From the NCBI GenBank assembly GCA_010094045.1, contig ML986605.1, positions 153,202 through 217,201 on the forward strand: 64,000 nt of DNA, read 5' to 3'. The notes under the pieces are model-generated. The model worked only from the letters and a program-made list of their open reading frames with translations, had not been told where the DNA came from and did not search any database. The position numbers were made by a program, and so were the translations under genes. Positions 1-64,000 of this stretch are shown piece after piece (within the stretch, counting starts at the first letter, position 1; each line of letters opens with the position of its first letter). Source of the DNA: Lojkania enalia (Eukaryota > Ascomycota > Dothideomycetes > Pleosporales).

Positions 1-540
1 ATGAATATTAGCAGGGAATAATAAGAGACTAATCAATGCTTCTTTTGGCTTTTGCTTTGTCGTTAAGACTTTGAGCCAGCTTCATTGCTCGATTTAGACA
101 CCTTACTATTCTAAACTTGAGTTTTCGCTCCAATATCTATATAGTAGGATCTTAATAGCGCAAAATTAAGCGAAATGTAAGGCTAACTTAGATGAGGGAG
201 AAATTATATAATGTTAGGAGTATTATTAGCTTAATGTCACGTGACTTTACCCGTCCTTTTTTCGTCCCTTCTGAAGTTGTCTGTCTTAAGTCACAGGACA
301 TGAGCATTTCAAAATTTCCAATAGAGATTAAACCGCATGAGGTGGAACTTTTTTTCGACGGACAAATTAGAGAATACCACAAATTTCTTGGTTTCTGGAA
401 TTCGGCCCCAACGTCTCGAACCTCGGCATCTCTCCGACACCACATACATCATTAGATCCACTCATCGGAGCCTCCCCTAGAATCTTCAAATTCTATTCAA
501 GTATACGGACCTTTAGGAGTTTACATAATATATTTTCTGC
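1..540. other. Left-edge intergenic DNA
   Basis: AT-rich sequence before the first gene. Short reading frames exist on both strands near 188-455, but neither has a recognisable domain or splice pattern. The last 40 bases before the phosphatase start are AT-rich and probably belong to its promoter or leader. Confidence 0.5.
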
Positions 541-1134
541 ATGTCCTTCCTCCTCCACGGCCATACGTCAATGGGCTGGCTCGATCGCGTCCCGCGCGCG
601 GGAAACTTGTACATTGGCGGCTTGTACGCGCTCTACCAAACTGATCTCATCAAAACCGCTGGAATTACACATGTATTGAGCATCATAGATTATGATCCTC
701 TGCTTAAAGACCAGTTTGCTCATCTAAAGCACTTCCATATCCGCGCGGATGACGATCCTAACGAGAACTTGCTGCAACATTTCGAAGCTGCTTGTAAATA
801 CATTAATGAAGGGCTGAGATGTGATGAGGGTGGGGGTAAAGAAGGTGGCGTGTTTGTACATTGCGCGATGGGTAAGAGTAGGTCCGCGACCTTAGTTGTT
901 GCATATTTAATGTGGAGGTTTGGTGGGACGTGGGAAGAGAGGTTGGAGCAGTTATGTGAGGGACGTCCAATTTGCGAGCCTAATATGGGCTTTAAAGAGC
1001 AGTTGAATATTTGGGGGAAGATTCTAGACTGTACAGATGAGGCGAGAAGAAGAGGAATTTATGAGGGGTGGGTAGGGAATAGGTTTAGGGGTACGTGGTG
1101 GGAGTGGGAGGAGAGATGTAGAGCAAAGCTGTAA
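541..1134 (+). CDS. Dual-specificity protein phosphatase (single domain)
   Basis: Intronless, 197 aa. It should hydrolyse phosphate from Tyr and Ser/Thr residues through a cysteinyl-phosphate intermediate. The cysteine phosphatase signature HCAMGKSRS lies at residues 107-115, with nucleophile C108 and phosphate-binding R114. An Asp-rich stretch at residues 70-72 sits where the general acid is expected. The N-terminal GNLYIGGLYAL segment is the usual first strand of VHR/YVH1-type domains. There is no YVH1 zinc-binding tail, so this is a stand-alone catalytic domain with a Trp/Arg-rich C-terminus. The first ATG of the frame was taken; a second Met at residue 11 is also possible. Substrate unknown. 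Confidence 0.88.
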   Translation: MSFLLHGHTSMGWLDRVPRAGNLYIGGLYALYQTDLIKTAGITHVLSIIDYDPLLKDQFAHLKHFHIRADDDPNENLLQHFEAACKYINEGLRCDEGGGKEGGVFVHCAMGKSRSATLVVAYLMWRFGGTWEERLEQLCEGRPICEPNMGFKEQLNIWGKILDCTDEARRRGIYEGWVGNRFRGTWWEWEERCRAKL

Positions 1135-1721
1135 AAAGAGAAGATAGAAATATAGAGATCCTTATAGAGGCTAGGTCAGTGGTGTAGAATTTCCACCAAG
1201 AAGAGATGCTAACGTCCTAGAGGTGCGTATGATCTATATCGTATTTGAGGAACTGTCTACGCGTCCAAATCGCTTATTAGAATTAACGGCCGCTCATAAA
1301 GGTTAAACCTAGTCTGATGATATAGTTCCAGTAGAATTCCCAGGACGTATGCAGGTTGCCTTGTACTAAACATCAGCCGTCTCGATCATTCTCGCGGCCA
1401 TATCTTCAATATATAATAGTCAGTGAATATTCTCATAAGTATGGCGTAAAATATCGTCGAGAAGCAAAGGTTCGGGAGCGAAAATTACAGTATCGCTTTA
1501 TTCGTCCTATGTGTTCAAATGCGGTGTCAAGCGCTACTAAGCTGCGTTGAAGCTCACTAGACGAAGGCGAAAGTGAAGGTGAAGGTGAAGCTAAGATATG
1601 ACCTGATCCTGTCACTGTTATCGGAATTGCAAGATATTCCGAGCCTCTGTTATCATAGCCCCCACACAGAACAATTTTTCCTCCTTGCTCCCTTACCCCA
1701 ACAACACCACCACGAGATAGG
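1135..1721. other. Intergenic region
   Basis: No supported gene. Short frames at 1356-1550 (plus) and 1433-1744 (minus) have no homology I recognise, and the minus frame overlaps the first exon of the next gene. A short GAAGGTGAAG-type tandem lies near 1566-1592. Confidence 0.5.
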
Positions 1722-4700
1722 ATGTCGCTCAAGACAGCGCACATCGTACCACGTTCTTACTTCTACCCGGCTGGTAACACGCCTGCCGTGTGTCTTACCC
1801 AGTCGCTTCCTCCTGATCAGGATGCCGCTTTGCTTCTACTTGGATGTGGGGACATTCGGAATCTTCTTTTCACAGCGTATGCTGGAATAGGCTTAGGTAG
1901 GATTTCGGGCCTTTAGAGGGTCCTTCATAGGAGGCAATTGTATGCTTGCTAACTTAGACAGAAAATCGGAAGATCGATGTCACATGTTGTGATCTTGAAC
2001 CGGAAATTCTTGCTCGAAATATCCTAGCCTTGACTCTGATTACAGAGGACACTGATGGCGTGCGATCCCAAAAAATCTGGGACCTTTATTACCACGTGCA
2101 CATTGACCGCGAAACGCTATTGTATCTCCAGAGCCAAGCGAAGAAACTTCTACATCACGCACAATCCATCGATGATTGGCATAAAGGACTATATGGAGAT
2201 TTTGTTCGATTCTGTAATACGACTACATTCACTGAGCTTGTTAAAATGTGGAGACTTTATGCTATTGACTCTTCTGAGCCAGAAAAGTTTAATAGCGAAC
2301 AGAATTCACTAAGGATGCAGTGGAAAAGCGCTCAAGAACACCGAACTCGGAAAATTGGTAAGGAAAGCATGGTTCTAAATAGTATTCGTGCCTACGCGCC
2401 TCTCTTTAGGGACGCTATTGTCAATGCTCCGAAACACTATCGTGAGTATTGGAACAACAACGGCATTGTTGGGGAGCCAAATTCTCTTAAGGCTTTCAAG
2501 TATCTGAACCCCATGTTTGCGAGCTTGCGTAACCGCCTTGTGTTGCATTATGGCACTGATCCCCTCACGGGCTATCATCTATCTACAGTCTTTGCACAGC
2601 TATCAGAAAAGACCCCTCTCAACCCATTCCAGCTGGAGCAAAATTTCCGTAAGACATCTTGTACAGCAACAAAAGCGGCCTTAGTTCAGTTTAAGGATTG
2701 GTCCGACGCATTTCGAAAGTGCTACAATCGACTTACGCTACGCTTTGTTAGCTCTGATGCTATTGCTTTCTGCAATGTCCTCCAACATTACCGGGCAACA
2801 GGGGAAAGTTCGACAGCCTACTGGTATTGCAGCAGCCGTGAATATCGTCCTTTCATTCTCAATGGCCCTGATTATGGCTCTGAAACATTTGCGCCAACTT
2901 CTTTCGACGTCATCGACACCTCAAACCTAATGGACCATATTGGAAGCCTGAATGTGCTTACAGCTTCGAGACCATTGCTATTGAAAAAGCCATCTTCCAC
3001 GATTCGGACTGAGCTACTTGTTCCGCGAAAGGCGAGCGTGACCGAGTCTGCCAAGGCTCTGCTCTGCGGTGATCTCCCTACTATCGCCTTGCATCTCGGA
3101 CTCAAACCGGTCCAACATTGGACAGGTGCAACCGCAACATGGAATTTCAACGAAGCGACACACAATGATAGCATATTGCGTAAAGTGTTCTCTAGACATA
3201 TCATTCTCTGGAAGCATGCCTCTACAGGCTTGCTGGGACACGGACTACAGTACGATGCAAAAATACTAGCCGAGCACATGTATACCATATACTTGGAGAT
3301 ATTCAAGGATGAGAGTTGGGCCCATGGGCTTCAACTGCTTAAACTCGACTCAAGTCAAATTGCTACTAAAATGAGGCAACATCCCATATATACTCGTGGG
3401 AGTCTTGTTGCAATGCTACACGCCATCCGACAACTGAATGGTATAAGTTGGTCTCAGTTCGTGGACGAATTTCTCGAGATTATCTTGCAGGATTCGGCGC
3501 TAAACATGGGCGCTCATTACTTTCAATCTCTCGGCGTTCATCTTCAGATACTCGGTACTTCCACGTCGACCATTCGGACGCTGTGGCACATGGATTTTTA
3601 CCAACAAGAGTTATCGATCGGCTTATTTCGAGATTGGAAAGCTATACCGCCAATCCTATGCCTCACCATGTCTGTTCCTCAGGGCTTATTGGATATTTTC
3701 AAGGATTCAAGTAATGGAACACCTGCCTGTCATTTGATGACGCAGTCATCTATCAATACGAAGCAGTGCATTTACCCAGACGTTCAGATGGGATTTGGCA
3801 CTATTTCTACCTCGGGAAAAAGCTTTACAAATGAATATGCTGTGCATATTCATGAGGATGAGAAAGGGTGGAACGGGGAAGCGCCTCTGATTGTATCGGC
3901 CATGGTGTCGACATACTCGCTAATAGCGTTCGGCGATCCCGCTTGTGAAATCCACTTTGGCCTAATGAGCACATATGGAACAGTTCATCTCACTCATAAA
4001 TTGGGCACATCTCTAAACATTCACCGCTCAGCGGTAGGCCGAAGTGACGTTTTCATTACTAGGTACCGACCTAACATGCCTGGCCATATGTCCATTGGCT
4101 GCACAATGCCTTTAGAGATTCCGAATTGTGAGTTATGAGAAAAGATTGTGTTGATTTCTTCTGATGTAATATTCCATTATTTCAGTTTTACTAACAAGTT
4201 CTTTAGCACCAGATTTCAGTGTTCAAATGTTCCCAATTTTCGATGCCAAGAGGATCAAATTAATTTCGATGCGAATTCACTTGGACGTGCTGGCTGATGA
4301 GGTCAAGAAGGTGATGCAGAACGGCTCGAAAGTCAATTTTGCACTCCCAAATCCTTTCACTCTTATTCTCGACATTGACCACGGTCATTTTAGTCGTAAG
4401 TTCGAGTTACCAGTGCCCCTAGATAAGGATCGAGGGAAAGGAAAGATCGCTCGAAAGTCAGGCTGGCTTGAGTATTCGGCTCCATTAGCTTCGTCTTCAA
4501 GCCTATCGCTCTCTCCGGATTTGATGTTTCCCATGCGTATGGACAATAGGTTAGTAAACACATCATTTCGATTTGTACGAAAGCTAAGGATAACCTAGCC
4601 CGGGTCTTCTCCTGGACCATCTACATTATATCAGCCCTGGTACCATGCCCCAACTTCAATATACACTGAGCAGGGAAAATGCGGACTGGATTCTGTCATT

Positions 4701-5598
4701 GATGTCTCCGCTTGCCACAATGTCTTCATCCGAACTTAAAGAGTTTGGTTCTTCTACGGCCAAGGGATCGTACTCGAATTCTGCTCGCGTAGACTTCAAG
4801 AATACGCTGTGTAGCATGGTTGCGAGTTTTCTTGGTCACTCCAAGATCCCGCGGTCGTCTGTATTCAGCATCAGCAACAATTATTCCGTCGGCATACCTA
4901 TTTTGTTCCATCTGAACTCAATTCGTATGGACTTGTCGAATCAGAGCTTTTTCTTGGATGCTGCTGCTACTCCTCTGGATTATGGCATGCTAGACCGCTA
5001 CTCGGGTGTCCGTGGGACCTACCACACTAAAATGGTCGCTGCCAACGTCAGCAATGCAGAGCTAGTTCTATGGAAGCATTTACTTCCTGCATTTGCTGAG
5101 CGCTGTCGCGAATGGCAGCACAAGTCCACGTGCGAGTACCATAACGAAGGTCGAGTTCCGCTGTCGACGGAGCCTGGAAAGCGTTTCATGTGTTCATGCG
5201 GTTTCGGCGTCTTTCCCAAAGGCTATATGCATGTACCTAAGTGGGAGGAGTTGATGAAGTTTTCGGTTCGCGTGGCCATTCCAGTTTGCTATTGGTCTCC
5301 GATTAGCGAAAACGAGTGGCCGAAGCTCTCATCACCTATGTGACAGCCTCATTCAAGTCCGTCGAAATCTCGCTCTGCTAACCGTAGGCAAACGGGCTCC
5401 CACATTCCATATATGAGCAGCAAAGATGATTCATGTTTCGAGTGTGGTGCGGGTCGTACTCAGAATGGTAGCTCACTCATGAAGTGCGCTAGGTGCAAGT
5501 ATGCTCTGTACTGCTCTACCACTTGCCAGAAGGCAAACTGTACTAAGACGCATAAGCATGTATGCAAGAAGATGAAGGGAATGACTAATGAAGCCTAA
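1722..5598 (+). CDS. DUF4470 protein with C-terminal MYND zinc finger
   Basis: Five exons: 1722-1896, 1962-4127, 4207-4549, 4599-5339 and 5388-5598, giving 1,211 aa. All four introns are GT-AG (48-79 nt), phases match, and CTAAC branch sites precede the first, second and fourth acceptors. Exon 1 carries the DUF4470 hallmark LLLGCGDIRN, followed across intron 1 by VTCCDLEP and ARNILALTLI. This gives a Rossmann-like N-terminal module with unknown activity. Exon 5 is a MYND finger with paired Cys residues (CFECGAG, CARC, CSTTC) and a closing HKHVC; such fingers bind proline-rich peptides. The domain order (DUF4470 first, MYND last) matches a family common in Pezizomycotina. The middle is large and without recognised domains. 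Biological role unknown. Confidence 0.87.
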
Positions 5599-6359
5599 AT
5601 GAGTTCACTTATTACCAAGATTCATTCCTTATGAATTATATTCATGTAGAAATGCTTGATGGTACAACAGTGGTCTAATGAGGAAGCTTGTACTTTGATG
5701 TATGCATCCTGCTTCTATGCAAAACTAGGTAGATGAAAAATATCATTCAGAGATCTCTGCACACTTGTGCTTGAAACTCTCCTTGCCAATTTGTCCATGT
5801 CAAAATTTGATGCTCTTTGAATCTCTGGACTGGGTGTTCCGGCCGGACAAACGCTAGAAACTTCTTGATCAAGTTCTACGTTTTCTCACCTCTTTTCTTT
5901 TTAGCCGGACGAAATGCCGGCGAAGTGTCAGAATTCACGATCGAACACGAACAGGCATTAACATATGTAGTCGGAAATGGGGAACCGTGCGAAAATTCAT
6001 AGTGTGCAGCAGGGCATCTAAATTCGTGCGAGATGCTAATATTGCAGCCTCACGTTGGGGGCCATTTGAGAAATTCGTCGTACAAACATTTGTGAGCGCC
6101 TCCTGATTGGCCAACCCCAAGAATCACTATTGGATCGAAAACCGGGCTATGTTTCGCCCGACAACACATTTACGCCTTACGCAACCCAGCACCGAGTTCA
6201 ATATGGCTGAGCCGACTGCGTGGCCCCAGAAACAAGATTATACAATGCTAAGCAATGTGTCCTGTCGAACTTCAATATGCTGTCCTCTATCCCAGCATAT
6301 TTCTTACCGCGCACCGGATCCCGTCCGCCATTCGCTACATGCCTCCCATCAAACTCATC
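5599..6359. other. Intergenic region
   Basis: About 760 bp between two plus-strand genes. Short frames at 5817-6002 and 6107-6433 show no domain. The distal part should hold the promoter of the secreted-protein gene. No repeats seen. Confidence 0.5.
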
Positions 6360-7118
6360 ATGAAGCTCTTTATTTTCGGCACATTGCTATTAGCGAACGG
6401 CATCATAGCTTCGCCCGTGACCAACAATCTTAGAATCATCCCGGGCACCTTAAACTCCAAGCGTACGTCGCCATTCATCTTTTCCTATGAATATTTTTGC
6501 TGATGCATCGATAGGCGCAAACGACCAATTCTACGATCCAAAATGCTACATGTACTGCGGCGGCATTGTCAATGAGCAGAATCTCCCGCCCGTCGCCGAA
6601 GTCCTTGAACTGGCCAACCAACTGAAAGCACGCGGCACAGAGCTCTGCTCAATCACCCGCCCACAGGGTAGCACGAAGCGCACTTATACCACGATCGCTC
6701 GATCCGCAAATGCGGAGGTAACAATATGGTTCAATGAGAGGTATCCGAACGTGTATCATGCCGCGTACGAGTGCCAGGCCCTAGGAGACTATGTAGCGAA
6801 GATTGCGAAGATGCCGACGGAGGAGGATCCCTTTGGGTGTCAGACGAAATATGGGACTGTTGTTGGTGAGTTTGCACAGATTATGAAAAAAAAAAAAAAA
6901 AAAAAAAATGGAATTTTTTTATTTATTTTTTTCTTTACTTAATATCTTTGTTGGTCGAGTGACATGACTAACTGCTGATAGGGAGTCACGATGTTACTAC
7001 TTGTTTCCATAAGGAGCTACTTTATACCGGGGATCCGCCGCTGGATGCACCGGGATTGAGAATTGATGTTGTTATCCCGGATTGGCATAAGTTTTATATT
7101 CAGGAGAATCCGTCGTAG
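6360..7118 (+). CDS. Small secreted protein, unknown function
   Basis: Three exons (6360-6462, 6515-6865, 6982-7118), 196 aa, phases consistent. The start ATG begins a typical signal peptide (MKLFIFGTLLLANGIIA) with likely cleavage after Ala near residue 17-18. The mature part contains six cysteines that I can see (two in CYMYC, then single Cys residues), enough for disulphide bonds. No catalytic motif is recognised. Intron 2 contains a run of about 22 A residues, which makes automated gene models likely to end prematurely there. Size, signal peptide and cysteines suit an extracellular or effector-like protein, but that is only a class resemblance. Confidence 0.72.
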
Positions 7119-7572
7119 GGTTGAGGGTCTGGTTGCGTGGAAAATACGTTAGATCACTGATGAAGAGAACGGATACAGTAGATCGCTTATGACGCCTTCA
7201 TTGGAAACTGAATTGTATGCTGAAAGCCTTCAACTGTAGTCCTGAGCTGGAACAGGGCACTCAGCCAATCCTAGTTGTGGGGTATAAAGAGCAAATGTAT
7301 GTAGATTTTCACTTCAATGGTATTGCCATATATATATATGGTATCTTGAAAAATTTAACGACAGACGCATGCGTTAGTCGTAAATAGCTACATAAAAGTC
7401 AATATCTCGAAAGATTCCTCCCAGATTCACAGTTCCAGTACGCTAAATTCACAATCTCACCCTAGCGCCCCCCCTTGAAAAAAAAAAAAAAAAAAGCCCA
7501 CTTAATCTCCTACATTGTCACCTTTGGATGATAGCATTTTCCCCCTATAGAGGAGAGCGCATACTCATCTAC
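7119..7572. other. Intergenic region between convergent genes
   Basis: About 450 bp between the ends of two convergent genes, so it should hold two 3' regions. It has a short TA run near 7328-7340 and a poly-A tract near 7477-7495. No gene seen. Confidence 0.55.
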
Positions 7573-10501
7573 TTAACATCCCACAAACCGTCCTTCAAAC
7601 CCTACTCCAAACGTCCCCTGGGGCGGAAATCCATCCAAATCATTACCAATACCAACACCATTTCCAGGTTGCCAATCTCCCCATTCCCCACCACTACCAT
7701 CCCCCAAGCTCAAGAAATCCAAATGCGACATATTCTCCCCTTCGCTACTCAGCACAGGAATTTCGGGGAAGTGCACGTTCGCGAGTTGCGAAATAGTATC
7801 AGATGGATCGAGCCCAGCGCCCATCCATGTATCTCTGGGCGCAGATGTAGAGAGCGTGGAAGGAGTGGTGAGAGTGGTATCAATGGGTGTCTCGACGTTG
7901 GGCCAGGTGCTTATTTCTGAGTGAGGTGTGACCATTACGAAGCCGTCTGAGCGTTCGGATTCAGCATCAAATCTAGGCGGATGACTTGGTGGCTTAATAG
8001 TGAGATCGATGGCACCGGCCACACTTGCGTTCATGTTCATTGACCGCGATTTCTTTGAACCTGTAGTCCCTGCACGGGGGCGAGAAGTTTGCCGCCGTTT
8101 GAAAGATGGCTGGTCGGGCGTGTCGTTTGTGGAGCCTCGGCGTGAGGGAACGAGGGCAGATTTAGGCTTGTAGAGTTTGAAGTTGCCCTCTGTCAGCCCG
8201 CCTCGGAGTTCAACCATGACGGCGCGTAAAACGGCGGACATGCACTCTGCAGGTTGGTGGATTACTGTCATATCTTGCAAAGCTGCGGATAGGCATTCGA
8301 GATACTGCATATTGTTATTTCGATCGTTAGGGTCCTGAATAAAGGCCAAGGCGGCTACTAGTGCTGTAGCTGCGGTGCCCTAGTTTCTTCATTAGCGCCG
8401 GGGTAAATGAGATGTTTCAATAATTACTCACAGCATGCTGTAATCCTGTAACAAAGATATGCCTCGTATCAAAGCGCTGGCGATGTTGCCAGAAAATCCG
8501 GGCAACACGAATAGCGTGTTTTGTGCAGACAGTGCGCGAGAGCGCTGAGAAATGATCGTCCGGACCATTGCCCTCAAAACTTTGATTCTCGTGATCTTCG
8601 TACATGGCGAATGGCCGGTGGAGAAGAATTAGGGACGAATGGTACTGCTGGTGAAGAAGAAAGAAAGAAAAAGGCGCTGTGGCGATATTTGCTGGCGTCC
8701 AGCGGAGACATTCTGGAAGGCGAGCATACCAGTTGCTGAATTCGCGGTCAAGGGCTGCCATCCGCAGGTACTGATCTCGATCAATCGTAGTCCCATGGTT
8801 TTGCGTCCTAGGGTCCATGTTCTCAGTAATTTTCCCTGCAAGCTCCATTAGGTCAAGCAATGCCTCATAAACTTGAGTCTCCATGCTCTTTTCAGGCCCA
8901 GCTGGACGACAAGTGCCTAATCTCTCAAACTGCTTAGTTAAAGAGTAGATCTCTAGATCCGAACTTTTCATGCTAGTGGGTCGTCCGAGAAATAACGCCC
9001 AATACCTATAGGAGTCAGCAGTCGCAGAGAGAGTAGTGGGTAGCCAACTTACTTATCGTATATGACGCAAGCCCAGAGCGTCATCTGTCGGATTTCGACC
9101 TCACGCTCTGGAAGACCAGACATTCGCGAATCGAGATGGAGACTTAAAATACCATTAAGAATTTTCACGTTGATGTATCGGGCGCCACTTACCCAATATC
9201 AAATGCAAGCCGTACAGCAAGTCCAGCATACAGCCAACCCAGGTTGTCTCGGCCAACTACATCAAATTAGTGAATATCGGTCAAAGAAACCTTCATGCTC
9301 TTACCTTGACATTCCAGGTCACCAAGTATCAAGAGGGCTACGATTGACGGTATACCTCCCGGTCGTTCTAACTCGTGGTCCAGCATGTATTTAGCCTCTC
9401 TGTGCAAAGTGCTTTCCATTTGAGGCAATTGAATCTTCTGAATATCCGGCCTCGACTTATCCGCAAATTTGAAACCCATTGCTAGAACACAAACATGCAG
9501 GAATCCGGAGTAGAACTGTGTTCGACCAGCTTCTCGATCCTCGTTGAAAGCTTCCTGATGTAAGACGTGGATTACCGAATTGTAATATGTCCAAAACATG
9601 TCCATCAAGTAATCATGTGTTTCCATGGGCATCGATCGGATAATCTTTTCTGCTCTCCTTGCTTGTTCTGAGGATTCTATATTTATGTCCATCGGGTTCG
9701 TAAACTCCGAATGAACGTGGCAATTTGTCGTAGGACCAAAATACCGAAGCCGGCCGCAGAGCTGGTCAAAGCTGAGATGGCCTCGAGTGGAGAGTAACCT
9801 ACTCACCATGCCATCTCGCTTCGGCGGGGGAAGCATTGCGGGAGAGCCGGCACTCTCAGTTTCTTCATTATGGCTCCCACTGTCGTGATCATTTTGATCC
9901 ACGTCAACGTAGTCGTCCTGTGGACTTGGCTGACTTCCTGGACTGGACTGTTCTTGAGGTAGATTTTGCGAATCGGCTGTTTTTCGGTTGGGTGAGGGAT
10001 CCTCAGCTCGTTGTCCGTGTCGAGTTTTTGGGGGATGATTTGCTGGGGGTGGCTCTGTGCCTCGCTCTTTTAGCATGCTTTCTAGGAGGGCTACACGGTC
10101 GGTTAGCGAGCACATGTATGCTCGAGAAATCGGCCTATGTGTGTTAGCATATGGCAACCTATTTTTTTGCGCCGCACAAACCTCCTCCGCTCATCATCAT
10201 TTTTGATGATACATTTAACACCTGATCGCTTGCACTGTGTGCACTCCTTCTCGCCAGGAGGTACAACGCACTACGAAGGGTCAGAGAAAGGAGGATAACA
10301 AAGCTAGAACAAACATACGCGAATACGCCGGTCTCGGCATGAAGCACATGCTACTGAAGCTCTATGTCGAGGCTTCTGAGGTTTCTGTGAGTCTTGAGGG
10401 CCATTTTCTTTTTGGGATGCCTCTGCGACAGGCTTCACGTCCTGACCCTCCTGTTTGGGCTCACTAGGGCTGGGAGATCGGGCTTGCGTGGTCTCAGTCA
10501 T
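7573..10501 (-). CDS. Zn2Cys6 transcription factor, possibly FarA/CTF1-beta-like
   Basis: Seven exons on the minus strand: 10501-10319, 10270-10182, 10134-9305, 9256-9193, 9142-9053, 9005-8432 and 8379-7573, giving 878 aa. The zinc cluster is split by intron 1: C52, C55, C62, C71, C74, C81 (spacing 2-6-8-2-6). A basic linker (DERRRPISRAY) and a leucine-containing helix (LTDRVALLESML) follow, suggesting a dimerising coiled coil. The middle has the fungal-specific TF domain, including LAFDIGLHLD and FLGRPTS. The zinc cluster and linker resemble, from memory, the fatty-acid regulators FarA/FarB and cutinase factor CTF1-beta; this needs an alignment. It is the nearest regulator to the metabolic cluster, on the same strand as the adjoining BVMO and ligase. 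Confidence 0.85.
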
Positions 10502-11715
10502 CTTAGCCCATGCAAGAAGTTTGAAGAATTAGGGTATTGATTGGAATGGAAGGCTAAAGGAGAAATTTAGGAAAGTATAGAATGCGGGGTTAATGAAGGG
10601 GACCCAGCAGGATGGCAAGAGCTGGAGATAAGTCCCTCAGGGTCGAAATCTAGCCGAACACTTGGCTGAGTTAACATTTGGAGAACGAGCCGGCAAGGTT
10701 CCATGAATTGCGGGGCCCCACCTCCACATAACTAAGTGGGAAAGTCGATGAGCGGTTTAGAGCCGGGCACTGTGTTTAAGCTTGCCTCGTTTCTTTGGGG
10801 AACATGCTTGGGTTGGCCCTAGGTTAGTCCGTTGTCCAGGTTAGCAAACCCAATGAAGAGCGCCCGGGATGCATCAAATCGCCCAGAATTAGATCAGTCG
10901 TAAGGGACGGTTCATGGAAGACCCTGATCCGTGTGCAGAGCGAGGCTACGTCTCCCTTAAGCCCGAGGCGGGGGTCATCCTAGCCGGGGACCATTCATTG
11001 AATCCGTCGTTGGGCACGCAACGACTCCGAAGAAGGGTCACAGGGAGTAGTTGCGGCGTCAGAGCAGGTCACAGGAATATGGCCCAAAAAGCGGGGGTCC
11101 AATGGAAGCGACGGCATGCTCCTGTGCCATGGATCTGGGGTGGGAATGAAGGTGGGCCTGGCGATACACGACTCAAGAGAGTACTGGATTCTGGATGGAT
11201 CCGGGGCAAACTGACTAAGGCACGCCGACACAATAGGCGACGCTTATATGGGCGGTTTTCTTGATTGGTGGCCCTAGCGGAGTCTCGGAGTCGACAGAAA
11301 AATGGCTCTAAAAGCGACCATCCGACTAGTTGAAGGCTAGTGATTCATGGCGAGTCAGCCACATTGCCCGCTTGCCCACGCGGCGTCTTGTCGCGGGCAT
11401 AACGCCCGTTTTTCGTCAGAGGCCATTCATGAAGTCGTTTCGTTACTGAATAATATTGTATCTACTCGAACGGGTGCTGTCTCTTCACTATGTCCATAAG
11501 GCTATCTGAGGATCTGAACGCCAGGCCCTTCTCCATTCACCCAACTAGCTTAGAAACTGTCAAACTAGTTCCCATATCAACAAGAAGACAAGGAAGCGGC
11601 GATTCCTGGCCGATCGCGAAATATTACTACATGTAGCCTGTTCGGTCATGCTAACCGTTTGGTCGCGACCCGTCCCAACACCATTAACACGCGGCGGGTT
11701 CGAGTTGCGCGCCAC
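10502..11715. other. Intergenic region, TF promoter and BVMO 3' flank
   Basis: About 1.2 kb. The part next to 10502 should be the promoter and leader of the Zn2Cys6 factor. GC-rich overlapping frames at 10914-11264 (plus) and 10995-11231 (minus) show no known domain and no splice-consistent extension, so I do not call them. A tRNA B-box-like string near 11697-11707 has no matching tRNA fold. Confidence 0.5.
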
Positions 11716-13742
11716 CTAGTCGATGTGCCACTCATGATCCGAGTTCCTAATATAGGGGCTTAGACCAAGAATATCCTTAGATTGCGTCGCTTTAACGTCT
11801 CCATTGCCTAAGAATGCGAACCTGTTCTTGTACCTATATGTGTACTCATAGTCTTCCCAGCGAGGGTCCTTGATGGACTTAAGGAAATGGATCGTCTACA
11901 ACTATCTATTAGTACAATTTGCCCCTTGAGGGATGTAGGGTCTGGGGTTCGAGACAACTTACCGCGCCTGGCCACAGATAAATCCTGTTCTTAATTTTCC
12001 CGTCCTTGAACCAACTACGGCATTCCTCTTGCCACACAGTGTTGGCATGAAAGGTGTCAAAGTGGGCGTAAATCGCATCAAGGGCCTCCTGCTTAACTGT
12101 CATAGCCTTGATACCCTCTGTTTGCATCTTCTTCATACACTTGATTGAATATTCGATCGTGGTCTCAATTGATGGAATGAGTGTGCCATTACTCCAAGTC
12201 GCGCCTGGACCAACGATAGTGTAGTAGTTAGGGAATCTAGGCGCAGAAACACCAAAATAGAGGTTGGGTCCATTGGTCCAATCTTCCTTGATCGATTTTC
12301 CGGCACCGTTAATCACCGTGAAAGCGGGCTGGAAAGCCACTTGGAAGCCTGTGGCACAAACAAGGATGTCCATCTTATGGACTTTGCCATCCACAGTCTC
12401 AATACCTTCAGGCACTACTCGTTTGATGCCATCGAAAACGGGGGTGACATTGTCCTGTACAAGTGCCTCGAGGTACCCATCTCCTGGAGAAATTCTACGA
12501 CATCCAGGTGCCCATTTCGGAATGATGAATTCCTTGAGCTTCTCATGCCCGGGGCCCATGCGCCGATGCATCTCCTTCGTGATCACGTCGCGGAACTGGT
12601 TAGACAGATCCGAGCCCTGGATGTACATGCCGAACAAGCTGTTAATCTCGGCTTCAATCCTCTTGCGGAAATCAAGATGGTATTCTGGGTCTTCAGCGAA
12701 TTTCTTTTTATCCTCCTCTGTGAAATCGTACTGGCGCTGTCCGGGATTGACATCCTGACCTTTCTGGAGGTCGTTGGTGAGAGCACCAGCCCCAAAGGGT
12801 GGTGAAATCCAGGTTGGGCTTCTCATGTATACTTGTACTTCTTTGCATATCTTCTGAAGAGCGGGCACAATCTGAACGCTAGTCGACCCTGTGCCAATGA
12901 CGCCAGTGGTCTTTCCATTAAAGTCGACGCTATGGTTCCAATGTGCGGAGTGCATCAAAGGTCCCTTGAACTCGTGGAGCCCTTCAATGTCGGGCCACTT
13001 CCATGTATTCAGAATGCCTAAGGAAAGTGAGTGACAGATTGTAGTGCCAGAGGACAGGTTTATTACCGGTGCCATTGACGAAAACATGTGCCCAGTCCTT
13101 CGATACTTCACCAGTCTTAGGGTTCGTAATTGTCAGATTCCAAATACCCTCTGCATCGTCCCATCGGGCCTCGGTGATCTTGCTGTTCAGTTTCATGTAC
13201 TTCTTGCTTCCTATGAGGCGGTCAATGCTTTCTAAAATCTACAACGGGCTTTTTAATCAAATACCATGTCTTTCTGCGAAATCCTCAAAATACCCTTGGA
13301 TCTCTGCGCCGCTGGCAAAGAACTGACTCCAATCTGGTTTAGGGTCCCAAGTGAAATTATAGTCATGCGACGGAATATCGCATGCGACGCCTGGGTAAGT
13401 GTTCTCGTACCATGTTCCTCCAAATTGCGAGTTCTTCTCGAAAAGCGTCAACTCCCATGATCCTGGTGAGAGCATTCTCTCCATTTTGTAGGCCAAACAA
13501 AGGCCAGAAGCTCCGGCTCCACAGCAAGCCACCCGCATTTTAGTTGGCTTTGAGTGGTACTGGTTCAAGATCTTGTAAGGTCCTTCCACATTGGCCGGCG
13601 GGTAGTCGTACATTGGCGCAATGCCATTCGCGCCATCAATGGCCGAGGGCATCTCGGAGGGTGCCATTTGGTCGGAGATCTGCTTGAGTCTTCTCTGAGA
13701 TCGTTCGGGGGAAAAGTTGCGAAGAGGGGTAGCAGTCGGCAT
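11716..13742 (-). CDS. Baeyer-Villiger-type flavin monooxygenase
   Basis: Four exons (13742-13265, 13231-13067, 13017-11963, 11895-11716), 625 aa, close to the normal BVMO size. It should insert oxygen next to a ketone carbonyl to give an ester or lactone, using FAD, NADPH and O2. Visible motifs: FAD-binding GAGASG at residues 75-80; the BVMO fingerprint FxGxxxHxxxW as FKGPLMHSAHW near residue 231; a second dinucleotide motif GTGSTS for NADPH; and the CATGF motif. About 65 residues precede the first Rossmann fold. The in-frame TTG upstream is not used; the ATG at 13742 is the first. It heads the metabolic cluster and is co-directional with the acyl-CoA ligase. Substrate not predictable from sequence alone. 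Confidence 0.92.
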
Positions 13743-14526
13743 GGATGTAGTTACGCCTTTGTGAGACTTCGACTGCAAGTCTTATAGGAGCGTGCGAGAT
13801 AGAGCTCTCACACCACTATATGACGATCTGTTGATGATTCTGCGAGACTTTAACCGTCTCTTGGGGTGCCGTGCATCTTATTCCAGACACATAGACTTGC
13901 GAGCTCAGTCTGGACTGCAACATCGGCCTAACGAATCCCGCGGCTTAGACCCTGGAGTGCCACCACGGCAATTGGCTCCTTTCTGCTGGCCGAGAGAAAC
14001 TTCATGGCAGGCTCTGTCGCGGGTTGATTCGCCCTAACACGCTGCAGCTGGGCGGATATGTATTTGCGAAGATGTCGGAGCGGGTTCCGATGCGTGCGCC
14101 ATGTGATTCTAGCATCGGCTATCCTAATTGGGTAACCACAGCTGCAACAGAACTCCAGTATTTATTCTGGAGACTTCGTTTCTCAATTCTATACTTTATG
14201 GTAATGGCGTGAGCTATCGGCACTCGATTCCCAGCGTCTAGCATGCTCGAGGCTGCAATGCTGAGTATATACCATTCTACCACCTGGTTGGTCCTTGCGC
14301 CTGGGCTCTATAATACCATTCCTCGGGGAACATCGGCGACAGCAGATCTGTGGCCGAGGACTGTGAATGGATATACTAAAAACATCTCATTGTAAATATC
14401 AATGACTAGGCGCGACTGTATCATTAAAATACGTCGCCTACTTCAAGCTTTTCTTACTATTCGAGCTGTTCGAATACGAAAGACCACAATTAAGATAATT
14501 CTTAAGGGATCCAATGCTTGGTAGAT
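13743..14526. promoter_or_regulatory. BVMO upstream region
   Basis: About 780 bp upstream of the BVMO and downstream of the acyl-CoA ligase. It holds CCTCGG at 14321-14326 and its complement CCGAGG at 14354-14359, an inverted pair 28 bp apart. CCTCGG is the motif described for FarA/FarB in Aspergillus. Single copies are expected by chance about every 2 kb, so only the pairing is notable. Small frames here show no domain. Confidence 0.4.
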
Positions 14527-16384
14527 TTATAGTTTCGCCGTCGGTCTCTGTCCCTTTATAGCCTCTGCATCCTTTTTCGCCCAGTCCTTGACTACTTTTC
14601 TCATAATCTTTCCGCTCTGCAGCTTGGGGATCTCGTTTACAAATATAATGCCGCCTACTAGCTGTTTATGCTTTGCTACCTTCTGTTTCATGTGCTCATG
14701 GATGTGGTCCTCCTTGACTCTACCCTTAAATTCGTCTTTTAGATGCACATAAGCTCGAGGCCATTCCTGACCGTCCAAAGTAATTCCCACAGCCGCCGCA
14801 TCAGCGATTGGATCAAACTCAAGAAGTACAGCTTCTAGTTCCGCTGGAGCCACTTGGAGTGCGTTGACCTTGATGAGTTCCTGCTGACAACTTTAGCTAC
14901 GATTGAGTCGGTGTCTGAATTCTACAACAAACCTTTTTTCTGTCAACGATCCAGAACCAGCCATCCCTAACGACGGCAATGTCGCCCGTCTTCAACCATC
15001 CATCAGGGCTGAGAGATTCTTTCGTTGCGTGCGGATTGCGCCAATATCCGAGACAGATATTTGGGCCTCGGACATGCAATTCGCCTGGCTGGCCTTGCGC
15101 CACCTCTCTGCCGTCATCATCAAGAAGCATGCATTCGCAGTTCGGATCCAGTTGACCGACGCTTCCAGAACTGCTAGGCATAAGCTACATTCTCTTATAC
15201 CCAGGTAAATTTCAGATTACTTACTCGTCATTGACACCTCCAGGAACATGGATAGCTCCACACGTAACCTCGGTCATACCCCATCCCTGAACAATTTCGC
15301 ACCCAAGTTTCTTCGAGATCTCATTCTGCAGTTCCTTCGATAGAGGAGCTGCCCCACAAAGAATATCTGTCACACTGCTCAAATCGTACTTTGCAGTCTC
15401 CGGCCTCTTGCTAAGCATCACCATAATCGGAGGGGCTACTTGCAAATGCGTGACTCTGTGTGTCTGGATAACCCGCAGGAACTCTTCGTATTGAAACTGC
15501 TTCATTATATAAACTGGTATCTGCAGCTTTTGTGCCATTGCAATGGTGTATAGTTGTCCATAAGCGTGATAGAGGGGTAAGAATCCGATCCACACCTCCC
15601 TCGGCCGTGTTGCTGCATCCCAAGGCTTTTTCAAATATCGCATATATATCGTCTGGTCCAGATTTGCGACTAGATTGTGATGGCTGACTTCGACGCCCTT
15701 CGGTAGTCCAGTTGTTCCGGAAGAGTAATTGACCGTTGCGGTAGTGGTCGCGGCATGCTTCTCAGTTAATTTAGGGAAATTGTATGCATCACCCTCAGCA
15801 GGTGATGGCAGAAAGTCTCTCCAGTCTCTCAGGCCTCCACTTGAGGCATTGGGGACATCTGAGAAGAGGAAAACATGACTGTCCGGGAGTCCAGTTTTTC
15901 GTGCTGCTTCAACGGTTACTTTTGCAAGCGATGGGTGTGCGAGGATAAATTGTGCGCCTGTATTTGATATCTGATGTACCATTTCTGTGAAATTTTAGTA
16001 AATATTCGGTTTCGAAAATTCAAGTCCCATCCATGGAAATTGTGTCCTAGTAAGTCCGCGTTACTGACCTGAGACGGTATACGCGGGATTTGCTCCGCTG
16101 AATATCCTCCTCGACCCTACAATTCCCAAATATGCTACCGGAACGAAAATGTGGTTCGGTGTGTGGATCATTATTACCTCGCCTGGCTTGCTTCCCAGCA
16201 TATCTAGGCCCATTGCAAGTCGCTTTGACCATTGCAAAAGTGTTCTAGGTGTTAGGTGATGATCTGTATTCTTCGCATCTATCCAGATTGGGGTATCTGA
16301 AGGGGTCTGGTCGCTTGGAAATAGATATTCTAATAAATTGCATCTTGGAATATCCAATGGCGGGAAGGGTGAGGGGAAAGGCAT
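14527..16384 (-). CDS. Peroxisomal 4-coumarate-CoA-ligase-type acyl-CoA synthetase
   Basis: Four exons (16384-16069, 15984-15225, 15173-14933, 14880-14527), 556 aa, the usual length of the 4CL/luciferase-like branch of the ANL family. It activates a carboxylic acid with ATP to an acyl-AMP and then to the CoA thioester. The AMP-binding P-loop YSSGTTGLPKG is near residues 192-202, followed by GWGMTE, the TGDIAVVRDGWFWIVDRKK hinge region, and the catalytic Lys in KLQSGKIMRK near the C-terminus. The protein ends in AKL, a peroxisomal targeting signal type 1. It is divergent from the neighbouring SDR, which ends in SKL, so the pair probably shares a promoter and a compartment. Acid substrate unknown. 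Confidence 0.93.
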
Positions 16385-16740
16385 GGCGTAAGATTTGATA
16401 ACAGAAAGCGTTTGATCGTTCAGCCGACACCGCACAGAAAGAAGCAACAGAACAAGCTTCCAGCGGTGTTAAAGCAACCACCTATCTCCTTTGCATGACG
16501 TAGCATTATAAAAGCGCATGACTCTATGCATGCTAGTTTCGCTGCGACAGCCATCCCACAGCCGGGGATATCGGCGGGCGCACTGGCCGTTGAGGTTAGA
16601 CCGAGGATATCGATCTCCACGTCCGAGCTACTCCAACCTCAGAATATACTTGCAGCCGGTCGGGGCGCCATGTCTGAACATACGACTAGGACAAAAAGAT
16701 TTGTTGCTCTTCTACGATCGACGCATACCTTAATACAAGA
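16385..16740. promoter_or_regulatory. Shared divergent promoter of ligase and SDR
   Basis: A 356-bp interval between two outward-facing starts. It contains a TATAAAA at 16507-16513 and CCGAGG at 16601-16606. Both flanking proteins carry peroxisomal signals, which makes coordinated control likely. Confidence 0.55.
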
Positions 16741-17642
16741 ATGTCTGACTTAAGGAATTTTGAGCGCATGTTCCGCCTCGACGGAAAGGTTGCTCTTGTT
16801 ACAGGAGGTTGGAAGCCCAGACTTAATTCCATTGTATGTATTAGTGCTGATAGATGAATTTTGCAGGATCAAGAGGCCTTGGGCTTCACACTGCGACTGC
16901 CTTCCTCCTCGCCGGTGCAAAACTCGTCATCGTTTCAGCCCGCAAAAATGAAGGCCCACAAGGGATTGACCAAGCTGTGGAGAAGCTCAACAAACTGAAC
17001 GTCCCGGGGAAAGCTATTGGAATTGCAGCAAACGTTGCTGACACGGATGAAATCACGAGGCTTGTAAAGGAGGTGCAGAAGCACTCGAGCAAGCTTGATA
17101 TCCTCGTCTGTAATGCAGGTGCGACTTGGGGAGGGCCCTTCGAACCCACGCCAGACTCGAGCTCAAAGAAGGTGCTGGACTTGAACGTCCGAGGTGTCTT
17201 CAATTTGGCGAGGTTGTTCACTCCCATGCTGGAGAAGGCCGGGACCCGGCAAGATCCGTCGCGAATCATCATCGTCAGTTCAACCGCAGGTGTCACAGTC
17301 CCGCACGTTGGTGACCACGGCACCATCATGTATAGTGTCTCCAAGGCTGCCGCAAGCCACATGTCGCGCCAGCTCGCTGTTGAGCTAGGCCCGAGAAACA
17401 TTACGACAAACACTGTTTCCCCGGGCTTCTTTCCCTCAAAACTAGCTAGTGGTTTGATTGATATACTCGGTGGGGAAAAGGAGCTGAGTGACTGGAACCC
17501 CCGCAAGAGGCTCGGTGAACCAGAGGATATTGCTGGCATCATGGTTTATTTGGCCTCTCCAGCAGCAAGCTACGTGAATGGCGAGGATATTTGTGTTGAT
17601 GGAGGTGTAAGATTTGCTCAGGGTAGACAGTCCAAGCTTTAA
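16741..17642 (+). CDS. Peroxisomal short-chain dehydrogenase/reductase
   Basis: Two exons (16741-16807 and 16867-17642), 280 aa. Classical SDR: cofactor loop TGGSRGLG at residues 21-28, structural NAG motif, catalytic Ser at residue 160 or 161, and YSVSK with Y178 and K182. It should interconvert a hydroxyl and a keto group with NAD(P)H. The style (FRLDGKVALVTGG, then DGGVRFAQ at the end) resembles 3-oxoacyl reductase/RhlG-type SDRs, so a 3- or 4-oxoacyl-CoA is a reasonable substrate class. The C-terminal tripeptide is SKL, the canonical peroxisomal import signal. Exon 1 lies upstream of a 59-nt intron, and the joined reading restores the glycine motif. Confidence 0.92.
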
Positions 17643-17933
17643 CCTCAATTGTCTTTCGGAATTAAGGAACAACCTGTCATACATTTCCCGCTACTATAAG
17701 AAACCTAAACACACAGTGTATCAGAATTTTGCTTAAAGGAATGCCTATCGATCCCCGTGTCTACACTTGCATAATCCTCAAAACTGCGACAAGCTACACC
17801 CATAGTTTATGCCGCGCCAAGACATTACAAATACTAGATGAAGAATGCATTCAGAATAAGTTAAGCTACTTTCCTGAAAATGCAAGTAATAGAGAAGCCA
17901 AATGGGACTATCAGCAACTTCAGATCATCATAA

Positions 17934-18891
17934 TTATCTACCATTCGCTCCATTCGCCTTCTCCTTCTTCGTTTTCTCAATTCTCGCAAGCTGATTCTCC
18001 ATACTCGTAAACTTCATCATTGCTTCCATATTCTCATCACAGAACTTATACGGCTCCCTATAATAAAAATTCTCCCCGTTTACCTCAACCGTCAACCCCC
18101 ACGCGTCCTTCTCCGCAAACCTTCGGCCCTTTGAATCCTCTAAATCTCCCCCATCAACGACTTTAATCACGGCCTTGACTAGTGTCGACATAGGCGTGAA
18201 ATATTCATCAGGGAACGACTTCCATTCCTCACCGTTTAGAAGATTAGTTCGGATTGTGCCGGGGCACGTTGCGTAGGTGCGGATGTTCTCAAGGTGGTAG
18301 CAGTAGGAGATTGCCCTATTGAATTGGATGACGGCGGCTTTGGAGCCAGAGTACATCGGACTACTCTAATTAGCACTTGCTCAATTGCAGTGCAAGCCGT
18401 GTGCATCCGAAGAACACTCACCAGAATTCAGAAGGATAGAGACCGCCGCAGCTCGCTGTCATTACTAACGCAGGGCTCGTTCCATCGATCTTCGGGGATT
18501 TTCGGAAATAGTGGAGCGCAAGGTAGGACGTGTTCACCACCGCCTTGAAATTGATATCGATGCTAAGCTGATTCGGTTCTGGAGGCGGTCTGCTCAAATC
18601 ATGTTTCTCGTAGAAGTTATCGCGTTCCACTATTCCAGCGTTCGCGTAGACAAAGTCAATGCGCCCAGAAGCGTTGAATGCATTTTCAAATGCTGAGGTC
18701 AGCGAAGCATAGTCTGTGACATTGGTTTGGTGGAAATATGCATTTTTGAGCGATGATATGGCCGCTTTGCCAGCGGATGCATTAAGGTCGACAATGTGGA
18801 GGTCCCAGTCGCCGCGTGAAGAAAGGACTTCGGCAACAGCGAGGCCCATGCCCGAGGCACCGCCCGTGATAAATGCTGCTTTTCTGGACAT
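17934..18891 (-). CDS. Short-chain dehydrogenase/reductase, 15-PGDH-like
   Basis: Two exons (18891-18422 and 18360-17934), 298 aa. The N-terminus has TGGASGMG, an acidic residue after strand 2 (HIVDLN) that favours NAD(H), the NAG motif, an active-site Ser in MTASCGG, and YSGSK. The intron falls just before the YxxxK segment. The pattern matches fungal SDRs related to 15-hydroxyprostaglandin dehydrogenase, which oxidise secondary alcohols to ketones. The C-terminus is a charged KKEKANGANGR tail with no peroxisomal signal. The gene is convergent with the SKL-type SDR and divergent from the aldehyde dehydrogenase, so it probably shares its promoter with the latter. Confidence 0.9.
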
Positions 18892-19723
18892 AGTAGTCCG
18901 CAAAATAGGACAAGACGTGTTTTAAGCTAGATATGTTGAGACTACGCAAAAACAATGAAACGTAAATATGATATGATGTAAATGGCTAACACATATGAAG
19001 CTCGATCTAGGATGAAGGCACTTGTATTTGGGGAGCATCTGCGGAGGCTGAATGATGTGTTTCTCCGTGATACGGTTCTATTCTGGAGGGTAAGGGAGGC
19101 TTCTTCCGAGACGAGAGCAAAATAGCTTTAGAGTTAGTGTCCCAAATCTCAGTCTCCCGGTATACGAAAGTGTTCACATGCATCACTAATTCTCGATCTC
19201 TACGGATTGTTCGGTATATTTTCAATAAGCTAAACTTCAAAGCCCAGTATGATTACAATCCCAAACGACAATACACGTCGTCTTCCAGCCTGAACACTAC
19301 ATTTACGATACCGCTGTATAGCATCTTGTACACGACTCGCAAAATACGGAGCCCCAAAGACTCCTTACTCAGGTGAGACTTGCAAAATCTTGGCGCCGTC
19401 ATTGGCACTATCGGTAGACGTCGGAAAACAGAACGCGAGGACGCGTTCACCGTCATCCGGCGCCCAGGGGCACCAAGACACGTCCACCGATGATCGAACG
19501 TTCCATAGGAGACAGGGTCCGGGTATGCAGGCGTTCGCTGCCGATCATGCTCGGACTTAGGACATTTTCGAGCGGGCAATGGTGTAGGTGGGGATTAGGA
19601 TCAGAGCTTGGGTGGCTGTTTGTACTCTAATACCCCTCTTCTTTCCTGGATCGAGTGCCACCTTGACTTGCGCATACTCTTTACTATATCCCTTGACTTC
19701 TTATTCTCTTCACAATCGCAATC
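18892..19723. promoter_or_regulatory. Divergent promoter region of SDR and aldehyde dehydrogenase
   Basis: About 830 bp between two outward-facing starts. Short overlapping frames (19007-19240, 19137-19376, 19253-19579) show no domain. No clear operator repeat was seen. Confidence 0.45.
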
Positions 19724-21257
19724 ATGGCATTCCCGTGGTCTACAAAGGATCTCCCGAAACAAATATTCATCAACAACGAATACGTCGCATCGAAGAGCTC
19801 GAGAAAGCTTACTCTTCACAATCCGAGAGACGGCTCGTTAGTTGCTAACGATGTTGCACTTGCTGGCCAGGAGGATGTAGATGCTGCTGTTGCAGCAGCT
19901 GAGAAGGCGCTTCCAGCATGGAAAAAGATTGCGCCTGGCGAACGCCGGAATATCATGCTCAAGTTTGCCGAACTGGTAGAAAAGCACGGTGTTGCCATTG
20001 CTGAGTTGACCCGTATCACTTTGGGGGCGCCGTATAAAGCTTTCGGCGCCTTTGAAGTCGGCCTCTGCGCTGAGGTAAGTCTAATTCATCACCATTACAA
20101 TCACAACAGGAATTCGCGGATCCTAACCCATTTTTATACAGGCATTCAAGTACAATGCAGGCTGGATTGACAAGTATGGTGGCGAATCGTGGCCACAAGG
20201 CGATGGTTTTCTCAAGATCGTACGAAACGAACCACTAGGTGTCACAGCCGGTATTGTACCCTGGAACGGCCCTGTTGGTACGATTGGTCTCAAAGCTGCG
20301 CCTGCCCTAGCCACTGGCAACTGCTTCATTCTCAAGCCCTCAGAAAAGACCCCCTTCTCATCGCTCGCTCTCGGTACTTTAATCAAGGAAGCCGGCTTCC
20401 CGCCAGGTGTGTTCCAGATCTTATCCGGAGATGGCAGCACAGGTGCTCTTATCGCCTCACATATGCGCATCCGCAAAGTATCTTTCACTGGTAGCATTCC
20501 AACCGGCAAGAAGATCCAGGAGATGGCTGCCAAGTCCAACCTGAAGCGCGTAACTCTTGAACTCGGTGGCAAGTCCCCGGCCGTGGTCTTCGATGATTGC
20601 AATCTAGACAACGCCGTTATGTGGACTGCGAATGCCATCACGGCCAACACTGGGCAGGTATGCTTCGCAGCGTCTCGAGTCTACGTACAAGAGGGCATAT
20701 ACGACAAATTCATTGAAAAGTACAAGGAGGCTATGATGCAGAAGGCCAAGGAAGTCGGCGACCCAGAGGCCGACGGTATGAACATTGGCCCATTGGTCGA
20801 CGAGGCGCAATTCAAGCGTGTTTCGGGCTTCATCGAGCGAGGTCAGAGGGGACAAGGCAAGCTGCTTGTCGGCGGCCAGCGAGTCGGTGACAAAGGTTTC
20901 TACATTGAGCCTACCGTCTTTACGGACGTAGATCCAAAATCTGAAATCCACTGCGAAGAAATCTTCGGCCCAGTCTCCGTGGTTAGGTCTTTCAAGACTG
21001 AGGAGGAAATCATGAAGCTGTCCAATGACACAAATTTTGGGCTAATGGCTGGTGTTTTCACGCAGGATATCAACAAGGCCCTGCGGGTTGCATCGGAATT
21101 TGAGTCAGGCATGGTCGGCGTTAACTGTGTCAGCATGATGTTCATGACGACGCCGTTCGGTGGAAGTAAGGAGAGTGGTATTGGACGCGAGTGTGGTATA
21201 CATGCACTGCGGGCCTTCACGGAGCCTAAGACAATTATGGTAAACATGAGCTATTAG
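19724..21257 (+). CDS. NAD(P)-dependent aldehyde dehydrogenase
   Basis: Two exons (19724-20074 and 20142-21257), 488 aa, the normal length of the ALDH superfamily. It oxidises an aldehyde to the carboxylic acid. Visible catalytic residues are N159 in PWNGP, E257 in LELGGKSP and the nucleophile C291 in NTGQVC. The coenzyme motif SFTGSIPTG and the C-terminal PFGGSKESGIGRE motif are intact. It carries no targeting signal that I recognise and is probably cytosolic. Within the cluster it could oxidise an omega-oxo acid released after an alcohol dehydrogenase step. Confidence 0.94.
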
Positions 21258-21480
21258 ATAGAGACGTAGTGTGCAGACATGATTAAATATGGACCGTCAT
21301 GAATATCGAATGGACCAGATTCCAAGATGAAATACACATTTCTGAGATAGTCCACGATTGTTCCTTGATTGGATTGTATTCTCTCTAATAAGATGAGTTC
21401 TTAGTTTAATTATGAACAATCAGAACCTACATTGAAAGTCTATATCCAAAGCCATTATAGGCTTGATTCTACTGAATCGT

Positions 21481-22712
21481 CTATGGAATAATCCTCGCCT
21501 TCCTCATCCGATCAAACACCCCACCCCAAGCCTGCAACGTATCCCTCTCCTCAGTGAATCCAGTTCCATACATCTTGCTCATATCATACTGCCGATTGAA
21601 ATCAAACTGCGTCATCAAGAAATACTCAAATCCCGGGAAAATCCTCGGACTATCCGCATGCCCCGTCTGCAACCCTTTCTCCTTCTCCAACTTATGCCAC
21701 GTATCCATATGCTCTTTAATATACTTTCTTATCTCCGGGGAATTGGATGACGGACCCGTGCCCTTGAGGCCAAAGTATGAGCACAAGATCGGCCATTTGA
21801 TGGACCATTGTGACGGCGTCTTTGCGTCGGCGACGTTGAACCCTTCACCCTTCTGCGTGGGCGGGATGGTCAGGGAGATGTGTATCGTTTGGCGGGCGAT
21901 CATGTCGGAGCTGCTATCGTTGCTCAATGCCTTCCAGCTCTTTTCGGACCCCGGGAACGGACATTCTGCGCCTTCGCCGTTGACTTCTCGAAAGAGCGAG
22001 AGGTAGATGCCCATGACAGTACCGAGGGAGTAGAAGTTTTGGTTGGGCACAAAGCCGATGATGATGTCTGGTCTTGTGTCGCACCAGTTCCATTTCTTGT
22101 CTTTGGCATATCCATTCAACCAGTCCATTTGCGGGTGGTAGAAGAGCATGTCATGATATGGCTGCTTAAGGCGGGGTTGGGATTCTTTGTGTGGGACGTG
22201 CAGGTAGTCGGTCGGGTGATTCTCTAGGAGGTGACAGCCGTCTAGTGACATAATTAATCTTTTGAACTTTTTGAGGAACGAATGCAACTAAGGGAGAACA
22301 TACACATCTTTGCTCCAGTCTGCAATACTACGAATTCAAGCTTAGGACTAAGCTTGTCCATGGCGATGGTGCTGCGCTTGAACATAGAAACAGCTTCTTC
22401 CAGCTCTTTCTGCAGATCCGTACCCGCCTTGTAGGCAAGGTAATACACGTGTGTCACATTCTCTATTCCCTTTATTTTGTCTTTCATGGTAGTTTCAAGC
22501 TCTTCTTGTGAGCCCTCGAGCAAATCGATGCCGGAAACGATGTCTAAGCGCGGATCTTCTGGCCATTGCGACTGTTTTTGAGACAATTGTCGATTTGTGA
22601 GGGCATGTACTTTCGACCAAACACCAGGTTTGGGGTAGTCGTTGAGGATTTCATTGACAAATGACCAGCCAGTGACGCCCGAAGCGCCAAAAACGAGCGC
22701 AGACTTCGACAT
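21481..22712 (-). CDS. PRISE-like NAD(P)H enone reductase (SDR superfamily)
   Basis: Two exons (22712-22304 and 22241-21481), 389 aa. N-terminal Rossmann motif GASGVTGWSF, then LTNR, HVYYLAYK and, across the intron, LQTGAKMYGCHLL. These are typical of the PRISE family (progesterone 5-beta-reductase/iridoid synthase-like), which saturates activated C=C bonds in enones. The FYHPQMDWLN and ARPDIIIGF-type segments of the family are present here as FYHPQMDWLN and TRPDIIIGF. In the cluster it could turn an enone into a saturated ketone that suits the Baeyer-Villiger enzyme. This role is inferred from the family. The donor at 22303 gives phase 1 and restores the conserved Tyr. Confidence 0.85.
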
Positions 22713-23684
22713 TTTGGCTGAAATTTTATAATCTTCACAGGAAATGCAAATAAGAAATTGGCACCAAATCTGGCAATGTATTGGAATATCTTGGTTCCTA
22801 GGAGTAGATGTGATGTAAATCTACTACTAATATTATATCGCTCCTTTTCCGCTAGACGTGGAAGCCTAAGTCCGACGTAATTATTGCTACTCCGCGGTGC
22901 TCAGCTTACGTTTCTCCATGTTTTCCCCTCGATTAGAGTTCGTGGGTCACAAGCTACCAATAATTAAACTTATGTCCGGGGAATTTCCACGCAAACCTAA
23001 GAGGTATCGCGAGAACCGTCTTTCAAGATCGCGAAGAGGGGCAACGCGTCGCGTCCGGTAAATCTTAGCCTGAGCTTCCCCGCTTCACGCTTCAACTCCG
23101 CGTGTGGCTGAGTCGAGCGGCCTGTACGCTACAGAAATCGTGCCGCGCTCTTGGTCTACATATCGAGGGCAAATCGTTCCCCGCCCTCTCTCCAGCCACG
23201 CGGGTCGTTACTCCTGTTGCAAATGATTCATGGACGTTCACACTGTTCGACCTTATCAATGCCACATCCGCGGAAGCTCGGAATACTCATGCTCCCCCAA
23301 TCATTGATTTTGCGGGGTCTTGGGTTTGTTTTTAGCTGCAGCAAGGAACTATTGGACTTCCGGGATCCTAGCGAGCTGTGGGAGGCCTATTTTACAGGCC
23401 ACTCAGAACTTCCTCGACATTTCCTGATAGAAGACAGGTATGGAGCCATTATATCACTATAGAAGCTGTATTGTTTTGAGATCTAAGGAATAATGTGCTT
23501 TCCAATACACAGTTCCCTTTCCAATCTGATGCCATGCTCAATTGTTCCCAGCGCCAATGCTTCTACATGAAAGTTGTCCAACAAGAGTAAAAATTCAACA
23601 ATTGGACACTTGTACGTAATACGCCCTTATTGGAACATTGGAAAACATAAAGAACGGGGATAGATTAGAGTTTCGTCTCTACAG
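22713..23684. other. Intergenic region
   Basis: Nearly 1 kb between the PRISE-like gene start and the MFS gene end. Frames at 23102-23335 and 23151-23462 overlap in different phases and show no domain. I see no gene. The proximal part should hold the reductase promoter. Confidence 0.5.
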
Positions 23685-25689
23685 CTAGTGGAACTCGTTT
23701 CTCTCAGCATAAACATCGTTCTCCAAGTACACCTCCGTCTTATTCGTCATCTTAGGCGTCAAATCCTCGCATAAAAAGCAGCAAATTAAACCCAAGCCAC
23801 CAAAGGAAAGCGAGCTCAAAGCTACAATCTTCAATGCATGCGCATAGCTCCACTGGAAAGCCAAACCTGCAGCTTGAAGTGCTTCCACCGTCGTTCCCGG
23901 GACTGCACCGATGGCCCCTGCGCCGAGCGGAAACGCAGCGAGCAGCTTCTGAGCATTCTCAGGGGTCATTCCTGCATCGATGGCCGCCTGGGGGACGGTA
24001 GTTGCGGCGCGTGTAGTTTGCGTGTTTGTGAGGATGGTAGTGTAAATGGCTTGGGCAAGGGAACCACCAGCGTAGCGAGCCATGCCTGCCAAACCGCCTG
24101 AGAAGCCCAGGTCTTGTTGTGGAACGCCAAGCTGCGTGAAGGCTACAGATTCATATTGAGCCCAGCCGAAGAACGCTGCCAATTGTTAGCGAGGGATACT
24201 CTAACGAGGGATGAGTGTGTCCACGTACTTGCGTTGATGCAACAAAACGCAATCATCATGCCTTTGTTGAAAGGCGTGCAAAGTCCCATTAACGCTCCGA
24301 AAAGTGTCATTCCCGTCCATGAAATGATCAGAGTCCACTTCCAGTGGCCCAATAAGTTTCCGAACGCTACCAACAAACAGGCTCCGAACACAAGACCAAC
24401 ATTGGGTGGCAATGTGAGCAGCAATTCGGTACTTCGTGAAGTATTGGCGTCGAGGTAGAAAACATTTACCATCGTCGGCCTACAAAGGTAAGCAAATGCA
24501 AATCATCGAAGAACCAGTCTCAACTTACCAGATGATGTTGACCGAGTAGTAGAACATAGTGACAATAAAGGCGACAATAAAGGGCGCCGTAAACTCACGG
24601 CCATTATGAGAGCGGAAGAGATGAGGCGGACAGAGCTTGTAGGGGACATTTGAAACAGTTTCCCAGACGCCGAAAACCGCAATGAGCACGAATCCAACCA
24701 CCATCGGAGCTACGACAGTGACATCGCTGCTTGACTTGTATGTCGTGTTGATAATACCAACAAGAGTCAAGCAAATACCCGGGATAATAAGCGCGGAGCC
24801 AACATAGTCAAGGCCCTTGTATGCCTCATGCCACGGGACACCCTTCGGGTGTTTCGGGGGTTTGTAGTAGAGAACGATGGCCGCAAGCGAAAAGAATTGC
24901 GCAATGAAGCCGCCCCAGTAAATGTATTTCCAATCTCCATTATCGATGGCGTACTAGAATAGTTAATAACAAACACCGTGTGTAGAGACTCTCGACTCAC
25001 TCTTCCAACAATAGGTCCGATGATGACAATTAAAAAGACAAAGCCATCTGATATACAGATACCAATATGTCGATATTTGTTTGGCAACAGCTCCGGGATG
25101 CTGCACATTGCCATCTATAGGATATCAGCGCGTGGTCAGGGACTCTGCAGGCGGTCACATACCTGACAAAATCCGCCACCAAATCCGGTAATAGCTAAGC
25201 CAGCAGTGAACTGAGTTGCTCCTGACGTAGTAGCAGTGATTATAAATCCGACGCAGCAGCATGCGTTACCGAATATGAGGAACAGTCGTCGTCCAAAGAG
25301 ATCGGAATTTGCTCCAGCGATCAAGAATCCGATAGCATTGCCAGTCGTATATGCAGGAACATACCAAGCCATAGAGGTCGGCTCGCCGAATTGGATAGAC
25401 AGCTTGCTCTGGAGTGCTGCAGTAGTTGGAACGGGCCAGAAACTAAGGCCAAACGTCGCGGAGAGAACCTTCAGAATATTAGGATCCTTCAGGATATGCA
25501 ATCCTTCTGTCAGAAACGTACAAAAATGACCGACCATGTTTTCCAAGTGACGGTGACGGTGTCACCGCTAAGTGTGGTCAAGGCACCTGGAGGAGGCGAG
25601 TCCGACGACACCTGCTCAACCTTCTCGATTTCATGTTTCTCGGTGGAGATGGGGCGTTGGGGGTTGTCTTCGACATTTTCAACCGCCAT
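23685..25689 (-). CDS. Major facilitator transporter, TRI12-like (14-TM type)
   Basis: Six exons (25689-25522, 25468-25163, 25114-25001, 24953-24529, 24479-24229, 24175-23685), 584 aa. Hydrophobic helices run through the protein after a charged cytosolic N-terminus rich in Glu, Pro and Ser. Exon 2 has the loop 2-3 signature in the form GANSDLFGRR, and WPVPTTAAL and YIYWGGFIAQFF fit the TRI12/siderophore-type drug:H+ antiporter branch. It should move a small organic compound across the plasma membrane using proton motive force. The direction (uptake of a growth substrate or export of a toxic intermediate) cannot be told. Its place inside the cluster suggests the cargo is the substrate or product of these enzymes. 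Confidence 0.88.
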
Positions 25690-26342
25690 GGCAACTATGC
25701 TTTTACGTTGTCAAAGTAGGGACGAATTCCTGGTCTGTAGCAGTCGACTTTGCATTTTTACGACATACCTCCTTTTTTAATCCCCAACGCAGAGCTCACG
25801 CTAAACCTCGGCCATCAAGCTAGCAAAGCCCTACCATTGGGATCCCCGCATCCCGGAAACGAGACCGAGCTAATGTTATGGTAACCCAGGATCCAGGTCG
25901 CCAGCGAGCGCGAGCGTGTAGCAAAAGATTGAGGCAATGTGATTGCCCGGAAGACTCGATCCGGGGTAAAGTGTGGGCTAGGACCAATGGCCATAGCGCT
26001 GGCTTTCGTTTAACCAAATCAAAAGGCTCAAGAGTTCCGGATGAGCTTTTCCAGCACCCTGGTATGGCCATCCTCGCTCACGGGTGGCGTATAGTAAGGG
26101 GTGGGCACATGATTTTAGGCAAGGCTAATTGTGTGATTGGGGCTATTTTTTTTTTACTTCTAGGTTTTTTTTGATATGTTAGCATGGATTCTATTTCGTC
26201 TAGTATGCGACTTGCCACATTCTTGGGCCCTCTAAATCACTAGAAACCGAGCGAGACAACATAGGAGCGCCACTAGTACAAATTTTCAATTATATTATTC
26301 TTCCATCTCAGAATCGCACCTCTATCTAAGCTTCCATATCCC
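25690..26342. promoter_or_regulatory. MFS upstream region and EthD 3' flank
   Basis: About 650 bp. CCTCGG occurs at 25806-25811, about 117 bp upstream of the transporter start. Frames at 25820-26071 and 25878-26174 have no domain. A T-rich tract lies near 26145-26172. Confidence 0.4.
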
Positions 26343-27119
26343 TCAATCTCGCGTAATCCCATCCTTGACATCGCAGTCTGGAATCGCCTTCCCGAATATG
26401 ATCAGATCATGCCTTTCACCATCCGTCAGCATATCAAACTTCACAAAAAATATATCCATAACCGCAAATTTTAGAGCTGAAAATGGAACACTTACGATGC
26501 CATGACCTTGATACCACTGTTTTTGTAATCCATGAAGTGATCTGCATCAGGCAACAACGCTGTCAAGACACCATAAGCATTCCATCAAAAATCATTGTTC
26601 CGATTGATACCCTACCTTTGGCATACTCATCGCTCGTCGAAAACTTCTCCCAATCCTCCCAACTCCTCACCCAAATACTCGAGCACGCGTCATAATCCAG
26701 CAGCTCCATGCCCAAGGACTTAACCTTCTCCTTCATCTCGGGAGTTTGGTAGTTCTAGAAATTTATGCACTCGTTATTTATCGATTCCAAGATTTGGAGG
26801 TATTGGGGGTTTGGGGATATCTCGGTGCAGCTCGGGATTGGCTAATGCTGACCTGTACATATCTCTGGATTTTGCAGACATTGAAGTTTTTTGATGCGAC
26901 GGTGAGATCCGAGTGGACGTGGTTGTAGTGCATCTGGAAATGGTCGTCATCGACGTTTGGTAGCTTTTTGAAGAAGAAGGATAGTTTTATGCAAGCTGAG
27001 ACGACTTAGAATATACAGATAGGTAGTAGGGAATAGAAGAACTTGCGTTGGTAGTTCTCTTTTTGATCCCAGGCGAGTTGGGGATAAGTGAATTTGTGGT
27101 CGATTTTGTTGTGTACCAT
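26343..27119 (-). CDS. EthD-domain protein
   Basis: Five small exons (27119-27047, 26995-26853, 26754-26616, 26559-26496, 26412-26343), 162 aa. No single reading frame shows this gene; it appears only after splicing. The joined protein has the EthD ferredoxin-like fold pattern: CIKLSFFFKKLPNV, then HYNHVHSDLT, RYVQNYQTPEMKE, DYDACSSIWV and a closing KVMASHDLIIFGK. EthD proteins are dimeric alpha/beta-barrel proteins seen beside monooxygenases and decarboxylating or dehydrating enzymes. The exact reaction here is unknown. Intron 1 does not start with GT: a GC-AG intron with donor GCAAGT at 27046-27041 is the only splice that keeps the frame and restores the conserved NYQPCIKL junction. It lies between the transporter and the zinc alcohol dehydrogenase. 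Confidence 0.82.
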
Positions 27120-27516
27120 TTTGTTGAAGCAAGCGTGGGATTGTGAAGATTCAAAATTTCGAGCAGTTGTATGTAGATGAAGCTTAATAGGGATTTCTCA
27201 CAACGCTTTACGGAAATCTAAGACCGAAGTAAATGCTGTGGCGTCGAGCGGGGTTTGAGCTACCCCAAGGATGATGAAATACCCCATTTCCGCCCGTAGT
27301 ACCTTGAAGTCACTTAGAATGGTACTTCTCGCACAAATTATCGAAAGGCAGAAGAGCGCCATACTCGTCTAGAATTCACGAACTTCACGAAAGTAGGCTT
27401 CACAAAGCATTGAAAGAGAATTAAATATTCTAAGCCGCATGACACTAAGTCTCGATATGGAAACAAGTTATCTTCATTCATGAAGAAATGATGCTAAGCG
27501 CTACCTCACGTACTAT
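27120..27516. other. Short intergenic region
   Basis: About 400 bp between two minus-strand genes. It should contain the EthD gene promoter and the ADH 3' region. Nothing else seen. Confidence 0.5.
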
Positions 27517-28756
27517 CTAAAATACAACAACCTGTCTCTTCTCTGCCTTCCCAGCATGCATATCTGCAAACATCCTGGGAAGATCTTCAATTTTATTATA
27601 CTCCACCTCAGGCTGTATATTATGCTTCCCAGTAAAATCGACAGCCTTCTTCATCCGCTGGGGAATACTCGTGCTATCTGCTTTGATGCGATATCTCCCA
27701 GTCGTAAGATCAAAAGTGTTGATGAAATCCAAGCCCTTAGGTGCAATGCCAATGACCATCAGCAAACCCCCTGTTCGTAGCACGTTCGGGGCGCCGGCGT
27801 ACGCGGCATTGGAGGCGCTATAAACGGCCGCTGCATGGCAGCCTTTCCCCGTAAGTTTTTTGATGTCTTCGGTGTAGTTCTTGTTTGTCATCGAGTTGAA
27901 GACAGCATCAGCTCCGGCATTCTTGGCGGCTTCAAGTTGTGCATCGTTGATGTCGAGGCCAATTGTTTTGATGCCCATCTGCAGTTCGATCAGTCATGAT
28001 TTGCGATGTAGCGGAATACTCAAATGGCTGGAGGGTAGTGGAAAGGTTCACTCACTGCTTTTGCGTATTGAATAGCATATTGACCCAAGCCGCCGCATCC
28101 AATGACAGCAAGCCATTGCCCAGGTTGCAGTTCACAGCTGTCTACAGAGTGGAACGAAGTAATGCCGGCGCAGAACAAGGGTGCAGCTTTCGACATATCT
28201 AGATTCTTTGGCAGTAACACTGCGTTCTGCCAATCAACCTGTAATTCGTTAGTGTGGATCCTCCCTAGAATCGAGTGTTTACGCATACAACCACATACTC
28301 CTGGAAATACCCATCCACAACAAACCCCTGAAGCTTCGAGTTCCCAGTTTCTTGCGCCCAACATTAGCCAATTCACAACCAAAGCAATTTTCAGATTCTC
28401 TTACCGCATCGAAGGTTATGCACCATGCACCCTTCACACTCAAAACAACATCCAATAAAGTAATTGAACCCAATCGCATCGCCAACCTTGAACCCCTTGC
28501 CTTCCGCTGCTGGATCAATTTCCTCAATGAATCCGACGCCCTCATGACCAAGTGTGACCGGATAATCTGGTCGCATCTCGGTCATCAAATCAGAATGGCA
28601 TAGCGACGCAGACTGAATCTTGATGAGGAACTGTCCTTTACCAGCTTTGGGTTTCGGGATGTCGTTGATGACAACCTTTTGCTGCTTCCTACGCAATCAG
28701 CGATCCGTTCAGGTCATCAAGAGAGTGACGTACGGGTCCCACTGGCCGGCTTTCAT
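27517..28756 (-). CDS. Zinc-dependent alcohol dehydrogenase (MDR family)
   Basis: Five exons (28756-28734, 28688-28405, 28350-28289, 28238-28056, 27978-27517), 337 aa. The first exon is only 23 nt and encodes MKAGQWDP. Catalytic zinc ligands appear as C38 in SLCHSD and H56 in LGHEG. A structural zinc lobe follows with closely spaced Cys residues near 88-102 (FECEGC and NLRC). The NAD(P) fold has GCGGLGQYAIQYAK, then an acidic residue (GLDIND) that favours NAD. It should oxidise an alcohol to an aldehyde or ketone, or do the reverse. It could feed the aldehyde dehydrogenase or make the ketone for the BVMO. Size and motifs match yeast-type ADHs. Confidence 0.92.
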
Positions 28757-29435
28757 GTTTGCTTTATCTTATCGCTTAGGTGCAGGTTACGGCCTGCCGA
28801 GTTGAGACCGGATGAGTACTGTGATGGTTCGACGAGGTATATGGACTCTACGAAGAATAGAGGAAGAATAAAAGGAGAATTCCCCTTTCTGGAGGAAGAC
28901 TAGATCCATAGGGCGTCACTACCGCGGCCATCGTCGCCCTATGGATGGCTACGCCAACATGCCTCCGCACATAAAGAGCGGAAAAGTCGCGCCGACATGA
29001 CTCCAGGAAGCCAAGAACAGTTCGAGGTCCAAAGGCTGAGCTCGGCCAGGTGAGTGGTACCCCGCGGGCCTAGACGGTTTACGCGTAGAGCGGGGGAGGG
29101 GTTGGAGTTCGAGTTCCGCTCGAGCTACGCTAAGTTTGAGCCCGGTGCGCACGAGTCATGGACTATAAATGTCACCTGAAATATTCAAGATAGCCTTGGA
29201 ACCTGGAGAATCGGGTACTATATGTGATATTTACTGAATGGAATTATGTTGATATAGAATATTAATAATGATAAAGCCCCACCTAAATGCTACCATATGA
29301 ACCATTGTAGGGTGCTATCCTTAATGATTCGATACATACGTTTGGGAATAGCAATCACAGGGCTCAAATTAAGAAACCTGTATCGAGATTGAAGGAAAGT
29401 AATAGTTTAAATACCCAGTCTAGCTATCAACAAAA
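28757..29435. other. Intergenic region
   Basis: About 680 bp between the ADH start and the acyl-CoA dehydrogenase end. No gene found. A GC-rich part near 29040-29130 contains a tRNA B-box-like string but does not fold as a tRNA by eye. Confidence 0.5.
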
Positions 29436-30843
29436 TCAAACAATACCCCAAAACTCCTCCGGCTCCAACCTCCACTTCTTACACAGCTCCTGATACCTCT
29501 TCGTATACTCCTCCGCCCTTGCCCTATACTCATTTGCCCTCTTCATCTGATCTCTCCCTACTTGATGTCTATGCGCTGAGTCAGGGCCATCAGCAACCCT
29601 AACGAACCTCGCATACGTCCATATCTCCGGAAGTGGTGTGTGTTGCGTTAAGCCCTGTCCACCATACATCTGCATCGCCTCATCAATGACCTTGAGCAGC
29701 GCGTTCGGCACCATGATCTTGCTTTGAGCAATGGCATACCGTCCTGCTTTGTTACCTTGAAGATCCATGGTATCAGCGGCGTTGAGAACAACTTGGCGCA
29801 TAGCGTCGATCGTCATCCGCATATCAGCTATCCGCTCAATGTTGCTGTCGAACTCCCCAATGAACTTTCCGCGTGGCTTCTTGCGAGGCTCAAAGCATCG
29901 AACGAGTGCAAGCTCATACGCACGTTCGGCTTGGCCGATTAGGCGCATGCAGTGATGGATTCGCCCCGGTCCGAGACGACCTTGGGCAATCTCGAATGCT
30001 CGGCCAGGGCCGAGGATGATGTTTTCGATCGGAACACGGACATTCTCATAAATATATTCGCCATGGCCTTCTGGCGCCCAGTCATAGCCCATAATGGAAA
30101 GGTTCCGGACTTGTTTTAGCCCCGGTGTTCTCGCAGGGACAACTAGAGTTGTATGCCTATTCCACGGGTTGGGATTGGTGGGGTCGGAACAGCCCATCAG
30201 GATGAACAATTGCATTTCATCATTGTACTGGCAGTTTCCATAGAGCTTTCGTCCGTTGATTATTACCTCCTTGTCTGTAATCTCCATTCTTATACCGATT
30301 TGTGTGGCGTCGGACGAGGCGACGTCCGGCTCTGTCATGCTGTATGCGGACGACATGTCGCCGTTCATAAGAGGAAACAGCCATCTTTTCTTCTGCTCAG
30401 GAGTGCAATATTTGGCAAGGAGTTCGATGTTACCGGTCTCGGGGGCGTGGCAGTTCATAGTCTACAAAATCAGCTCTGTGTTCTATGTAAGTATCAGAAA
30501 GCCCTACCTGCGCACCCCAATACACTCGTCCCATTATCTCGGCGCAGCATGAATACTCCAAGTTCGTCAATCCAGGGCTTTCCTCGAAGTGATTAGGCAA
30601 GAACAAATTAAATAGTCCCTGCGCCTTGGCTTTGTTGCGCAGCTCGTGAATGATGGCGGGCGTCTTCCAGCGGTCGGCTTTCAATTGTGCCTTGTAAATG
30701 CGTTCGGCGGGAATACATTCTGTCTCAATCCAATCGTATACTTGCTGGATTTTTTCGATTGCAATAGGTCGCAATTTTGCTTTGACCCATGGAGGGATTC
30801 GCGCGAAGGCGGGGTTGTCGTCCATGGAGATGCTCGATGCCAT
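29436..30843 (-). CDS. Acyl-CoA dehydrogenase, ACAD10/11- or LvaC-like
   Basis: Two exons (30843-30508 and 30461-29436), 453 aa. An N-terminal helical domain is followed by the flavin/substrate strand motif SSAYSMTEPDVASSDATQ and the helical C-terminal domain with MQMYGGQGLTQHTPLPEIW. These show an intact FAD enzyme of the acyl-CoA dehydrogenase family. The variant with RVADGPDSAHRHQVGRDQ resembles the ACAD10/11 branch rather than the short- or medium-chain enzymes. That branch eliminates phosphate from 4-phosphoacyl-CoA in animals and in bacterial LvaC. An APH-fold kinase lies about 1.6 kb away, which strengthens the idea. It has no peroxisomal C-terminal tripeptide (ends GIV), so its compartment is open. 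It is divergent from the hydrolase gene. Confidence 0.92.
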
Positions 30844-31205
30844 TGCAACAGTACGCTAGAAACACTCGATTGCTACGGCGGTGAATAAAGAAGGTCAATA
30901 AATTGCACTAGAAATATTCTAACACATGTAGTAACCATATTGAAGCTATGCCTGATGGAGGATCTGGCGTGAGCCTTTGGATGGCCGAGGGTGTTGTGCG
31001 GACGGAGGTCGGAAGTCTTTACGCGTAGAAGCTTGAGCTTGGGCCCCTGACGTCTCTCTGAGCGGATTCTTCCAAGACAGCTCGCTATAGCCCACTTGCG
31101 TGGAGAACCCGTGATTGGCGGCCAAGATACATTTTATACGGATAAGTGTCGCAATGGAGGGACACATAGGCTCATGTTGCATTGAAATCTACCTAAGTTC
31201 TCATC
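30844..31205. promoter_or_regulatory. Divergent promoter of ACAD and hydrolase genes
   Basis: A 362-bp interval between outward-facing starts. CCGAGG occurs at 30985-30990. The short distance implies shared control of the acyl-CoA dehydrogenase and the hydrolase. Confidence 0.5.
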
Positions 31206-32316
31206 ATGTCTGAGGGATTCGCGAAATCATGGCTTGAGGTGAGTATGCGAGCGTTGTCCATTGCAAACGATCATGCTCTGATAATTTCACAGTTTGAGAA
31301 GGAATTTGGGGAGCGTCTTCTGCTCCATGGCTCCGTTCAGGATTGCCTTGAGGAGTTTGGGAGAATCGGAGCGAAGATGGCAGGAATGTACACTTTTCCA
31401 CCCCCTGACCCTGCTGTAAAGACCCAAGACATGACAATCGAAGGTGGACTGAAGGTGCGAATATACACACCGGAGGAATACGGAGGCGGAAAACCCGTTG
31501 GAGTTTATTTCCATGGCGGAGGCTGGGCAATGGGGGACATTGCAGGCGACGACGCTTTCTGTCGACAGATATCAAAAGGTGGAGGTGTCGTTCTCGTGTC
31601 TGTGGAGTACGGACTTGCTCCACAGAACAAGTACAACGAACTAATTGGTGATTGCTACAAGGGCCTTCAATGGGCGCTAATGAATGCGAAGAAATTGGGC
31701 GGAATCGAGGGGAAGATCTTTACATCCGGTGTGTCTGCTGGCGGCCAACTCGCCCTTGGCTTGGCTCTCAAAGCTGTAGATGAAGGGCTTGGAGATTCTC
31801 TAGTTGGTGTTGTGGCGGAAGTTCCTGCAACTGTACACCCAGATGGCGTTCCAGCAAGTCTTAAACCGAGTTGGACGTCCTACGAGGAGCATGCCGAACA
31901 CACAATTGATAGTGCGGATGCCATGCGTACATTCTGGGGTGAGAGGACCTGCCAGAATATCATTTACTAGATCTAACCGGGCATAGATGCTTTCAACCCA
32001 CCGCCGACTGATCCATACGCTTCCCCACTTCTTCACGACAAGCTCAATTGCCTCAAGAAGGTATATCTCACAGTAGCTGGACAGGATACCTTGAGAGATG
32101 ATGGCCTTCTCTTCAAGCAGAAACTTGATGAGAATGAGTAAGTTCACTGGATAGCTCGCCAAGACTATCTCTAACTACAATAGGGTGCCCAACAAGATGG
32201 ACCTCTACGAAGGATACCCTCACTATCACTGGGCGTGGCCTTCCAAAACCCTTGACGCACCGAGGAAGGAATACATTGCAAATCTTGCCAAGGGAGTGCA
32301 GTGGGTAGTATCATAG
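31206..32316 (+). CDS. Alpha/beta hydrolase, HSL-type esterase or lactonase
   Basis: Four exons (31206-31238, 31293-31938, 31987-32137, 32184-32316), 320 aa, phases consistent. The hormone-sensitive-lipase signature HGGGW begins at residue 85 and forms the oxyanion hole. The nucleophile elbow GVSAGG has Ser159. The acid is probably in QDTLRDD, and the His in the C-terminal YPHYHWAW segment. It should hydrolyse a carboxyl ester. Next to a Baeyer-Villiger enzyme the natural idea is opening of the ester or lactone that enzyme makes. Exon 1 is 33 nt and is followed by a GTGAGT donor. It has no signal peptide, so it is intracellular. Confidence 0.91.
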
Positions 32317-32488
32317 CCCGGATTTCATTAGTAGTCTGAAATACAATCCACGCTTTTCCCCAGCAATTTCGCACCAACACCAAACACCGTCTTTGATATA
32401 AAATAGGGATATTCTTAGATTGGAACGTGTTTAATATTCTAACAAACTCCCCTCTCCCCCTCTCTGACACGAATTTAAAACAATAAAT

Positions 32489-33597
32489 TTACAAATTCGC
32501 CCTCTTCCTACCCCCCTCCTTCGCCCTCCTCACAAGCTCCCAACAAATCTCAGCAGCAGGCCCCATCTCATCCCCCACCTTCTTTGCCTCAAGACTGCTC
32601 GCCTGTCGAACCGCGTACCTTGCTCTAATCCCCTGGAAGATAATACTATCCCTCCACATGGCAAACGCAATGCTCCAAGGCAACTCCGGAGTCGGGTCCC
32701 AGCCCGCGACTTCTGCATACCACGTGATGATCTGGTCACGGGTCGGCAGACCCGGGGCATAGTGAGGGGATGAAGGGGCTTGGTAAGAGGAATGGAAAGC
32801 CGGATGGGAGTTGCGGCGATCGAGAGAGAAAGAGGTGATAGTGTACGGGACAAGGAGGTTCGAGAGATCAGACAAGGGATGACCGATCGTCGACATCTCC
32901 CAACTGTTCATCATTAGGTTTCACATTCCTTTCTATAATCACGGCATATAGTAGGATGAGTGGCGGTGGGGAGGAGACCACTTACTCCAGGATCCCAATA
33001 ACCCTCGGCTCTGTCCGATGGTACACGAGATTATCAATCTTATAATCGCCATGGATAGGCGTCCCCCTATCCCTCGGCCTCGCCCTTGTATCCCTAAAGA
33101 ACGCGACCAGCTCGCCCATCCGCGGTACCTCACCGACCTCCTCCCCGCTCTCGATATCCTTGACTTTACTCTGCGCCTCGCCCAACGTGCCAAACGTCTT
33201 AATCTGGCGATCGTAGAACCCGCTCGACTTGCCGTATCCCTCCAGCCCAACATCCTGTGGGACCAGCCGGTGCAGTTTGGCTAGCGTGCGTACGGCATCG
33301 CGCCACATCTCTGTCCTGTCGTGTGCGGAGACGTCAGGGATGGACGGCTCGGTGAAAATGCGGCCGTCTAGGAACTCCATGATGTAAAAGGGACTACCGA
33401 CTACGCCGTTGTCCTCGCACAGGCAATACACTTTGGGGACCGGAACATCGGTGTTTTGTAGTGCGTCTAGGATCCTATATTCCCGTTCTACCTTGTGTGC
33501 GGTCTTGGACACGAGTCTGCGAGCAATTAGAACATCCATCTAGTAATTTCCCCTGCGAGAATGGAGTGGGTGGTGGTGTAGTGTGCTTTCTTTTCCC

Positions 33598-33641
<44 letters not shown>

Positions 33642-33968
33642 ATATATATATATATATATAGCTTGGGGGGGAACGTACTTGCCTGGCGGCTTCTTGCGCA
33701 TGACAAACTTTGCATCATTCAAGTCTGTGATTTGGTACGTTGGATTCGATTGTCCAAAACCGAACTGCTCGTCTCCTTAGCACCGATCCACACACATACA
33801 GATTGCAATTAAAACTTAATTTCTCGCCGCATAAGGAGGTGGCTTTAAGAGGAGGGGAAGGATCGTTACCTGTTTCAGCGAGATGGGCGTTTTGATATCG
33901 GGCACATTGCGCTCGATATAGCGTTCCAGCGACGCGACGTCAATAGGTTGCCGCACCGGTCCTGCCAT
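32489..33968 (-). CDS. APH-fold phosphotransferase (ACAD11 kinase-domain / LvaA-like)
   Basis: Four exons (33968-33870, 33764-33679, 33516-32986, 32903-32489), 376 aa. Aminoglycoside-phosphotransferase fold: [10 protein letters not shown] glycine loop, RKKPPGK with the ATP-binding Lys, the catalytic loop HGDYKIDN at residues 217-224 and the metal-binding Asp at 239 in GILDWE. The sequence matches the kinase part that is fused to acyl-CoA dehydrogenase in animal ACAD10/11. Here it is a separate gene beside an acyl-CoA dehydrogenase. The predicted reaction is ATP-dependent phosphorylation of a 4-hydroxyacyl-CoA; this is inferred from family and context. Intron 2 holds a poly-A run and a TA microsatellite, which can break automated models. 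Confidence 0.9.
33590..33661. repeat. Poly-T and TA microsatellite inside the APH gene intron 2
   Basis: On the plus strand a C/T-rich tract is followed by about 27 T residues (interrupted poly-T) and then about ten TA dinucleotides. It lies within the intron between exons ending at 33679 and starting at 33516, so it does not affect the protein. Confidence 0.9.
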
Positions 33969-34802
33969 TCCAACACCCGTCCGCAGAGAAACGACAAAAG
34001 ATGAGGGGAAAAATTAAAAACAAAATATATATATATATATATGCTCAGGACCAAGTTCTTAATCAGCAATACACCAGACAGCCCAATTCACTGCGCTCGT
34101 TAAAGGACTCACAAGACAAACGACTTGATCATGGAAGTTTTGTTTCTACCTTACACTCCGAAAAGGGACCTAGCTCCACAACTGCATGTCCGACAGCTGG
34201 ACATGCTTGCCGCACATCTTATCCAGGCCGAGGTGTGCGGGGAGCGGGGAGCTCGGGGCTGATACATAGCTCCGCCATACGCTAGGCTCGGGACAGGTTA
34301 ACCGTGGAGTAACCGCTCACGTGTACTGAATCACTTTCCGGGATTTGGAATCATGGCTAATGAGTCAGTAGATCTATTCAGGTGGATATGAAAGTAATTG
34401 CATAGTTTTCGAATGCCTGATATTCTGGTTTATACATTCTTTTTCAGCGCCGAATTGGAGAATTGCACGGCCCATGTATTTTTACAAGTCTTAGCTACTA
34501 TCTCTGACTCCTATAAGGTATCTTTTTTTATAGGCTGATGTCTCCAATGCTCTCGACTTGATGCCACAATGCTATCAATTCGGTTCGCTACCATAGTTTA
34601 TGGATGCTTCAGTCGGTTTCACTATTTGAAATCATTCACCTATACATAGATCACCGCTCACTCCAAACACTTCCACCATCATTTCACAATCGATGAAAGC
34701 ATTCGTCATGAATAGAAATTAATTTAATTCCAACACAGTCTGACAAGTCGTAAGCAATTCTCTCATATGACATTGCTTACAAGCTCAACTTCTACACAAT
34801 CT
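33969..34802. promoter_or_regulatory. APH gene upstream region and peptidase 3' flank
   Basis: About 830 bp. It has a second TA microsatellite at about 34024-34041, close upstream of the kinase start, and CCGAGG at 34228-34233. No gene seen. Confidence 0.45.
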
Positions 34803-36638
34803 CTACCTCCAATGATGCGGTCTTCTATGGCCGCCCTTGGGCTTAAAACAAGGCAACCACCTATCGAGCGCAGCATACCAATACCCCCTACTAACCTCCC
34901 CGTCGGGACTCGTAATTCCCGTCGTCCTAAAATCATAACAGTGCTGTGCATTCTTGAGAACAAATCCGAAAATCTCGTCTTCATCCTGCTCGTCTCCGCA
35001 TTTGGGCGGCTTCGTGAAAGCCCTCGGATGAGGCGCCCAGGGCTCGCCCGAGAGGGGCGAGAGGGTGCGCCAGGGATCGAACTCGCCGCCAGACCAGTAG
35101 AGGTTTGAGGGCCTCAAGTCCCAGCCACCGAAGACACGGTTGGTGAGGTCGGTGCGCGGCCATTGGGGGAAGAGGGGTGCTGTGGCTGTCGGGAATTGGC
35201 GGTGGCAGATGTCCTTTTGATGAATAAGAGAGTTGTATTTTGAGATTAGTTGGTGTGGGCCTAGGTTAGCGGACTGGAAGTAACCTACAGAATTATCAGC
35301 CTGCTGTTCTCTACGACCATGCGCCGATAGATAGACTTACCCCATTGAGTGCAGTACTGCCATGTCCAGGCAATAGAGGATGGATCCGTGAATTTGCGAT
35401 TGAGATCGCAGTTGCCCTTCTGTGTGAGATCGCCAGAGCATTTGGTTTCTAGATAAGTGTTCACCATGTCTGTAAAATATGGGTATTCTGCCCAACGGGA
35501 GACGGTGTAATTAGCACCTTTAATAGCCGCCCAGCCCTTTGCGGGAGCTGTCTTCTTCGTTGCAGGATCTGTTTCTATCCAATCGCAGAAGTTGCGGAGA
35601 GAGTTCTTGCCACCCTCGACACCGTATGACTGCCACAGATAAAATATGACTACAAGGGCATCGGCGAAGGTCGGGTTGCTGTTACTTGCAGCACCGAGAC
35701 CGAGAAATTGTTCCTTAAGTTTCGCTGCGGTGGCAGGCCTCTCCATTAGCCTGTCCATATACCTGACGGCTGCCTGGATATCCCGAGTGCAGTTCCCCCA
35801 CCCGTAGTGATTCATTCCGTCCCAGACAGGCTCAAAATACACGGACATGTCCGTTTTGGCCTGCGTTGGGGCGGAGGACGCAAAACCGGCGAATATGGTG
35901 TTAGGATACTTGTCCCGCATGAAGGCTGCCCGCATGGCCGGATATGAACCTCCAACAAAGATCCATGGAGTCTTGTCGGGCGTTAAAGTGTAATTGATAT
36001 TCTTTCTCTCAAATTGCTTAGCAAACCTATCGACATCTGCGAGTGACTGCTCTGTGGTTAACCACCTGAAAACTTCGGGTGGTGTGTTGATGTCAATAGG
36101 CCCTGGGGTCGAATTGCCGTCTGTCACAATTAGTCTTTCGTACTACTAATTGAAGGTGGGTCGACATACAATATCGATGCTCCCACACGATGCCGAGGCC
36201 ATTGTATTTGTCAACCATCTGCTTGAAGAATGAAGTCTCATTCTGCAGCCGAAACAGAGCATTTGGTTCAGCATTGGCCTCTCCAACGTCGTAGAGAAAC
36301 ACAGGAGCGCCAGGCTTGTATGCAGCTTCCCTCACCCAGAATCGATTGTAGAACGTTCCCTGCCAGCTGTAGTCGCCGTTCTTGGCAAAGTTGTCCAAAG
36401 GAAGCTCGACGTATTCTGGTTCTATTGTTTCTTCTGGTGGAGGAGGTGGTTCGGCATACGTCATGGCCGAGACTTTGAGCGACTTTGCAATCCCTAGATC
36501 AGGTTCCATTGGAGTGCCGTCGGGTAAAAGGCCCATGTCCGCCATTAAGCTGAGCTTACGATCCCATGCTCCCTTGGAAGCTCCAACGCCCTCGAGGAGC
36601 GCGAGCGCAAGAGCACACGCTGAAACGGGTAAAAGCAT
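34803..36638 (-). CDS. Secreted S28 serine peptidase (prolyl carboxypeptidase-like)
   Basis: Three exons (36638-36170, 36120-35341, 35284-34803), 576 aa. An N-terminal signal peptide (MLLPVSACALALALL) implies secretion or vacuolar delivery. Family S28 features include the FYNRFWV and EHRYYG blocks (the latter completed only across intron 1), the nucleophile motif GGSYPA with Ser, and the C-terminal NLYWSGGEFDPWRT segment that carries the catalytic Asp. The final His is likely near the CGDEQDED to GFVLKNAQHC region. Such enzymes cut after Pro near chain ends at acidic pH. Several NxS/T sites are present. It borders the metabolic cluster but has no clear link with its chemistry. Confidence 0.9.
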
Positions 36639-37924
36639 AGTTCGAAAATGAAGGGAAATCTTGATATAAAAAACGACACTAGGGAAATTCTCTCTCGTGT
36701 CGCAGATCGAGTCCCACAGCAGCAGACACGAGCCCTACCCTCTGGCGCAGCCGACGGACGGAGTGTAGCGGTACAGAATCGTAGGCATGGTGGAAAGTGA
36801 CTCCTTCATATACCGTATCTACCGTGAATGACTACCCGGCTCGCATCTTGCAACCCCCCATCACCAGGACCAGGGTCGATAAACGGATGGATCGCCGAGG
36901 CCATAACACTTTGCAGCCAGTCGAACGCCCAGAAAGCTTGCGATTCTTGTTCATGGGTAAAAGACTGCAATGAACCAGGAAGGTGGCACGCGCATCCGTG
37001 GAGGCGTTGTTGGACGCTTCCTTGATTGCGATAGGAAGGTGGTGATACCAGCCAGGATGATAGGGACGAGTCCGCCCGGATTTTTTCTGCCATTGAAGGC
37101 AAAAACCTCTGCAGAAGAATCCAGGGACGCAGCACCATGAAGGGAGGCGCTGACGAGAAGCAATCCCGCAGAGTGTAGCCGCTCGCCCTGACCTACACAC
37201 GGCCCTGGAGGTCGTTGAAGGCGGCCACAGGAGCTCGTTTCGTGCGGGAGGCTCCCTTCAAGGTTGTTGTTCCTGCCAAGGACGTCGTGCCTTCCCAAGG
37301 CGGTCTAGTCCATTCCAGGCCTAATCTATCGTACATGAGCCTCAACCAGCAATATATGGACGACTAGATTGCGATGTGCCCCAAGCCTGCGCCAAAGCCA
37401 AGGCCGGTTACGAGGTTCGTTTACAATTATATGGCTCAGGGCTGTGGCCATGTGGCGGAATCACTGAATGAGCAGAATTTTCTTTGAGCGTGCAAGCAAG
37501 CTGCCAATGCATACGTCTCGAGTCCACTGCATCTTTGTGCTACTATTTAGCTACCTCCGAAAACCGGCCCCATCCAGGTACAACATGCACTGGCAGCATT
37601 TGACCAGGCACTTGGAGAGACTGGCTGCCAATGAAATCCAAAACTATACACCTCGTCTTACCGGACAGGTGTCTCCAGCCATGCCTTTGCTTTCACCAAA
37701 CCCCATTTTCTTTTTCGTGTTCCAAACATAGTATCGTACAAAAAAAAAGCCAAAAAAAAAAATATTTGGTCGAAGATTTCGATCCAGACAGATATCCCAT
37801 ATCCATTTTACCCATAGATCGCCCAGCCCACTACCCCAAATACTCCAAAATTAATATCCGAACACACCCAGCTTTCACACCCAGCTTTTACACCCCTTGA
37901 AATCAATATATTTACACAACCCCA
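36639..37924. other. Intergenic region
   Basis: About 1.3 kb between the peptidase start and the end of the second Zn2Cys6 gene. Overlapping frames at 36806-37298 on the minus strand look like chance frames in GC-balanced DNA. A-rich tracts lie near 37740-37762. No gene supported. Confidence 0.5.
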
Positions 37925-40900
37925 CTATTGATGGGCAACGTGTCCATTATTCCCCGCCCCAAACACAATTCCTGGCCACTGGTAATTCGATGGACCAGGC
38001 CCTTGCATTGCCGAGCTCCCATCAACGGCTCCTGCACCTGCATCTTGTCCCGGAGCTTGGGTCCCGCCTTCTCGACCGCCTAGGGCGATCAGGGTGCTTG
38101 CTGTATTTAGATAATCGCCAGATGGGCCAGGAGGATGGATGAACGTTCGAGTCCATTGTCGCCAATCGCTAGGAGTGGTGCCGTTAGTCTGATACGGATG
38201 CGTATTATTAGGTACCTGTGTATTGGCATATGTATGTGGCGGTGGTGCACCCGAGGCTGCGGCTGCCAAGGCTGCTGCGTGGGCGGGAGTCATTGCAGCA
38301 TTAGCAGGGCCTTCACTAGCTATATAGGGTGACTGGTCATATGTGTGACTTGTTTGTTGTTGCGGGTGAGATGGCACCGAGGCTGAAGTTCCGTTGTTGT
38401 AAGAATATCCAGCACCAGGAACAGCCGCGTAAGGACCCTCAGATGCTGGCATTGCAGAGCCTGGGGGTGCATGCGCCTGGTCAGCGTAAGGTTCATGGTA
38501 AGTGGTACCATTTCCATAAACGGACGGGGTAGGTTGTTGCTCTTGCGGGGTTTGCAGTGCTGCTCGTGCTAGGGACTCTGTAGCAGTCCGCTTGACGATG
38601 CTTTCGTTGATCGTGCTAAGCGAATGCTCCACAATCTTCTGGATGGCAGTTTTCAGCTTGTCTCTAGAGCCTATTTCAATGTTATTTGTAATTCAATTAT
38701 GAGGCAGTGCACGCCCTTACCCAAAAGCTGCCCACATTCCCCTATGACATCGACCCATTGATCCATGTCATTCCTGAGCTTGGTCATACTCACCGAGTTC
38801 ATCTGATCTTTCCGCTGGGACGATACGAATAACGTGGTAAATATTGCAGCGATATATACTACGGTATTGATCCAAGGAATATCAAGGCTCTTCTTTTTTC
38901 GCATTTGAATACAATTCTGAAGCATTCGCTGTGACGCTTCAAGACACTTGTCTAGATTGGAGTTAATGACTTCTGGGTCTGTAGAACGGCAAACCGCCGG
39001 ATGATGGAGAAGAAGCTCAAACTCTTGGTCCCAAAACTCAAGATAGAGGGCAAATATGTAGTTAGAAGGAGACGCACGAGCAGGATCCGCCAGTTCAGGC
39101 GGACATTCCTCTCTCCACCGTTGCAAGCCGCTTTCGAGTCTACGGAGAGAGTCCATGTAACTTCGAGGGGATTGTCGCACTGCATAGATGGTTCGATATA
39201 ATTCTGACGACCACGCAGTATACTTAGACATTTGTATGCCAACTTGGAAAGAACATTTGCTGAACAGGTCCGGTGTATTTTCTCCAGGGAGATCGTCGTC
39301 GAAAGGCTCAGGAAAATCGACGTCGATGTCTTCCATATTAATCGGCATCGGCCTACCCAGCTTGCCGCTCAAATTTATCGTCAGTGCCTGAAGAGTCCAA
39401 AACACCCGTTTCCTCATCTCGATTTCTAGAGGCTCCATTTTAGGCGCAGCATCGCCCCATGCCTTTGTTGAACGGTGGAGTCCGAGTTCAATGGCGAGGA
39501 GGAAGCTTGTTGAGCACATGATCCAGGCTGCCCCTGGCTTCGGGAAGTTACGAAGATGGTAACAGATGAGGGTCAAAGCCTGGACGTCTTGCCAAGTGTG
39601 CCTATGAAGAAGGTCTCTAAAAAAGCTCAACGAGTATCGATAGTGCTTGTGAGATTCCTCCATCAGAATCTCCTCGTTATTGCGGACAGATATCTGGTAC
39701 TTCAAAGTGGCGAGCATCATATGTACGCACACAGTTTCAGCAGGAGAAGGTGAAAAGTTAGGATCCCTCCCTATCCTTGTGACCAGATCCATAAATGCGC
39801 GCTTCTCCAGAAGCATACTGTAGGGATTCAGAGAACGGAGGTACCAAGTAGCGTAGTCAATCAGCCGCTGTGACTCTGGAAAGGGAACAGGCTCGACTGT
39901 CTCCTCGTTCAAGGCGACCCTCAGGAAATGGTTATAGGACATGACAGAATTGTCATACTCCTCCTCGTTCAGAACGAAGTCGGTGATGTCTATCTCGAAC
40001 CCGAACACAGAGAGCGAGGTGCCATTGATATGGCTCAGCAGCGAGTCCGCAGAAGACACGCCAAGGTAGTTGTCCCCGATAGAGCCATGCTTGAAGTTCG
40101 GCAAAGGCCGCTGATCTGTGTCCTCGAGCGCGTTCGAACCAGGGCCGTAGGGAGGCAAGGGCGAGGAGCTCGTTCGGCGCTGCGATGGGTCTGGCCATCC
40201 CGATGTCTCATTTCCAAGTCCAACAGACGGTGGCCAGGACGGCGTCGACGGGGGAAAGCCATTGTAACTTGGCACTGTCCTAGGTTCAACTCCTAGCTCT
40301 TTCAACTGTGCCTGCAACTCAGCGATCTGGGCTCGCAGATATTGGTTCTCGGCTTCAGTGGCCTCGACGTGTCCGCGTGTCGTCGCACGACCCGTGATTC
40401 GATCTGTCGTTTTGCATGGTGTGCGGTTCTGCGCGCATGGAGAGCAGCCTTCCGGACGGCCGTCACATCGTATCTTGCGTATCTGCACAAAATCAGCCCT
40501 GAGCGCGTCATAGCACCAAGCGCGCGGCGCGCCATCCGTATATTCCGCGAGTACATTCTCCAGACACCATCCCAACTGCGTTCGCGATTGCAAAGGAACA
40601 GAATGCGACAGCACACCGCGGAGAACTGGGAGGGAGACGCTGCGAGGACGCCAAAGGGCGACGTACCTTGCACCGATCGCAGGCCTGGCCCGTACGCGTC
40701 GAACTCGCCAGCTTCTTCTTCACGGAGCCAGAGAAATCATTGTTCGGCGCGCGGTGCTGTGTCAATGGCGTCGATGGCAGGCCATGCTCAAGTTTGGGCA
40801 GCTTGGTGGCCTGTTGTAGGTCGCTATCCGGGCTCCTCTTCGGACCCATGATGCGTGGGTGAGGATGGGAATCGCCGTGGAGAAATCCGCGGTCGTCCAT
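37925..40900 (-). CDS. Zn2Cys6 transcription factor with fungal-specific TF domain
   Basis: Three exons (40900-40667, 40482-38721, 38670-37925), 913 aa. The zinc cluster spans intron 1: C74, C77, C84, C91, C94 and C101, followed by ITGRATTRGH and a heptad-like helix (LRAQIAELQAQLKEL) that suggests dimerisation. The middle homology region runs across most of exon 2, including WIMCSTSFLLAIELGLHR and RVFWTLQAL. The C-terminus is low-complexity, rich in Pro, Ala, Gln and Tyr, as activation regions often are. It is 4 kb beyond the cluster edge and divergent from the housekeeping gene CGI121, so whether it regulates the cluster is uncertain. The 184-nt intron 1 contains no in-frame continuation of the finger. 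Confidence 0.9.
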
Positions 40901-41610
40901 GCAAATAGCCGCCGGAGAGCCAGTGAGAGCGGGGCGCTTTCAGCAAAGGCTCATGGCATACGACAGGGCCGCTGTCAGCGCGCAAGGGTGTAAGCAGAGT
41001 GCAGTATGTATCATCGGAGAGGAGAACTGCGTTCCTGCAGCCGCCGCCGCTGGCCGTCGACCTCCTCAAAGGTCACGGGTTTGTTTTCAGCTCCCCCGGC
41101 CTTGGTGGGCTTGTCAGTGCCACCGCAGTGCCACTCCAGTGTGCTCAACCTTGGAACAGGCCCGGTAAGGGTTCCAGATCCATATTGCGCGTGGTCCATC
41201 AGCTGGCGAATTGGCCTTTACCGGACCCGAGCCATCCTTTGGACTTCGCTACCTATGACAGGAGTTGCATGCATCACCACGCACCCCATTCGCTGTAGCG
41301 AACGCCTGGGCCGTGCGCCGCCAAGTCGCTTCCTACGCCCCGTCCCAAAACGGCGAATTGGGTGAAAGGACTCACAAGCACAGAGCCCCCTTAGCAAAGA
41401 CCATACCACGCCAAACCGGCTGAGAGCCGCATTCGTGTGTTCCACAGTCTCCGAAGATAACGGCCTGTCATCTAGACTTGCGTCAGGCGAAGCCTTATCG
41501 CAGTCGCACGAGAACAGCTTCGTAGCGCATTAATTCGCACGCCCAGCTTTCAAGCCATATATCGATTGGTGGCTCCGCCAGGCCGACTAGTGACAACACA
41601 ATCAAACGCC
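40901..41610. promoter_or_regulatory. GC-rich divergent promoter region
   Basis: About 710 bp between the Zn2Cys6 gene (minus) and CGI121 (plus). It is GC-rich and full of overlapping open frames on both strands (40824-41445), none with a domain. I read it as two promoters back to back. Confidence 0.45.
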
Positions 41611-42460
41611 ATGGCGAAGGTGCGGACCATTAATCTACCCCATTATACCGCGTATCCAGTCCACATTTGCATGTTTAAGGATGTAAAGAACGCAGCCTTT
41701 CTGAGGAAGCAGCTGCTAGAGGCGAACCCGGAGTTCGACTATGCATTCCTTGATCCAACCATGGTAAGACGAACTATGCATTAATTTTCTCTCTTTTCTT
41801 AAAATTTATTTTTTAATTTTTTTTTTTAATTTTTTTTTTTTTATTTTTTTTTTTTTGGAAGATTGTATCCTGTCCATTTCAATATGGAAAGTCGGAGTCA
41901 CCTTTCGCTACACTCAACCAAGATCATCCTTTCGATGTCATAAATCCCGTAACCTTTCGCCTCATCATTCCATCATTCCCTCCCACCCCATCTCTAACCT
42001 CCCCCAGATCCTCACTCCCCAGCACATCCTTTCCGCTACCCTCCTCTCCCTCCACCTCCACCTAACCTCCCGCGCCAAAACCCGTACTCCCCACAGCGAA
42101 CTAGTCTTCCGCCTTCACCCAAACAACAACATCGGCGAATCCTACCGAAAATTCGGAATCTCTGATGACTCCGACCGCATCATTGCTGTCAAGCTTTCTC
42201 TGACGCCTGAGATCACGAATGAGTCGGTGGGCCAGCACCTAGGCAGCGTAGTAGAAGGCGAGAGTGTGGATGTGGGTGAGGGCGTGGAAAATGTGGGCAT
42301 GTGGTGTGATGTTGAGAAGGTGAAGAAGGTATATAAGCTAGATTCCAATGGTGGAAAGGGGAGGGAGGGCGGCACGGCGGTTAATGGTAATGCACCGACT
42401 AACGAGCGGAAAGAGATGGAGGCTGTGATGTCGGGAGTCATTACCCTAAAGGGGTCATGA
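41611..42460 (+). CDS. CGI121: KEOPS/EKC complex subunit Cgi121
   Basis: Two exons (41611-41763 and 42008-42460), 201 aa. It is the small subunit of the KEOPS complex that makes the t6A modification on ANN-decoding tRNAs and supports telomere maintenance; it binds the Bud32 kinase and the tRNA 3' end. Conserved parts: PHYTAYPVHICMFKDVKNAAFLR, ILTPQHIL after the intron, and SELVFRLHPNNNIGESYRKFGI. The C-terminus has the usual KKVYKLDSN motif and a final ITLKGS. The 244-nt intron contains long poly-T tracts (about 41780-41860). An upstream in-frame codon exists, but MAKVRT matches the expected start. Confidence 0.9.
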
Positions 42461-42762
42461 GAGAGGTCGAATGTAAAAAGTGTGTTCCGAAATGATTATC
42501 ATTTGGAAGTTCATAGCGGCAAGAGAGCAGGAGATTTGGGAGTAGTCTGATAGCTCAGAGAGCTAGTCGCGATCATTAGGAGACGTCATATGGTCCAGCA
42601 TCAATGCATAATCTAGAGACATAACGAATCGAGAGTCCATCACGTACATGAGGGTTAGAAGCATCAAACATATCTAAACAAACGAACCTCCAATTCTCAC
42701 TATGCTACAAGATCGGACCTGGTGATATAGATACATGATCGATTCCAACGCAGATCCCAACG
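42461..42762. other. Convergent 3' intergenic region
   Basis: About 300 bp between the stop codons of CGI121 and the cytochrome oxidase gene. Nothing but probable 3' untranslated sequence. Confidence 0.5.
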
Positions 42763-43695
42763 CTACAACTCAGCGTACTCTGGCTTGATGAAGTCGGCCA
42801 TGTTCTTTGGCCTAGGGTATGGGTTCTCTGTGTTCAATTAGCACATTCTATAACGGCTGAGACACGTGCAATAGAGACATACCGTCGTGGTGGTGATCGT
42901 GTGAATGCGGGTCGTCAGGGGGACCAATGTACTGCATCTTGTACGCAGAGCCGCACTCCGGGCAACGGCATACGGGCTCCTCGCGACTCAACTAATGTCC
43001 ATTAGCTTCCGCGCTCCTAGATTACGAGTATAAAGTGTCCTCACAGTAATCCAGATGACGTTGTGCGAGTCAGCAGGGCAGCCAGTGCATCCGACATACT
43101 GCTCCTCGCCCGCGGAATTGACGATAATGGGATCATCGAGAGTCCCTATAATATGTATCAGCAATCAGGCCCTCCATCTCCTGTGTAATTGTCCACGCAC
43201 CAACACGGCTAGAATCCAAAGGCCTCATGTCGAAGATATCAACGCCCTGCATCTTTCCTAGAATTTCGAGACGCTCGAGACCCGTAGCTTGTTCAAGGTC
43301 GGAGGGAACAGTGCCGGGCTTCGCACCGGGGCCAAAGAGGTCCTCGGGGCCCTTGATCTCTATATGCCATCTAGCGTTAGCAATTGATCCGGTATTGTGC
43401 GAAATCGGTCATCCGGGTGACGCTCGGCAGCGCGGGAACAGGTGACGATCATGCACGTACCAGAGAGGTCCTGGTAGCCACGGGGGACGTTGGGAGAGGT
43501 GCTGGAAGCACCTGCAGGTAGCGAAGCACCCTCTTCCTTTTTCTCGACTAGAGGTCTATTTCAGCATTTGATCGTACGATGGATAGCTCCTCGGAGGCAC
43601 TTACAGCGGACAATAGAGGAAGTAAAGGTGCGCCTAGCGAGGGCGCGAGGTACCGTTCGCCTTATGGCAGCTACAGCCGAGCGTTGGAGAAACAT
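42763..43695 (-). CDS. Cytochrome c oxidase subunit Vb (yeast Cox4) precursor
   Basis: Six exons (43695-43605, 43547-43461, 43359-43201, 43145-43045, 42991-42883, 42827-42763), 203 aa. Nuclear-encoded subunit of mitochondrial complex IV. The N-terminus is an Arg-rich import presequence (MFLQRSAVAAIRRTVPRALA). The mature part carries the zinc site of the family: YVGCTGCPADSHNVIW, then LSREEPVCRCPECGSAYK, with the four Cys ligands in pairs. The C-terminus (HDHHDENPYPRP) is typical of filamentous fungi. Only short exons are present, so no single frame shows the gene. All phases match. It is divergent from the nicotinamidase gene. Confidence 0.93.
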
Positions 43696-44359
43696 TGCGC
43701 GAGCAATTGAGTGGAGGGGAGAGGGGAGGGGTGAGATTGTTGAAGGTTGTCGCGATCAAGTTGCACTCAGGTTCGGATCATCGCACGACGCCAAGTGGCT
43801 GACTAACACATACTAACGAATAGGCAAGAGCTTAAGCCACATCAAGCCACAGAAGCAGCAAGCCTCGGTCTCCATGCGCCCTTATTATAAAACATGTATG
43901 CAGAATAATATCCCAAAACACAATATGCCAGCAATAAGGAATAAGACAAAAAGCCCATGTTCTTGGGATAATGAGCTGAAACCGGCGATTGCGGGTCTAT
44001 GTCTAATCAAGTAAAATCCTAACCTAGATTCATTGCTAAATTTGAATGTATACCTTTGGGTTGCTAGACATTGGGATGACCCGTGACGAGTGAATTATTC
44101 CATCTCTAGTAGCGTTCTAACCTGGAATTCTTTGTTATTGATATGGCGTTTCATGAGACAGCTTACATAACGATCCTGGATTAGTTTAATGGGGTGGTCG
44201 TATTCGTACTGGACATTGATCTATCGATTTCATGATCCTGCCTGCCGCAGTTCCACAAGGCGCTGCACATCCTTTCGCGTGCTATTAAGCGCCCGTCCGA
44301 TCGCCCATTGTTGCTCCAACTAACCCAGTTCTACTCTCACCTACAGCAACCCCTTCGCC
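43696..44359. promoter_or_regulatory. Divergent promoter of COX subunit and nicotinamidase
   Basis: About 660 bp between outward-facing starts, partly AT-rich. No repeats or RNA gene recognised. Confidence 0.5.
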
Positions 44360-45121
44360 ATGGCTTTCAAACCCGCCCTTGTGATTGTCGACGTACAGGA
44401 GGATTTCTGCCCTCCAGTAAGTACACAGTACTGTACTAGCCTCCCTATGCGATTCTGATATAGCTTGAACTCGGGAGAGATTCGCTAACAGGGGCAGAAC
44501 GGCTCCCTCGCCGTACAGGGCGGGCGGGACATTGTCCCTTCTATCAATGAACTCCTAGCCTTTCCCTTCGCTGTGAAGATCGCAACGAAGGACTTCCACC
44601 CCCAAGACCACATCTCCTTCGCCTCAAACCACCAGCCCCCAAACAACAAGCCCTTCGAGTCGACAATTACCATCCAGAACCCTCTCAATCCGGAGGAGAC
44701 GGAGGAGACACGGCTCTGGCCAGATCACTGCGTGCAGGGAACAAAAGGCTCAGAGCTCGTTCCGGAGCTAGACGTTAGCAAGGTGCAGCACATCGTGGAG
44801 AAGGGCCAAGACAAGCGCGTAGAGATGTACTCTGCGTTCGCGGATCCCTTCACGACCAATGTATCTCGCAGCAATCTTGCGCAGATACTCAAAGATGTGG
44901 GTATCACGGATGTTTATGTGGTTGGGCTGGCGGCCGATTACTGCGTCAAGTTCACCGCGCTAGATTCGGTGAAGGAGGGTTTCAAGACTTGGGTCGTAGG
45001 CGAGGCAACGAAGGCGGTCGACACGTCTGCTCTTCCGGAGGTGCACAAGGAATACGAGAAAGTTGGCGTGTCTGTTATTGGCATGGGAGATCTAACCAAA
45101 GTGAAGGGATATACGTCATAG
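44360..45121 (+). CDS. Nicotinamidase (isochorismatase fold)
   Basis: Two exons, 44360-44416 and 44498-45121 (or 44492-45121), 226 aa. It hydrolyses nicotinamide to nicotinate in the NAD salvage pathway and so relieves sirtuin inhibition. Catalytic Asp is in LVIVDVQEDF, Lys in the ATKDFHP segment, and Cys in ADYCVK. Metal ligands fit KDFHPQDH and the following His. WPDHCVQGTKG is a family block. Two acceptors six bases apart (44490-44491 and 44496-44497) both keep the frame, so the protein may vary by two residues (GQ) before NGSLAV. The second gives the better family match (CPPNGSLAV). Confidence 0.92.
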
Positions 45122-45711
45122 GCTACTTTTATCACTTGGAGCGACTTTACAGATACCCGATGAGCACTGCAACAGCCCATATGCACGGCAGTACACTGGA
45201 CAGCTTATTATTAATAATTATAAATGGGATAGTTTCATAGCATTCGATTTCTGCGGCATCTTCACCCTCATCCGCTGCGAACACTTTGTGTCGCGTTTGC
45301 AAGAAGAAGCAAAGTGCCGAGCTTCCGCATCGCGCCTGCGGGGTCCCTACGAATAAGCGTGCGAGTGCCAATTAGATGGACATTCAGGTATTCACATATA
45401 TCTCGCCTCGCCTACCGATCAAGGACAGCATCGTTTACATATGCACATGTTGTCGCAGCATTTGTCGTGATACCAATACCCATCCATCGTCGCGGGGCTT
45501 TCTCCCGAGTGTGGGCGTCCTCTGGGAACGCCAATTTTCCCCGCGTCCGCGCGTTCCGTCATCGCTCTGGCTGTGCGGTTAAGCAACCCCCTAAGCTTGC
45601 TGGCCGCCTCCGAGGCAACTACAATCAAAGTATTCCCTGGCGCCCTGGCCTAAGAGATATTTTCCTCTTTCAATCCACGATTCGAGCCCCGCGCTGAGGC
45701 TGTATCCCACC
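45122..45711. other. Intergenic region or unseen first exon of the OSBP gene
   Basis: About 590 bp. A branch-site-like GAGCTAATC at about 45794 followed by acceptors GTACAG and GGCAG near 45807-45811 suggests that the oxysterol-binding gene may have an upstream exon here, but no convincing N-terminal coding match was found. Confidence 0.35.
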
Positions 45712-47804
45712 ATGGTCCTAGGACATGGGCTCGGCCATAGGCGGCACTCTTTAGCTAGTTCGTTACCAGCTTCCCTGCCCTCTTATGTGGTAGAGCTAAT
45801 CGGTACAGGCAGTCGATCCTCGACCGACGAAGGCAGAAGCGATGAAGTTACCCGTGAGGACGAGACGGTGGTGGATGCAGACCAGGGCAATAGTACGTCT
45901 GGCGATCCCAACACTCCTTATAGTTGAAATGGGAAACGGCTGACACTTTCTTCATGCGAACAGTACTCATGCACATAATCTCACAGCTACGTCCTGGCGC
46001 GGACCTTAGTCGAGTAACCCTTCCCACCTTCATATTGGAGCCCCGGTCCATGCTCGAAAGAATAACGAAGTGCGTCGGAAGAGAACTAAAAACTCAGGAA
46101 GAAAGTACGAGTGCTGATACCTGAGCATAGTTTTATGGCGCACCCAGAAACACTTCTACCGATGACCAAGATTGAAGATCCTATTGAGCGATTCGTGGCT
46201 GTAGTCAAGTTCTACCTGAGCGGTTGGCACATCAAGCCGCCGTACGTACAGCCGTAATAGTGATAGCTTCCACTGGACGAGGGCTAATTTGAATGTAGAG
46301 GTGTCAAGAAGCCAATGAATCCGATTCTAGGCGAGACGTTCACTGGCTACTGGGACTACCCGGACGGTACCAGGGGATACTATATTGCCGAGCAGACATC
46401 GCATCATCCACCGAAATCGAGCTACTTCTTCATGGCACCAGAGCATCATATCCGGATAGATGGGACCCTGAAGCCGCGGAGTAAATTTCTCGGCAACTCG
46501 GTAGCCAGCATGATGGAAGGAATAGCGGTAATGAGGTTTTTGAATACGGGTGAGAGATTGTGGGTCAGAAGATCATAATGCTTGAAATATCGGAACTGAC
46601 TTTGCGATAGTTTTATCACCCAGCCTAACATGTATGCTCGAGGAATCTTATTTGGGAAAATGAAGTACGAACTCGGCGACCACAGCTTTGTGCGATGTCC
46701 GGAAACTGGTTTAGTTGCTGATCTCGAGTTTAAGACTAAAGGTTATTTTGGAGGCACGTATAATGCTATTGGAGGATACATAAAGGATAAAACCGACAAG
46801 AGTCTATTCGAACTCTCGGGGCTGTGGAACGAGGAGATGTACATTAAAGATCTAACGGTAAGTGGTCAATACCACCCTGAGATGTTGAAAATTCCAGATC
46901 TTCAGAACGGTCTTTACGATGGATACTAGAAACTAATAATTATCCAGACTGGCAAAAAAGAACTTCTATTTGACGCCACGAACGCGAAGCACACCCCCCC
47001 GAAAGCCCGACCTCTAGAGGAACAAGATGAGCGAGAGTCCCAGCGACTATGGGCTACTGTAGTGTCAGCGTTAAAGCGGCGAGATCAGGATACTGCTACG
47101 GAAGAAAAGACCCGAATTGAGGATATGCAGCGAGAAGAAGCCGCAAAGCGAATGAACGAGGGCGTAGATTGGCATCCACAGCTCTTCCGACGGGTCCACG
47201 GCGGTCATGGAGGCTCGGAAGAAGGAGAAGAAGATTTGGACTGGATCATCAATGCCAAGATGTAAGTCTTCGGGCAACATTTATCAGTAAATAAGTATTG
47301 ATACAGTGAAGCGACGGGAAAACCCCCGCGGAGCAAACAAAACAAATTCTTCGAATCGCTGCTATCCTCCCAGGCCAGAAGCCACACCGTTCCTTCGACA
47401 TCCCTTCCCGAAGAAGCAGTCTCGAGCATGTACCAACCCGGACACATATAGAGCATCATCACGACAGCCGCCCTTCGACATCCGCTTCGCTTTCCGAATT
47501 TCATCACAATCCTCATCCTGCTCCGCACGCAAATCCCCGACCGAAGCATACTGATCATACGTTTGGCGACTTAATCGACCTCAGCGATCCGCTTCCCGAA
47601 TCCACCAAGCCAACTGGGTCCACACAGTCAGAACTAGCAAAGCTACCCTCAAAATCAAAGAAGAGAGATGATATGATGAAAGCTATTCCTCCAAGTAAGC
47701 TTTTGCATTCTACAAAAAATGAGGGGGGTCATGGGAAGGATGCTCTTAAGCGGAAGGACAGCGAGACGAACGAGGAGGATGAGTTTCATGACGCACATTC
47801 GTGA
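45712..47804 (+). CDS. Oxysterol-binding protein (OSBP-related lipid transfer protein)
   Basis: Seven exons (45712-45892, 45964-46069, 46131-46241, 46299-46559, 46611-46857, 46948-47261, 47312-47804), 570 aa if the start at 45712 is right. The lipid-binding ORD domain shows [34 protein letters not shown] and the family signature EQTSHHPP at residues 164-171. Such proteins exchange sterol and PI4P between membranes. The C-terminal third is low-complexity and acidic. The last acceptor is AAG at 47309-47311, not the nearby CAG at 47304-47306; only the former keeps the long frame to the stop at 47804. The N-terminus is the weak point, because the first exon may begin further upstream or downstream. 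Confidence 0.85.
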
Positions 47805-49099
47805 ATGAGTGGCTATATTTGGGTAGATATAAGGCGTGGGCACTAGTAGATGCGTTTTAGATTTCCGTTAAGATACTGAAGAATTAAAACCGCACCCAAC
47901 AAGTACCTGGGATGTGCGGCGGGGAATTTGCGGGGCGAGCATGAGACCTAAGCTTTTTATACCAGCGGAGGATATATAAGGCACTCTGCAGATGGAGTAT
48001 CTGGGCCAAAATAATGCAATGTGGTTAAAGAGAAGTCCAGGAATTTTGTTGCGTTCCTAGTTTTCATTCAACATACGAACAGATATAAGAGGGGTGGAGG
48101 CGGTGAAACACACACTGTCCATATAAACGCCTACCTCTTCCTATGCTCCGCTCTATACATGGTCCAGTCCCCTTATACTAAAACATTTAGGCCAAGTACT
48201 CATGGCATATCAACAAGTACATCTCAAAGCTAAAACGTTCAACAGGATTGTGCAATCCCCGGCGGTTGTATAAACAACATTGTTTTCCTGCCGAGCAATC
48301 TCTTTACTCTTAAAAAACCAACAATGGATGATTTTGGCAGACTAAAAGTACATGAACTCGATAAGGCTACAGAACCTCACTAGAGTCGAAAAATTATAAA
48401 CCTAGGCACCAATACCTTCTTCCTCGACTTGTAGCTAAAACAACCGTGGGGGCATACACATGCCGAACTAAATGCACCATTTACACAACAGCGTAATAGA
48501 ATTTTGCTCGATTTGAATATGTACAGTCATTTCCCTATGTACTATGTCTTACACACAATCTACCTCGCCTTTATAAAAAGTAGAGGATAACGTAGGGTAA
48601 GGCGAACTAGAAATTTAATGGGTTTCGACCCATTTTCAAACCGCCCGCGAGCTAAAACGATAAAATATATGTCTCTCACCTCTCAGCTTTCTACGTAATC
48701 CTTACTTTCCGATACTAATGGCCATAGGACACATTGGGAGTAATAGACTGAAATCGGGTCACATTCTACCTATGCCGTTTCCTCTGACACGTTAGGTGCG
48801 TGAATGCTGCCTGTCCTAAAATCCTCTACTTTCCACGCAATACACTCCCCCGAATAAAACGACTGCTTCAGGACCTTATTGACTAAAATGACGCAATAAA
48901 TGATTGGAGAAATTTTCTGAAGTCAGTATGATCTATAATATACCACTTTAGCGTGTTATAGACTAAAACAATACGCCCGTTCGGTTCATGGACTAAAGAA
49001 CTTCTCAAGTTAGCAAGATATATATAACATTACTCGCCTCCACGAAGACTTCTTTATTCTCCGCACCAAGACTTATATTCGTTTACTAAAAAATATAGG
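47805..49099. other. Gene-poor AT-rich flank of the transposon island
   Basis: About 1.3 kb without a supported gene. The words CTAAAAC/CTAAAA recur (for example near 48177, 48229, 48435, 48651, 48961 and 49084), which may be decayed repeat sequence. GC content falls steadily towards the transposon. Confidence 0.45.
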
Positions 49100-50935
49100 T
49101 AACGTATTCCACCATCGAAGCGGCCAAACCATCGAAGCGGCCACTTTTTCTTGGCATTACAAACACTACGTACGAACCATAATGAATCCACAACACAACC
49201 TTCTATTAATTTAACAAGAAGGTAGAATTAAGCTTGCCTTACAGGCGTATAAATCAGGCCAGTTTAAGAGTGTATGACGCGCTGCTATAGCTTTTAACGT
49301 ATAACATTAATAACTCTCTGCTCAACTTTACAGAATCGCGTTTTGCCCTCGTATATAACTAAATTGCTAGAAGCTTATAGTAACCGAAGAACAAACAATC
49401 GTACAATATATTCTTAACCTTAATTTATAAGAATTTACGCCCCGGCTATACAAGGTAGTAGATATAGTAGATAAACTATTAAGTATATATAGTAGAATAC
49501 TTATAGGAAAGAATTAGCTTAAACAATTTATAGCGCGTATAAATAAGCTTAAAACAGCCTTTAATTAAGTAAAGGATTATTAAAGAATAAAATAAGAGAA
49601 TCTAGAAGTTATTAACACGTAGTTTAAACTTATATAGGATACAATTATAAAATATAGTATATATAATAATAATATCTACAACTTTAATAAAACAGGCTTT
49701 TAGATGGGTATTATTAGTACTATAAAGGTTGTTATAGATTTAGAATATTGTATAAGGCCTACTCTTATATAGCTAAATAATTATAAGTAGGTTATAGTTA
49801 TCTAGAATATCTACGCTACTACGTATATAACCCTACTATTTATTATCTATAAAAAACGTATCTATATTTCTATATAGTATAAAGAAGTAGGTATACTATA
49901 TAATTGGAAAATTTTAGTCTCTAAGAACAGCTAGATAAATAATATGCTTAGTTTTAAGTAGCTAAAGTACTTTAATAAGTATATAAAGATGTATTAGGTA
50001 GAATCGTATAGGCTACTTATTTTAAACAGCTATAAAAGCTACCTTAACTAGAAATTTAAAGATTACTACCTTATACGAAAAATCCTAATATTTTATATAC
50101 CTTCTTATTTATTATATATACTTCAGCCTCTTAATATAATTTACTTCTTACTATTAAAGCTGAAGTACTTATAGTATATATAAGACTTAACGTGTTAATA
50201 CGTCTACTATATTAATAAAGAAGGCTTCCTTCCAGCCTTTAAGAACGCGTTTTTTAATATATTTACGTATAAGAACTATTAAAAGACTTTTAAAGTAATA
50301 GAAATTATTCCTCTAAATATATAAGTTATATTAGATCGCTTTAATATATAACTATATACCCTACTAGAACTACTTTTATAAGAAGACTTCTAATAGTCTA
50401 AAACTCTAAGTAATATATATAAATTTAGGTTATAATTAATACTTATATAAAAGTCCTTTATATAATTATTAAAAGAGGTATAAGAAGGATTCTTACAGCT
50501 TATAAAAGGTACTAAGTTAATACTATATTAGAATACACTTCTTTAAACTCATAACTCTAAGCTTAAAAGGTAATTAGAAGAAGTAACTAAGCGTAAAACG
50601 TATAAAAGAAAGTATATTTAGTATAGCAGTATAGTATCGTATAGCAAGGGATCTTTATATATAGCTGCTGAAGTATCTATAGGCTCTCAGCCCTTTAAGA
50701 AGACTCGTGGTGCTGATACTTAAGAAAGGGCTCAACCAGCTTAACGCTACTGTAGTAACTGTAGTAAGACTGGACATAACGCTCGTACGTGCTAAAAGGA
50801 TAGTAGGGAAAATTCTGAATCAGATGAAAGTGTATCGTACGTAGAATCTCTTATTAGTATTGAGTAAATTAACTTTTTGTATATGGTGTTCGTTGCGCCA
50901 AGAAAAAGTGGCCGCTTCGATGGTGGAATACGTTA
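49100..50935 (+). mobile_element. Degenerate pogo/Fot1-type Tc1-mariner DNA transposon
   Basis: A 1,836-bp element. Both ends share TAACGTATTCCACCATCGAA followed by GCGGCCACTTTTTCTTGGC in inverted orientation (49100 onward and about 50897-50935), with TA at the outer edge as expected for a TA target. The left repeat contains an extra 17-bp copy of ACCATCGAAGCGGCCA (about 49111-49143). Inside, a plus-strand transposase frame is riddled with stops and A/T changes. Recognisable remnants are the LALQAYKSGQFKS helix near 49235, FNKTGF just before MGII near 49690, and a CCHC zinc knuckle at 50751-50792 (C-x2-C-x4-H-x4-C). The base pattern suggests RIP-like mutation. The element is dead. Confidence 0.85.
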
Positions 50936-51182
50936 TACATCTACAATGCTTAACTAAATTTTGACGAGGGCAACATGTATGGTTCAGTCTAGAGCTTCGG
51001 CAAAAATGGAATCAGTATAAAATCTGTCATGGGGATTTTTGGCTAGTCTGCCGAGCTGTATCAGATATCGACGTACGATATCACGGTCGATATCACGCCG
51101 GATATCACGCTGGATATCAGCTGATATACCCCTTTTTCATGTACATAAATATGGCCCGCTGGCCATCTTCAATCAACCAGTT
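50830..51182 (+). repeat. Direct repeat copy 1 flanking the assembly gap
   Basis: This 353-bp sequence reappears at 51193-51545 with no difference that I can find. It includes the last 100 bases of the pogo element and the start of the inverted-repeat element. It ends exactly at the run of N. Confidence 0.92.
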
Positions 51183-51192
51183 NNNNNNNNNN
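51183..51192. other. Assembly gap (10 N)
   Basis: Ten N bases. The same 353 bp stands on both sides, so the gap most likely joins two contig ends that overlap, and the real gap size may be negative. Confidence 0.97.
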
Positions 51193-51545
51193 GTGTATCG
51201 TACGTAGAATCTCTTATTAGTATTGAGTAAATTAACTTTTTGTATATGGTGTTCGTTGCGCCAAGAAAAAGTGGCCGCTTCGATGGTGGAATACGTTATA
51301 CATCTACAATGCTTAACTAAATTTTGACGAGGGCAACATGTATGGTTCAGTCTAGAGCTTCGGCAAAAATGGAATCAGTATAAAATCTGTCATGGGGATT
51401 TTTGGCTAGTCTGCCGAGCTGTATCAGATATCGACGTACGATATCACGGTCGATATCACGCCGGATATCACGCTGGATATCAGCTGATATACCCCTTTTT
51501 CATGTACATAAATATGGCCCGCTGGCCATCTTCAATCAACCAGTT
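51193..51545 (+). repeat. Direct repeat copy 2 flanking the assembly gap
   Basis: Second copy of the 353-bp sequence. Here it continues into unique sequence, so this copy is probably the one that belongs to the inverted-repeat element. Confidence 0.92.
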
Positions 51546-53632
51546 CAGCTCCTCATCTCCCTCCCTGAGACAAGATTCGCCTCTCACCACAAAATCTAGA
51601 ACAGAATAGACCAAAAGTCGAGAAGGAATGTTCTAGTTTCTAATCCCCATTCCTCGGCCCTTTAGAAAGATATTTACTGAGTCTATCCTTTACCTTTCTA
51701 CAGCTCTCGTACTAAAATACGATCACGATCAGACTCCTACTATTCTAAAGGTTTCCGAAGTCACATCTATGCCTGGGAACAGCCATTTTCTGTGAAAACG
51801 CTCGGCTAAAAGACGTCAGAGGCTAAATTTATGATTGGTAATCGAATCAAAGTCAGATAGAGAATAATACTTGAACGGGCTAAAGGTGGGATATTAAGAA
51901 ATTTATGTCGAATCTTACCTAGTTGATAGTCTACATATGCGGCATTCATTTCTATACGTCATGTTGCTCTTCGCAGACCCCAGTCTTCTTCATTCACCAA
52001 AAAGATCCCTGGAATAAATATAAAGCAAAATATCGAGTTCAGTCGAACAATGCACTGACAAATTATTTAAGCAGCACTAGCATCTAAACCCAACCTCAGT
52101 TACTCCCTTTTAAGTCCGTCAATCTTCTGCTATTTGAAAGAGCGGTGTTTAGAAGGCTCATTCGACTACTAAAATGCATCGTCGTCGACCAATGACCGGA
52201 TAATTACTTCTCCATTCATGAAGACTTCAAGGGCATTTGACAAATGTAGAACCGGAGACTATTCTTCCCTTCGAGTATGGTGCATGATCTAAATTTCTCT
52301 TTTCCTAGGTGTATTTCGAGGGCATAATATAATTTAGAAGTGAAGATTAGAGAGTCATAGGTCCTCAAATCCTTCTTCCGTCCACTAAGGAGAACCCACA
52401 AGAACACAAAGCGATGCATGGAAAAATACCAATGAGTTAAAAACCTGAAGCGGGAGCATAGGCGGGCGACTAGATTCATTCTAAATGAATCCATGTATTG
52501 GAGAGCTTGTAGTTCCAAGAATGGAGTGGCTGAAAGAACTTGTGTGACATACGCATGGAAGACTAAAGAACAGATTCAAGGCTAGCTTACTTCTATCCAA
52601 TGAATCTATGGGAACAACAGCGATTCGAGTAATAAATTCGGAGCAATAGATGTATTACTAAAACTGTCTAGTAGTTAGTACCATGTTATATAGATTATGC
52701 AGAGATAAGTTGTTGTGAGAAATATATCTGCGCCCACCTCAATACTTACTGTGATAGGAATTATTATAACTGTTATGCAGCCAGCAATATGTCTCAGGAT
52801 CTATGCAGTGATGAATCCATGCGAAGAATATATTGGTGTTCCTAGCTAGGGGATGTTAAAGCCTTTGGTTGTAGTTTCGTGTTCCTGACAGACTTCTAAA
52901 GAGATATGTAGGTCGTCGCGCCTAAAGGACTAAAAAGTGGCGGAACCTCGATTGATGTCTTAGAAAAGGCGCGGGTAGTCAGTTAATGAAGCCAAAATAC
53001 CGTAAGAATAAGGATGACAAAGCTGCGGGGAAAACACTCCCGGACACTTTATGCCGAGGGAGTTGACTGTGTTCTGGGTATGTTGCCACAAAGTATCCGT
53101 CGATAGCCTTATGTCTGGGAACGAGAAGTGGAATAGGTTTGGAGGTAAGATAGCCATATTGTGGACTAGTGATATACATCTTTGCTTAATGTCTAAAATC
53201 TCGTTGAAGTGGCGAAAAGTAGAATCACACATGAAGGACTAGAAATATACGAAGATATGAATATCACATATTGGAGCGTCGAGTCAATAAATATAATCAA
53301 TATGAGCGCATTTTGAAAGAGCCAGGCAGTGTCCACCTTGTCTTTGAAATGTGCAAATTTCAGGGTCCTTCTAAGATGATATATCGAAAAGAGACAGGTC
53401 CAGACGAATATTAGAGTATCAGAGCGGCCTTTTCATTATCCACAGTCAACCTTGAATTTGGATTAGATCACCGAGAAAACTGTGGTGAGAGGCGCATCTT
53501 GTCTCAGGGAGGGGGATGATGAACTGAACTGCTTGACTGAAGATGGCCAGCAGGCCATATTTATGTGTATAAGAAAGGGTATATCAGCTGATATCCGGCG
53601 TGATTTGATATCGTGCGACGGTATCCGATACA
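51420..53632. mobile_element. Non-coding element with long terminal inverted repeats
   Basis: About 2.2 kb bounded by imperfect inverted repeats of roughly 150-170 bp: 51420-51591 and the reverse complement of 53481-53632. Shared stretches include ATATCAGCTGATATACCC, ATAAATATGGCC, CTGGCCATCTTCA and CTCCCTGAGACAAGAT. The left repeat has five GATATC palindromes within about 65 bp, spaced 10-14 bp, while the right has fewer. The interior has no open frame with a known domain. It looks like a large MITE or foldback-type DNA element without its own transposase. I could not identify a target duplication. Confidence 0.72.
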
Positions 53633-54608
53633 ACCTGCAACCGGATAACTTGCTCCCGTACAGTAGTAGGAAATCGTACTCGGTAGACTCGCTAAATCCC
53701 TATCACAAAAACTATAGTATAGGTGTGAGGGAGTATAGTTTCGGCGTGAGGTATCAACCCGCCCAAGGAACGGGTTGAATTAGGGATGAAATAAGCCATA
53801 TCCGGAATATCCCCATATTGGCGAGCTCTCAACTCAATGGTGATCTCTGCGAGTTCATTTCGCAAGGCCGTTTTGCCGTCCGTATCGAGATCTACACGGA
53901 CATCAGCTAGAGTGGGCAAAGTCAAAATAAATAGATATAAGTGTCGCGTATCAGGGAGCATCAATTGCTGAGGCAAATATTGATGTATTGAAGGAGGGTA
54001 AGTGGCCTGCTTCGGCAGAAGCTGGCGATGGCGAGACTATATAGGCCTGAAAACAGACCAACTGTAGAATGGACTCTGTCAGCTAGCTTGGTGTTAGCAA
54101 GGTAATGCAGGGCAGAGCATGGTGTTGCACGGTGTACACAGCGTGCAGGGATAGTAGGGTGGGCAAGTAACTGTTTCGTTGATTGCTGTCGGGTGCTATG
54201 TATATAGTTAAAGGGGCTGTATAGTATACACGCTCGGTTCAAGCGCACGTGCCATATCACGTGCCTTAACCATGTGTTATGTACTTCAGCTCCGTACAAT
54301 ATTCACTGTTCGGACACCAACTATAATAGGATAGTAGAGACATGTGACAATAAGCTGAGGTCTTGCGAAAGACAGAAAGGCTTACTGCCCCACTACCTTT
54401 CATCACTTTCGTAGAACCCTATTTAGAGCGCGGAAATCTTTATTGTTGGTAGGTCCTCCATTTTTAATGGCTTTCCTTTTCGGCCTATTACCTCTACGGT
54501 AACTATAGAGTTGGTTAAAGCATCTCTGATTAATAGTTAACTAGCCTTGAACTCAATCATAGGAAATGAGCGCCTCAAAAATCTAGTAGGGGGTCGCTAC
54601 TTTACCTG
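53633..54608. other. Gene-poor repeat-derived sequence
   Basis: About 1 kb without a supported gene. A minus-strand frame at 53961-54299 lies in sequence that resembles a retroelement flank (two CACGTG words near 54246-54263), but no domain is visible. Confidence 0.4.
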
Positions 54609-55097
54609 CTAAAGGAGAAGCTCCATGATATCATTTCCACTTCTCGAGTTTCCTGCTGCCGCTTTGATCACCTCATCTGTGACCTTAACCTCGCCTCTGT
54701 GGTGCTGGAGGAGAAGCTCCATAATTTCTTTTCCACTTCTCGAGTTTCCTGCTGCCACTTTCACTACGTCCTCTGTGACCTTGACGTCGCCTCCGCGCTG
54801 CTGAAGAAGAAGCTTCATAGACATAGCCCTAAAAGGCCTTGCAAGCTCTACAAAAAGCCTCTCTGTAACTTCAATTCCTTCCCATGCCTGCTGGAGGAGA
54901 AGCTCTATAACTTCATTTCCACTTCTCCAGTTTCTTGCTGCCGCTTTAACCACCTCCTCTGTGACCTTGACGTTGCCTCCGCGGTGCTGTAGGAGAAGCT
55001 CTACGACTTCCTTTCCACTTTCCTTGTTCCCCACTGCCGCTTTGACTACTTCCTCTCTGAGGGACGCCTCAATATATAGAGCGAGGTCCACCAACAC
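54609..55097 (-). pseudogene. C-terminal ankyrin-like repeat remnant of a fungal NLR (STAND) gene
   Basis: A minus-strand frame of 162 aa made of about five 32-aa repeats. Each has the form EEVVKAA(A)GNxRSGKExMELLLQ followed by RGGxVKVT. The repeats are similar to one another, as seen in the C-terminal repeat domains of fungal NACHT/ankyrin proteins. One unit (ERLFVELARPFRAMSMK) is strongly divergent. There is no start, no NACHT domain and the frame ends in a stop in the middle of a unit, so it is a fragment. An N-terminal STAND-type piece lies upstream on the same strand at 55836-56285. Confidence 0.65.
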
Positions 55098-55270
55098 CGC
55101 GACGGCGGAAGATCCCCACCTGGAACTGCACCATCAGCGGTATAAGCCCGCACTTCTTGCAGCTCTGCTTATACAGCAGAGGGTGGCCTATGGTCGAAAT
55201 CAGCTTCAAGTACGCTCATTCCTGAGGTGGCTACTATAAGTCCAACCATGGCTAGTAGCTGTATACGACC

Positions 55271-55460
55271 GCTGTGAGTCCGAAAGGCTTGTAGTCGTGT
55301 ATAGCTGCTGTAAGTCCAATCATGGCCTGTAGCCAGATGTTCATTTCCTTCTAGGCCGGTATTTATGTATGATTGCTGTGAGTCCAAAAGGCTTGTAGTC
55401 GTATATAGCTGCTGTAGGTCCACATGGCCTATAGCCAGATATTCGTTTCCTTCTTGATCT
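55271..55460 (+). repeat. Two-copy tandem repeat, period about 104 bp
   Basis: The block GCTGTGAGTCCGAAAGGCTT, followed by GTAGTCG and a TATAGCTGCTGTA segment, begins at 55271 and again at 55375 with small differences. Both copies continue through CATGGCCT, TAGCCAGAT and TTCCTTCT. The second copy ends near 55460. Confidence 0.75.
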
Positions 55461-55619
55461 GCTAGTACTCTTTTATCCGATTTTATCCCACTGGATTTTG
55501 AAGTTTTAATGAGGCTAGGATATACCAGATCACATCTTTTTTACGTCCTTTTACACATCTTTTTACTGTTCCCTTATTCATTGTATCAGATTCGAACACG
55601 TTCGAACCTGAGGGGGGTG

Positions 55620-55790
55620 TGTAAGCTCAGGTCACGTGCCTGGTCAGCTGTGCAGCCCTTAACTAAGCAGTCTCATGTACTATATATTCCCCCGCCGTAC
55701 CTCGACCGAGAGGTTAAGGGAACACCACAGTACACTATCAATACATCTATCTATACCACCCTATACAGTCTCCACCCCCTCCTGCTTACA
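55620..55790 (+). mobile_element. Probable 3' LTR of a retrotransposon (remnant)
   Basis: 171 bp starting TGTAAG and ending CTTACA, a perfect inverted hexamer with TG...CA ends. A polypurine tract (GAGGGGGG) stands directly before it, as at a 3' LTR. A TATATATT box lies at about 55680. No second LTR or pol gene was found in the window, so this is a truncated or solo remnant. The short frame at 55509-55895 that runs over it is not a gene. Confidence 0.55.
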
Positions 55791-55835
55791 CATACGAATC
55801 GCCCTAACAGTTTTCCCAGCAAGGATCGCTTGGCC

Positions 55836-56285
55836 TTACTTCGAAAGCGTCTGAAGATTCAATGGAAGGAACGCAGGGCAGTGTATGAGCTTTGATTTTA
55901 GTCCCTCGATATCTTGCGTAATGAATCTTGTTAAATGAATATATCTTCGGTCTTTCTTTAGCCCAACTTCCGAGTAATTGCCCAGAAATTGTTCCTCTTC
56001 GTTTAAATTAATTCCACACCCTTCGTGCGCCGACATCAGAGCCTCGACATTTAGGGATGACGAAAGGGTGTCATGCGTAACGAAGTCCTTGGTTTCCTCG
56101 ATAACGTTTGTGAGGACATGGACATGGCCGGCTAAGATTTTATAATCGTTGGGGGCACACTTGCACTTCTTATAGGCCTAACATGGTTGGCGGTTAGCAC
56201 TAGGCTGGTAATAATCTAGAACAGTGTACTAGTACAGCATTATCAACAGCAGCGATGAAGTTCCCAATCGCGAATCCGAAACTCA
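55836..56285 (-). pseudogene. N-terminal fragment of a fungal STAND/NLR protein
   Basis: The minus strand encodes VSFGFAIGNFIAAVDNAV at about 56285-56230 and, after a likely intron, KKCKCAPNDYKILAGHVHVL and a further 100 residues to a stop at 55836. This matches the N-terminal helical domain seen before NACHT domains in fungal STAND proteins, whose usual start is MSFGF. Here the first codon is GTG instead of ATG. The downstream NACHT part is absent and an LTR sits between this piece and the repeat remnant at 54609-55097. I read both as one broken gene. Confidence 0.55.
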
Positions 56286-57294
56286 CCTTACTTGCGTAGC
56301 GAGCATACCTATGTAAATCAAATTTACAGTAATTAAAGAATCCCCATCTAAAAGATCTCAATTTTTGGGTCTATGAAAAGTTAAGTGCCGAACTGCGAAA
56401 AAAATGAAAACCATGATGCCTCGAAGCACGTGCCAGTAGGAGCAACTAGCCAATAACGTACTTCGTAACCGACTATCTGCCTGCTTCGAGCAAGATTCGT
56501 CTCCGGCCTAACCATAAATTTGATAGGGAATGGCAATGTTCCCCTTGTCGACAATAATCAAAACGTCCAGTTAGCTAGCTTTGCAAACCACGTGAATGCC
56601 TCATATTATTTTTCGATAGCAGCATCGAATCCATTGAGTAGTAGCATCACACCTCTTCTTTAGACTGACCTGTTTTGAATGATAGCTGATCCTCATTCAG
56701 ATTTGTAATCTTTATATTACTTTCCTAACCTTTTCTCCTAAAAATGAGAATGTAACTCACACCCTTATAGCATTACGATTCAGCTGGTTAACCAGCCATA
56801 CTCGAGATTATCCTCTTTGGCTAGTTGCTGAGAATAGATTATGTCTTATTGAAAAGCTGAAATTACTTAGTTAATAATCGCGAGGCTAAACCGAGGCGAA
56901 ACCGAGGTGCATTAATTGCTGTCGAGGCTGAGTAATTAACAAACGCTATCAATGATCATTCCAACGACACGGTATCCATGTCATTCATCAAGTTAAAAGA
57001 AACCAGGGAACTTAATAGGAGCAAAGACAGTTCATTACTTCCATCCCATGTCTCGTACAATTTCGGAAGCCTTCACGGGATTGCACTTCGAGTTGTACCC
57101 GAGATAAGAAAAGATTTCAGTGATTAGGGTCCATAATTCTGACCTCTATCGCGTACAAATACAAGCCATTCCCCTTCATTCCGAGGCATGTAGCCATTTC
57201 ATCACACGCATTATACCCAATTGGTGCCGTGACCAACACCAAATCAACCAGTGATAAAATGCGAATTCATTCCACCCCGCCCATTTCACTCCGC
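56286..57294. other. Intergenic AT-rich region
   Basis: About 1 kb without a supported gene. It contains three short CGAGGC/CGAGGT-type words in a row near 56881-56910. No RNA gene recognised. Confidence 0.45.
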
Positions 57295-58188
57295 TTAACC
57301 AATAGTCATACCACCGTTGACCCTGAGAATCTGCCCATTCACCCAGCCGCTCGCATCGCTAGCCAAGAAAGAAGTTGCTCTGGCAATATCTTCCGGTGTG
57401 CCCAGCCTATTGAACGGATTGCCCGACGCAATCATCTTGAGCATCTCCTCGCTCTTGCCCTTGAAGAAGAGATCCGTACCCGTCGGGCCCGGTGCGATTG
57501 CGTTGACGAGGATACCCTTGCGGCCCAGATCCTTGGCTAGCACGCGGGTCATCTGCTCGATGGCGCCCTTGGACGTTAGATAGAGCAAGTAGCCCGGCAT
57601 GACTGTCGACGCGGCGGTAAGCGAGGTGGAGAGCAGGATGATGTGGCTGCCCTTGGACATGTGGGGGGCGGCTTTCTGGACTAGGAAATAGGGGCCCTTG
57701 ACATTCAGGTCCATGATCTTCTGGAAGTCGTCTTCGGAGGTGTGCTCGAGGTCTTTCATGGGGAGGATGCCGGCGTTTGGAATCAGGATGTCGATTTTCC
57801 CGAATGTGTCGACTGTGGTCTTAACCAGGCGCTCGATTTCGGGGACGGAGCCGGCGTTGGCTTTGACGGCGATGGCCTTGTCCGAGCCAATCTTTTTGAC
57901 AAGATCATCGGCGGGGGTAGAGTCGGAGGAGTAGTTGATGACTACTTTTGCGCCAAGAGAGGATAGCTCGAGGGCGGTGGCTGCGCCGATGCCTTTTGAC
58001 GCACCGGTGATGAGGGCAACCTTGCCGGCGAGTGGTTGTGAAGACATCGTGGATTGGGTAGTTGTTCCGTTGGTCGTGGAGTAGGAGTTGGGGTAGGTTG
58101 TGCTGTAGGATTTTACGTCCACAGAGGAGGAAGGGGAGTGTTTATGAATGGGGAGCTTGTGGATGACTTTCTTAAGTGTGTCGGTCAT
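57295..58188 (-). CDS. Intronless short-chain dehydrogenase/reductase
   Basis: Single exon, 297 aa, starting at ATG 58188; the in-frame TTG two codons earlier is not used. The first 50 residues are Ser/Thr/Tyr-rich and not part of the fold. Then TGASKGIG, a NYSS motif after strand 2 that favours NADP(H), the NAG motif in PNAGILP, the catalytic Ser in LLSTSLT, and YLTSK. The C-terminal GWVNGQILRVNGG is standard for classical SDRs. It is related to the fungal 3-oxoacyl reductase/glucose dehydrogenase-like group. It lies apart from the metabolic cluster, next to the third Zn2Cys6 gene. Confidence 0.92.
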   Translation of the reverse strand: MTDTLKKVIHKLPIHKHSPSSSVDVKSYSTTYPNSYSTTNGTTTQSTMSSQPLAGKVALITGASKGIGAATALELSSLGAKVVINYSSDSTPADDLVKKIGSDKAIAVKANAGSVPEIERLVKTTVDTFGKIDILIPNAGILPMKDLEHTSEDDFQKIMDLNVKGPYFLVQKAAPHMSKGSHIILLSTSLTAASTVMPGYLLYLTSKGAIEQMTRVLAKDLGRKGILVNAIAPGPTGTDLFFKGKSEEMLKMIASGNPFNRLGTPEDIARATSFLASDASGWVNGQILRVNGGMTIG

Positions 58189-58953
58189 GTGCAATTAGGC
58201 GATTGTGTAAGGGGGACAGATAATGACGATGCAAAATTGAGTAGTACTTCAATTGACTGAGCTTGAAGAAGCCCGGTCGAAGCAAGGTACAAGCGCCCTT
58301 AAATACGTATCGCAAGCTTCTTGGCCGCCATGATTGCATGGTGAGTTCTTTGTTGGCTCCGGACCGGACATATCCCATTCTCCTCTCCGGGCGGGCGAAA
58401 CTACCCCTCTAAACACCACAGCTCCAGCACCTGTCTAGGAGCCCCACCAATCCCCGAAGTCGCCCTGGAGCCACATACCATGGATCGCATCAGTCGCCAC
58501 CGGCTCTACCTTTGTGCTGGGTACCGGACTTCCATTCGAAGCAAAAGATGAAAGCCATAGACGCAGTGGAGAGGTCGAAAACCGGTCCGCACGATACCCC
58601 CGTTAGCGTCATCCGCGCTGCCCGATGACGCTATCCCGCTAGTCTTGGCAACTCTTGTCGGCGCACAGAAAGCTTATCATGCCTGCATGAGCCAGCCTGA
58701 CATGGATTGCTCAGTCATCAATATTCTACAATGTATATTCATGACAGATCAAATGCTACTGAGACCAATAGTTGAGTGTAGTTCACTAGCTCAAAGTGCT
58801 CGCCAAACCGTCAAAGAAGACCCCGCCAAGCCCACCCAATGCCATGAAGAAAGCCACCATTTTACATTATCCACCCTCAAATAATACTACACACCGCCGA
58901 TAATCGAAATTTTGGTATCATCCTAGACATATCATAGATGCAGCCAACGCACA
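58189..58953. other. Intergenic region
   Basis: About 760 bp between the SDR start and the end of the next minus-strand gene. A short frame at 58645-58884 has no domain. It should hold the SDR promoter. Confidence 0.5.
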
Positions 58954-61881
58954 CTAGAATGCACCATTATACCCTTGCATCCCGGGGTCAGGCGCGAAGT
59001 TCCAAAGCATCCCATCCGGAATGAATAACGCAGACAAATCTGCATCACTTCCCATGCTGAGATCGAACTGCGTAAAGTCAAAACTTGGGTCAAAGCTAGG
59101 CGGCATGCTCATCACGTCTGCCGGCGTCCCAAGGCCAGTGTTTCCGTACCAGCCTGGCGGAATCGGCTGCTGCTGCTGCTGTTGTTGTTGGTGGTGGTGG
59201 TGGGGCGGCGTCTGTGCTTGCAAGGCTGGTTGTTGGGTCTGAGAGGCGGGGGTAGAGCCGCTGCTACCCATTGCGACCTCGGAGAGAAGATGAAGAGGGG
59301 TCTGGTTTGTAGAACTTTGTCTCGAGCGGGGTTTAGAAGAGGGCTTGTGGCGAGGCTCATCCTTTGTGTCGGCTGTTTCTATCTTCGCAGAGCCTTCCTT
59401 GATATGCGAAAATCGTTCTTGGAGACGTTTTGCAACGAAATAGAACTTGCCGTGTGGGCTCTGGGCGTCGCGGGAAACGATTGAGTTGAACATGTTCACG
59501 AGACGTTCCGTATAAGACTCGATCTGTAAATGCTCCTTTTTGATGATATTTCCAACTTCTCCGGAGCTAGTGACGGACACCCACATTTTCATAAGACATA
59601 CGATGGCATAAATGGCACGGACGCCTTGCGAGAAGCAGTTAGTAATAAGGTAGTGCGGCGGAAGAACAATGTTTACTCACAGAAAATAACAGGGAGCGTC
59701 AGGAGAATATCAAGCGGAACACTCAGGATTGTGTCCAGGATGCCGTGGGTTGCGGTTAGACATTCTCCCAACGCTCCAATATGTGCAGGACCAATGGCAT
59801 CTTTCTTACCGACACCAGAAGCAAACGTCTCTGAAGGGAAGGGTGGTTGAAAATCAGCAGCGCTCTGATTGTGATGAAGCGCAATTTCATGGACATAGAG
59901 GTTCGTTACATGTTCGGCGAGTCGCAACGCGGCTACGCGGGTTAGTACTTGAATAGAGATATCAAACTTTAGCGACTTACGATCGACCTCTTCCATACGC
60001 GCATTCTCATCTCTTAATTGCTGAAGTTCGTTCTCGAAGATTTTCAGCGCGTAAATGACCTTCGGTTCGGATATGGATACCTCGACCGAGGGATCATCCA
60101 TGCAGAATTGAACAGAGATGTTCTCGCCAATGTGGGCCATCTTCACGTGTTGGCACAGTATTTTGTCGGAAGGAAGGGCATCATGGGAAGTTTCTAATAT
60201 CTTGACGCTTTCTTCCATGTACTTTGTCCAGCGTAGTAGAATCGGTCTCCGAAGGACCATGGTAATGCTCATGCAGAGGTAATAGCAGACAAGGAAAGTC
60301 CGGCGGGCCTCGATGCTGCTGGCATTAGGATGACATCGGTGGAACGGTCCAACCGCAAGTTTCATCACATTTGGCGTTGCCCGTCTCCCAAGGCCAAGAT
60401 CAAGCGCCATCACTGCGGCGCAGTTGACCATCATGTAAAAATTATGCTGCTCGTAATGCAGGGGAGGCCGGTACCTAAAGTCGAATATCAGCACTTATTC
60501 TCAGACACTAGGTCTGTGGGACATACCAAAGCACACCCAACTGTAGCGCCTGGACGATTTCGAGAGACTTCTCTCCGTTTCGCCAAATAATGTCAGCAAA
60601 TTGATCTTTCAACAACTTTGTGAGCTCCCTCTGGATTTCTTGCGATACTAGTTGCTCAGTACTGCCATGGGAGGACCCAGCCAATATGGCCAAGAATAAC
60701 AGAGGCTTCTTCTCTCGGACTTCTCTTGCTGTTATGCCGAGAGTAAGCGGTACCGCAGGGAAATGGGGGCAAATTTCATTGACATATCGGAGGAAGATAC
60801 GCTCTGCGACATCTGGACCCATCAAACCGTCAATGAGCGCACTGATGTAGGAATGGTCGGCCTGGACGCCCTTTTTGTTGGCCCGCTTCATCTCTGGATG
60901 TTCGGCCAAGTCACGGTGGATAGCGTCCATGTCTTCTGGAATGGTCTGCTGTCCAATTAGCCAGAACCAAGGACAAAGCTATATTGAAATCAACATACCG
61001 CATGCCCATTGCCGTCGAGCCTCCTCCTCTTCGGCTCCGGGCCTCGATGCGTACTTTGCGCGGGGCCATAGCCCGGCGGTGCATCTGGATACCGATTTGG
61101 AGGATTCGACCAGTCATGGCTGATGGTTCCGAGCCTGTAAGTGCCATCCTGCTGTGTAAGCGCACCGGGAGGGTTTGAAAAGTCTGGGATGCCCCCGTGA
61201 TGTCGTACGTCGGGAGGCTCTGTGGCCTTTTGTGCGTGCAAGGTGGCCGTCAACGCGTCGATCTTGCGCTCGAGCTCTGCGACGCGGCTGTCAGCCTTCT
61301 TCTGCCGTTTGCGGGTTGGGGGCGTCGTGATACAGGCGCGGTTCGCCTTCGCGCATCGCTTGCATCGCTGGTCTGGGTGGTTCGGGTCCTGGTCGCAGCG
61401 CACCTAGACGACGTCAATGGCAGAGCAATGGACCAATGCAGGACATGTGTTTACCTTCAAACCTCTGCACGAGTCGCAGGCGCGCGGGCGCTTGAAGTCG
61501 CCGGGCGATTTGGCGGATGCAGGTGTCTCGTGGGTGCTGGGTTACGTCAGTACTCGTCCAAGGACAGGACTCGGCGGGAGGCAGGAATGTGTTGCGGATA
61601 ACTCACCCTTCGTGGTCGCCCTCGACGTCGTCGTCGTGCTCGTCCGGGGAACCATCATCGCGACCGTGGGGAGACGTCTGCTCCAGGGCCGGGTCAAGGT
61701 TGCTCGGCGGGGCAGGCTGCGTGAGCGGTGGGGGTTGAGTATGGGCAGTGGCGGGGAGATAGTAGGGTTGATGGCTGGTGGCACTGTTCTGCAGCGCAGG
61801 CCCCGACGAGTATGGCTGCGAAAGGGTGCGCGGTGGCAGCGACGAGGCGTACTGCAGGCGAGGGTCGATGGGATCCGCCAT
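58954..61881 (-). CDS. Zn2Cys6 transcription factor with polyglutamine tract
   Basis: Seven exons (61881-61607, 61536-61455, 61403-60999, 60948-60527, 60474-59981, 59932-59681, 59624-58954), 866 aa. The zinc cluster is split by intron 2: C112, C115, C122, C133, C136 and C143. A helix (VAELERKIDALTATL) follows and may form a coiled coil. The fungal-specific TF domain covers exons 4-6, with ALDLGLGRRAT and LVCYYLCMSITMVLRRP. The C-terminus has HHHH followed by about eight Gln, then acidic and aromatic residues, typical of an activation domain. Intron 5 is 48 nt, a multiple of three without stops, and is recognised only by its GTAAGT and TACTAAC signals. Target genes unknown. Confidence 0.9.
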
Positions 61882-62621
61882 TTCTGATAGTTTGGCCGCG
61901 CAGTGATGCTGTTGTCGGCGTCGGTGGATGACAAGTCCGTTGCTGGAGTTTGCTCAGGTCAGGATGTGTGTAGGCCTTGGCGCATCATCGCCCGGCCCTG
62001 CACGAGTCCTGGTTGACGAAAAGAATGCAGCGCGCAGGGTGGCGCCAGCGATCCTAGCACCCTAGGCTACGAATGAATGGACGGATGAATCAATGAATGA
62101 AAGAATCGTCTCTCGTCCGACGCCATCTGGGCCAGAGTGTCGGTCACGGGAAAAGGTCCAGGGTAACTGCCGGGTACTAATTCACATGTTAAGGCAGCAA
62201 CGACCTTGGAGCGTAGCCGTCTGGCGGATATGAAGCATATATTTCACATCGCCCAAAAGCACCGTTTGGCTGTCTTCGACAAGGACAAGACAGAAAGGGC
62301 TTTGGACTTCACGACCCGATTGCTGCCCTCGAGCACAGATCCGTCCAGTACATGCAATCAAACCACTGACTCCCACACCCCGGAGCGGCCGCCATCGACT
62401 CTCCAGCCTTCCAAGAAGATCTCTGAATAGACAGACTGGCACATAGTGCTGGGCAGAAAATTGAATCTACCGGCCCGTCCGCTCTCTCTAACACAAATTC
62501 CTCTTTAGCTCGCCGCGTGTATAGTACCTATAACAGCCTCACTCTCTAGGTCATATTCATGCAATGGTAGTCATGTTATAGATCACTGCGGACCTAGAGA
62601 TGCAAAACAGTGCGAAGTCTT
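61882..62621. other. Upstream region of the third Zn2Cys6 gene
   Basis: About 740 bp. The part next to 61882 should hold the TF promoter and leader. Frames at 62182-62442 and 62206-62430 overlap in opposite strands and show no domain. Confidence 0.5.
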
Positions 62622-62906
62622 TCATCCGGAGCTGACCGGCGGGATGATAGCAACCTCATCCCCCTCCTCGATTAGAAGGTCCAGGTCGGCTGCGTCGTCT
62701 CCCTCAATATCAATATACTTCACGTTCACCGAGACTGCGCAGCTACTCAGAACCTTCTCACTGATGCCGGGATACTTGCTCTCGAGCACGGCGAACAGAT
62801 GGCGAGCCTTGATGGCCGCGGGTAGGTGTTCGGACGGCTTGGCCGTGAAGGTCGATGCTGCGGCGAAGTAGAGAATGGAGAAGTGTCCAGGCGGTGCTTT
62901 TACCAT
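62622..62906 (-). CDS. Molybdopterin synthase small subunit (MoaD/MOCS2A type)
   Basis: Intronless, 94 aa, the usual size for this ubiquitin-like sulfur carrier. It delivers sulfur as a C-terminal thiocarboxylate to the large subunit in molybdenum cofactor synthesis. Visible parts: HFSILYFAAAS first strand, HLFAVLESKYPG, VNVKYIDIEGD and EGDEVAIIPPV near the end. The last residues are SSG, while the family is usually described with a C-terminal GG. The terminal glycine that carries the thiocarboxylate is present. The gene is divergent from the exoribonuclease. Confidence 0.88.
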   Translation of the reverse strand: MVKAPPGHFSILYFAAASTFTAKPSEHLPAAIKARHLFAVLESKYPGISEKVLSSCAVSVNVKYIDIEGDDAADLDLLIEEGDEVAIIPPVSSG

Positions 62907-63295
62907 GTTGCTAGTCTAGACTAGAATTAGTGATGCCCGCGATACTTGACGCGTAGGAAAACCGTGAGCGGAAGAGCCGGGTCAGGATTAAAAGAGCCTC
63001 CGCAGATCAATGCTGAAGCACTGCTCGGATAATACATGCTATAATTTCGAGATCATCATAGGTAGATACGATAAAAGAGATGGGTCAGCTAGCACTTACT
63101 TGTATAGGGCAGCTAGAGTTGTATTCGAGAGAACGTTGAAATAAATGCGATGATTTGCAAATGTGTTGGGCTGGACGCTGGGTCATACCGCACTTCGGCA
63201 CTAAAAAGATCGGAGCTTTTTTCGCCGACGACGCCTTCCCAACCCAGTCCAACTATGGAACTTTTGTGCTACTTGTCCACCCTCAACACCAAGAA
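62907..63295. promoter_or_regulatory. Divergent promoter of MoaD-type and exoribonuclease genes
   Basis: About 390 bp between outward-facing starts. Frames that cross 63150-63360 are other-phase shadows of the exoribonuclease exon 1. Confidence 0.5.
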
Positions 63296-64000
63296 ATGCT
63301 ACGGGCTCGCCCATTGTCTAGCTATGTTTGCTGGCAATGCCGTCAGCGCATCATAAGCCAGCATCGCGGCCTCACTCGGAAAGTCCCCTCTTGTTCTAGC
63401 ATCGAAAGCTCGACTAAAACCAGACTGGTGGCGCATTCGAACAGTCGCGCTATCCACACCACTCGTCCTGTATTGCTACGCCCCTCCTACTTGATCATGC
63501 CGTAGCCGCAGCTTATAACTTTCCAGACAAGCCAGGCAGCTCTCCTGAGTCAAGACGCATCCCCCTCGTCGACCAATCCCTCCCTGCTCGCCCCAGCTTC
63601 CATACCCATACGCCAGCGGCTCCACGCTTGGCAGGAGGAACATGGCGGCCCCAACTCCGATGAGCTCAGCATCTTCGAAAGACACCCAGCTCGTGATGAT
63701 GTCTCAAATGACATAGTCAAGCTTCACTACCGCAGTGGCAAGGCAGATGAGAGCTTGGATGAGGAGCGTTGGGACGAATATGAAAACCAGAGTGAAGATT
63801 TGCTCACCATTGGCCTCTTCCTCAAGCCAGGTGATGTCGTTGAAATATCGTGCGTACCTACCACTCTAGCTGTTGTGTTTTTCGGTTAATTTTCGATTAG
63901 ACGGCAAGGCCATGAGCCCATTCTCGCCGTCTTCGTCCAGCAGCTTGAAATGAAGAGTCAATTCTTCTCCGTCAACGGCAAGTGGTGCTATGCCCTCTTG
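63296..64000 (+). CDS. Mitochondrial RNase II-type exoribonuclease (CYT-4/Dss1-like), 5' part
   Basis: Three exons seen (63296-63469, 63527-63849, 63901 to the window end); the gene continues beyond 64000. The start MLRARPLSSYVCWQCR and a basic, Ser-rich N-terminus look like a mitochondrial presequence. Exon 2 encodes IRQRLHAWQEEHGG and exon 3 begins with RQGHEPILAVFVQQ after LFLKPGDVVEIS, as in CYT-4/Dss1 proteins of the mitochondrial degradosome. The RNB catalytic domain is not reached. An in-frame TAG at 63503-63505 lies inside intron 1 (GT at 63470, AG at 63525-63526), and removal of the intron restores the frame. Confidence 0.8.

Follow-up and report, generated by a model that had tools for sequence, protein, structure and literature searches.

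A conserved fungal linkage of an ACAD11/LvaA-type kinase, an ACAD10/11-type dehydrogenase and a hydrolase in Lojkania enalia: a probable split 4-hydroxyacyl-CoA dehydroxylation unit

The bacterial lva operon encodes a kinase (LvaA), an acyl-CoA dehydrogenase (LvaC), a short-chain dehydrogenase/reductase (SDR; LvaD) and a CoA ligase (LvaE). Among hydroxylated substrates, ricinoleate is a 12-hydroxy acid, and shortening of its chain should give 4-hydroxydecanoyl-CoA. Biochemical work published in 2024 and 2025 assigned the ACAD10/ACAD11 pathway in mammals, and both of its steps, phosphorylation and elimination, are demonstrated in the parts of these reports drawn on here (PMC11342911, PMC12440821). 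Genetic data exist for a fungus: in Rhodosporidium toruloides, according to the sections of PMC5922974 used here, deletion of the ACAD11-like gene RTO4_14567 abolished growth on ricinoleate, and mutants in RTO4_14567 and RTO4_10408 (ACAD11-like) showed stronger defects on ricinoleate and methylricinoleate.

We describe a locus of the ascomycete Lojkania enalia, lying in a stretch of 64,000 nucleotides (the window), where a kinase and a dehydrogenase of these families flank a hydrolase gene. The three genes are intact, and they are evolutionarily linked; the kinase and dehydrogenase have kept their catalytic residues. Judged from these features, the kinase and the dehydrogenase probably form a split 4-hydroxyacyl-CoA dehydroxylation unit, within a fungal catabolic module whose substrate is probably derived from a lactone.

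The kinase and dehydrogenase genes

The ACAD11/LvaA-type APH-fold kinase is encoded on the reverse strand (32489..33968), from an ATG at 33968 to a stop at 32489, by four exons (33968-33870, 33764 or 33767-33679, 33516-32986 and 32903-32489) and with three introns. Our model gives 376 aa. The database copy, P0001, is 100% identical and 377 aa long, the extra residue being accounted for by a splice acceptor three bases upstream. The original prediction of a complete APH-fold kinase at this place is thus borne out by an intact four-exon gene; a pseudogene is ruled out by the full open model and its match to an identical database protein. The sequence HGDYKIDN is encoded in exon 3 and GILDWE arises at the junction of exons 3 and 4, and the catalytic HGD, DN and DWE residues are present (D219, N224 and D239 in the 376-aa numbering). 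R165 aligns with R176 of mouse ACAD11, a CoA contact. Another arginine, R73, stands beside the presumed alphaC glutamate; the published numbering of mouse ACAD11 R86 does not match the chain numbering. The protein ends in KRANL, where ANL is a weak PTS1-like signal.

By sequence, the closest solved relatives of the kinase are 3dxp (E 8.9e-64) and mouse ACAD11, 8v3v (3.9e-51). In a quick tree with long outgroup branches, from which LvaA itself is absent, the fungal kinases join ACAD11 and bacterial relatives, and four further APH proteins encoded in the genome branch elsewhere (SH-aLRT 90). The tree takes 56 from the list of 120 fungal kinases, together with the window's kinase and the genome's second copy from the same list; the four APH proteins come from six loci tried, out of 26 APH matches, the other two loci yielding no usable frame. 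With moderate support, the kinase stays apart from unrelated APH families; its sequence places it nearest ACAD11 and its bacterial relatives.

The dehydrogenase, of ACAD10/11/LvaC type, is a 453-aa protein also encoded on the reverse strand (29436..30843; ATG 30843, stop 29436), in two exons (30843-30508 and 30461-29436) separated by a single intron (30507-30462). Here too the idea of a pseudogene was discarded, given a full open model and a relative that is 89% identical over the full length. In mouse ACAD11, residues R626, R631, H634, R637 and D753 are required for phosphate elimination, and by alignment they correspond to R274, R279, H282, R285 and D403 of the window's enzyme. The phosphate motif HCMR and the upstream arginine are intact: GRLGPGRIHHCMR. 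The catalytic aspartate of the ADGPD motif is kept (D403), aligning with ADGPD in 8v3u and ANGPD in 8v3v; the difference between these two chains agrees with the inactive mutant described in PMC12440821.

The closest solved relatives of the dehydrogenase are 4hr3 (E 2.5e-93), 2wbi (4.7e-87) and 8v3u (2.1e-84), the best conventional acyl-CoA dehydrogenase (ACAD) scoring 2.8e-25. As predicted, it falls with the ACAD10/11-type proteins, ACAD11 and bacterial relatives included, and apart from eight conventional ACADs (support 100/99). Besides the window's enzyme, this tree includes 28 of 120 fungal dehydrogenases and 40 of the 81 non-fungal; LvaC is absent and the outgroup branches are long. Within the ACAD10/11 clade, the window's enzyme belongs to a fungal subfamily (support 100/100) on a stem of length 1.87. 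Given its residues, the window's enzyme is unlikely to be an ordinary alpha,beta-dehydrogenase.

The enzyme departs from its non-fungal relatives in the flavin loop, which reads NGRKLYGN. The end of this loop is Ser or Thr in all 75 non-fungal relatives where the motif was found (mostly WWTS or WWSS in bacteria), whereas of the 117 fungal subfamily members with a recognized motif (120 searched), 111 have Asn at its fourth position. We treat LYGN as a trait of the fungal subfamily, without making the loop part of the definition of the family; since the motif is altered throughout most of that subfamily, the chemistry may differ as well. The C-terminus, FWGIV, carries no PTS1, and a strict PTS1 occurs in 31 of 120 listed dehydrogenases.

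The hydrolase and its linkage to the pair in fungi

The same genome encodes a second pair of the same two families, a kinase (on C2) with 60% identity to the window's and ending in KARL, and a dehydrogenase (on C86) with 43% identity over the longest matched stretch and ending in KSKL. These genes are likewise separate but, unlike those of the window, share no contig with one another, nor with the window locus, and carry clear PTS1s; moreover, the second dehydrogenase has WWSS in its flavin motif and HHAMR, where the window's has LYGN and HHCMR. Because this unlinked pair is split too, the split is normal for this fungus, and bacteria also keep the two genes separate. The idea that the split is special to this cluster has therefore to be abandoned, and what is new is the linkage of the kinase and dehydrogenase with the hydrolase.

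The hydrolase gene lies between the two others on the opposite strand (31206..32316, forward; exons 31206-31938, 31987-32137 and 32184-32316). It is intact and encodes an alpha/beta-hydrolase of fold 3 (Abhydrolase_3, HSL/Est2-like) of 338 aa in our model, the database copy, P0241, having 320 aa. The hydrolase was absent from the original prediction and proved to be the most informative neighbour. The 362 bp that separate it from the divergent dehydrogenase gene (30844..31205) possibly act as a shared promoter. They contain one copy (at 30985) of the hexamer CCTCGG, which we take to be linked to fungal fatty-acid regulators. The window has 40 copies where about 27 are expected, and 5 of 8 separate upstream regions were counted as having one within 600 bp; the hexamer is too weak as proof of fatty-acid regulation and is only a lead.

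Linkage was tabulated across named species, the window included, and scored as a shared contig, which differs from adjacency. Kinases of one clade, clade A, are on the contig of the dehydrogenase in 10 of 10 cases, and other kinases in 0 of 12 (Fisher p 1.5e-6). For the hydrolase the counts are 19 of 20 in clade A and 1 of 13 among other kinases (p 4.6e-7), and the dehydrogenase and hydrolase occur together on a contig in 10 of 10 cases. When the window's species is removed, the figures become 9/9 versus 0/11 (p 6e-6) for the dehydrogenase and 18/19 versus 1/12 (p 2e-6) for the hydrolase. The whole triad is on one contig in three tabulated species only (Lojkania, Lophium and Patellaria). Locus tags are two apart in Polytolypa (AJ80_01941/01943), Myotisia (FQN57_003687/003689) and Recurvomyces (LTR86_002569/002571). 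In Paraphaeosphaeria minitans, which has a clade-A kinase, the listed hydrolase is on a different contig. Species that hold pairs of triad genes presumably fall in several fungal classes.

The table draws on lists of 120 kinases, 120 dehydrogenases and 120 hydrolases, of which it contains 75, 30 and 34 respectively, together with the window's dehydrogenase; a row was omitted if it lacked a species name or if its named species appeared in one list only. Among the omitted, Elasticomyces elasticus is neutral: its kinase, P0111, lies within the clade-A node, and its dehydrogenase, P0152, has a different locus-tag prefix and is on a different contig. Clade A is defined by the kinase tree (support 99 for the 26 rows there) together with close identity; in a tree of 120 kinases, the node that unites its 32 rows has a support of 67 and holds 38 (four close unnamed rows, P0110 and P0111 in addition). 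A strict PTS1 is rarer in clade A, 17 of 32 versus 71 of 88 elsewhere, or 20 of 38 versus 68 of 82 with the larger set. All fungal homologue lists cover proteins of 0.55 to 1.75 times the query length, a range outside which fused forms, if any, would fall.

Outside fungi, a recognisable kinase was present in the fetched stretch of 31 of 81 relatives, and none of these 81 loci gave a hydrolase match above 40 bits (one match of 22 bits in L084). A scan of viral contigs gave one locus, whose tree position is among bacterial sequences. A recent bacterial origin of the kinase/dehydrogenase pair is unsupported: the genes have introns, and every named best match is fungal.

Proposed pathway and alternative readings

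The original prediction placed a CoA ligase and SDRs in one cluster with the pair. They are indeed in the window, but four to six other genes and some 10.5-13 kb separate them from the dehydrogenase. The ligase is AMP-forming (14527..16384, reverse; 555-557 aa depending on splice choice) and ends in TAKL, a canonical PTS1; one SDR (16854..17642, forward, coordinates that exclude an upstream exon) ends in QSKL, also canonical, and another has no PTS1 (17934..18903, reverse). The targeting signals are thus discordant and weigh against the scheme set out below, the kinase having a weak PTS1-like end and the dehydrogenase none, against clear PTS1s on the ligase and one SDR. Other neighbours are a zinc alcohol dehydrogenase (27517..28696, reverse), an MFS transporter (23685..25546, reverse), a PRISE-type reductase (21481..22712, reverse), an aldehyde dehydrogenase (19724..21257, forward) and a type I Baeyer-Villiger monooxygenase (11909..13778, reverse, modelled incompletely at its 3' end) related to cyclohexanone monooxygenase and OTEMO, in which we take FKGPLMHSAHW to be the type I motif.

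From these genes we infer every reaction and substrate of the following scheme, and any involvement of genes outside the triad. The hydrolase would most likely free the 4-hydroxy acid, either from a gamma-lactone through ring opening or from a 4-acyloxy ester through cleavage, and a CoA ligase would convert it into 4-hydroxyacyl-CoA. The APH-fold kinase would use ATP to phosphorylate the 4-hydroxyl. The ACAD10/11-type flavoenzyme, with D403 as base and the phosphate gripped by R274, H282 and R285, would then eliminate phosphate in a redox-neutral manner, and the resulting 2-enoyl-CoA would enter beta-oxidation. The Baeyer-Villiger monooxygenase, the alcohol and aldehyde dehydrogenases, the SDRs and the PTS1-bearing ligase might play a part in this hydroxy-acid catabolism by supplying ring-derived or chain hydroxy acids. 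The full picture, which we advance tentatively and as something short of an even chance, would be an undescribed gamma-lactone/4-hydroxy-acid module of filamentous fungi, with a hydrolase that opens lactones, a kinase dedicated to 4-hydroxyacyl-CoA and derived from a duplicated peroxisomal one, and a new ACAD10/11-type subfamily whose flavin loop was rebuilt (Ser/Thr to Asn) for redox-neutral elimination, fed here by Baeyer-Villiger ring opening.

The presence of two distinct pairs in one genome, the long stem of the fungal subfamily (1.87), its changed flavin motif (Asn in 111/117) and the nearby Baeyer-Villiger monooxygenase and PRISE reductase would also suit a triad acting on a phosphorylated hydroxyacyl-CoA with the hydroxyl elsewhere, or on a ring-derived acid to which LYGN is tuned, ordinary 4-hydroxy fatty acids being left to the unlinked, peroxisomal-looking pair. 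We hold this to be unlikely, although worth keeping in mind, because neither the base nor the residues that hold the phosphate have changed, a point in favour of the same carbon-4 geometry. Far less credible is the notion of an ordinary alpha,beta-acyl-CoA dehydrogenase and an unrelated small-molecule kinase that are neighbours by chance; the ACAD fold, the breadth of the APH family and an oxidoreductase-rich neighbourhood could be invoked, but the ACAD10/11 signature residues, the tree placement and the linkage to one kinase clade (10/10 versus 0/12) run counter to it.

Equally little weight is given to a biosynthetic unit that makes an enoyl-CoA building block or deoxygenates a secondary-metabolite intermediate. 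The window does contain Zn2Cys6-like regulators (recognized by eye), the MFS transporter and the Baeyer-Villiger monooxygenase, but in the listed ORFs, read by eye and with ten stretches scanned with Pfam, nothing was recognized as a polyketide synthase, peptide synthetase or terpene synthase; pairs of triad genes occur in species of what we take to be several fungal classes, and the PTS1s of the ligase and one SDR fit catabolism. If fungi do have a conserved form of the ACAD10/11 pathway that includes the linked hydrolase, their breakdown of 4-hydroxy acids and lactones would become directly testable. The chemistry could then be dissected with a kinase/eliminase that is split by nature, and the flavin site could be studied in an enzyme subfamily where it is altered; there would also be a candidate reason for the consumption of gamma-lactones by fungi in flavour production.

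Comparison with known systems

The window's pair has in common with mammalian ACAD10/ACAD11 the two protein families, the catalytic residues and, presumably, the two-step chemistry. The mammalian enzymes are single fused proteins with WWSS, whereas the window has two genes, LYGN and a linked hydrolase gene; in the strict sense of a fused polypeptide this is not an ACAD10/11, the genes being separate with an opposite-strand gene between them. Like the lva operon, the window has separate kinase and dehydrogenase genes and, in the same region, a CoA ligase and SDRs. In place of a contiguous same-strand array of kinase, LvaB, dehydrogenase, SDR and ligase, however, it shows intron-bearing eukaryotic genes on both strands, a linked Abhydrolase_3 gene, and a ligase and SDRs lying 10.5-13 kb off.

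RTO4_14567 and RTO4_10408 of Rhodosporidium toruloides are fungal and ACAD11-like too, but they belong to a basidiomycete, and the sections of PMC5922974 used here do not mention phosphorylation. The ricinoleate genetics reported there fits the proposed module. The original prediction knew of no described fungal cluster of this kind. What is new is the linkage of the triad; that an ACAD11-like protein acts on a hydroxy fatty acid in a fungus is already backed by the genetics in those same sections of PMC5922974.

The kinase, the dehydrogenase and the hydrolase between them

The original prediction placed separate genes for an APH-fold kinase and an ACAD10/11-like acyl-CoA dehydrogenase at 29436..33968, and exon models recover both, intact and on the minus strand of the window, which belongs to a 58-Mb Pleosporales assembly. 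The dehydrogenase (exons 30843-30508 and 30461-29436) has 453 amino acids and the kinase (four exons within 33968-32489) 376-377, the latter identical to the Lojkania enalia database protein P0001. Between them an intact alpha/beta-hydrolase gene (Abhydrolase_3; exons 31206-31938, 31987-32137 and 32184-32316, plus strand), of 338 residues in our model versus 320 in the database, is divergent from the dehydrogenase gene, 362 bp away, and tail-to-tail with the kinase gene. Beside the kinase promoter, at 35285-36638 (minus strand), pieces like an S28-type serine carboxypeptidase were noticed by eye.

In a sequence search of solved structures, the kinase is nearest to 3dxp (E 8.9e-64) and mouse ACAD11 (8v3v, 3.9e-51). 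Its HGDYKIDN and DWE motifs are intact (D219, N224, D239), and R165 matches the CoA-contact residue R176 of mouse ACAD11, R86 having no sure match. A quick 96-kinase tree gathers the fungal proteins into one clade (support 97) that groups with ACAD11 and bacterial kinases, away from four other APH proteins of the same genome (support 90), which moderately supports the predicted kinship as regards ACAD11 and bacterial relatives other than LvaA.

The same search placed the dehydrogenase nearest to 4hr3 (E 2.5e-93), human ACAD11 (2wbi, 4.7e-87) and mouse ACAD11 (8v3u, 2.1e-84), with medium-chain ACADs far behind (2.8e-25). R274, R279, H282, R285 and D403 align with mouse R626, R631, H634, R637 and D753, whose importance, according to the accessible text, was established by structure and mutation (PMC12440821). 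Our 80-sequence tree held 40 bacterial-type sequences (one from a viral collection), 29 fungal-type sequences including the window's, two mammalian ones, the second copy of this genome and eight conventional ACADs. The ACAD10/11-type family separates from the conventional ACADs with support 100/99, long outgroup branches limiting the rooting; the fungal-type proteins are one clade (100/100, stem 1.87), which the second copy adjoins (97/89). Nearest structures, active-site residues and tree placement thus agree on an ACAD10/11-like enzyme, LvaC being outside the tree. A survey of Fusarium sacchari ACADs places fungal ACADs alongside ACAD10 and ACAD11 (PMC11817166); its accessible text contains neither "phosphotransferase" nor "kinase domain".

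The fungal subfamily has its own flavin-loop trait. Of 15 conventional ACADs searched, 13 showed the NGxK motif, and in 11 of these the four residues after it end in Ser or Thr (MWIT, TWIT and QFIT are examples); the same holds for all 75 non-fungal relatives that showed the motif, of 81 searched (WWTS 29, WWSS 20). The window dehydrogenase reads LYGN; of 120 fungal-subfamily proteins among the matches listed, 117 show the motif, and in 111 of them these residues end in Asn (LYGN 75, LFGN 15, LYAN, IFGN and LFAN 5 each, the rest rarer). In medium-chain ACAD, the Thr at the position replaced here touches the flavin.

Linkage in other fungi

Contig sharing was judged from contig sizes and locus tags of proteins in three protein searches, using named rows only, the window included. 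The kinase clade that contains the window protein (clade A; SH-aLRT 99% for 26 rows) shares a contig with the dehydrogenase in 10/10 species, against 0/12 for the other fungal kinases (Fisher p 1.5e-6), and with the hydrolase in 19/20 against 1/13 (p 4.6e-7), p-values that overstate the case because the species are not independent of each other. Without the window's species these become 9/9 versus 0/11 and 18/19 versus 1/12. The single clade-A exception is Paraphaeosphaeria minitans, and the single linked kinase outside the clade belongs to Aaosphaeria, whose two kinases share one 2.85-Mb contig. Among the matches listed, the whole triad lies on one contig in Lojkania, Lophium and Patellaria. 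Polytolypa, Myotisia and Recurvomyces have locus tags that differ by two, and small contigs are shared in Melanomma (46 kb, kinase and hydrolase) and Clathrospora (17.9 kb, dehydrogenase and hydrolase); in those species, therefore, the genes are truly close.

The dehydrogenase and hydrolase genes lie on a common contig in 10/10 named rows, and their linkage occurs without a listed clade-A kinase in, for example, Bisporella, Glarea, Pseudocercospora and Aspergillus aurantiobrunneus. This pattern suggests an order in which those two genes became linked before a duplicated kinase joined them. Across the best 80 prokaryotic loci and one viral-collection locus, some of them short, the kinase was found in 31/81; no hydrolase scored above 40 bits, the one match reaching 22. 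A search of literature listings and abstract openings, with most subscription journals outside its reach, showed no described fungal unit joining kinase, dehydrogenase and hydrolase in this way.

A candidate route and the wider neighbourhood

The most likely route for the triad plus a CoA ligase, judging from our analysis, would lead from a lactone or 4-hydroxy acid through a CoA ester and a phosphate to a 2-enoyl-CoA. The hydrolase would perhaps free the 4-hydroxy acid from a gamma-lactone and the ligase activate it; the kinase would then phosphorylate the 4-hydroxyacyl-CoA, and the dehydrogenase would dephospho-eliminate the phosphorylated intermediate. Chain-shortening of ricinoleate should give 4-hydroxydecanoyl-CoA. 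Fungal evidence in favour of such a route comes from Rhodosporidium toruloides: as the accessible text reports, two ACAD11-like genes fall in a cluster whose mutants show stronger defects on both ricinoleate and methylricinoleate, and deleting one of the two genes abolishes growth on ricinoleate (PMC5922974). Phosphorylation and phosphate elimination are described as demonstrated for mammalian ACAD10/11 and bacterial relatives (PMC11342911, PMC12440821).

The neighbourhood also holds genes for a type I Baeyer-Villiger monooxygenase, the CoA ligase, which ends in TAKL, and two SDRs, one of which ends in QSKL, together with an aldehyde dehydrogenase, a PRISE reductase, an MFS transporter and a zinc alcohol dehydrogenase. 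They plausibly fit a ketone-to-lactone-to-hydroxyacyl-CoA route; that they act together in one is a guess. The hexamer CCTCGG occurs at 16385-16853, the divergent region between the PTS1-bearing ligase and SDR, and likewise in the dehydrogenase/hydrolase intergenic region. Genes resembling Zn2Cys6-type transcription factors were seen by eye at 38671-40900 and 58954-61403 (minus strand) and at 7573-10157, and might possibly regulate the cluster. GC content is 35% at 48001-52000 against 44-56% in other 2-kb steps (42% at 52001-54000), suggesting an AT-rich block, possibly repeat-derived; a repetitive ORF with short VKVTEEVVKAAA-like repeats lies at 54609-55097 (minus strand).

Compartment signals and the split state

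Clear PTS1s end the CoA ligase and one SDR. The kinase ends in ANL, and the dehydrogenase and its five closest relatives among the matches listed (P0121-P0125) carry no PTS1, a signal found in 31/120 listed dehydrogenases, including Aspergillus proteins. Among listed kinases, a strict PTS1 is rarer in clade A (17/32 versus 71/88 others, p 0.005; 20/38 versus 68/82 with a wider clade A). The clustered kinases (P0001-P0028) often have a degenerate PTS1, unlike unlinked kinases. Together, PTS1-less dehydrogenases and degenerate kinase signals may reflect a shift of compartment. The accessible text of an Aspergillus nidulans suberin transcriptome lists inducible peroxisomal acyl-CoA dehydrogenases (PMC4117967).

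The only other close kinase in the genome (P0114, contig C2) is 60% identical and ends in KARL; the only other close dehydrogenase (contig C86; 43% identical across its longest aligned stretch) has HHAMR and ends in KSKL, three further matches reaching only 20-25%. The split proposed by the original prediction is real at the window locus but not peculiar to it: since the second kinase and dehydrogenase are also separate, on different contigs, separation is the normal state in Lojkania enalia, as in bacteria, where the two are likewise separate genes.
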